Source: Cytophagaceae bacterium (GTDB lineage Bacteria; Bacteroidota; Bacteroidia; Cytophagales; Flexibacteraceae). From it: a stretch of 36,135 bases of DNA. A program made the position numbers and the translations under genes. The notes beneath the pieces are model-generated. The model worked only from the letters and a program-made list of their open reading frames with translations. It was not told where the DNA came from and searched no databases. Location of the stretch: the NCBI GenBank assembly GCA_947441055.1, contig CANETC010000011.1, positions 1 through 36,135 of the forward strand, given 5' to 3'. Shown here in pieces: positions 1 to 36,135 of the stretch (position 1 is the stretch's first letter; the number at the start of each line of letters is the position of its first letter).

Positions 1-212
1 GTTAATCGTTTGCCTTTGAATTGGCCGGTGTGGGTAACAAACTCGCGATGGCGGTGTGTAAATTCGACGGAATCGAAATGGCGACTCACTTCGGAAACCC
101 TGTCTGGGTCGCCCACCGTGATGATTTTTTCGGAGAGATTTTCAGGACGGATTCCAAGATGATAAACGGCTCCATCCTGGAGAATAAGGTCGGTTTCACG
201 GATTTTTGACAT
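1..212 (-). CDS. Nucleoside phosphorylase (N-terminal part only)
   Basis: Only the first 70 or so codons are present; the gene continues beyond position 1. The translated start (MSKIRETDLILQDGAVYHLG) followed by an ITVGDPDRV stretch resembles the N-terminus of the uridine/purine phosphorylase family, where the GDPDRV-type motif lies in the phosphate-binding region. These cytosolic enzymes split nucleosides with phosphate to give a free base and (deoxy)ribose-1-phosphate. The ATG at 210-212 lies six bases after the stop of the upstream secreted endonuclease on the same strand, so the two are probably co-transcribed. That fits salvage of nucleosides from degraded external nucleic acid. Family assignment is fairly safe; substrate preference (uridine versus purine) cannot be judged from this fragment. 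Confidence 0.75.
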   Translation of the reverse strand, partial: MSKIRETDLILQDGAVYHLGIRPENLSEKIITVGDPDRVSEVSRHFDSVEFTHRHREFVTHTGQFKGKRL

Positions 213-218
213 TGTGTA

Positions 219-1817
219 TTAAGGTTTTAGGTATCGAAGTTGGCGGTTTAGACCGGGTGATTGAATGTGAATGAAGTAAAGTCCCGAATTCGCTTGGGGG
301 ATAGAAAAGGTGTTTTCATCCATGCGTTTGATCGGTCTTTCTCTTCCTAAAATATCTTTTGCCTGCAGCATTTCAGCAGAAACTTTTATGCCCTCAATTT
401 TGAAATTGCCTTCAGGATTGGAAAACAGTTTTGGGCTTGTCTGATGAATAAAATTTTTATTTTCCTGAATGAGTCCGGTTTTCCACGGAATTCTCACTGT
501 GGGTTTTAGCGGGTCATTGGTTTCAAATGCAAGTGTATCTGTCCAGGCAGCTGAAAATGTAGAATCCGGGTTTTGAATGATTCGGATTTCTGTGGCGGAA
601 TTATAAGCCAGATTGATGCTGCTGCTGCCTTCGACTTTCAGGCGGTTTTTCAGGAAGCGGATGTTTTGAATCTGTAAATTTAGTTTTCCCTCATTCCATA
701 AAGCCAAAGTTAATGGCTGGATTTCTTGTTGTGAGTACAGAATTGAATCCGATAGACCCAGCTTTCTGCGGTCAAGAGGAGAAGAGACAGCGGCAAGAAT
801 CCGAATTCGATCGGCAAACTGTGGGTAATCTGTAAATGGGTTTCGGTTGTTTTGTTCTGCAAACACCGCTTCATTTCTGGCTTTTTCTTTGGGCAATGGC
901 GAAAATTGCTTGTTCCATTGTTTGAGAATCGTTTCCTGCGGTGCAAAAAATCCGGTGTAATCTTCATAGCGGGTTACGAAATACATCATGGCCCTGGCGC
1001 AAGCACCTTTGTGCAAACCCTGTGGTTCATAAAGGCCACCGCCGTTTTTGGAAGGCGCATTTACAGCAACCGAAACCAAGGGCGCAACTGCCACACCAAA
1101 AGGAAGGTTTCCTCGGCTGTTGTTTGCGGCATCATCGGTGGAAAAAAGATGGTGCATGTCAGAACGCATCGGGGCATTCTGGCCAAACAAGCTTTGAGGA
1201 AAGGTGTGTTCACAATTGAAATTGTTGTTGACAGCAGTTGCGCGGGAATTGAACTTCGCTTTTCGGTTCGTGTAGACACAAGTAACGGTATCATTTTGGT
1301 TGTCGATGCTGGCATACATTTTATCCCGGGCCACATCATAAGAAAAGGCGGTAAATCCAGCCCCAGTGATGGTTTTCAGGGTTTGCTTCAGGGTTTCTTC
1401 TTCCTGGTTTTGGGTGCTGCTATAATACGTTTTACTGTAATTTCCCTGGCAGCGAAGCGCAATGCTATGGTCGCCGCCGTCTTCCTGCCAAGGTGTGCTG
1501 ATGATGAGGGCCGCAGGGTTTGGGGTGTTGTGAATAATCCGGCAATAGACATTCACTTGTATAATTTGGCCAGGCTCAATGCTGAGTGAAGATGTTAAAG
1601 TCGAGTAAGGTGTAGAACCATAAATTTTAAAGGGAATTGAAAGGCTGACATGGGCGGTTTGAGTCCCATTATTGCCAATTTGGATGGGCAGGGAGTCCAG
1701 AATATTTTCTGTATTGGTGCCGAAATCCAGACTAAGTGGATTTACACTGAGTGTTTGCGCATGCAGGTTGCTTGTAAGCAAAAGGCAAAAGAGGAGTGTA
1801 ATTTTCAGTAGCTGCAT
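219..1817 (-). CDS. Secreted endonuclease I family nuclease with T9SS sorting domain
   Basis: The 532-residue protein begins with a signal peptide (residues 1-21, ending LHAQ). Residues about 25-130 form an Ig-like beta domain of the ASPM/HYDIN kind, which seems to recur at about 380-450. The centre carries the endonuclease I signature: CEHTFPQS near residue 200, RSDMHHLFSTDD near 217, then NNSRGNLPFG. In this family the His and Asn residues of that region bind the catalytic Mg2+ and cleave DNA or RNA non-specifically. The last 70 or so residues look like a type A T9SS sorting domain (SNPEGNF near its start, SGLYFIHI near its end), so secretion to the cell surface is expected. It is first in a unit with the nucleoside phosphorylase six bases downstream. 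Activity on DNA versus RNA is not decidable here. Confidence 0.85.
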   Translation of the reverse strand: MQLLKITLLFCLLLTSNLHAQTLSVNPLSLDFGTNTENILDSLPIQIGNNGTQTAHVSLSIPFKIYGSTPYSTLTSSLSIEPGQIIQVNVYCRIIHNTPNPAALIISTPWQEDGGDHSIALRCQGNYSKTYYSSTQNQEEETLKQTLKTITGAGFTAFSYDVARDKMYASIDNQNDTVTCVYTNRKAKFNSRATAVNNNFNCEHTFPQSLFGQNAPMRSDMHHLFSTDDAANNSRGNLPFGVAVAPLVSVAVNAPSKNGGGLYEPQGLHKGACARAMMYFVTRYEDYTGFFAPQETILKQWNKQFSPLPKEKARNEAVFAEQNNRNPFTDYPQFADRIRILAAVSSPLDRRKLGLSDSILYSQQEIQPLTLALWNEGKLNLQIQNIRFLKNRLKVEGSSSINLAYNSATEIRIIQNPDSTFSAAWTDTLAFETNDPLKPTVRIPWKTGLIQENKNFIHQTSPKLFSNPEGNFKIEGIKVSAEMLQAKDILGRERPIKRMDENTFSIPQANSGLYFIHIQSPGLNRQLRYLKP

Positions 1818-2021
1818 TTGAAGAAAAGGAAGTAAAGGAATGCAAAATTTTTCGTGTTATGAGAGAAATTGATTGATCTTGGTTGAAAGTAGAATGACAA
1901 GCATCAGGCTTTATTTGCATGAAAATCAGATGTAGGGTTTTTTCATTTGTGTTGCTTTGCTTTCAATTGTCTGCCTTTCCTTTGCATCCGATTAATTCTA
2001 AAAATGTTAACAATCCAAAAA

Positions 2022-2918
2022 ATGAAGAAATTAATGGTGCTGGCGCTGGCAGTTTTTGCCTGGTCGTGTGGAAAGGTAGAAGACTCCCGTGAATACAAGG
2101 AATTGCTTGCGAAATACGATTCCGTTGTGGCCATCAGTTCGGGCCGTGCCGGTGAAAATGCAGAACTCAACAGCATTATTTCAGAAATAGAAGCCAACCT
2201 GGACTCAGTTTCCAAGGACCAGGATATGGTTTCAGAACTGAACAAAGAGGGTTATGAAAACCAGAAGGAGAAAATTGATGCGATGATTACCGGCATCAAT
2301 AGTTACATGGAAAAGAACAAGGCGAAAATGGTAGCCTTGGAAAAAAAGGTAAAGAAATCGGGCAAGGCCAATTCTGCTTTACAGAAAATGGTTGAAAACC
2401 TGAAGAAGCAAATCATTCAAAAAGAAGAGCAGCTTGTGGCCATGCAATCTACCATTCAGGGTCTGGAGGTGAAGGTGGGTGAATTAAACCAGACTGTAGC
2501 AGTAAAGGATCAGGAAATTGCCGCTAAAACCGAAGAAATTTCCAAGAAGGACAATGAATTGGTAGAGCGTCAGAAGACCATTGATAACAAGGAAAATGAG
2601 CTGACTACTGGCTACATCGCATATGGAAGCAAGAAGGAATTGGCTGAAAAAGGCATCATTAAAAAGGAAGGAGGTGTGCTTGGCATGGGAAAAGTGTTGA
2701 AGCTTTCAGATCGCCCAGACAATACCAAATTCCGTAAAATCAACATTAAGACTTTGTCGGAAATCCGATTGGGAATGGTGAAAAAGAAGAAAATGGTTTC
2801 TTCCCATCCCGACAATTCCTACTACTATACAATTTCAGGTGAAGAGGTTTTTATAAAAATTACCGACTACAACAAGTTCTGGAGCCTGACAAAATATTGT
2901 GTCATTGAGGTGGATTGA
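2022..2918 (+). CDS. Coiled-coil lipoprotein of unknown function
   Basis: I chose the ATG at 2022 because it starts a short lipoprotein-like signal (MKKLMVLALAVFAWSC); the open frame extends upstream to 1947 but adds an implausible N-terminus. The product is about 298 residues. Residues about 25-200 are rich in Lys, Glu and Gln with regular hydrophobic spacing (QKMVENLKKQIIQKEEQLVA) and should form a long coiled coil. The last 90 or so residues form a basic, beta-rich segment containing a KKKKM run. The mature protein is probably lipid-anchored with its helical stalk in the periplasm. It is a single-gene unit ending in a strong terminator. I do not recognise a named family; it resembles lipoproteins of unknown function that are common in Bacteroidota. 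Confidence 0.7.
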   Translation: MKKLMVLALAVFAWSCGKVEDSREYKELLAKYDSVVAISSGRAGENAELNSIISEIEANLDSVSKDQDMVSELNKEGYENQKEKIDAMITGINSYMEKNKAKMVALEKKVKKSGKANSALQKMVENLKKQIIQKEEQLVAMQSTIQGLEVKVGELNQTVAVKDQEIAAKTEEISKKDNELVERQKTIDNKENELTTGYIAYGSKKELAEKGIIKKEGGVLGMGKVLKLSDRPDNTKFRKINIKTLSEIRLGMVKKKKMVSSHPDNSYYYTISGEEVFIKITDYNKFWSLTKYCVIEVD

Positions 2919-2940
2919 ATGAATTGATTAAGGAAAAGAG

Positions 2941-2974
2941 AAAGCCTGGCGGATGATTCTGTCAGGCTTTTTTT
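2941..2974. terminator. Bidirectional rho-independent terminator
   Basis: The arms AAAGCCTG (2941-2948) and CAGGCTTT (2963-2970) form an 8-bp stem. On the plus strand it is followed by a run of T. On the minus strand it leads into a T-rich stretch. It lies between the convergent lipoprotein gene (ends 2918) and membrane-protein gene (ends 2990), so it can stop both. Confidence 0.8.
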
Positions 2975-2989
2975 ATGGAAAACGGTTGT

Positions 2990-5029
2990 TTAAAACTCTT
3001 CAAGAATCTTTTCCGGGTCTATTTCCCAAAATTCTAGGTTTTCCTTTGAGCTAATCAATATCGATTTGGCTTTGGGTCTTAGCCAATTCAGACTTGGGGA
3101 ATCATTGCCTTTATCCACCCATAGATACTGAATTTTGAAAGTCTTAATAAAACGCAGCTGAAGTTTCCACTTGTCTTCTTCATTTTTGAAAGAATCGTCT
3201 GATTCAGAAAATAAAAAAAACGGAAGTTGCTTTACCTGTCCTTCTCTGGATGATTTTACCCAACTAGAGTCTTCAAAAATGCTTACCGGAGTAGAAATGG
3301 CATCTGGAAATTCAAATAGCAAAGGAAAGCCCGTTTGGATATGAAGCGGAAATGGATAAAATGGTCTTTCAGAAAAGTACGCTGAAAAGCGGTTTCCCGT
3401 GCTGGTTTCCATTTTTTTTGAGATTAACTGGTAAAAGTTAAGATCAAATGGGATTACTCGTTGAAATCTAAAAGTGAAAAAGGTAACGGCCAGTAAGGCC
3501 AAAGAAGGAATAAGTGGAAAGAACTTTTTATCAAACGCTGGGATCAAACCTTTCTCTTTTTCTCCTTCTTGAAATAAGAAGAAAGCACAAAATGTAAAAG
3601 CGGCTGTGCTTACCATGGTATAGATTTGCTCGAAATCCATGTGGTTGGTTAATCGGTTTCCAAGGCCGGCAAGCAGACATAAAATAAAAATGCCAATCAA
3701 TAAATAGCTGATGTTTTTCTGCCAGGCCTGTCTGATGTAGGGCCGGATGGCCAGAAAAGTCAGTATGAAAAAAAGGACTTCCACATATTCAGGTTTGGTA
3801 ATCTGGGCGGGAAAAAGCATCACCAATCCTTTGCTGCTTATTTTTGAAAAAAAGTAGGGGATAAGCAATAGGCTTGATTTTGAGCTGTTTACTAAAATCG
3901 AAAGCAGGATGAATGGAAGCCAATACCCATATCCTAAATTGAAAACGGCCTCTCTGAAATACGAGACGGCTTGGTTTGCAAAATCTAAAACCGTTATGGA
4001 TTGGATGCTGAGTTCTGCAGAAGCAGATTTATTAAATGACAGCATTAATCCATAGATTCCAGCAATTATAAATGGGCTAAGAATTAAAAGGGCTGGTTTT
4101 TGCTTGAGGAGCGAAGCTCTTTCTTTAATTCCATTAAACGCCCATAAAATCACCAAAGCTGGGGCAAATAAAACATTTGCTTGAAGGGCCAGAATTGAAA
4201 ACACAAGCAATAAATTCTTGTTGTGCCGAATAATAAAAAGGAAGGCCAGGATTGAAATTAAAAGGCAAATTTTTAGTCCGCCTAAGTCCAGCGTATTGAA
4301 CAAAAAGAAATCATTGAAAAAGAGCAGTTTCCCGTTTGCAAAAAGGACTGCAAGGCTGAGTGCAATTGATAAGGCGATGGGGTATTTTAAGGATTTGGCT
4401 ATTGCCATAAAACCCATGGCTGCCATTGCCATAAAAAAGACAGAAAGAATGAAGGTCAAATTGAATAGTTCGCTTGTTCCAAATAGTTTACCCCAACCTA
4501 CGATTGCCCATAATTCGGTAAAATGGTAAAGGTTGAATTTGAATAATTCAGGAAAGAAGATTGCTCCACCAAAATTTGCCGTTTCATGGCCTGAAAATTG
4601 CATTCCAAAAGCAGTAGATGAATAACTGATGTTGTCGATAAATGGATAATGATCGATTTGGAGGTAGTTGGAGCTGTAGGACCGAACAAAATACCAGACA
4701 CTGAAAAGCAGGATTGCCGAAATGCCAATAAGAGGTTTCCAGTCTTCAGTTTTGTAGGAGATGCTTGCGTTTTGTTTTGGTCTGCTTAGTGGATAGAGGA
4801 TCACAAGAAGATTTAACCATTGAACCGTAACTCCTTTGCAAACCCAGATGGCGATGAGGGATTCAAAAACAAAATATCCAAGAATTGTGGTGACAAAAAT
4901 CCTTTCCATCAATTGAAATGGACGATACCTTGATTCCAGGATTTTCATGGGCAAATAACCCATGATGCCGATAATTATTAAAGCCAAAGCATTGAATCCT
5001 AAAACTTTAAAAATTAATCCTGAAATCAT
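2990..5029 (-). CDS. Large polytopic inner-membrane protein, function unknown
   Basis: The 679-residue product has many hydrophobic segments spread over residues 1-540, probably a dozen or more membrane spans (for example LIIIGIMGYLPM near the start and LLIGIFILCLLAGLG near 450). A soluble tail of about 130 residues follows, containing aromatic and acidic patches and ending EKILEEF. The overall plan of a multi-span body and a C-terminal soluble domain is like GT-C glycosyltransferases or O-antigen/lipid-carrier-dependent enzymes, but I cannot see a defining catalytic motif. It is a solitary minus-strand gene facing the coiled-coil lipoprotein, with the terminator between them. The start at 5029 is the first Met and leads directly into a membrane span. 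Function is left open. Confidence 0.7.
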   Translation of the reverse strand: MISGLIFKVLGFNALALIIIGIMGYLPMKILESRYRPFQLMERIFVTTILGYFVFESLIAIWVCKGVTVQWLNLLVILYPLSRPKQNASISYKTEDWKPLIGISAILLFSVWYFVRSYSSNYLQIDHYPFIDNISYSSTAFGMQFSGHETANFGGAIFFPELFKFNLYHFTELWAIVGWGKLFGTSELFNLTFILSVFFMAMAAMGFMAIAKSLKYPIALSIALSLAVLFANGKLLFFNDFFLFNTLDLGGLKICLLISILAFLFIIRHNKNLLLVFSILALQANVLFAPALVILWAFNGIKERASLLKQKPALLILSPFIIAGIYGLMLSFNKSASAELSIQSITVLDFANQAVSYFREAVFNLGYGYWLPFILLSILVNSSKSSLLLIPYFFSKISSKGLVMLFPAQITKPEYVEVLFFILTFLAIRPYIRQAWQKNISYLLIGIFILCLLAGLGNRLTNHMDFEQIYTMVSTAAFTFCAFFLFQEGEKEKGLIPAFDKKFFPLIPSLALLAVTFFTFRFQRVIPFDLNFYQLISKKMETSTGNRFSAYFSERPFYPFPLHIQTGFPLLFEFPDAISTPVSIFEDSSWVKSSREGQVKQLPFFLFSESDDSFKNEEDKWKLQLRFIKTFKIQYLWVDKGNDSPSLNWLRPKAKSILISSKENLEFWEIDPEKILEEF

Positions 5030-5190
5030 GAATCTGCCGAAATTGGTTTTTTGCCGAGCGGTAAAAGTAGGGAAATGGTCTTGAAATTTGGCTTTTTACT
5101 ATTTGCTTGGGCATCGAATTGTTTTGAAATTGTTTCGATTCCGGCTCATTTTTTATGAACTGTATTGCGTGAAGGACAGAAGCGGAAATC

Positions 5191-5254
5191 GTGGGGACTT
5201 GGCCCCACATTGCAGCGAATGGCCTGACCCAGGGCGCAGCCCGGGGGCACGCCC
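5191..5254. other. GC-rich intergenic segment with two stem-loops
   Basis: Within AT-rich intergenic DNA lies a markedly GC-rich patch. One hairpin has GTGGGG (5191-5196) paired with CCCCAC (5203-5208). The second has GGGCG (5232-5236) paired with CGCCC (5250-5254), enclosing a nested GCCC/GGGC pairing. It sits between the divergent membrane-protein and paa genes, upstream of the paa promoter. It contains no supported gene; the short open frame across it looks incidental. It may be a dispersed palindromic repeat unit. Confidence 0.5.
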
Positions 5255-5263
5255 TAAATTGCA

Positions 5264-5294
5264 TTTGTAATTTAACTAACAAGCGTTAGTTTTG
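5264..5294 (+). promoter_or_regulatory. Bacteroidota-type promoter of the paa operon
   Basis: TTTG (5264-5267), then exactly 19 bases, then TAGTTTTG (5287-5294) is a full match to the Bacteroidota primary-sigma consensus TTTG-N19-TANNTTTG. Transcription should begin near 5301. This places the in-frame GTG at 5294 upstream of the transcript start, so it affects the choice of paaE start. Confidence 0.75.
5274..5291. promoter_or_regulatory. Palindromic operator inside the paa promoter
   Basis: AACTAAC (5274-5280), spacer AAGC, GTTAGTT (5285-5291) is a perfect 7+7 inverted repeat. It fills the space between the -33 and -7 boxes and overlaps the latter, the classic place for a repressor. The core CTAACAAGCGTTAG matches nine of the ten defined positions in the site I recall for the TetR-family PaaR of Thermus (CNAACGNNCGTTNG). 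No TetR gene lies in this window, so the cognate regulator would be elsewhere. Confidence 0.65.
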
Positions 5295-5314
5295 TGCCTG
5301 TAACCATTTCAAAT

Positions 5315-6391
5315 TTGGCTCAGCATTTTACTCCCATCGCAGTCCGTTCTGTTGAAAAAAACACAGAGGATTGTGTGCTCGTTTCTTTCGATGTTCCTGA
5401 TGAAAAAAAACAGGATTTTCGCTTTAGTGCCGGGCAGCACCTGACTTTACGCCGGGAAATCGGCGGTGAGGAAGTGAGGCGAAGTTATTCGATTTGCTCG
5501 GCGCCCGGAAGTGGGAACTGGCAGGTTGCGATCAAGCAGATTCCGGAGGGAGTTTTTTCTCGATTTGCCAATCAGGAACTTCGCGCTGGCGATGTGCTCG
5601 ATGTGATGGCGCCGCATGGGAATTTTACCCTTGAGCCAAGTGCAGATAAACCCGCGGTTTATGTGGGATTTGCTGCCGGAAGCGGAATTACGCCTTTGAT
5701 TTCGCACATTCACGATAAGCTTGAAAATGAGCCTTCGGCCCATTTCGTGCTGTTTTATACCAGTCAAACTGCGGCTTCCATCATTTTGAAAGAGGAGCTT
5801 GAGGGACTGAAAAACCGCTACCTCAGCAGATTTGAACCCTACTTTTTTCTCACACGGGAGGAGCGTGACATTGAATTTTACAATGGTCGGATTGATGGGG
5901 AAAAACTGGAGCACATCGCCAAGTTTATTCTTGACCTTCCTTCCGTTGACCATTTTCTTCTTTGCGGGCCTGAAGACATGATTTTCATGATTCGGGATTT
6001 TCTTAAAGCCCAGGGTGTAGAAGAAAATCGGATTCATTTTGAGCTGTTTGTAAGCAATGCTGCTTTGCAAAATAAAGCCAAAGTGAGGCCGGTGGAGGCC
6101 GAGTCTGGAGTCGGTACAGAAGTAATGGTGCGCGAGGGAGGGAAAAATTTCCGCTTCCGAATGAGCCAGAATTCCGAGAGCGTTTTGGAAGCAGCTCTCA
6201 AACACAATTCGGGGCTGCCATTTGCCTGTAAAGGTGGCGTTTGTTGCACTTGCCGGGCGAAACTAATCGAGGGTAAAGTTCATATGGCAGTGAATTATGC
6301 ATTAGAAAAAGAAGAGTTGGAGGCTGGGTATATTCTTACTTGTCAGGCCGTTCCGCTCACAGAAACAATAACCGTAGATTTTGATCAGTAA
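5315..6391 (+). CDS. paaE: Phenylacetyl-CoA 1,2-epoxidase reductase subunit PaaE
   Basis: PaaE passes electrons from NAD(P)H through FAD and a [2Fe-2S] cluster to the di-iron subunit PaaA. An FAD-binding barrel with [11 protein letters not shown] and an NAD(P)-binding part with [14 protein letters not shown] are visible. The C-terminal plant-type ferredoxin domain has CKGGVCCTC plus a Cys in YILTCQ, giving the Cx4Cx2C...C ligand set (about residues 305, 310, 313 and 343). I favour the TTG at 5315 ([10 protein letters not shown], 358 residues, close to the usual 356) because the promoter's -7 box ends at 5294; the longer frame begins with GTG at 5294. It is first in a paaEABCD unit, whereas E. 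coli has the order A-B-C-D-E. The stop lies seven bases before paaA. Confidence 0.92.
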
Positions 6392-6398
6392 TACAATT

Positions 6399-7346
6399 AT
6401 GGAAATTGACATCAATCGCCTGGACCTGGAATTTCAGGCCAAAATTGACAGCGGAAAAACCATCGAGCCCAAGGACTGGATGCCGGAGAAATACCGCAAG
6501 ACCCACATCCGGCAGATTTCTCAGCATGCACATTCTGAGATTGTGGGCATGTTGCCGGAAGGAAACTGGATTACCCGCGCCCCTTCACTTCGCCGAAAAG
6601 TAACCTTGCTTGCTAAGGTACAGGATGAAGGCGGACATGGTTTGTATCTATATTCTGCCTGTGAAACGCTCGGCATTTCCCGTGATGAGCTTTTCGAACA
6701 GTTGCACAGCGGAAAAGCCAAATATTCATCCATCTTTAATTATCCGGCAGTTACCTGGGCGGACATGGGTGCTGTTGGCTGGTTGGTTGATGGCGCTGCC
6801 ATTATGAACCAAGTGATGCTGACAAGAACCTCTTTTGGTCCATATGCCCGCGCTATGGTGCGTATTTGCAAGGAGGAAAGTTTTCACCAGCGCCAGGGCT
6901 TTGAAATTATGCTCAGTCTCTGCAATGGAACCGCGGTTCAGAAACACATGGCGCAGGAATCACTCAACCGCTGGTGGTGGCCTTCGTTGATGATGTTCGG
7001 TCCTCGGGATGAGGAATCTACCCATACCGAGCAGGCCATCAAATGGAAAATAAAGCTAAAAACCAACGATGAACTTCGGCAGCAGTTTGTGGATCAGACA
7101 GTTCCGCAAATTGAATTGCTGGGACTTGAACTTCCAGATCCGGCCATCAAATGGAATGAGGAAAGGGGCCATTATGATTTCGGTCCAATCAACTGGGATG
7201 AATTCTGGCGCGTGGTTGGGGGCAATGGTCCCTGCAACCGTGAGCGTTTGGCTGCCAGAAAGGAGGCCTGGGAAAAAGGTGCCTGGGTGCGCGAAGCGGC
7301 ACTCGCCTATGCTGAAAAGCAGGAGAATCTTAGGGAAGCTGTTTAA
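6399..7346 (+). CDS. paaA: Phenylacetyl-CoA 1,2-epoxidase catalytic subunit PaaA
   Basis: PaaA is the di-iron oxygenase subunit that inserts oxygen into phenylacetyl-CoA to form the ring 1,2-epoxide, the key aerobic step of phenylacetate breakdown. The 315-residue product has the usual length. It shows two ExxH iron-ligand motifs, DEGGH (E77, H80) and EESFH (E160, H163), plus conserved stretches such as [17 protein letters not shown] and [16 protein letters not shown] chose the ATG at 6399; the frame can be read from a TTG at 6381, but that overlaps paaE and adds an unconserved MISNTI. It is followed after 19 bases by paaB. The full set A-E needed for the epoxidase is present here; ring-isomerising and beta-oxidation genes are not. 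Confidence 0.95.
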
Positions 7347-7365
7347 ACCAAAAAGAATCACGACC

Positions 7366-7650
7366 ATGAAAAAAGAATGGCCCGTTTGGGAAGTTTTCAT
7401 TCGCAGCAGATCCGGTCTTGACCACCGCCATGCCGGCAGTGTGCATGCCGCTGATGCAAAAATGGCCCTCGAAAATGCGCGCGATGTGTACACCCGCCGT
7501 CAGGAAGGAGTTAGCATATGGGTTGTGCCTTCGGCATCGATTACAGCCTCTGATCCTGAAGAAGGCGGAGAGCTTTTTGAACCGGCGAAGGACAAGGTTT
7601 ACCGCCACCCGACTTTCTATGATTTGCCAGACGAACTCACCCACATGTAA
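7366..7650 (+). CDS. paaB: Phenylacetyl-CoA 1,2-epoxidase subunit PaaB
   Basis: This 94-residue protein begins MKKEWPVWEVFIRSRSGLDHRHAGSVHA after the conventional pattern of PaaB (about 95 residues in E. coli). It also has the DAKMALENARDVYTRR segment and a C-terminal YRHPTFYDLPDE. PaaB bridges the PaaAC heterodimers of the epoxidase and has no known catalytic residues. The open frame extends far upstream, but that part overlaps paaA in another frame, so the ATG at 7366 is the real start. Its stop overlaps the paaC start (TAATG at 7648-7652), implying coupled translation. Confidence 0.93.
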   Translation: MKKEWPVWEVFIRSRSGLDHRHAGSVHAADAKMALENARDVYTRRQEGVSIWVVPSASITASDPEEGGELFEPAKDKVYRHPTFYDLPDELTHM

Positions 7651-8402
7651 TGAATAAATCCCTTTACGATTATTTGATTTTGCTGGGCGATAGTCCGCTC
7701 ATTCTGGGACACAGGCTTTCGGAACTTTGCGGACATGGGCCAAACCTTGAAACCGATATTGCCTTAAGCAACATTGCCCTTGATCTTTTTGGTCAGGTTC
7801 GAAATTGGTTTCAATATGCCGCGGAAATTCACGGCGAAGGCAAAACGGAGGATGACATTGCCTTTTTGCGTTACGAGCATGAGTACAGAAATGTCATTCT
7901 CACAGAACAACCCAACAAGGATTTTGCATGGGTAATTGCCCGGCAATTTTATTTTGATGCCTGGCATTACTCTTTGCTGACGCAACTCTGTGAAAGCCGA
8001 GACGAACGCATTTCAGCCATTGCTGCGAAATCCATTAAAGAAGTGACTTACCATAGGCGTTTCTCTTCTGAGTGGGTAAAACGACTTGGCGATGGAACTG
8101 AAGAAAGTCGTGCCCGCATGGAGAATGCAATCGCGCATTTTGCCATGTACAAAGGCGAACTTTTTGAGGAAACCAATGTGGAGAAGGAGATGTTTGCCTC
8201 AGGAACTGGTGCAGATTTCAAAGTCCTGAAAGCACAATTTGAATCCTTTACCAATGAAGTTCTGAATGAAGCCGGACTTGAAATTCCACAAATAGACTGG
8301 ACGCAGCGGGGTGGTAAACATGGTGTTCATTCCGAGCATCTTGGGTACATACTGGCTGATCTTCAATACATGCAAAGGGCATATCCCGGAATGCAATGGT
8401 AG
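7650..8402 (+). CDS. paaC: Phenylacetyl-CoA 1,2-epoxidase structural subunit PaaC
   Basis: PaaC is the ferritin-like partner of PaaA; it has the helical fold but is thought to play a structural role. The 250-residue length matches the family (about 248). Typical segments are LGDSPLILGHRLSELCGHGP near the start, ALDLFGQVRNWFQYAAE, and AYPGMQW at the very end. The start codon overlaps the paaB stop. Its own stop at 8400-8402 overlaps the paaD start region, so paaB, C and D appear translationally linked. Confidence 0.94.
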   Translation: MNKSLYDYLILLGDSPLILGHRLSELCGHGPNLETDIALSNIALDLFGQVRNWFQYAAEIHGEGKTEDDIAFLRYEHEYRNVILTEQPNKDFAWVIARQFYFDAWHYSLLTQLCESRDERISAIAAKSIKEVTYHRRFSSEWVKRLGDGTEESRARMENAIAHFAMYKGELFEETNVEKEMFASGTGADFKVLKAQFESFTNEVLNEAGLEIPQIDWTQRGGKHGVHSEHLGYILADLQYMQRAYPGMQW

Positions 8403-8896
8403 AAAAATCAATGCCGGAAGCAGAACAAAGGGTTAGAGAAATTCTGGCCACTGTAAAGGACCCAGAAATTCCGGTTTTGACAGTGGAAGACATGGGCATC
8501 ATCCGGGACATTGAACTGGATGGGCAAAAGGTGAAAGTTAAAATAACTCCGACTTACTCTGGTTGCCCGGCAATGGATGAGATTGCTGCCGACATCCGAA
8601 AGGCGCTGCTTGCAGAGGGATATGAGCCAGAGGTTGTTTCATTACTTTCTCCTCCTTGGAGTTCCCTTTGGATTTCAGCGGAGGGCCGGCGGAAAATGGA
8701 AGTTTACGGCATAGCCGCGCCATTGGAAGAAGTAGCCGACAAGCGCGCGCTGATGGGGGAGAAGCGGGTTGTAAAATGCACCCATTGCGGGTCCATGAAT
8801 ACACGCTTGGTTTCGCAATTTGGTTCCACCGCATGCAAGGCGCTTTTTCAGTGCAATGACTGCCTGGAGCCTTTTGATTATTTTAAATGTATATAA
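8396..8896 (+). CDS. paaD: Phenylacetyl-CoA epoxidase accessory protein PaaD (DUF59 plus zinc ribbon)
   Basis: PaaD belongs to the MIP18/DUF59 group linked to iron-sulfur protein maturation and is thought to help mature the epoxidase system. The first 100 residues carry the DUF59 fold with DPEIPVLTVEDMGIIRDIE and TPTYSGCPAMDEIAADI. The last 40 hold a zinc-ribbon-like domain with CTHCGS and CNDCLEPFDYFKC. The length of 166 residues is standard. The start at 8396 overlaps the paaC stop by seven bases; a Met at 8411 is a weaker alternative. It is the last gene of the paa unit, followed by a 20-base palindrome that probably ends transcription. Confidence 0.92.
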   Translation: MVEKSMPEAEQRVREILATVKDPEIPVLTVEDMGIIRDIELDGQKVKVKITPTYSGCPAMDEIAADIRKALLAEGYEPEVVSLLSPPWSSLWISAEGRRKMEVYGIAAPLEEVADKRALMGEKRVVKCTHCGSMNTRLVSQFGSTACKALFQCNDCLEPFDYFKCI

Positions 8897-8914
8897 GAAT
8901 TGAATAGATTTGGC

Positions 8915-8948
8915 ATTTCCCGTTAACGGGAAATATGTTTTATTTTAT
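8915..8948 (+). terminator. Palindrome after paaD, probable terminator
   Basis: A perfect 20-base palindrome (8915-8934, arms ATTTCCCGTT and AACGGGAAAT) is followed by a T-rich stretch on the plus strand. It lies 18 bases after the paaD stop and just before the next gene. A self-complementary site without a loop could also be a protein-binding site, so the terminator call is moderate. Confidence 0.5.
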
Positions 8949-9964
8949 TGCCTGTGCGAATTTCAAAATCAATCTCTTTTTTTCTACTGGCAATCCTGCT
9001 GTTTGGCGGAAGTTCCTGCCGGAAGGATGAGTTTTCGGGCTGGACCCAGCGCTATCTTGTTTCGCCTCCGGGTTTGAAAATTGTAAAGTCGGGCATCATC
9101 ATCAAAAATTGCAAGGCTCCTTTTCCAGTAAGCTTTTATCAAGAGGTGGAAAACCTTCGCGGTACAGTTTCCTATTTCTGGGATTTTGGTGACGGAAAAA
9201 CTTCCTTAGATAAAAGTCCCAACCATATTTATGATTCCGCCGGTACTTACAAAGTTACCTTCATTGTGCGCAATCAAATCAGCAGCGATACCTCCATTTT
9301 TCAGGTTGCAGAAATGGCAACTGGGTCTGTGCCTGTAAAGGCTGCGTTTTCCTACAGCCATTTCAACAACAACAATTATGCCCCTGCGAAAGTAGTTTTT
9401 CAAAACAGCACCAGTGGCGCCAACCAGTTTAAGTGGTATTTCGGGGATAATGATGAATCCAACAATGACAGTCCGGAGCATGTTTTTCAAAATCCGGGTA
9501 CTTACAATGTAAAGCTGGTGGGCACCTGCACGGATGGTAGCAGCAGTGAAGTCATTCAACAGGTTTTTGTGATCCCTCCGCCCCAGCGGATTGTGATTGA
9601 TTCCTTGAATCTGATGCTTCCTTCCAATTTCAAGAACAACCGGGTTTTTGTGGATTTTTACAAAAACAGTCAGTTGCTGGGTAGCACAGCCATTCTTTCT
9701 ACTTCAAGTTTTCCTCTAAAATTGAAAAGGCCCAGGGATTTTCCAGGTGGATATATTTTTGATCAGGTTCAGTTTACCCAAAATGAGGCACTGATTTTTC
9801 GTGCTTTTCAAGACAATGGTCCAAATGTTCCGCCTTTGCTGATTGCTGAATTTCTACTTTCCACCAGCGCCATTCGTTCTGCATTTTATCCCAGGGTCTT
9901 CTTCCAGTTAGAAACAGTGCCAAGGGTGACCGATACTTTTGTTGACCTCTACATCAACTATTGA
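8948..9964 (+). CDS. PKD-domain lipoprotein
   Basis: The product (up to 338 residues) starts with a lipoprotein signal ending in GGSSC near residue 24, so it should be lipid-anchored. Two PKD-like beta-sandwich domains follow: one with FWDFGDGKTSLDKSPNHIYD and GTYKVTF (about residues 55-115), and one with YFGDNDESNNDSPEHVF and GTYNVKL (about 135-205). PKD domains in bacterial surface proteins usually mediate binding to polymers or other proteins. The last 130 residues form an unrecognised beta-rich domain. The start is uncertain: TTG at 8948 and GTG at 8954 both precede the signal, and there is no ATG there. The stop lies two bases before the following outer-membrane protein gene, so the pair is likely co-transcribed. 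Confidence 0.75.
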   Translation: MPVRISKSISFFLLAILLFGGSSCRKDEFSGWTQRYLVSPPGLKIVKSGIIIKNCKAPFPVSFYQEVENLRGTVSYFWDFGDGKTSLDKSPNHIYDSAGTYKVTFIVRNQISSDTSIFQVAEMATGSVPVKAAFSYSHFNNNNYAPAKVVFQNSTSGANQFKWYFGDNDESNNDSPEHVFQNPGTYNVKLVGTCTDGSSSEVIQQVFVIPPPQRIVIDSLNLMLPSNFKNNRVFVDFYKNSQLLGSTAILSTSSFPLKLKRPRDFPGGYIFDQVQFTQNEALIFRAFQDNGPNVPPLLIAEFLLSTSAIRSAFYPRVFFQLETVPRVTDTFVDLYINY

Positions 9965-9966
9965 CG

Positions 9967-10692
9967 ATGAAACAACTATTGCTGCTTTGCCTTGTAATCC
10001 TTCCGTTAAAATTATCGGCTCAGGCAGACTTACGATTGCTTGAGAAAAGGGCAATCTTGCGATTTGGTGGTGGCAGTTTGGCACCTTCCGCTGATTTTGC
10101 TTCTGTAGGAACAAACGGCATTTATGCCAGAAACGGTTTTCAACTCAATGCAGGGTTTTCGTATTGTTTTTATCGGAATTTAGGAATTGGTATTCATTTG
10201 GATTACAACCAGTTTGGGTTTGACAGATCCGCTTTTTCTGCCAATCAGCAGAATCCGGGAATGACAATTTTATCTCCTTTTAACTCAACCCGATTTGGTC
10301 TGTCTGCACTTGCATTCCTTCCAATTCGTTTAGGAAAAACCGTTGCCCTCAATTTTTATGCGGAAGGTCAGGCTGGTTTGCGTGGCATGAACATCCCCAA
10401 AATTGATCTCTCTTACAACGAACTTGACAATAATTTTACCAGTGTAGCGTATCGGCCAAGACCGAGTACTATGGGTTATCTGGCCATTTCAGGTGGGCTT
10501 CAGGTTTTATTTTCCAGAAATTTTGGTCTGTTCGTAGCTTACCATAAAACCTTGGATAGCCGGCATTCCATTTCGTATAGCAGCAGGGCTTTTGATGCCG
10601 ATGGCTTGCTTATCGAAGGCGAACATTATTTGCACAACTACCTAGGCAGCACTGGAATTCAGGGCGGGATCATGTTTGTGATTGGGAAATAA
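9967..10692 (+). CDS. Outer-membrane beta-barrel protein
   Basis: The 241-residue protein has a clear signal peptide (MKQLLLLCLVILPLKLSAQ). The rest alternates glycine/aromatic-rich strands such as FGGGSLAPSADFASVG, NAGFSYCFYRNLGIGIHLDYNQFGF and LGSTGIQGGIMFVIGK, the pattern of small eight-strand outer-membrane barrels of the OMP_b-brl/PorT type. I chose the ATG at 9967 over the TTG at 9961, which overlaps the previous stop. It lies directly after the PKD lipoprotein and converges with the dctA-like gene 11 bases away. A role cannot be stated beyond an outer-membrane barrel. Confidence 0.72.
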   Translation: MKQLLLLCLVILPLKLSAQADLRLLEKRAILRFGGGSLAPSADFASVGTNGIYARNGFQLNAGFSYCFYRNLGIGIHLDYNQFGFDRSAFSANQQNPGMTILSPFNSTRFGLSALAFLPIRLGKTVALNFYAEGQAGLRGMNIPKIDLSYNELDNNFTSVAYRPRPSTMGYLAISGGLQVLFSRNFGLFVAYHKTLDSRHSISYSSRAFDADGLLIEGEHYLHNYLGSTGIQGGIMFVIGK

Positions 10693-10703
10693 TCCTTTTC
10701 GAT

Positions 10704-11900
10704 TTATCCTTCCTGTTCAGGATGAAATGAATTCTCGCTTTTGGCAATGACCAGCGTTGCCACTCCATTTCCAATCAGGTTGGTAATGGCCCTGGCCTCA
10801 CTCATAAATTTATCAACGCCCAGTAAAAAGGCCAGTCCTTCCAATGGAATGGTATGAAGGGATGCGAGTGTGGATGCCAGCACCACAAAACCTGAACCGG
10901 TAACCCCTGCTGCTCCTTTGCTTGTCATCATGAGAATTCCAATTAACACGGCCAGCTCCTGAAAACTAAGTGGAATGCTGTACAATTGGGCAATAAAGAT
11001 TACAGCCATAGAAAGGTAGATGGAGGTGCCATCGAGGTTGAATGAATAACCCGTTGGTACAACCAGACCAACAACCGGTTTGGCGCAGCCCATTTTCTCC
11101 AGTTTTTGCATCAGGCCGGGCATGGCCGTTTCGGAGGAAGATGTGCCAAGTACGATCAGAATTTCTTCCTTGATGGTGGACAAGAAATCCATGATGCTGA
11201 GTTTGAAATACCGCATAATTCCACCCAAAACCAGAAAAATGAAGAGGGCCATCGTGATGTATAAACAGCCCATTAGTTTGGCGAGGGGCACGATGCTTGC
11301 AAGGCCAAATTTTCCAACCGCAAATGCCATTCCTCCAAATGCACCAATCGGGGCAAAATACATCAGGTATTTCAGGGCAGTAAAAACAACATGAGAGGCT
11401 TTATGAAAGAACCCGAGAATTTTTTCTCTGCTTGGTAAGAAGGTGAGCAAGATGCCGCAAAAAATGGCCAGTAATAGAATTTGGAGGGTTGTGTTTTCCT
11501 TAAGAAAACTGCCCCAATTGAAACCATGCTCCGCTTTTTTTACATATTTCTCTGCACTTTGGATGGCAAGTCCGGTACGGTCGATTTCGCCGGGCTTTAG
11601 AATCAATGCCACGCCGATGCCAATAACCAGAGCAAGTGTTGTTACAATTTCGAAATAAACCAGAGATTTAAGTCCGATTCGGCCAACCCTTTTGAGGTTT
11701 CCCATGGAAGCAATTCCAGTAACGATGGTGAGGAAAATGATGGGCCCGATGAAAAGTTTGATGGCCTCGATAAATCCTTTTCCAAGCACTTCGGATTTTA
11801 CACCAAGTTCGGGTTTGTAATGCCCCACAAGAATGCCAGCCACTATGGCGAGCAGCACATAAAAGGTGAGGTGACGAAAAATAGGGTGAATTCGGTTCAT
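10704..11900 (-). CDS. DctA-like dicarboxylate/amino acid:cation symporter
   Basis: This 398-residue inner-membrane protein belongs to the DAACS family, which imports C4-dicarboxylates, aspartate or glutamate with protons or sodium. Diagnostic segments are the re-entrant loop region LGTSSSETAMPGLMQKLEKMG, the TM7 motif NLDGTSIYLSMAVIF, SKGAAGVTGSGFVVLAST and GVDKFMSEARAITNLIGNGVATLVIAK. NLDGTSIY and the last segment are more like the dicarboxylate branch (DctA) than the glutamate branch, so succinate, fumarate, malate or aspartate are likely substrates. It is the last gene of the eight-gene minus-strand unit, six bases after the porin gene. Its presence as a second C4-acid-type carrier in the same unit suggests that such acids are products or substrates of the pathway. 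Confidence 0.9.
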   Translation of the reverse strand: MNRIHPIFRHLTFYVLLAIVAGILVGHYKPELGVKSEVLGKGFIEAIKLFIGPIIFLTIVTGIASMGNLKRVGRIGLKSLVYFEIVTTLALVIGIGVALILKPGEIDRTGLAIQSAEKYVKKAEHGFNWGSFLKENTTLQILLLAIFCGILLTFLPSREKILGFFHKASHVVFTALKYLMYFAPIGAFGGMAFAVGKFGLASIVPLAKLMGCLYITMALFIFLVLGGIMRYFKLSIMDFLSTIKEEILIVLGTSSSETAMPGLMQKLEKMGCAKPVVGLVVPTGYSFNLDGTSIYLSMAVIFIAQLYSIPLSFQELAVLIGILMMTSKGAAGVTGSGFVVLASTLASLHTIPLEGLAFLLGVDKFMSEARAITNLIGNGVATLVIAKSENSFHPEQEG

Positions 11901-11906
11901 GTGATT

Positions 11907-13082
11907 TTAGAATCCAGCCTGGAACATAAGTTCAGAATACAACATTGCAGGCATTCCGGGAATTTGCCTTTTACCTGCCATTGCCTGAAGTTTCATACGG
12001 TTGGTTCGGAAATATTTGCCAATATGAACCGCCAGGTCTTTCGTTGTTTTTAGTTTGGAATCAGTTCTTGAGAATTCAGGACTTAGTTTCTGGTAACGGG
12101 CATCCAGTGAAATGCCATTTGCAAATACATATCCGGCCTGAAGGTTCAGCCCTGAGCCAAGCACCAGAAAGGAGGAAATCTGACCGGGTTGTAGAATCCT
12201 GGTGTTGCCACCGAGGCTGTCGGTTCGAAGTCCGGATAGAGCCGAGGCTGTGGCCAAGGTAAATTCGCCGAGAATGGAAAATCCTTTGTACTTCAGGAGG
12301 AGGTCTGCGCTTAATTTTCGATAATCCGGATAGCGAACTTTTTTAGTGCTGTCGAAAAGACTGAAGGTTCCATGTCCTTCGCCTTTTTCATTGCTTGCAC
12401 CTTGGTTCCAGCTGCCAGCAACTCCCAAAAGCAATTTTGGTTTTTGTTCCCCTTTAATGTCCGGGGAAAGTTCGCGGTTGCCTTCAGAAAAATCACCCAA
12501 AGGATAAAAATCGAGTCGGCCACCAATTTTGGCTCCACCGAGATCTACATCTGTTGAATTGATGCCGAAAGAATTTGGACCATCGCCAGAGGTAATTGCC
12601 AGCATGGGAACAAACAAGGCTTTTTCACCAAATCGTCCTTCTGCAAACAAGCCGAACTCACGTCCATTTCCGCAAAATGCATTGCTCACAAGGCTTCTTT
12701 CGGTGAAGGCAAATTTGTCTTCATCAAAAGTCATTTCCCGGTTGTTTGTGAAAGTTCTTCTTTGACCGGCTGATACTGATAAATGTTTTCCATTCCATGC
12801 GGCATAGGCATCCAAAAGGGGAGTGGAGGCACTGAAATCGGTTCGCACCATGAAAGAAATCCGCTCCTGAAATAAGGATCCCGAAAACCATAAGTAGGAT
12901 CTTTTGGATCTAAGGGAATTCGCAGCTTTCTGGCCTTCGGTTTTTTCCATCTTCCAGGAAGGCTGAAGGAATCCATTGAAGCTAAATTGTTTCTTTTCCG
13001 GAGTGGAATTTTCCTGGGCAAAAGCCGGCAGAGCGAGCCAAGCAAGCAGGCTTGTTTTCAATATTTGGCTGATGGTTTTCAT
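11907..13082 (-). CDS. Outer-membrane porin (Porin_O/P-like), second copy
   Basis: The 391-residue protein has a signal peptide ending PAFAQ and then FSFNGFLQPSWKME, the start typical of the phosphate-selective-porin-like OprO/OprP superfamily found in Bacteroidota. Other shared elements are NREFGLF-type motifs (here GREFGLFAEGRFG), TSGDGPNSFGINSTDVDLGG and RLDFYPLGDF, and a C-terminal aromatic residue (QAGF). A 16-strand trimeric barrel passing small anions or charged solutes is the expected fold. It is clearly related to the porin at 14682-15989, from which it is separated only by the carboxypeptidase gene. Its start overlaps the carboxypeptidase stop by four bases (ATGA). Substrate is unknown; the neighbourhood points to peptides or dicarboxylic amino compounds. 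Confidence 0.8.
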   Translation of the reverse strand: MKTISQILKTSLLAWLALPAFAQENSTPEKKQFSFNGFLQPSWKMEKTEGQKAANSLRSKRSYLWFSGSLFQERISFMVRTDFSASTPLLDAYAAWNGKHLSVSAGQRRTFTNNREMTFDEDKFAFTERSLVSNAFCGNGREFGLFAEGRFGEKALFVPMLAITSGDGPNSFGINSTDVDLGGAKIGGRLDFYPLGDFSEGNRELSPDIKGEQKPKLLLGVAGSWNQGASNEKGEGHGTFSLFDSTKKVRYPDYRKLSADLLLKYKGFSILGEFTLATASALSGLRTDSLGGNTRILQPGQISSFLVLGSGLNLQAGYVFANGISLDARYQKLSPEFSRTDSKLKTTKDLAVHIGKYFRTNRMKLQAMAGKRQIPGMPAMLYSELMFQAGF

Positions 13083-14677
13083 TTGATTGAAATGGCTTTC
13101 ATGCTTCGGTAAACCGGATATTCTGAATTCCTGGAAATGCCTGAAAAGCGAATCACTTTCACCGCCAGAAATCCATTTGGATTCTCGGGTTCAAGCAGTT
13201 CGCAAACCAGATTTCCCTTGTCCTGATTGAGATAAATCACATAAGTACCCGCTGGGAAATTCTTCAATCCAGACTTAAGACTCGCATTTCCTTTGGAAAC
13301 AGATTTCGAATCTTCTTCGTCCTGATTGTCGTCTTCGTCATCAGCTTGGTTTCCCCAGCCAGGCACCTGATACGATTCCACCTCAGCCTCAAACTTATTG
13401 GAAATGCTATCCACCTGAACACCCAGAAGCCTAAGATTTTCAGCTGCTTTTCTTTCGCTTTTAGCCAAAATGTATGCCTTTGGTCTTTCTCTTTTCAAAA
13501 TTGGATAGGATTGAAGCGCATCGTGAATGGTTACCGGAATTTGAATTTCATTTTCGTTGTCCAGGTCAATCACCAGAAGGCTATCCTCCCGGGTCTTTCG
13601 CTCCGACAAAACCACCACTGGTTTTGTATCTTGGTGCGTGGCAGCCAGTAGCATTTTGATTTTCATTGGATTGGAATAGGCGCTGTTTAAATAAGACAGG
13701 GCCACTTTCCAGCCAGCCATCACTCTCCTTCGATATGACTTTCGATCCAATCCTACACCTCTGATTTCCAGCAAGGTGGAAAAGCAATTTCCCAAGGCCC
13801 AGTTGCTGGCGCTGGAGCGGGCATGCACAGAACCGAGATTGAACTCAACTTTTCCGCCATACTTCTGGGTTGTGAGGTAATCCTGAACTTTGTAGTGCAG
13901 GGTGTCGTTTATTAGGAATCTTTGTGCTGGCTCTACAAATCCCTCCCTGGTGAAATTGCGGATCGAATCCGGCACATTCAGGTTGCCAGAGAAAAGGAAC
14001 ATTGCATCGTAGCGGCTGGTGATTCCTGCCCTGCCAAATCGAGTAAAATCTTTACGGTAAGCCCGGTACTCGTGCAGGTCAAGAGAAACTTCCGGAGCAA
14101 AACGAGTCCATGCTTTTTTCAGTGCTATGGTTTCCGGCGAACGAAGACTTGTTTGATCCCGGTTCAGGTCTTTTCCATTGGCGGATTCCCTTTTTTGGAT
14201 TTCATAGCCGTCAATGTTGGCCATTGGGACAATTGCGATTTCAATCCTGTTGAGCAAGTAATCCAGGTCAGAGTTTTCTGCAAAACGGGAAATCAGGTAA
14301 AGAAGCGATTCTGTGCCGGCAGGTTCATCTCCATGCAGACCACCTTGGATCCATACCCGAACCTTCTTTTCTTTAATTTTTGGATTTGAAATGACGATCA
14401 GTGGAATATTTTTTCCCTTCTGGCTTTTGCCAATCATTTCCATGCTGAGTATATCCTTTTTTATCTTCAGGTTTTGCTGAAGGAAGGCCATCATTTCTTT
14501 ATAAGTGGTGAATCCGGATTTTTTTGAAAATGCCGGTGTGTTGATTTTCCAGTCATTGAGCAGCTTGTCGGAAAAATACCTTTCCGTGATGGATTCTGGT
14601 TCCGGGTTAAACTGTGCCAGTGCTTTTTGCGAAAGCAGAAGCAGGAAAAGGAAGCGTAGCGTTTTCTTGATTTGCAT
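13079..14677 (-). CDS. Exported M14-family zinc carboxypeptidase
   Basis: The product (532 residues) has a signal peptide (MQIKKTLRFLFLLLLSQKALA) and an M14 metallopeptidase domain at about residues 60-330. Zinc ligands are visible as HGDE (H115, E118) and the His of SLDLHEY (H202). NRD at 172-174 supplies the Arg of the substrate carboxylate site, and E304 in TLLEIRG is a fitting general base. The C-terminal 200 residues are an extra domain with an acidic DDEDDNQDEEDSK linker and no recognised family. It should act in the periplasm or outside, trimming C-terminal residues from peptides. It lies between two porin genes, four bases from one and overlapping the other, which suggests that the porins carry its substrates or products. 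Confidence 0.85.
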   Translation of the reverse strand: MQIKKTLRFLFLLLLSQKALAQFNPEPESITERYFSDKLLNDWKINTPAFSKKSGFTTYKEMMAFLQQNLKIKKDILSMEMIGKSQKGKNIPLIVISNPKIKEKKVRVWIQGGLHGDEPAGTESLLYLISRFAENSDLDYLLNRIEIAIVPMANIDGYEIQKRESANGKDLNRDQTSLRSPETIALKKAWTRFAPEVSLDLHEYRAYRKDFTRFGRAGITSRYDAMFLFSGNLNVPDSIRNFTREGFVEPAQRFLINDTLHYKVQDYLTTQKYGGKVEFNLGSVHARSSASNWALGNCFSTLLEIRGVGLDRKSYRRRVMAGWKVALSYLNSAYSNPMKIKMLLAATHQDTKPVVVLSERKTREDSLLVIDLDNENEIQIPVTIHDALQSYPILKRERPKAYILAKSERKAAENLRLLGVQVDSISNKFEAEVESYQVPGWGNQADDEDDNQDEEDSKSVSKGNASLKSGLKNFPAGTYVIYLNQDKGNLVCELLEPENPNGFLAVKVIRFSGISRNSEYPVYRSMKAISIK

Positions 14678-14681
14678 TGTT

Positions 14682-15989
14682 TTATAAGGAAAACACCAAC
14701 ATGATTGTTCCGCCTAAGTCGTTGCCGATGAGGGAGCGCCCATCCAAAGTTTGGGAGCCTGGTTCTGCAATGGAATAGGTTAGCGAGGCCTGGATTCTTG
14801 CGCCATAGCTTCTTTCAAGATATCGGGAGAATCCGAGTGTGAAAAATTTACTCCGGTTGTAATATGTTGGATTCCGTAAAAAGGAATATTGTGCCGGGAA
14901 AAGCCGGCAGAACCGGGCATCCACTGAATACAGGTTTTTGAACAGATATCCGGCTTGAAAATTTACTCCGCTTCCGAGGATCAGACGGTTTCGAACATAC
15001 GCCGGCATGTCCTGAAGGTTGTTTACCAAAAATGTGCTTGCGCTTGAACCATCAGTTCGAATCCTGTTGTAGATGGAAGCAGGAACACTGGCGGAAGATT
15101 TTACCCATTCACCTGAAAGCGTAAATCCGCGGTATTTCAACAGAAAATCAGCACCGATTTTGGTGTAATCGGGCAGCACTTCCTTGCCCAAACTATCGAG
15201 GTAAATGTAAGTGCCGCTTTGGCTTCCTCTTCGGTCGCTTATGCCTTGGTTGACGCTGCCAAAAACCCCAGCCACCAGTTTGAGTGTTCTTTCCCGTTCC
15301 ATATCAACTTCACGCGAAGCGCCACCATTGGCGAAAGATCCGAAAGGCTGAAAATCCAGACGGCCTCCGAATTTGAGGCCACCGCGGTCTTTTGAAAAAA
15401 CATTTGGGCCATCTCCATTGGTTACGGAAATGGAAGGAAGAAAAATCGACTGCTTTCCAGTTCTGAATCTGCCATTTAAAAAGAATCCAAATTCACGCAC
15501 ACTTGAAAATGCCAGAGCAAGCGGACTTCTTTCTGGAAACTGTAAGGCACCTGAAACCATGGTCATTTCCCGGCTGTCGGTGATGGAGTTTTCTTGTCCA
15601 GCTACAATTTCCAATTGTCTCAGTGGTTTCCATGCAACCCAGGCGTCCATCAGGTAATTGTTGGTTGTAGCATCGCCACCACCATCCGAATTGCCGGTTA
15701 GGTCAATCTGGAGTTGGTATTTGATGGCTGCATCCTTTGCAGAACCACTCAATCTGGCCACCATCCGACGAATGCGAAAGCGGGTTGATACACCATTATC
15801 TGCCATTTTTGGGTAGTCTTTAAATTCTACCATGGGCTGAAAAAAGCCCCCAAGTTTCAAGCTGGCACCTGAAGATGTGGTGAAACTCAAACCTTCGCCC
15901 GCCTGATAGGGTGAAATTTTTGCGAATTGAGCCATGCCCTGAAAGGCCGACAACATTGTAAAAAACAACAGCTTACGGGCTTTCTTCAT
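14682..15989 (-). CDS. Outer-membrane porin (Porin_O/P-like), first copy
   Basis: The 435-residue protein carries a signal peptide (MKKARKLLFFTMLSAFQGMAQ) and the features of the OprO/OprP-like porins: GASLKLGGFFQPMVEFKD near the start, FRIRRMVARLSGSAKD, DAWVAWKPLRQLEIVAGQ and NGDGPNVFSKDRGGLKFGGRLDFQPFG. It ends in LVFSL with an aromatic near the last position, as expected for insertion by the BAM complex. It is a diverged paralogue of the porin at 11907-13082, and both match the same TNGDGPN/GRLDF pattern. It starts nine bases after the IadA-like gene and ends four bases before the carboxypeptidase. Likely role: outer-membrane entry of the solute handled by this unit. Confidence 0.82.
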   Translation of the reverse strand: MKKARKLLFFTMLSAFQGMAQFAKISPYQAGEGLSFTTSSGASLKLGGFFQPMVEFKDYPKMADNGVSTRFRIRRMVARLSGSAKDAAIKYQLQIDLTGNSDGGGDATTNNYLMDAWVAWKPLRQLEIVAGQENSITDSREMTMVSGALQFPERSPLALAFSSVREFGFFLNGRFRTGKQSIFLPSISVTNGDGPNVFSKDRGGLKFGGRLDFQPFGSFANGGASREVDMERERTLKLVAGVFGSVNQGISDRRGSQSGTYIYLDSLGKEVLPDYTKIGADFLLKYRGFTLSGEWVKSSASVPASIYNRIRTDGSSASTFLVNNLQDMPAYVRNRLILGSGVNFQAGYLFKNLYSVDARFCRLFPAQYSFLRNPTYYNRSKFFTLGFSRYLERSYGARIQASLTYSIAEPGSQTLDGRSLIGNDLGGTIMLVFSL

Positions 15990-15998
15990 TGGAATGGC

Positions 15999-17138
15999 TT
16001 ATTCGAAAATTCCTTTGATGAGGATTTCTCCGTCCTGCATCATCACCTCGCCTTTGGCCACCACATCGCAGAGCTTAAGCTGCTCGTCGAACAAGCAGAA
16101 ATCTGCATCGCTTCCAACTTTAATTCTGCCTTTGTTTGCCAAAGAGAGGTTTTTTGCCGGGGTACTAGTTACCGGTTTTAAAGCTTCAGAAATGTCGATT
16201 CCGCCTTTCTGAACCAGTTCGCGGAATTGCACCAGGTTTTCACTTACAGGTGCTTTGGCGTATCCACGATTTGCTCCGTTTTTAGAAGTAAGTCCTGCAT
16301 GGCCGTCGCTGCTGAAACTAATGTTGTCAAGGGAAATCCCTTTTTCTCTTGCTTCCATCACCGACATCCAAGGTTCAATGTATTTGGATGCACCTGTTGT
16401 AACATCAATGATTCCGCCCAAGCGTGCGAATTCGAGTGACTGCTCAAAAAGCGCCTTTGTGCGGCCTACATGGGTAGGGGAAATATGTCGAATTGGGAAC
16501 TGGTGTTTTTTTACAATTTCCAGCAGGATATCCATTTTGGAATCCAGCGCGCCAAGGTGGATGTGAAGTACACCACCTTTTCCGGATGTGAGTCCACCCA
16601 CCATTACATCGCGGAGGTGGCGCAAAAGCTCAGTTTCAGTAGGGTAGGAGGAGCGCTCATCACAGATGGCCACTTTGCAGCCAATGATTTTATCAATAAA
16701 AAGAATGTCCTCCAGTATACTACCGGTGAGGGTAACAGGGTCGATGCCAAAATAGCCTGTATGCATGTAGGTAGACATGCCTTCAATTTCCAGGGCCTTG
16801 GTTTTGGCGTAAAGGGTTTTAAGACTTCTTGCACTTGCATCCGTTCCCAGCAAACCAACCGCGGTGGTTGTGCCACATGAAATAAAGTCACTGAGCATTA
16901 TTTCCGGTGTCATTGACGCGAAACCATTTTTTCCGCCCGCACCGATCAGGTGTGTGTGCTGGTCAATAAAACCCGGTGTCATGATTTTGCCTTTGCAGTC
17001 GATGATTCTTGCAATCGATGCCGGCACCTCCAGGTTTTTCCCAATGGCAATTACCTTTCCTGCCGCGGTGAGTACATCAGAATCTCCTGCGAAATCAGGC
17101 TGGTATAGTTTTGTATTTTTAAAAAGGGTCAGCATCAA
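15999..17138 (-). CDS. IadA-like isoaspartyl dipeptidase / amidohydrolase with altered pocket
   Basis: This 379-residue cytosolic enzyme aligns along its length with E. coli isoaspartyl dipeptidase IadA (390 residues), which cuts beta-aspartyl dipeptides to aspartate and an amino acid. With a constant offset of seven residues, all binuclear metal ligands are kept: H61, H63, K155 (carbamylated Lys), H194, H223 and D278. R162 and R226, the carboxylate-binding arginines, are also kept. However, E77 of E. coli is K70 here, Y137 is F130, and S289 is G282; from what I recall of the IadA structure these contact the substrate. The enzyme is therefore probably active but may prefer a different amide. 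It overlaps the DcuC-type gene by four bases. I leave out the symbol iadA because of the pocket changes. Confidence 0.85.
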   Translation of the reverse strand: MMLTLFKNTKLYQPDFAGDSDVLTAAGKVIAIGKNLEVPASIARIIDCKGKIMTPGFIDQHTHLIGAGGKNGFASMTPEIMLSDFISCGTTTAVGLLGTDASARSLKTLYAKTKALEIEGMSTYMHTGYFGIDPVTLTGSILEDILFIDKIIGCKVAICDERSSYPTETELLRHLRDVMVGGLTSGKGGVLHIHLGALDSKMDILLEIVKKHQFPIRHISPTHVGRTKALFEQSLEFARLGGIIDVTTGASKYIEPWMSVMEAREKGISLDNISFSSDGHAGLTSKNGANRGYAKAPVSENLVQFRELVQKGGIDISEALKPVTSTPAKNLSLANKGRIKVGSDADFCLFDEQLKLCDVVAKGEVMMQDGEILIKGIFE

Positions 17139-18502
17139 AATAAGAAGTTAATACACAACATCACCACAAGGCCGAGGCAAAGTGGAATGAGGTTTCGTTT
17201 TACAATATCCATCGGACTCACTTTTGCGATGCCTGCGATCGCAACAAGAATTCCGGCAATGGGAGAAACAGTTCTGCCCATGGAGGCTGCAAAGGCCATC
17301 GGCAGGATGATTTTTACAGCATCATAGGACAAGCTGGCAGCAATTTCGGGTACCAAAGGACCGAAAGCGAAAAAGGCGGCATTTCCACTTCCCATTAAAA
17401 TAGAAGCCAGAAAAATCATGATGCTCATCACAATTCCAATGCCGGCGCCACCCAATCCGAAGTGCATGCAGGTGCTTGTAAGGCCAGAAATAAAACCGAG
17501 TGAAATCAGGCCTTTTGCGAAAATGTCAGCGGCCACAATGAGTAAAATAACGGAAGCGAAATTCTCCGTCATGCCCGACCAAAATGATTCCAAGTCTTTG
17601 AGGATTTCCTTTCCGGGTTTTCTGCGGATGAATTCGATGGCAATGGCAAATACAGTTCCGCTCAGCATGGCCACATTGGTGTCGATTTTACAGATGCCTG
17701 GTGCAATGCCCATGAAGTCGGAAAAAACCAGCAACATCACCAATGGGATTAAAGGAAGTATGCCATAAATAAGGGGCGACTCCGTCAAGGTCAATCCTGT
17801 TTTTTCGAAGGATACTTCTTCTCTTGGAAGGTTTTTGTCCAAGATTTTATTCACTACAAGGAAGGAGACAAACAATATGCTGGCCACAACCGTCACCATT
17901 GGAACCTGGTATTGAAAGAAGAATTGGGTGACATCCATTTTCAGGACTGACGAAGCACTCATCGCAATGGCGGATGCTGGGCCAATTCCGAAAGCAGTGG
18001 TGGACATAATCAAGGATGCCGCAGAAAGCCTGCTTACCCCAAGGTTGACCATTATAGGGTACATTGTGGCCATAAGCAGAAGTCCAAGTCCGGCGGCAGA
18101 AGTAATGCTGATAAACAGGAATTGCCCAAATGGCATCACCAGTGTGGCCAGCATGTAGGGGTATTTTTTGAAGAATGCCAATGGCACCATGGCAAGTCTG
18201 ATCAGGGAATTGCTTGCGCCAATCTTGTCCATATAGGCCAAAAACCCGCATATCACCATGATGACCAGTCCGACGCCAGAGTTAATCTCTACCATTGTCT
18301 CGGCCACCATTTTGAAAATATCCAAGATGGCAAGTCCGGTTGGCTTTTCAGGTTTCAACGCATTGCCTGAAAGGAACGGTGCGATGAAAAGCATTGACAA
18401 ACCTGCCAAAAACAGGACTGGAACTGAGGGCAGTTTCTTCACCAGCAGCCATGCAACTGTGGCTATGAAAAAGATTGAAATTACCGGCCCAGCGAATTCC
18501 AT
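17135..18502 (-). CDS. DcuC-family C4-dicarboxylate-type carrier
   Basis: The 455-residue inner-membrane protein matches the DcuC family in length (E. coli DcuC 461). Characteristic segments are KMVAETMVEINSGVGLVIMVICGFLAYMDKIGASNSLI, FISITSAAGLGLLLMATMYPI, TTAFGIGPASAIAMSASSV, and near the end SPIAGILVAIAGIAKVSP. Members exchange or export C4-dicarboxylates such as succinate, fumarate and aspartate. It starts 16 bases after the LTD lipoprotein gene and its stop overlaps the IadA-like start, so it is inside the operon. It could import the amide substrate or move the dicarboxylate product; the sequence does not decide which. Confidence 0.85.
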   Translation of the reverse strand: MEFAGPVISIFFIATVAWLLVKKLPSVPVLFLAGLSMLFIAPFLSGNALKPEKPTGLAILDIFKMVAETMVEINSGVGLVIMVICGFLAYMDKIGASNSLIRLAMVPLAFFKKYPYMLATLVMPFGQFLFISITSAAGLGLLLMATMYPIMVNLGVSRLSAASLIMSTTAFGIGPASAIAMSASSVLKMDVTQFFFQYQVPMVTVVASILFVSFLVVNKILDKNLPREEVSFEKTGLTLTESPLIYGILPLIPLVMLLVFSDFMGIAPGICKIDTNVAMLSGTVFAIAIEFIRRKPGKEILKDLESFWSGMTENFASVILLIVAADIFAKGLISLGFISGLTSTCMHFGLGGAGIGIVMSIMIFLASILMGSGNAAFFAFGPLVPEIAASLSYDAVKIILPMAFAASMGRTVSPIAGILVAIAGIAKVSPMDIVKRNLIPLCLGLVVMLCINFLF

Positions 18503-18518
18503 GTTTTAAAAACTGATT

Positions 18519-19577
18519 TTAGAATGGATCGCCGTTTGTTTTGGTCCCGGGTGAAAATAGTTTTCCGGGATTTGCACCTGCATGTTGCACAAATCCTCCT
18601 GTAAAATCGGGGTTGCGCGTGTAGGATTCATTTGGGTTACCTGAAAGGAGGTAGCTACCAAAACTGGCGATGGTTTTTCCATCTTTATCCTTGAGCAAAA
18701 TTGTTTCCAAGGTGTTGTTGAGGCTAAGGCCGGTGTTGCCATTTTGTGCAACAAAAATGCTGGCTCCTCCAAAATTCCCGGTAGGCGTTCCGCCTCCAAA
18801 AACCACGACACAATTTTTTGCCTGAAGAATGGTCCCGCTTGGAAAAGTAAATCGGGAGGTTCCGTTGGCTTCCGTCGTATCGGCATCCCAAATGCTGTAT
18901 CCGGAAATATCAGTTGGCGCCTGGCTGTTGTTCAGAATCTCAACAAAAGAATCAAGTTCCTGGCTGTATACGCCGTCCCCGTTTGCATCACCATCCAGTA
19001 CGGTATTCGATGGGTCGTATAAAACTTCATTAAAAATTAGACCCACTCCCGGCGGACAGCCACCATTGCTTGCATTGCCGGAATCCAGAGGACAAAGGTC
19101 ATTCGCATCGGGAATGTTGTCGTTGTCCTGGTCCGAATCAATGTCGGAAATCAGGATGGCAAGGTTTGCTGGATAAACTCCTTCTACTTTGCCTGGTGCA
19201 GAAAACGAGAGCTTGATGGTTTCATCACCTTCTACTTTTCCATCCGTTAAAATCTTAATCCGAATGATAGCCGTATCCTTCCCTGCGGCAATGATCAAAC
19301 TTGGATCAAGCAATTGAAAATCTTCCCCGACAATTGCTGAACCACTGATTTGAACCTGAATTTGTAGGTCTGCGCTCATTGGACCGTTCAGTTTTGCCCG
19401 GATAAGAAAGGTTTTGCCTTCACCAATTCGGTTTCCATTCAAACTATCAGAAGAGATTTCTGCAATTGGAAGGATGTCGTCTGTTTTACAGGATTGAAAT
19501 CCAAATGCAGCCAGAAATACGATTGCCAGCTGGAGGAATTTCCAGCAATTGGCTTTAATGCGGTTTAGAATCATCAA
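18519..19577 (-). CDS. Lamin-tail-domain lipoprotein with Calx-beta-like domain
   Basis: The 352-residue protein has a short membrane-export signal ending in FGFQSC (Cys about residue 30), a plausible Bacteroidota lipobox. Residues about 35-145 resemble a Calx-beta domain (DGKVEGDETIKLSFS). A thrombospondin type 3-like calcium motif with DSDQDNDNIPDANDLCP follows. The second half is a lamin tail domain (LTD): LIFNEVLYDPSNTVLDGDANGDG, VEILNNSQAPTDISGYSIWD and VVVFGGG. The last 50 residues (NPNESYTRNPDFTGGFVQH, KLFSPGT) closely match the LTD protein encoded just before it. LTDs of bacteria occur in surface or secreted proteins. The start overlaps the preceding gene by four bases. Role in the operon is unknown; surface substrate binding is a guess. 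Confidence 0.75.
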   Translation of the reverse strand: MMILNRIKANCWKFLQLAIVFLAAFGFQSCKTDDILPIAEISSDSLNGNRIGEGKTFLIRAKLNGPMSADLQIQVQISGSAIVGEDFQLLDPSLIIAAGKDTAIIRIKILTDGKVEGDETIKLSFSAPGKVEGVYPANLAILISDIDSDQDNDNIPDANDLCPLDSGNASNGGCPPGVGLIFNEVLYDPSNTVLDGDANGDGVYSQELDSFVEILNNSQAPTDISGYSIWDADTTEANGTSRFTFPSGTILQAKNCVVVFGGGTPTGNFGGASIFVAQNGNTGLSLNNTLETILLKDKDGKTIASFGSYLLSGNPNESYTRNPDFTGGFVQHAGANPGKLFSPGTKTNGDPF

Positions 19578-20407
19578 TGCTTCAAAACAAAGACTTGACT
19601 CTTTTTGCTTTCTACGACATAAATGAAATACAATCCTTCCGGTGCATTGCCCATTGAAATGTTATTTCCAGCGTGCTCGATATTGAGGATTTCTTGACCG
19701 AACAAGTTGCTAATGCGAATTGTTTTTCCTTCAATTTCAGCTGAAATCTGGAATTCACCATTCCCTGGATTCGGGAAAATCAGAGAACTTTTGTCTCTGA
19801 TATTTCCTGAAATGCCAGTTTGGGTATTGAAAGGAGAACCATTTACATAAGTTCCAGGTGAGAAAAGCTTTCCTGGAGTTACAGATCCGTGTTGAACAAA
19901 TGCACCGGTAATGTCCGGGTTGCGGGTATAAGATTCATTGGGGTTGTTGGAAAGTGCATTTGAATTGATCGAATCAACCCAGTTTCCAGAACTATCTGCC
20001 AAAAATATTTTTTCCCCTGAGTTCCCAAGGCTAAGTCCCAAGGTTCCTAAATCAACCTCTACATGGGCGCCGCCGAAAGAGCCGATTGCAGTTCCGCCTC
20101 CAAAAACAACCAAGGCTCCACCAGGAGGTAAAATCAGGTCATAACCCATTGTATGGCGAAGTGTTTTTAATCCTGTGATGGTGTCATGGTCGTAAATGCG
20201 GTAACGACTCACATCAAGATCTGCGCTGGAAGTATTTACAAATTCAATAAATTCATCCTGAACCTGGTCATAAAAACCGTCTCCATTCGCATCTCCTTCA
20301 AGACCTGTATTCGACGGATCGTAGAGAACTTCATTGATAATCAGTTGTGCATTTGCACTTGTGAAACACAGATAGCAGACTGTAAGGAGTAGAAGTTTTC
20401 TAAACAC
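19574..20407 (-). CDS. Secreted lamin-tail-domain protein with T9SS sorting domain
   Basis: I start the gene at the GTG at 20405-20407, since this gives a clean signal peptide (MFRKLLLLTVCYLCFTSANAQ). The open frame continues to an ATG at 20551, but that would cross the divergent promoter region. After the signal comes a single LTD (LIINEVLYDPSNTGLEGDANGDG, FIEFVNTSSADLDVSRYRIYD, GALVVFGGG). The shared NPNESYTRNPDITGAFVQH/KLFSPGT segment follows, and then a type A T9SS sorting domain (SLIFPNPGNGEFQISAEI to FVLKH). The mature 277-residue product should be exported to the cell surface. It is the first gene of the eight-gene unit, divergent from the MocR regulator. Function unknown. Confidence 0.78.
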   Translation of the reverse strand: MFRKLLLLTVCYLCFTSANAQLIINEVLYDPSNTGLEGDANGDGFYDQVQDEFIEFVNTSSADLDVSRYRIYDHDTITGLKTLRHTMGYDLILPPGGALVVFGGGTAIGSFGGAHVEVDLGTLGLSLGNSGEKIFLADSSGNWVDSINSNALSNNPNESYTRNPDITGAFVQHGSVTPGKLFSPGTYVNGSPFNTQTGISGNIRDKSSLIFPNPGNGEFQISAEIEGKTIRISNLFGQEILNIEHAGNNISMGNAPEGLYFIYVVESKKSQVFVLKH

Positions 20408-20454
20408 GGTGATTATTTTTAATAATGACTTGCAATTTATTCCGAGAAGGCGAA

Positions 20455-20492
20455 ACCAATTTGTAGTTTTGGGCAAGACCAATTTTTGTTTT
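20455..20492. promoter_or_regulatory. Direct repeats between the MocR gene and the operon, candidate operator
   Basis: ACCAATTT occurs at 20455-20462 and again at 20478-20485, 23 bases apart; both continue into GT-rich and T-rich sequence (GTAGTTTT and TTGTTTT). MocR regulators such as GabR bind direct repeats near their own divergent promoters, so these are good operator candidates for the regulator encoded at 20567. A -7-like TAGTTTTG at 20464-20471, reading towards that gene, overlaps the first repeat. Confidence 0.55.
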
Positions 20493-20496
20493 CGTT

Positions 20497-20529
20497 CAAT
20501 TCTAATACAATTGGCCTTCATTGTCCAAA
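20497..20529 (-). promoter_or_regulatory. Candidate promoter of the LTD-to-DctA operon
   Basis: On the minus strand TTTG (20529-20526), 21 bases, then TAGAATTG (20504-20497) resembles TTTG-N19-TANNTTTG with one mismatch and a slightly long spacer. Transcription would start near 20490, about 80 bases before the GTG start, so that the ACCAATTT repeats lie in the early transcribed region, a repressing position. Confidence 0.4.
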
Positions 20530-20566
20530 TGGCAATCGAGTTTTCTTTCACTGTTTCCTAATTGAC

Positions 20567-22045
20567 ATGTTTTCTTTTGCAATCGAGCTAATTCAGGAAA
20601 AGCTTTCACAGCGGCAGTCTGCAGGGAAAGGCGGGCTTTACATTGACCTTTATGAGTCGATTCGAAGCCTAATTGAAGATTCTATGCTGCCTGATGGATA
20701 CCTTTTGCCTCCAAGCCGGATTTTGGCAGAAAGGCTTGGTTTTTCGAGAAGCACAATTGTAAAAACATACGCACTACTGGTTCAAAATCAGTTTATCGAC
20801 AGTCGTCAAGGTTCTGGAAATCGGGTTGCCGGTCGGCAAATTGAGGATGTGAATGACAACAGCAGTTCAAAGCAATTTCCGCCGATTTCGGCTTCGGGAA
20901 AATCCTTTTTGGAAAACTCCGGCAGCCTTTTGCCTTCTTCCACCAATGCGCTGGCATTTACTCCAGGATTACCACCGGTGGATATTTTTCCAATCGGGCA
21001 ATGGCAAAAACTAACCAATGATTATTGGCGGACCATTCGTTCGGCCGATCTTAATTATTCCATCTCCTCCGGAATCGATGCCTTGAAGCAATCTCTTTGC
21101 AATTATCTTCGTCTTAGCCGAAGAATTGTTTGTAATCCCGAGCAGATTGTGGTGGTGTCGGGATCCCTTCAATCGCTATACCTATTGGGCTCGGTTGTGG
21201 TAGAAAAAGGTGATTCTGTGGTCCTTGAAAACCCAACCTTTCCCAATGTTGCCTCCATTTTTAGAAGTCTTCAGGCGAAAATTTTGCCTGTTGAAGGAAA
21301 TGGGAATGGCATGGATGTAGATTCTTTGGAAGCATATTCGGGGCGAGGAGTGAAAATTATTCACTGCACGCCTTCCAACCACTACCCAATTGGAGGAAAA
21401 ATGAGTTTGGAAAACCGCTTAAAACTGATTCGCTGGGCGGATGAGAATGCAGCTTTCATCATCGAGAATGATTATGAGCACGAAATCAACAATTGGCAGG
21501 ATCATACAGATTCTATTTTTAGCTTAGATAAAAGCCAACGAACCGTTTTTCTGGGAACCTTCAACAGAATCCTTCACCCGTCTATTCGACTTGGTTATAT
21601 GATTTTGCCTCCGGCCTTGATTCCCGCAGTGAAGGCTTTGCAAATGCATTCACATCGATTTGTGCCTCAGGCGCTTCAGGTGGTGATGGCTGGATTCATC
21701 GACCGCAATTATATTTTTAAACATGTTCGGAATGTGGTTGAAGAGGCAGTGGAGCGCCGAAAACTATTTGTGGATAATTTTCAAAAACAATTCAGTGCTT
21801 CCGATTTTGTAATCAAGCCTGCCTCTTCTGCGGGTTTTCATCTGATTGTAGATATTCCTTCTGATGGAATTACGGACAATCAAATGGTGGATTCCCTTAG
21901 TCAGCGGAACATTGCTACCCATTCTCTTAGTCGTTGCTATATCAGCGGCGTTCCGCGGCAGGGCCTCATCATTGGGTATTCATGTGTTGGCAAAACTTCT
22001 ATGCTGCAGAACATCCAAAGGATGGCCGGCGTTTTGGCTTATTGA
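20567..22045 (+). CDS. MocR/GntR-type regulator with aminotransferase domain, PLP Lys missing
   Basis: The 492-residue protein (start ATG at 20567; the frame extends upstream to 20486 with a poor N-terminus) has a GntR winged-helix domain at about residues 1-90 (LYIDLYESIRSLIEDSMLPDGYLLPPSRILAERLGFSRSTIVKTYALL). A fold-type I aminotransferase domain fills the rest. PLP-pocket features are kept, such as SGSLQSLYLLG and NDYEHE with D302 for the pyridine nitrogen. The Schiff-base Lys is absent: GTFNRILHPSIRLGY has Asn-Arg (R334) where GTFSK is usual. Family members bind direct repeats and respond to an amino compound reacting with PLP. This protein may sense its ligand in another way. It is divergent from the operon and followed by a terminator. 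Confidence 0.85.
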   Translation: MFSFAIELIQEKLSQRQSAGKGGLYIDLYESIRSLIEDSMLPDGYLLPPSRILAERLGFSRSTIVKTYALLVQNQFIDSRQGSGNRVAGRQIEDVNDNSSSKQFPPISASGKSFLENSGSLLPSSTNALAFTPGLPPVDIFPIGQWQKLTNDYWRTIRSADLNYSISSGIDALKQSLCNYLRLSRRIVCNPEQIVVVSGSLQSLYLLGSVVVEKGDSVVLENPTFPNVASIFRSLQAKILPVEGNGNGMDVDSLEAYSGRGVKIIHCTPSNHYPIGGKMSLENRLKLIRWADENAAFIIENDYEHEINNWQDHTDSIFSLDKSQRTVFLGTFNRILHPSIRLGYMILPPALIPAVKALQMHSHRFVPQALQVVMAGFIDRNYIFKHVRNVVEEAVERRKLFVDNFQKQFSASDFVIKPASSAGFHLIVDIPSDGITDNQMVDSLSQRNIATHSLSRCYISGVPRQGLIIGYSCVGKTSMLQNIQRMAGVLAY

Positions 22046-22103
22046 TACGCCATTTTATTGGCTCTGTCTGAGTTGGAATTTGTTTCCTCAACTGTGTATA
22101 AAC

Positions 22104-22137
22104 AAAAGAGGCTGCCCGATTGGACAGCCCCTTTTTT
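22104..22137. terminator. Bidirectional terminator between the MocR and surface-protein genes
   Basis: An extended stem pairs AAAAG with CTTTT and GGCTG (22110-22114) with CAGCC (22125-22129), with two mismatches and a GATT loop. It is flanked by A/T runs, so a T tract follows it on both strands. It lies between the convergent genes ending at 22045 and 22155. Confidence 0.75.
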
Positions 22138-22154
22138 ATTTAAATGAATTCAGA

Positions 22155-25100
22155 TTAACGAATCACCATTTTCTCCATGAAGGAGTTGTGGCGGCTGTTG
22201 AATTTCACTGTATAAACGCCGCTTGGCAAACGGAAGTCGAATTCTTTCTCATTCAACTTGTTGCCTGAAAGGTTCATGCTGCTAGTAAATACTACCTTTC
22301 CAACCATGTCAATCACTGTAACCGTAGCATCCTGATCGGATACGCCGCTCACAGCAAGTGTTACCCTGTTCCCATTGCTTGGATTCGGATGGATTCCGAA
22401 GAATTGACCTTGAGCCAAGCCTTTCACACCTGTAATGGCAACTGGATTGAACACTAGTTCAAAACGATCGCTCATGGTCATGGTTGAAGCGTTTACTTCA
22501 AAACTGATTTCAGCATTCTCAACTACGCTTTCAATGGTATTGAAGAATTTGTCTCTCAAATAAACCTCAACGCCTGAATCAAATGTACTCAAATCGTTGA
22601 AGCTGAATGAGTAGATTCCGCTGCTGCCCATGAAATTGGTGGTGATCGGAACGATCTTCTGCTCATTGAGTGCGCCCATTGAGTTTACCATCAATTGCGT
22701 ATTGGCAACAGGGAAACTGAATGAGAAATTCTGACTCGCAAGGTTGGAGAAATCAAGCATTGGATCGAATCCGTCCGTTGCCTCTTCCATAAAACGAACC
22801 ACGCCAGAATAGTAGTAAGATCCGTTCAACTCAGGCTTGTTTAGGTTGATTTTTAACTTGCTCGTTGTGCTTGTGCTGGTTCTCAGGTAAGCACCACTAC
22901 TTGCAGTTTTAGCACTTTCTTTTACAAGCAAGCTACCAGTAGTTCCGGTGGCAAGACGAACAAAGAAGCCCTGACTTGATGGAATCACACTTGGATTTGC
23001 TGGCGCAGGACTTGCTCCTGTCCAACCCAAACCAGTCACATAAGAACCATATCCAAGTACACCATTGTACCTCCAGAATCCAGCCTGTAAATTGCCTGGA
23101 ATGGTCCAGCCTGAAGCGGCATCCCAGTCGATTGGAGATGGATACGGATTGCCAAGTAGGTTCCAACCCGTTAGGCCAAGATCACAATTGTAAGTAGCCG
23201 GAGAACAAACCGTGTTTACTGTGCGGCTAAGACTTGGGAAAGTGAAATCGTTTCTCACCAAGCTTCCCTTGGTGTCAAACTTGTGGAGAGCATTGGAGTA
23301 ATAATCCACATACACACGATAGCCAGTTCCAGGAGCCATGTTTCCGTTTGCTGGCGCAATCCAACCATTTTTCTGGGCAGTGTCAAGGCGAACATTGTTC
23401 TGAGGCTCATTGTAAGCAAATACTGTGTTCCTTTCTGGCTGGGTAACAGGAAGAATATCTCCACCCTGAGTTCCAAATCCTGAAGAAAGTCCACTTACTT
23501 TAAAGTCATCCGAAAGTTCTGTAAAGTTATTTCCGCTGAAAGGCGTACTCATCATGTACCAGCTTCCCGCGGCACTTGCTGCATTTGGAAGCCAGCGTTC
23601 CATGGTTATTACTCCAGAAGTAATGTTGGCAGTAGTTGGAATTGCTGCGATTCTGGCAGTTCCTGCTGCAGATGATGCAAGAACAAAGTTTCCGCTGTTG
23701 GTCAACTTACTGTTGGCAAGGAAGGTGGCAGTACCAGTCGGCTCGATGCTCAGTGTTGCGCCCGGGCTGATTACCACACCCGATGCAGAAGTGTTGGCAA
23801 AATCAACATTCGTTAAGCGAACAGTTCCTGAAATCGTTTGAAGACCAGTTCCGGTTAAAGCAACTTTACCATTTCCGCCGAAATAAGGGCCAGTATTTCC
23901 TGTTAAATCACCCCTCACATTAAGCTGAAAACCTGAGGCGATTTGAGGTTGTGCCCCATTTGCCAAGGTTAAGCTGGCGCAAACCGGTGTGCCATTGTTC
24001 AGATTCGGTTGATTTGGAGTTCCTCCTGGAATTACAACAGAGGTTCTGTTTGAAGGAGCACCATTGTTTGGTGTCCAGTTGTTGCCATCATTCCAATCTG
24101 AACTTGCAGAACCATTCCAAGTGACAAAGCAAGGATCTGGAGCTTCGATTGTAAGGCTGTCAAGTCCAGAAGTTAAAGCGGTACAACCTGTAATGGTATT
24201 GGTCAAAGAGGTAATCAAATATTTCTTCCACTCTTTTGAAGTTGGAGAATAACTGGTAGTGTATGGATTGGAATGCAAGCCCTGGCTTGTCAATGCCCCA
24301 TTTACCAGTGCTGTAGCAGCAGCTTCCGAAACGGTTGAAACGCCTGTTGAATAACCCATGCTCCAGGAACTTGCATTTGTCACATCAAAATTGATGTTTA
24401 CTGTTTGATTCAAACAAACGAAGTCATTGGCATCAATTTTAACTGAAGGCCTTGGGTTTACATACAAGTTAACTGCGTTGCCACTGCTTGGGTTAAGACT
24501 GCAATTTGGACTTGAACTGGTGATGGTGATGTTGGTAATTTCAAGACTTTGACCATCGTTTGCAAGCAAGGCCTGAATTGGAAATGAGGTGCTAGTTCCG
24601 GCGGCCGTACCACCGAAACCGGGTGTCTGAGCCACACCGCCTATGCTGTAATCGAATGAAAAAAGACTGTTGCTCAACAGACCGCTTAGATTAATCGTCG
24701 AAAATTGCCCATCGCATGAATTTCCAGTCTGGGTAACTGACGTTATTGTTGGATTTGGATTCACAGACAGTGAAACACTGTTGCCGGTTGAAAAACTATT
24801 TGAGCAAGATGGTGTTGCATCTGTTCTGGTTAGGCTAGTGATGGCAAGAACCTGTCCATTGTTGGCAGTTGTAAGTGCTACTGGTGAATTGAAACTTGCT
24901 TCTCCTGATGAATTAGAAACCAGACCGGTAAATGGGGCCTGTGCTATTCCATTCACAGTGAAGGTCACCGTAAATGTGGCTGATGGAAGCAAACCTGTTA
25001 GTTCAAATGTAGCAATGTTTCCACTGCACACGGTTGCTTGAGTAATTGCACCAAGGCTTGGTGCCGGTGAAAGTGTTACGGTTTCGGTTGCGGTGTTGCT

Positions 25101-28100
25101 ACATCCGTTTGCATCTGTTCCTGTTACAGTGAATGTGGTAGTTCCGGATGGTGTGAAAGCAACATTGTTTGTTACTCCGTTATCCCATGTATAAGAAACT
25201 GCGCCGCTTCCGTTCAAAGTAACCTGGCTTCCGGTACAAATGGTATTCGCAGAAGCAGAACTACCTACTGTTGGAAGGCTGCTTACAACAACGCTTGCAG
25301 TTGAAATTGAAACGCAACCGTTAGCATCTGTGATGGTCACGGTGTAGTCACTGCTTCCTGCAACCAGGCCGGTGGAAACACTTGGATTTTGAACTGTGGC
25401 AGAGGCTGTGAAAGTTCCATTGCCTGTCCATGCGTAAGTTGGGGAACTCATCGATGCATTTGGACTTACCGTCAAATTAAGTGTACCATTTAAGCAAACC
25501 GGGGAATTTGTTCCAACTGTTGGGTTAACAAAAGCTGTGAAATTTCCGGCATCAGCCCCAATGTCGTTTGGTGTTAAACTTGATCTTGTTTGACCATCAA
25601 AATCGTCGGTTAATCCACCGATTGCAACTCCGTTTCCTTCTACTTGGGTTACAGCAGGTGAAACCTGAATATGTAAATCAACTGTAGCCGCGGTGCCGGT
25701 AGGCGCCTGAAGTTTTGGATCGCAACTTACACTCGAGCCATCTTGTCCGGTTGCGGTACGGATGGAAACGAGGTCATCACGGTCAATGCCATTGTAAAGA
25801 ACCAAAAATCCATTTGATCCGTTTGCGAGATACAGATTGTTGTTGTTTGTAAGGCCAGTAGGGTTGGCAATGGTTCCTCCAATCTGGGCAGCATAATGCT
25901 TTCCTGTGACTCCACCATTTCTTGCATTAAACCAGATGTTGTTCTGAAAGGCCCTTGTATTTATCGTTCCAGTTGAAGCAAAAGCAGCAGTATTGGAGGT
26001 TGTTCCGCTTACAGATGTTCCACCTATGTACACTGTATTGTGGTAATGTGCTATGGTTCCTGAGCTGGAATTTAACATACCGAAAATGGCATAACCGGTA
26101 GAAATTCCAGTTCCGGCTGCATCTACACCAAGGCGCACCATGTTGTTTTGTACTGCTACCGGGAAAGCGCCAGTAAGAACTCTGATTCCGTACATGGCGG
26201 CAGTCGTAGAGCTTGTTGCTAGGCTGAAACTGTGTACAAAATTCTTTTCAATCAGGTTGGTTCCAGTTGTAGGACCTGTATAGTAAATTCCTTGAACAAC
26301 AGCAGCTGCACTTGCGTCTGTATTGCTCAAACTGTGGATGGTATTTCCGGAAATGGTTTGGCCTGCAGTAGTGGAAGCCTGCCAGATTCCGATGTTACCG
26401 GTAAGTCCTGCAGATGCAGAGATGTTGTTGCGGATTGTATTTCCAGAAATTGTATTGGCCCCTCCATCTGTACGAATCGAAATCATGCGGCCAGTTCCGG
26501 AATTCATGTTGGAAATGGTGTTGCTGATGATAATATTGCTTAAAGTTGAGCTAGCCAAATAAATGCCCCAGGTGTCGCCCGTTGTATTGTTTTGAATGGA
26601 ATTGGCCGTGCTTGCACTTCCTATGTTGTTGTTGGAAATGGTGTAAGTGCTGGCTGCTCCAGTTGCATAAATTCCTGCAACAGCAATGGTGGCTGCGCCA
26701 GAAGTACTTGCGCTGAGTGATCCAATTGAGTTGTTGGAAATTGTCATGCTACCAGGCGTTCCTACACCGGCAATAATGCCACTCAATCTTGGGGCAGTTG
26801 AACTTGTAGTTTGGGTGAGGCTTACGCTACCAGTTCCTGTTGCACTTCCAAGAAAGTTACCAAGTATGTCAATTGCACCTGTTACTGCAGAAATAAGGGA
26901 CTGGTTTGCAGAGGTACTGGAACTGCTGATGCTGATGTTCTTAATTGTATTTCCTTGAATGCTGGTTGCTACGCTTGTTCCTACTTGGGCAAAAATACCG
27001 CGAAGTACAATGTTGCCGGTTCCATTGTCAGCCAAACTCATGGCAGAACCACCACAACTTGCGGCACTGCCGCCGATAAAGTTGCTTGAAATTACAAGTC
27101 CGCTTACTGTTGAAGCGGTTGTAGGACTAATGCCGATACCGGCCCAGTTGCGGTCTGTACCGGAAGTAAGTGTGCGGGCAGCGGTTTCGTAAATGCTGTT
27201 GCCGGAAATGGTCCAGTTGGTGGTATTGTCAGAAATGTAAATTCCATAACTGTTTCCGGTAGCATTGAAGAAATCGTAAATATTATTGTTCGATATTGTG
27301 TTGTTGTCGTTGGGAAAGCCGGCCGATCCAACAGAACTGATGCCTACATTTGGCAGGTTACCAGTGCTGCTATTGAAAACATCACAATTTGTTATGGTAT
27401 TGCTGTGGTTTCCTGAAGTTGAACTGGTGCTGAAAGTTACACATCCGGAGGCAGCCCCGATGTTTGAACTCCTGAGTTTGCAATAGCGAACGATGTTGTT
27501 CTGGGCACCGTTGATGAAGGTAATGGCTGTTGAACCAGCCAGGGTGTTGTCGGTATTTTCTACGGTTAGATTCTGGGTAGTTCCGGTTCCACCAGCGCGG
27601 CCATCAAGTCTCCAGTAAGTTCCTGCGTTGATGTTGATAATGCCATTTCCGTTTTTAGACCCACTGATGCTGAGGTTGCTGGCTCCAGATGCCGGACGGA
27701 TGGTGATGGTATTGGCAGCACTCATACCGCTAATGGCTCCAAGAACCAATGGAAAAGATTCACTTGTACTTACATATCCGCTATTCAACTGAAAAATTGT
27801 TGCTTGGGTAACAGGGCATCCGCTTATGTCATTCAAAGCATCTGTTAGGTTGTTGTAAATACTGCCATCTGTGCGGGTTAGGCTTGGGTCGATTTGTACT
27901 GTGGCCAAAAAAGTTGGGCAACCGTTTGTGCTTTTGGTTGCAATGAGCGGTGATGTTGTATTGTAGATCGGACCACCAACACAACTCGTTGCATTATAGG
28001 AATACACATAAAAGTCATAACTGGTGCTGATGGAAAGACCGGTTGCTGTAAAGCTGGTGGCCGCTCCGGCGTACACAACTGTACCTGCGCCAAGGGCAGT

Positions 28101-29213
28101 GCCGGCTGTATAAACTGTTAAATTGCTCGGATTACTTGGGCTTCCGCCGTTTGGATAGCGAACCACAAGATATCCATCTGCGCCACCTGAGGCTGCGGTA
28201 AATGAACCTGAAATTTGTCCTGTTCCTGCGCTTGGGAAGCTTAGGCTAGTCGCCTGGGTTGCCGGTGCTACACAAGCTGCAAATCCGGCAGTTGTGCTGA
28301 TGTCGTCAATGGCAATTCCCTGAGAATTGGTTGTGCTCAATGTGAAATTCCAGCGAATGTAAATGTTGCCGTTGTTTGGAATGGAAAGTCCTGTTATGCT
28401 CGCCGTTTTATTAACAACCGTTTGGGTGGGGGCTTTAAAAGTATATTTGGCAGTACCTGTTGGTAAATCAGTGGTCAATACATTTGCTGCAGAAACCGCA
28501 GTCCAGCTGTTGCCATCAGTGGAATAGTAAAAATCAACAGATGCTGCGGTGGTGTTAATCCGGTAGCGTTCTGCCTTGTAGCTGATGCTTAAGGAATTGA
28601 TGGTTGCGGTATTGGTGTTTTTATAGTTCACCATCAAACTCATTGGGCTGGCATAAGAAGCGCCACCCTGAAAACCAACTGCGCGGTCAGTAGTTGTGGT
28701 AGAATCGCGATAATTATAGGCGCGGCCAGTGGCATTTCCTGCGTTTGTTGCAAGACCTACTACCCCCTGGTTCTGGGCATTCGACCAGGTTGGCGTTACT
28801 GCATTGGTGAATAGAAGGGTGGCCGCATTGGCAATACCAGTAGAAGTTGTAGCTGCTGATAATGTAAATTGTGTTCCACTGGTTACTGTAATGGTGGTGC
28901 CGACCGGAATATTGGTTCCTGAAACGCCCATTCCATTCAACAAAGTAGCTGTAGATGCTACAGTCACTGTTGAAGCGCCACCCGCAGTAGCAGCCGTGGC
29001 TGCCAATGTAAATGAGCCTGTCACTTTCCAGTTGCTGGGAAGAGTGGTAGTGGTGTTCATGGCATCAAAATTCTCCGTTACCGGAGTGGTACTGGAAATT
29101 GAAACCTGTCCGAATGTGGTTTGCCAGCAAAAAAATAATAGTCCGATGGCCAGACCAAATCGATTAAGCATTTGGCCTTGCTTCTTTGGTAATTGTGTTA
29201 ACATATAGTTCAT
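22155..29213 (-). CDS. Giant T9SS-secreted surface protein with beta-helix and Ig/PKD-like regions
   Basis: At 2352 residues this is the largest gene. Residues 1-36 are a signal peptide (LLFFCWQTTFGQ). An N-terminal beta-sandwich (about 37-320) ends IRWNFTLSTTNSQGIAIDDI. An FN3-like domain (320-435) follows. A long stretch (440-1230) is full of short Asn/Ser/Gly repeats such as TISGNTI and ISNNNIG, typical of right-handed parallel beta-helices. Residues 1230-1690 hold Ig/PKD-like modules (TYAWTGNGTF, DANGCS, NPNPT). WNGSASSDWNDGNNW starts a region common in Bacteroidota secreted proteins (1700-2270). The last 80 residues form a type A T9SS sorting domain (FGIHPNPSNGN to MEKMVIR). It is probably a cell-surface adhesin or polysaccharide-binding or degrading protein; no catalytic motif was recognised. 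Confidence 0.85.
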   Translation of the reverse strand: MNYMLTQLPKKQGQMLNRFGLAIGLLFFCWQTTFGQVSISSTTPVTENFDAMNTTTTLPSNWKVTGSFTLAATAATAGGASTVTVASTATLLNGMGVSGTNIPVGTTITVTSGTQFTLSAATTSTGIANAATLLFTNAVTPTWSNAQNQGVVGLATNAGNATGRAYNYRDSTTTTDRAVGFQGGASYASPMSLMVNYKNTNTATINSLSISYKAERYRINTTAASVDFYYSTDGNSWTAVSAANVLTTDLPTGTAKYTFKAPTQTVVNKTASITGLSIPNNGNIYIRWNFTLSTTNSQGIAIDDISTTAGFAACVAPATQATSLSFPSAGTGQISGSFTAASGGADGYLVVRYPNGGSPSNPSNLTVYTAGTALGAGTVVYAGAATSFTATGLSISTSYDFYVYSYNATSCVGGPIYNTTSPLIATKSTNGCPTFLATVQIDPSLTRTDGSIYNNLTDALNDISGCPVTQATIFQLNSGYVSTSESFPLVLGAISGMSAANTITIRPASGASNLSISGSKNGNGIININAGTYWRLDGRAGGTGTTQNLTVENTDNTLAGSTAITFINGAQNNIVRYCKLRSSNIGAASGCVTFSTSSTSGNHSNTITNCDVFNSSTGNLPNVGISSVGSAGFPNDNNTISNNNIYDFFNATGNSYGIYISDNTTNWTISGNSIYETAARTLTSGTDRNWAGIGISPTTASTVSGLVISSNFIGGSAASCGGSAMSLADNGTGNIVLRGIFAQVGTSVATSIQGNTIKNISISSSSTSANQSLISAVTGAIDILGNFLGSATGTGSVSLTQTTSSTAPRLSGIIAGVGTPGSMTISNNSIGSLSASTSGAATIAVAGIYATGAASTYTISNNNIGSASTANSIQNNTTGDTWGIYLASSTLSNIIISNTISNMNSGTGRMISIRTDGGANTISGNTIRNNISASAGLTGNIGIWQASTTAGQTISGNTIHSLSNTDASAAAVVQGIYYTGPTTGTNLIEKNFVHSFSLATSSTTAAMYGIRVLTGAFPVAVQNNMVRLGVDAAGTGISTGYAIFGMLNSSSGTIAHYHNTVYIGGTSVSGTTSNTAAFASTGTINTRAFQNNIWFNARNGGVTGKHYAAQIGGTIANPTGLTNNNNLYLANGSNGFLVLYNGIDRDDLVSIRTATGQDGSSVSCDPKLQAPTGTAATVDLHIQVSPAVTQVEGNGVAIGGLTDDFDGQTRSSLTPNDIGADAGNFTAFVNPTVGTNSPVCLNGTLNLTVSPNASMSSPTYAWTGNGTFTASATVQNPSVSTGLVAGSSDYTVTITDANGCVSISTASVVVSSLPTVGSSASANTICTGSQVTLNGSGAVSYTWDNGVTNNVAFTPSGTTTFTVTGTDANGCSNTATETVTLSPAPSLGAITQATVCSGNIATFELTGLLPSATFTVTFTVNGIAQAPFTGLVSNSSGEASFNSPVALTTANNGQVLAITSLTRTDATPSCSNSFSTGNSVSLSVNPNPTITSVTQTGNSCDGQFSTINLSGLLSNSLFSFDYSIGGVAQTPGFGGTAAGTSTSFPIQALLANDGQSLEITNITITSSSPNCSLNPSSGNAVNLYVNPRPSVKIDANDFVCLNQTVNINFDVTNASSWSMGYSTGVSTVSEAAATALVNGALTSQGLHSNPYTTSYSPTSKEWKKYLITSLTNTITGCTALTSGLDSLTIEAPDPCFVTWNGSASSDWNDGNNWTPNNGAPSNRTSVVIPGGTPNQPNLNNGTPVCASLTLANGAQPQIASGFQLNVRGDLTGNTGPYFGGNGKVALTGTGLQTISGTVRLTNVDFANTSASGVVISPGATLSIEPTGTATFLANSKLTNSGNFVLASSAAGTARIAAIPTTANITSGVITMERWLPNAASAAGSWYMMSTPFSGNNFTELSDDFKVSGLSSGFGTQGGDILPVTQPERNTVFAYNEPQNNVRLDTAQKNGWIAPANGNMAPGTGYRVYVDYYSNALHKFDTKGSLVRNDFTFPSLSRTVNTVCSPATYNCDLGLTGWNLLGNPYPSPIDWDAASGWTIPGNLQAGFWRYNGVLGYGSYVTGLGWTGASPAPANPSVIPSSQGFFVRLATGTTGSLLVKESAKTASSGAYLRTSTSTTSKLKINLNKPELNGSYYYSGVVRFMEEATDGFDPMLDFSNLASQNFSFSFPVANTQLMVNSMGALNEQKIVPITTNFMGSSGIYSFSFNDLSTFDSGVEVYLRDKFFNTIESVVENAEISFEVNASTMTMSDRFELVFNPVAITGVKGLAQGQFFGIHPNPSNGNRVTLAVSGVSDQDATVTVIDMVGKVVFTSSMNLSGNKLNEKEFDFRLPSGVYTVKFNSRHNSFMEKMVIR

Positions 29214-29251
29214 TAAAATTTGAAGTGAACAATTCGAATTTACATTTTATG

Positions 29252-29285
29252 CAAATCTATTTCGCCTATGCCACCTCAGGTCAAA
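29252..29285 (-). promoter_or_regulatory. Candidate promoter of the giant surface-protein gene
   Basis: The minus strand has a perfect -7 element TAGATTTG (29259-29252) with TTTG 22 bases upstream (29285-29282), slightly wider than the usual 19. Transcription would start near 29245, leaving a 32-base leader before the ATG at 29213. Confidence 0.5.
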
Positions 29286-29305
29286 CCAGTTTGCAATACA
29301 AGTGC

Positions 29306-29329
29306 ATACCAATTTTCTGAAATTGGTAT
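29306..29329. promoter_or_regulatory. Perfect 24-base palindrome upstream of the surface-protein promoter
   Basis: Arms ATACCAATTT (29306-29315) and AAATTGGTAT (29320-29329) flank the spacer TCTG. It lies about 20 bases upstream of the putative -33 box of the surface-protein gene, a fitting place for an activator. No T tract follows on either strand, which argues against a terminator. The rest of the 180-base gap (29214-29393) holds no gene. Confidence 0.5.
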
Positions 29330-29393
29330 ATCAGGGGCTCTCCTGTACTAAATGCTTCAGTTCTTAAAATAAGAAATTAATAAGAACCTTTCC

Positions 29394-30404
29394 TCAGGGC
29401 TTCCTCAACTCCTCAATTGCCTTTTCAATGACGGAATCCTTTCCGTTTGCAACATCGGCCAAATTCAGAATCGCCAGAACATCTGGAGGAACTCCGTTTT
29501 CCCAATTATTGCCGTTCAGGTCGAGGGTTTGTGTAACCGAAAATCTGTAGGTCCAGCCATTCGGCAATTGACCTCCGTTTGGCATCCCGAGTCCTCCACC
29601 GGTGGTGTCTCCAACAAGAATTACATTGTCCAAGGCTTTGGATGCCAGACTTGTATAGGAACCCGCAGAATATGTGCCTCTGTCCGTCAGAATGGCGACT
29701 TTATTTTTATATCGAATGCCAGATGCGGGCTCCAGATAGGAATCAAGTCCTTCCGAAAATTCTTCTGCACCGGGTCCGGATTTATCCTTGGTTTTGAAAA
29801 TTTTCGTTTTGCTTTCCACAAAGCGGTTCATGATTTTGTAAATGTCTGGAGCTGCTCCACCACCGTTGCTGCGCAGATCCAGAATCAATCCCAGTGTGTT
29901 TTTATATTTCTCCAGCATGTAATCCATCTGATCAGAATCCACTGTTCCTGTAAATGCGCTGAACTGAATGTAGCCGATGCGGTTGCTGTCGATAAAACTA
30001 TGCACGAATGGGCCTGTGACAAAATAGGGTTTCGACAAATAATGTTCCTCTATCAATCTCTGGTCAATGTTTTTCGGTCCCAATAAATGCACCGGATAAA
30101 TGGAAATGTTGAAGGGTGAAATCAGATTCACATGGCCATCGCGCAATTCATTCAGCATCGAGGCCATCACATTGAATAAGGAATCCTTTGAGATGCCATC
30201 GTTGACTTTCGGACTGTATTTATTGTAAACCGCTTGCCAGTCGACGCCCTTGTATTTCATGAATGCATATTTGTTGTTGCACTCCTTCCAGAGGTACTCG
30301 AAGTTTGTTCTCGGATTCTCAGAAGCAATTTCTTCTTTGAAAAGGATTTTCTGACAGGAAAGGCAGAAAGGAATGAGCAAAAGTCCAAGGATTGCTTTTT
30401 TCAT
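29394..30404 (-). CDS. S41-family serine protease lipoprotein
   Basis: The 336-residue protein carries a lipoprotein signal (MKKAILGLLLIPFCLSC, Cys 17). It then has an S41 tail-specific protease domain with LRDGHVNL, an LILDLRSNGGGA segment, and DRGTYSAGSY with the nucleophile S246 (TYSAGS). VGDTTGGGLGMPNGG and NWENGVPPDV follow as usual for C-terminal processing peptidases. The PDZ domain seen in many relatives looks absent or degenerate, as in the shorter S41 proteins of Bacteroidota. It is expected to cut proteins or peptides in the periplasm or at the outer membrane. It is last in a four-gene minus-strand unit and its start overlaps the stop of the upstream gene by four bases. Confidence 0.85.
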   Translation of the reverse strand: MKKAILGLLLIPFCLSCQKILFKEEIASENPRTNFEYLWKECNNKYAFMKYKGVDWQAVYNKYSPKVNDGISKDSLFNVMASMLNELRDGHVNLISPFNISIYPVHLLGPKNIDQRLIEEHYLSKPYFVTGPFVHSFIDSNRIGYIQFSAFTGTVDSDQMDYMLEKYKNTLGLILDLRSNGGGAAPDIYKIMNRFVESKTKIFKTKDKSGPGAEEFSEGLDSYLEPASGIRYKNKVAILTDRGTYSAGSYTSLASKALDNVILVGDTTGGGLGMPNGGQLPNGWTYRFSVTQTLDLNGNNWENGVPPDVLAILNLADVANGKDSVIEKAIEELRKP

Positions 30405-31285
30405 TTCTTTTCTCTTTTAGGAATTTGAAATAAGAATGAAACCTGAAATGCGTGATGCGCCATTTCCAGGCGATTGAATTTTTCTCCGCTTTGAAAGGCA
30501 TCCCAGTTCCAGCTGTATCGAATGGCGTTGCCATTGGAAAGGAAAATTGAATACTCCAGGGCCGTATTGAGTCGATAGCCGGAGAAAGTGTTGAACTGGT
30601 AGTTGTATACAATGTTGGGTTTGTCGGTGATATTCGCCTGGTTGCTGTAAATGTATCCATTGCGAAAACTATTGTTCATCACCGCGGCATTGAGCTGGAA
30701 TGAAAGGGTTCTCCTTCTGGGAACCCTTCGGTATTTAAAAAGGAAAAGAAATTTCCCTGATTTTTCGTTAAGCCGGGAAACATCACGGCTGGCTTTCGCA
30801 CTGAGAAATAAGGTATTGAAAATTTCAAGGCCCCCGGCATTATTTTGTAGGGATGGATTGATTCGAAGATTGCCTCCGATGTCCAACATACCACCAAGTC
30901 TAAGGTCTGTTTTTTTCCAACTTGCGAGATACCAAAGCCTTGAATACTGCAGATAAATGGTGCTTACGGTGGAAGGTGTTTTTACTTTTTCTAGTTCGGG
31001 TTTGAATGTTCCTGACTGATATTTCAGACTCAGTCTTCGCTCCATTTTGCCTTCGTCTTTTGCCCAGGCAAGGCAATATTGCATCGGACTTCCCTCGTAA
31101 AAAAGTGGCGAGGTTGCGAAATCCCTGAAAACCGAACTCGTTCTTGCGATTCCGAATTGAAGACTTCTTAACGGGGAATTTAGCACTGGTACTTTTTGAG
31201 TGGAATCACTCGTCAAGTCATTCGCCTGGACAGCGTAATAAAAAAAACTGCCAAGGATAAAAATGAAGGTTCTTTTAAAATTCAT
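30401..31285 (-). CDS. Exported beta-rich protein, probable outer-membrane barrel
   Basis: The 294-residue product has a signal peptide (MNFKRTFIFILGSFFYYAVQA) and alternating hydrophobic and polar strands with many aromatics (TIYLQYSRLWYLASWKKTDLRLGGMLDIGG, NTALEYSIFLSNGNAIRYSWNWDAF, QVSFLFQIP). This suggests a beta-barrel, although the sequence ends in a basic KREKK tail rather than an aromatic. No named family was recognised. It lies 14 bases after the DUF3298-like lipoprotein gene and overlaps the S41 protease start by four bases, so all are probably made together. Confidence 0.65.
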   Translation of the reverse strand: MNFKRTFIFILGSFFYYAVQANDLTSDSTQKVPVLNSPLRSLQFGIARTSSVFRDFATSPLFYEGSPMQYCLAWAKDEGKMERRLSLKYQSGTFKPELEKVKTPSTVSTIYLQYSRLWYLASWKKTDLRLGGMLDIGGNLRINPSLQNNAGGLEIFNTLFLSAKASRDVSRLNEKSGKFLFLFKYRRVPRRRTLSFQLNAAVMNNSFRNGYIYSNQANITDKPNIVYNYQFNTFSGYRLNTALEYSIFLSNGNAIRYSWNWDAFQSGEKFNRLEMAHHAFQVSFLFQIPKREKK

Positions 31286-31299
31286 TCAGCGAACTGGTC

Positions 31300-32451
31300 T
31301 TATTTCACAATGTCTTGGATCGAACTAAAGGGCAAATAAATTTTCTGTTCACCCATAGAAAATGGGCCGATTTCGTAAGGCTGAAAATTGAAACAAATAC
31401 CCTTGCCAGTGAGGAAGAAATTTTCATTTGGAATAATTTCATCTACCAGCAAAACATCCAGCAGATTGTTGGTTTGGTATTTCTTTTTGGCAGCAGCGGT
31501 AAGGGCTGCTTTTAATTTGTCCTGGCTATTCGCCTTTAAAACATCTTCCAATCGGATTCGTTTTTTGGCATTTAGGTCGAAGCTGACGCATTTTGAAAAA
31601 AGCATGCCATGCGCGCCACCGGTGTAATTGTATTGGGAAAAGGAAAGACTCAGTAAATTACTTCTGTTGTAAAGTACCTCCACACCAAAAGCCAGTTCGT
31701 AGTTGAGAAAAGACTCAAGTTCAGAATCTCCTATCAAGGTTTTTACTTCTGTCTGATAATCCAATGCAAATTGATTTCCTGCTTTTTTGAAAGCGAGGCC
31801 TGGTTTGTCGCGGCAAAGTCGCGCAAGGGAATCTCCATGCACTTCACTCAGCATGGCATTCAGCAGCCAGGGTTCTTTCGGACAGAGAAAATTGTATGAA
31901 AAATGTGCGAATGGAGTTTCTGATGAATACCTCGCTCGGATGGTGCTATCGCCTGAAATTGGATCAAAAGCAATGCTGCCTTCCGGAAAAGCGATTTGCA
32001 GTGAGAAATCCTGCTTTTTTCCATTTGGGCTGGTGTATTGGCCTTCGAATTTCCCGGATTGGAATTTCCCGGAGAACTTTCCTTCATTTCCTTCCGGCAC
32101 TTCTGATTCTAACAATTCAATCCTGTCTAAAGAATCTGAGCCAAGCGAAAAAATCGAAATCGGTACCTGGTCTGAATCGAAGGAATAGCAGCCATTAAAA
32201 ATTGCCTTGCCATCCGGACCGTTTTCCCTTAGCAAATCCATCGATACGGATCGCTTGCCGATGGTGCCTGTCAGGTGGACATAAAAGTGGTTTCCACTGG
32301 GAGTTGAATCCGTTTTTATGAGGGAGGAATCACCACCTTCCTGCATTGTTGATTTGTTGCAGGAAGCCAATAGAATAACTGGGATTAAACAGGCAATCAG
32401 CCGTTTAAAAAGAAAATGCGTTTGATGTATTAGCTCAGGCTTGACCAGCAT
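31300..32451 (-). CDS. DUF3298/RsiV-like lipoprotein
   Basis: I chose the ATG at 32451, which leads into a lipoprotein signal (LIACLIPVILLASC). This start overlaps the upstream response-regulator gene by 17 bases; the frame is open to 32502. The N-terminal half has beta repeats about a secreted protein's length (GKFSGKFQSGKFEGQYTSPNGKK, reminiscent of MORN-like spacing). The C-terminal half matches DUF3298 as in the anti-sigma factor RsiV and the deacetylase PdaC: LSFSQYNYTGGAHGMLFSKCVSFDL and LEDVLKANSQDKL, then FNFQPYEIGPFSMGEQKIYLP. In RsiV this domain binds lysozyme. The protein would face the periplasm and could sense or bind a ligand for the regulator encoded upstream, but this is a guess. 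Confidence 0.75.
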   Translation of the reverse strand: MLVKPELIHQTHFLFKRLIACLIPVILLASCNKSTMQEGGDSSLIKTDSTPSGNHFYVHLTGTIGKRSVSMDLLRENGPDGKAIFNGCYSFDSDQVPISIFSLGSDSLDRIELLESEVPEGNEGKFSGKFQSGKFEGQYTSPNGKKQDFSLQIAFPEGSIAFDPISGDSTIRARYSSETPFAHFSYNFLCPKEPWLLNAMLSEVHGDSLARLCRDKPGLAFKKAGNQFALDYQTEVKTLIGDSELESFLNYELAFGVEVLYNRSNLLSLSFSQYNYTGGAHGMLFSKCVSFDLNAKKRIRLEDVLKANSQDKLKAALTAAAKKKYQTNNLLDVLLVDEIIPNENFFLTGKGICFNFQPYEIGPFSMGEQKIYLPFSSIQDIVK

Positions 32452-33586
32452 CTTTGGAATAATGAATTGTGGATGGGTCAAATCCAAGCAAAATAATGTC
32501 ATCGGTTTGTTCGTGTGTGCCTTGCCACTTACGAAGATTTAAATCGAGTTCAATTTCCTTATTGATGTCGTTGCTCAGATGCAATTTGCTTATGTATTCC
32601 AGCAGCCCTTTTCGACTTAATTTTTTAGAGAATGATCCGCCAAATTGGTCTGTTACGCCATCCGAAAAGAAGTAAAAGTAATCTCCCGGCTCATAAGGAA
32701 ATTCCATGAAGGTTATTTCCTCAGAATTCTGAATGCGGGAACCAATGCTTTGACCTCGGAATGAAAGATACTCAGCTGATTTTTGTTTTGCCCGATAGTG
32801 GATAAATGCCATCCGCATGCCTGAAATCCGAATCATTGATTCTTCAGGGTTTATTCTGGCAATTACGACATCTAAACCATCTGGTACATTGTGTTCAGAA
32901 CCCAGACGGGAAAGATTACGCAGAATGTTGTTGTTGAGATCCAAGAGGATTTCCCTGAGTTTTCGGGTTTTTCTGCAGCCTCGGTTGATGATGCCGTGGC
33001 TTAAAACTGAAAGAAGCGCTGCCGGAACGCCATGCCCTGTGCAATCGCCAATTGCAACAATCAAATCCTTTTGATTTTTTCTTCTGGAAATCACAGAAAA
33101 ATCGCCGCTGATGGTATTTCTAGGACGATTGATAAAAAGGCAATCCTCGAAAATCCGGTGAAAGTCCTTTCGCTGTGGCAGGATGCTTTTCTGAATATTT
33201 TCCGCAAAAAGGATGGAATCCGTTAGCTCTTTTAAAGAATCAATTACTTTTTCCAGTTCATCAGGTGAAATGGGTTTCGTAACGAAACCTTTCATGTTGG
33301 TTTCAATCGCCCGCCGGAAATTGGCGTCTTCTGTATTGCCAGTTACATACAAAACTGGAACCGCCCGGATTTCCTGAATTTTTTTGATTGTATCGATGCC
33401 ATCGAGAGAATCTTCAAGGCGAACATCCATCAGAATCAAATCTGCATGGTGGTCGCGGAAGAAATCAATGGCTTCCTGCCCGCTTGTGCAACAGGCAATT
33501 ACCTCGTGTCCAAGATCTTCCACATAGTGCTTGTGCAGCTCCTGAATGATCAGGTCGTCTTCTACAATCACTATTTTCTTTTTCAT
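32435..33586 (-). CDS. Response regulator with PP2C/SpoIIE-type phosphatase domain
   Basis: The ATG at 33586 begins MKKKIVIVEDDLIIQELH, a receiver domain (residues 1-125) with acceptor D54 in LILMDVRL, TGNTED and the conserved Lys in VTKPIS. A short linker with ENIQKSILPQR leads to a PP2C-like SpoIIE/RsbU phosphatase domain (about 165-383). Metal-binding Asp motifs are GDFSV, AIGDCTGHGVPAALLS, FFSDGVTDQFGG and TDDIILLG. Such proteins are switched by a sensor kinase and dephosphorylate an anti-sigma-antagonist-type partner. The open frame extends to 33691, but upstream residues do not fit. It has a close paralogue at 33958-35103, divergently transcribed. It is first in a four-gene unit. Confidence 0.88.
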   Translation of the reverse strand: MKKKIVIVEDDLIIQELHKHYVEDLGHEVIACCTSGQEAIDFFRDHHADLILMDVRLEDSLDGIDTIKKIQEIRAVPVLYVTGNTEDANFRRAIETNMKGFVTKPISPDELEKVIDSLKELTDSILFAENIQKSILPQRKDFHRIFEDCLFINRPRNTISGDFSVISRRKNQKDLIVAIGDCTGHGVPAALLSVLSHGIINRGCRKTRKLREILLDLNNNILRNLSRLGSEHNVPDGLDVVIARINPEESMIRISGMRMAFIHYRAKQKSAEYLSFRGQSIGSRIQNSEEITFMEFPYEPGDYFYFFSDGVTDQFGGSFSKKLSRKGLLEYISKLHLSNDINKEIELDLNLRKWQGTHEQTDDIILLGFDPSTIHYSKDAGQA

Positions 33587-33957
33587 TGTTAAAATACGAA
33601 CGCTACGCAAACATAAGCCATAAATGCAAGACCTGTGAGCCAACAAAGAAAATAAAAGTTTAAGTTCTAATTTCTTAAAAATAGAGTGCAAAACAGAGGA
33701 TTTAATACAGGAGATTTTTACCGTTTATAATGCGTATGCGATAATTTTTACGCCTTTTTATTCAAGATTCCTTAGATTTGGATTTGTCGTCCAATCCTGC
33801 TGATTCCAACAAAATCATTAGGATTCGGGTTGATGATTTTGAATTTCATCTCTGAAAAAAAATTTCCATTAAAAAAAAAGCAAGAACGGCCCAATGAAAT
33901 CATCTAACTGATTGATTTTAATCAGGTTTCAAAAGTCGTCCGGCATCATTATTTGTA
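33587..33957. promoter_or_regulatory. Divergent intergenic region of the paired response regulators
   Basis: This AT-rich 371-base gap holds no supported gene. I see a minus-strand -7 match TATGTTTG (33615-33608) 22 bases before the ATG at 33586 and a plus-strand match TAGATTTG (33773-33780). Neither has a convincing TTTG box 19 bases upstream. The heptamer GTCGTCC occurs twice on the plus strand (near 33786 and 33935) and may be coincidence. Confidence 0.35.
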
Positions 33958-35103
33958 ATGAAAAAAAAGAAGGTTGTTATTGTGGAGGATGAGTTTCTGG
34001 TTTCTGAGCTCTACCGGCATTATCTGATTAACCTCGGACATGAAGTGTTGGCAACTTTCGCAAACGGAACCGATGCCATCGCTTTTTTTCGTGAAAATGC
34101 TGCTGACCTTGTGCTTATGGATGTGAAATTGGGAAACTCCGAAGATGGAATCGATACGATGAAGAAAATCCATGAGTTCAGGGATGTGCCTGTGGTTTAT
34201 ATCTCCGGAAATACCGAAGACGACAACCTCAAGCGGGCCCTCGATACTGAGTTGATGGCTTTTTTGAGCAAACCCATTGAAATGGACGACCTAGATAACA
34301 TTCTGGGTTCTTTAAAAGACATCAATTCTTCGATTCTATATGCAGAAAGAATTCAAAGGGCAATCTTTCCTCAAAGGCGTGAAATAGCCAGAATTTTGCC
34401 AGATGCAATTTTCATCAACAGACCGAAGCATTTGGTAAACGGTGATTTTTGCTTCATTGAAAAGAATAAAACCAGAAACTGGATTACTGCCGGAATCGGT
34501 GATTGTGCCGGTCATGGCGTTCCTGCCGCTTTGCTCTCAGTAATGTCGCATGAAATGCTGCGAAGTCTGGCACGAAAAAATCTTGAACCACAGGAAATTA
34601 TCAGGCAATTGAACCGCAATATTGTGCGGAATCTTGCCCGTGTGGATCGCAGCCATAAACTCAGAGATTACCTCGATATTCTGGTTTTCAGAATCGAAGT
34701 TGAGGTGCAGAAAATTACAATTGCAGACATCCGCATTCCTTTTGTTCGGTATGTGGCTGCCACCGATGAACTCGAATGGCATCAATACGAAGGACCCAGA
34801 ATTGGCGGAGGATTTTTTCTTCCCGGCCAGGTAGCTCTGAGGTCGTTTCAGTATAAGGAAGGGGATTTTTTCTTTTTCTTTACAGATGGCGTTCAGGAAT
34901 TGCAAGGTGGGGCAAAAGGCTCTAAATTGAAAAAAGAAGGATTGCTGCAGGCGATTCGTAGAATCATCGACCAAGATCAATCTGCAAGAGATATTGAATT
35001 TGATATGTTCCTTCGGAAATGGCAAGGCGGTGCGGTGGCTTCCGACGACATGATTCTGCTGGGATTTTCTCCATTCAATATCCAAAAACAAAACAAGCTT
35101 TAA
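33958..35103 (+). CDS. Response regulator with PP2C/SpoIIE-type phosphatase domain (paralogue)
   Basis: The 381-residue product has a receiver domain (MKKKKVVIVEDEFLVSELY, acceptor D55 in LVLMDVKL, SGNTED, LSKPIEM). After an ERIQRAIFPQRREI linker comes a SpoIIE-like phosphatase domain with GDFCFIEKN, GIGDCAGHGVPAALLS, FFFTDGVQELQGG and SDDMILLGFSP. All the Asp positions expected for metal binding remain. It is clearly homologous end-to-end with the divergently encoded protein at 32435-33586. The stop is followed one base later by the H-NOX gene and then the GAF gene, suggesting that its phosphatase output is controlled by that sensor and kinase arrangement. The target could be an anti-sigma antagonist, not present in this window. 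Confidence 0.88.
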   Translation: MKKKKVVIVEDEFLVSELYRHYLINLGHEVLATFANGTDAIAFFRENAADLVLMDVKLGNSEDGIDTMKKIHEFRDVPVVYISGNTEDDNLKRALDTELMAFLSKPIEMDDLDNILGSLKDINSSILYAERIQRAIFPQRREIARILPDAIFINRPKHLVNGDFCFIEKNKTRNWITAGIGDCAGHGVPAALLSVMSHEMLRSLARKNLEPQEIIRQLNRNIVRNLARVDRSHKLRDYLDILVFRIEVEVQKITIADIRIPFVRYVAATDELEWHQYEGPRIGGGFFLPGQVALRSFQYKEGDFFFFFTDGVQELQGGAKGSKLKKEGLLQAIRRIIDQDQSARDIEFDMFLRKWQGGAVASDDMILLGFSPFNIQKQNKL

Positions 35104-35104
35104 G

Positions 35105-35647
35105 ATGTACGGACTGGTAAACAAAGCCATGCAGGAACTTGTCCTGAGAAATCGTGGGGAGGAAATGTGGAACAGGATCCGTACAAAAGCGGGGCTCGAG
35201 GATGAGGAAATAATTGGGCTGAAAAGCTATCCGGATTCATTGACCTATGATTTGGTCCGGATTGGTTCGGAAGAATTGGGTGTAAAACCAGAAGAACTAC
35301 TTGAATTTTTTGGAGAACATTGGATCACCCATACGGCTTCCAGCGGCTACGAAAATGTATTGGATTTAGGTGGAAATAATCTTACTGATTTTCTTCACAA
35401 TCTGAATGTAATTCACATGAAGATTACCCATTTGATGCCTTCAATGGTGCCTCCTGCTTTTAAGGTAAAAAATGAAAGTGCCAAACGAATCGAACTTTTG
35501 TATTTTAGCGATAGACCGGGTCTTCAGCCCATGGTTGTTGGAATTCTCCGCGGACTCGGAAGGCGGTTTGATTTGGATGTAAAAATTAAAAACTTGGGAG
35601 TGGATGTTGATTTCCCAACAGGCATTTTATTTGAGTTAACCTGGTAA
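35105..35647 (+). CDS. H-NOX heme nitric-oxide sensor protein
   Basis: The 180-residue stand-alone H-NOX domain starts MYGLVNKAMQELVL as usual. All heme-contacting residues are kept at a uniform +2 offset from the Thermoanaerobacter protein: proximal H104 (NLNVIHMKI), P117, and the Y133-x-S135-x-R137 motif (YFSDR) that holds the heme propionates. The position matching distal Tyr140 is Pro142, so O2 binding is unlikely and NO (and CO) sensing is favoured. Bacterial H-NOX proteins usually regulate a kinase or cyclic-di-GMP enzyme encoded nearby. Here the upstream gene ends one base before, and a GAF-domain gene starts one base after the stop. Confidence 0.92.
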   Translation: MYGLVNKAMQELVLRNRGEEMWNRIRTKAGLEDEEIIGLKSYPDSLTYDLVRIGSEELGVKPEELLEFFGEHWITHTASSGYENVLDLGGNNLTDFLHNLNVIHMKITHLMPSMVPPAFKVKNESAKRIELLYFSDRPGLQPMVVGILRGLGRRFDLDVKIKNLGVDVDFPTGILFELTW

Positions 35648-35648
35648 G

Positions 35649-36135
35649 ATGACTAGTCCCTCAATCCCAAAAAATGAAAAGGAAAGGCTGGGTGCCCTTC
35701 ATGCACTTGGAATTCTGGATACAGCGCCTGAGGATGATTTGGATGGAATAACCCGACTTGCGGCCTCCATTTGTGGTGTTCCGGAAAGTTTAATCAGCAT
35801 TGTGGATGCAAACAGACAGTGGTTTAAGTCAAAGATTTTGATGCAAGCCTGCGAAACTTCCCGCGACATTTCATTTTGTGGCCATGCCATCAACAACGAA
35901 GAAGATGATGTTTTTGTGGTTGAAGGCGCACACAAGGATCCGAGGTTTAGCGACAATCCCCTCGTAACCGCAAAAGATGGAATCGGTTTTTATGCAGGTG
36001 CGCCCATCCGGGATGAAAATGGTTTTGCACTTGGCACTTTGTGTGTAATTGATTTCAAGCCTCACAACCTTAGCGAAACACAATTACAGGGCCTTCGAAC
36101 CTTGGCCAAAAATGCATCTGGCCTTCTTCAGATGA
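35649..36135 (+). CDS. GAF-domain signalling protein, N-terminal part (cut by window end)
   Basis: The frame begins with ATG at 35649 and is open to the last base, so at least 162 residues are seen. It has the pattern of GAF domains found at the N-terminus of many histidine kinases and diguanylate cyclases: ERLGALHALGILDTAPEDDLDGITRLAASICGVPESLISIVDANRQWFKSK in outline, then ISFCGHAI, DPRFSDNPLV and FYAGAPIRDENGFALGTLCVID. In such proteins the output domain follows; here it lies beyond the window. Given the H-NOX gene one base upstream, a sensor histidine kinase is the most likely identity. Confidence 0.82.
   Translation, partial: MTSPSIPKNEKERLGALHALGILDTAPEDDLDGITRLAASICGVPESLISIVDANRQWFKSKILMQACETSRDISFCGHAINNEEDDVFVVEGAHKDPRFSDNPLVTAKDGIGFYAGAPIRDENGFALGTLCVIDFKPHNLSETQLQGLRTLAKNASGLLQM

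Follow-up and report, generated by a model that had tools for sequence, protein, structure and literature searches.

The locus described here raises one question: what does an enzyme cleave when it has the fold and metals of an isoaspartyl dipeptidase and lacks the residue with which such dipeptidases hold the alpha-amine of their substrate? The gene lies in a stretch of 36,135 nucleotides, hereafter the window, and belongs to a group of neighboring genes collected in Table 1. We call its product IadA*, a label used here for the K70-type relative of IadA.

Table 1. Features of the locus in the window, with positions, strand and the evidence for each assignment.
Feature	Position	Strand	Evidence
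DctA-type C4-dicarboxylate symporter, Ser367	10704..11900	-	PRK01663, 488 bits, below its own cut-off of 513
Second porin	11907..13082	-	Sequence cluster 3, shared with 14682-15989; without Pfam match
Exported M14 zinc carboxypeptidase-like enzyme	13079..14677	-	PF00246, 5.5e-21
Porin (Porin_O_P-like), 9 nt downstream of IadA*	14682..15989	-	PF07396, 7.1e-06
IadA*, predicted IadA-fold metallohydrolase with K70/Y129/F130/E161/G282 pocket	15999..17138	-	TIGR01975, alignment, predicted fold
DcuC-family C4-dicarboxylate transporter	17135..18502	-	NF037994, 336.9 bits; PF03606
Secreted protein with lamin-tail domain (LTD)	18519..19577	-	PF00932, 2.2e-15
Second LTD protein, type IX secretion C-terminal signal	19574..20551	-	PF00932, PF18962, TIGR04183
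MocR/GabR-type regulator, divergent	20486..22045	+	PF00392 and PF00155 (wHTH and aminotransferase-like domain)

Fold, metal site and substrate pocket

IadA* is encoded by a single copy in its source genome, carries no signal peptide and passes the cut-off of the NCBIfam family TIGR01975, beta-aspartyl-peptidase (348.9 versus 331.25 bits). Counted from a TTG, its open reading frame gives 379 aa; the ATG at 17135, giving 378 aa and overlapping the dcuC stop as TGATG, is the more likely start. The closest solved structures are isoaspartyl dipeptidases. The AlphaFold model (pLDDT 91) superposes on E. coli IadA over its whole length (1ybq: Z 57.0, 2.2 A, 379 residues; 2aqo: 1.5 A), residues 1-379 being paired with residues 7-388 of the E. 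coli enzyme (1.5-2.2 A). As modeled, the protein is an IadA fold with an intact binuclear metal site. It shares this whole-length fold with the enzymes of E. coli (1onw/1ybq), Colwellia (5xgw), Leucothrix (8dqn) and Fervidobacterium (7cf6), from which it differs at 34-44% identity, and it has in common with them the two-metal site, whose residue 162 is a lysine like that of the E. coli enzyme, as well as D285, R169, R233 and T106 in IadA numbering.

An earlier note on this DNA had aligned the protein by eye with E. coli IadA at a constant offset of seven, and in a MAFFT alignment this offset holds at every named residue. The metal ligands H61, H63, K155, H194, H223 and D278 and the arginines R162 and R226 are kept, both in the alignment and in 99 of 99 clade members (in IadA numbering, the binuclear ligands H68, H70, K/E162, H201, H230 and D285 are present in every one), and T99 is kept as well. 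The substitutions that the note had listed were likewise recovered: E77 is K70, Y137 is F130 with Y129 just before it, S289 is G282 and H168 is E161. The E. coli row in this alignment was the 2aqv sequence, itself a Y137F mutant, and the wild-type tyrosine was taken from the entry title. At the level of the fold, the superposition of the model on IadA showed no register shift that would place a Glu in the amine site; in detail, the position of K70 may not match that of Glu77.

These substitutions were followed through 99 relatives drawn from genome samples and from 80 contigs, nearly all titled Bacteroidota, a few genomes being in both sets. A pattern scan of genome contigs built from the single protein gave no match, and the contig relatives were found by an alignment-based scan; the contig scan used clade patterns and so does not sample canonical enzymes, a bias from which the genome samples are free. 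At position 77 the clade has K in 88 members, Q in nine, R and T in one each and E in none, and E77 is present in all seven canonical comparators, few as these are. Position 289 is G in 98 members and C in one, and position 136, an alanine in IadA, is Y in 94, F in four and S in one. Y137F and H168E are additional differences in the window protein: position 137 is Y in 58 members and F in 41, and position 168 is I in 46, E in 30 and other residues in the rest. Further specificity-type positions of the clade are A67, Y129, G131, S220, T248, G249, A281, N301 and N330.

In a maximum-likelihood tree the canonical rows fall on one side of a 100/100 branch, which, with the clade-wide residues, argues that the amine pocket was altered at the base of a large clade. 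The pocket changes lie far beyond chance and are a feature of the clade, no one-off. The suggestion that K70 and F130 define a clade thus held for K70, or another hydrogen-bond donor and never an acid in 99 of 99, but not for F130, which we reject as a clade mark given the 41 F against 58 Y and about four state changes on the tree. We also set aside an association between F130 and E161, which is seen in 30 of 41 F rows but comes down to two or three changes that are independent of one another; E161 changes state about 15 times on the tree.

The likely effect of these changes can be judged from the Colwellia enzyme, in which Glu80 and Thr109 hold the alpha-amine, Cys297 touches an oxygen of a carboxylate, and other oxygens of the substrate are bound by Arg173 and Arg237; the mutation E80Q (E77 in IadA) leaves no activity on beta-Asp-Leu, and Y140F (Y137) leaves less than 10% (PMC5517026). 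The window protein has Lys70 in place of the Glu77 that binds the alpha-amine of beta-Asp, a replacement that is never Glu in the 99 members, Phe130 in place of the catalytic Lewis acid Tyr137, and Gly282 in place of the Ser or Cys at 289 that contacts the alpha-carboxylate. Given the losses in the Colwellia mutants, IadA* is by analogy unlikely to be a working beta-Asp dipeptidase. Each of the four residues that occur at position 77 (K, Q, R and T) is a hydrogen-bond donor and none is acidic, which would suit a hydroxyl or a carboxylate there, not an ammonium. As the note proposed, the pocket therefore appears unfavorable to a free alpha-amine and re-cut for an acyl part without one. The scissile bond could be an ester instead of an amide, in which case the absence of Tyr137 from some clade members would be easier to bear. 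The protein is a clean example of how a pocket residue whose role is known has been replaced clade-wide inside a curated equivalog family.

The conserved locus and its link to PahZ1

The neighborhood of IadA*, which is unlike that of characterized IadA, recurs across relatives in the order surface LTD proteins, DcuC, IadA*, porin, M14, porin, then DctA or DASS, with MocR in addition. We compared 80 loci (79 contigs and the window), several contigs ending inside the locus, so that all counts are lower bounds: DcuC lies directly upstream of IadA* in 77, separated by a few bases or overlapping, a porin directly downstream in 66 (and anywhere in 71), M14 is found in 75 and LTD proteins in 60; a PahZ1-like hydrolase is encoded in 47, MocR in 45, DASS in 31 and DctA in 14, with no locus having both DASS and DctA. 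SusC/SusD replace the porins in some Bacteroidales loci. The dicarboxylate carriers, which the earlier note had mentioned as lying beside the enzyme, are thus part of the system, with DcuC upstream and DctA or DASS at a greater distance. Since the altered pocket marks a whole clade and goes with this locus, the observation is stronger than when first made; the conserved locus, the PahZ1-type hydrolase, the regulator without its PLP lysine and the possible ester bond are all new beyond it.

The M14 enzyme has the invariants HxxE, NR, H, E and RSS, and a fold search returned only the general carboxypeptidase A fold. The second LTD protein begins at a GTG that overlaps the divergent regulator reading frame, and its true start is probably further in; the regulator likely starts at a Met near 20567. 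LTD proteins in the window (18519-20551) and in the 60 loci share a recurrent NEVLYDPSN..DANGDG motif and stand mostly at the start of the locus, some of them carrying type IX signals; their role is perhaps polymer binding. A scan of the locus for promoters and terminators gave no more promoter-like sites than shuffled sequence, and a description of this operon was not found in the literature searched. Beyond the regulator, the minus strand encodes a 2352-aa protein (22155-29213) whose sole recognized feature is a type IX C-terminal signal; large related proteins are encoded close to the locus in three relatives (sequence cluster 8).

One neighbor is a recurrent 311-aa protein whose best PDB matches are poly(aspartic acid) hydrolase-1 (6ve6, 8e-52; 9o7u, 1.5e-47), followed by LpqC (3d0k, 2e-29). 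The aligned Ser, Asp and His are kept in nearly all 67 rows of these homologs and, with most conserved residues, are shared with PahZ1 of Sphingomonas KT-1 and Pedobacter KP-2, from which the locus proteins differ by an identity of about 36% and by N and R changes of their own. IadA* itself is no PahZ1; the two share loci. Among 395 genomes of the class, IadA* occurs in 11 (in one split across contigs), a PahZ1 homolog in 13 and both in 10, that is, in 10 of 11 genomes with IadA* versus 3 of 384 others (Fisher 1.4e-16). A PahZ1 homolog is also present in 15 of 17 other IadA* genomes. In Parabacteroides (L060:10804-13833; L145), a 1009-aa fusion beside IadA* combines PahZ1 (27-279), a DUF4886 domain (SGNH-type) and M14 (517-996). 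No PahZ1 homolog was found in the window's genome (89% complete) or in two congeners, so the IadA* encoded there may live on oligomers or on the products of another endo enzyme.

The action of PahZ1 from Pedobacter KP-2 is confined to beta-amide bonds and to substrates of three or more units; the enzyme prefers L-Asp and then D-Asp, and dimers are left over (PMC4456602). A pathway built on such an enzyme needs a dimer hydrolase, and IadA* fits that place since it has no signal peptide and a C4 carrier beside it; the logic of an endo cut that leaves dimers fits the locus. PahZ1 also resembles the PHB depolymerases, which cut beta-esters. In a further genome (G110; locus L161, 9732-19500), a PahZ1 homolog occurs with an SGNH-type hydrolase, DASS and SusC/SusD and without M14 or IadA*, possibly a second locus type for the same polymer.

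Signs of an amine-free unit and a candidate pathway

Two other proteins bear on whether the transported unit carries an amine. The regulator resembles MocR proteins of the GabR/EnuR type in its GntR DNA-binding domain, its aminotransferase fold and its divergent orientation from the cluster, and differs from them in that the PLP lysine (GabR K312) aligns with R361; Arg occupies this site in 59 of 60 homologs. In EnuR the counterpart lysine carries PLP and is required for induction (PMC8739950), and the regulator of this locus likely senses its signal independently of PLP. The DctA-type carrier has Ser367 where the aspartate transporter 9bgz has its amine-binding Asp, as do 18 of 18 covered homologs. 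The amine-binding residue of aspartate carriers is the one known as Asp394 in GltPh, and a Ser at the equivalent position is usual in DctA-type carriers, so Ser367 is no change made in this locus. The loss of Glu77, the loss of the PLP lysine and a DctA-type carrier with Ser together point to a unit without an amine, and three amine-avoiding proteins in one locus constitute a testable hypothesis.

We infer that IadA* is the last hydrolase in a pathway for a beta-linked C4-acid polymer or oligomer, to which we would assign a probability of about 0.7. In such a pathway, surface LTD proteins would hold the extracellular polymer, which the PahZ1-type hydrolase (in most related loci, not in the window's genome) and the exported M14 enzyme would cut to short oligomers. 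Porins would admit these anionic oligomers to the periplasm, and DcuC with DctA or DASS would bring C4 acids and dimers inwards. IadA* would then split the dimer with its two metals and D278, R162 and R226 gripping the half that leaves, and K70 would face a hydroxyl or a carboxylate where Glu77 of IadA met the amine.

The best reading of the polymer is one whose units have no amine, with poly(beta-L-malate) as first choice and beta-poly(Asp) as second. The backbone of poly(beta-L-malate) is that of beta-poly(Asp) with O for NH, and malate is favored because a malyl dimer is shaped like beta-Asp-Asp, with OH for the ammonium and an ester for the amide; the resemblance of PahZ1 to PHB depolymerases and the locus in G110 likewise favor an ester polymer. 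Polymalate occurs in nature and is used by some bacteria, but according to its description the Comamonas polymalate hydrolase belongs neither to the serine nor to the metallo esterases, which speaks against malate here (PMC9210645). That enzyme of Comamonas acidovorans (43 kDa, outer membrane) and the Physarum polymalatase share the proposed substrate. Also against malate, the only measured PahZ1 activity in the literature we reached is, to our knowledge, on an amide, beta-poly(Asp), and only about 36% identity links the locus homologs to the enzymes concerned. M14 is a peptidase by name and fold; carboxypeptidase A also cuts esters. An asparaginase II (PF06089) lies downstream of DctA at L057:15782-16822, members of its sequence cluster occur in L089 and L107, and the enzyme points to Asp. 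The absence of a PahZ1 homolog from the window's genome and two congeners likewise stands against this reading. We put forward poly(beta-L-malate), with IadA* as its cytosolic last hydrolytic step, as a tentative choice. It is possible, if somewhat doubtful, that the whole picture applies, in which PahZ1 is naturally a polymalate enzyme, an IadA has become a malyl-malate esterase through conversion of its amine pocket to one for a hydroxyl, MocR is free of PLP as the sensor of a signal without an amine, and the system is common in Bacteroidota. If true, a bacterial poly(beta-L-malate) pathway would here be described for the first time at the level of genes. The locus suggests what poly(aspartate) hydrolases, so far studied on synthetic polymer, may do in nature, and it supplies a concrete set of candidate genes with which bacteria of water, soil and gut could consume polymalate or a related polyanion.

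Other substrates for the altered pocket

The strongest alternative keeps the amine and moves it. Here the polymer would be beta-poly(aspartate), or else an oligomer of isoaspartyl units, and IadA* would be a dipeptidase for beta-Asp-Asp with changed stereochemistry, acting for example on beta-D-Asp-L-Asp, with amine and carboxylate swapped and K70 taking the carboxylate. The loss of S289, a carboxylate contact, together with E77 would be expected of such a swap, and the activity of PahZ1 was measured on beta-Asp oligomers (L-Asp, then D-Asp, with dimers left); M14 in 75 of 80 loci and, in a few, an asparaginase II beside DctA would also suit it. We know of no natural beta-poly(Asp), yet the locus is old and widespread; moreover, the clade has no specific acidic residue to receive the moved amine, E161 being present in only 30 of 99, and the PLP lysine of the regulator is lost. 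We regard this alternative as rather unlikely.

Less probable still is that IadA* cleaves another amide of an amine-free C4 acid, such as an amino acid bearing an N-malyl, N-succinyl or N-fumaryl group, or one whose acyl part has an extra carboxylate. DcuC would import it, and the polymer hydrolases would then serve a different branch of the same diet. This would accord with the C4 carriers found throughout the loci and with R162 and R226, kept in 99 of 99, whose counterparts in IadA bind substrate carboxylate oxygens, but it leaves the tight PahZ1 link and the PahZ1-M14 fusion unexplained. That IadA* is an ordinary isoaspartyl dipeptidase with a drifted pocket, correctly named by NCBIfam, has in its favor the TIGR01975 score and the like fold and metal site, and is very unlikely given changes that are conserved across the clade and not drift, single mutants at two pocket sites that abolish or cut activity in a relative, and a neighborhood that differs from those of the canonical IadA genes of this phylum.

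Cyanophycin use (beta-Asp-Arg) was set aside, since canonical IadA serves cyanophycin, position 77 here is never Glu, and the genes found in the locus are those for PahZ1-like and M14 enzymes and C4 carriers. Two further ideas, citryl amides (rhizoferrin, beta-citryl-glutamate) and succinylated polysaccharides, were dropped because nothing in the locus supports them.

Canonical IadA genes in other classes of the phylum (L064-L066) have different neighbors. Loci L011-L015, also from other classes, encode a canonical Glu77 IadA with Glu for the metal-bridging lysine (type I) and again have other neighbors. IadA* relatives themselves are numerous in Bacteroidota genomes, with at least 477 candidate stretches in one scan; they score as beta-aspartyl-peptidase and are probably misnamed as to substrate.
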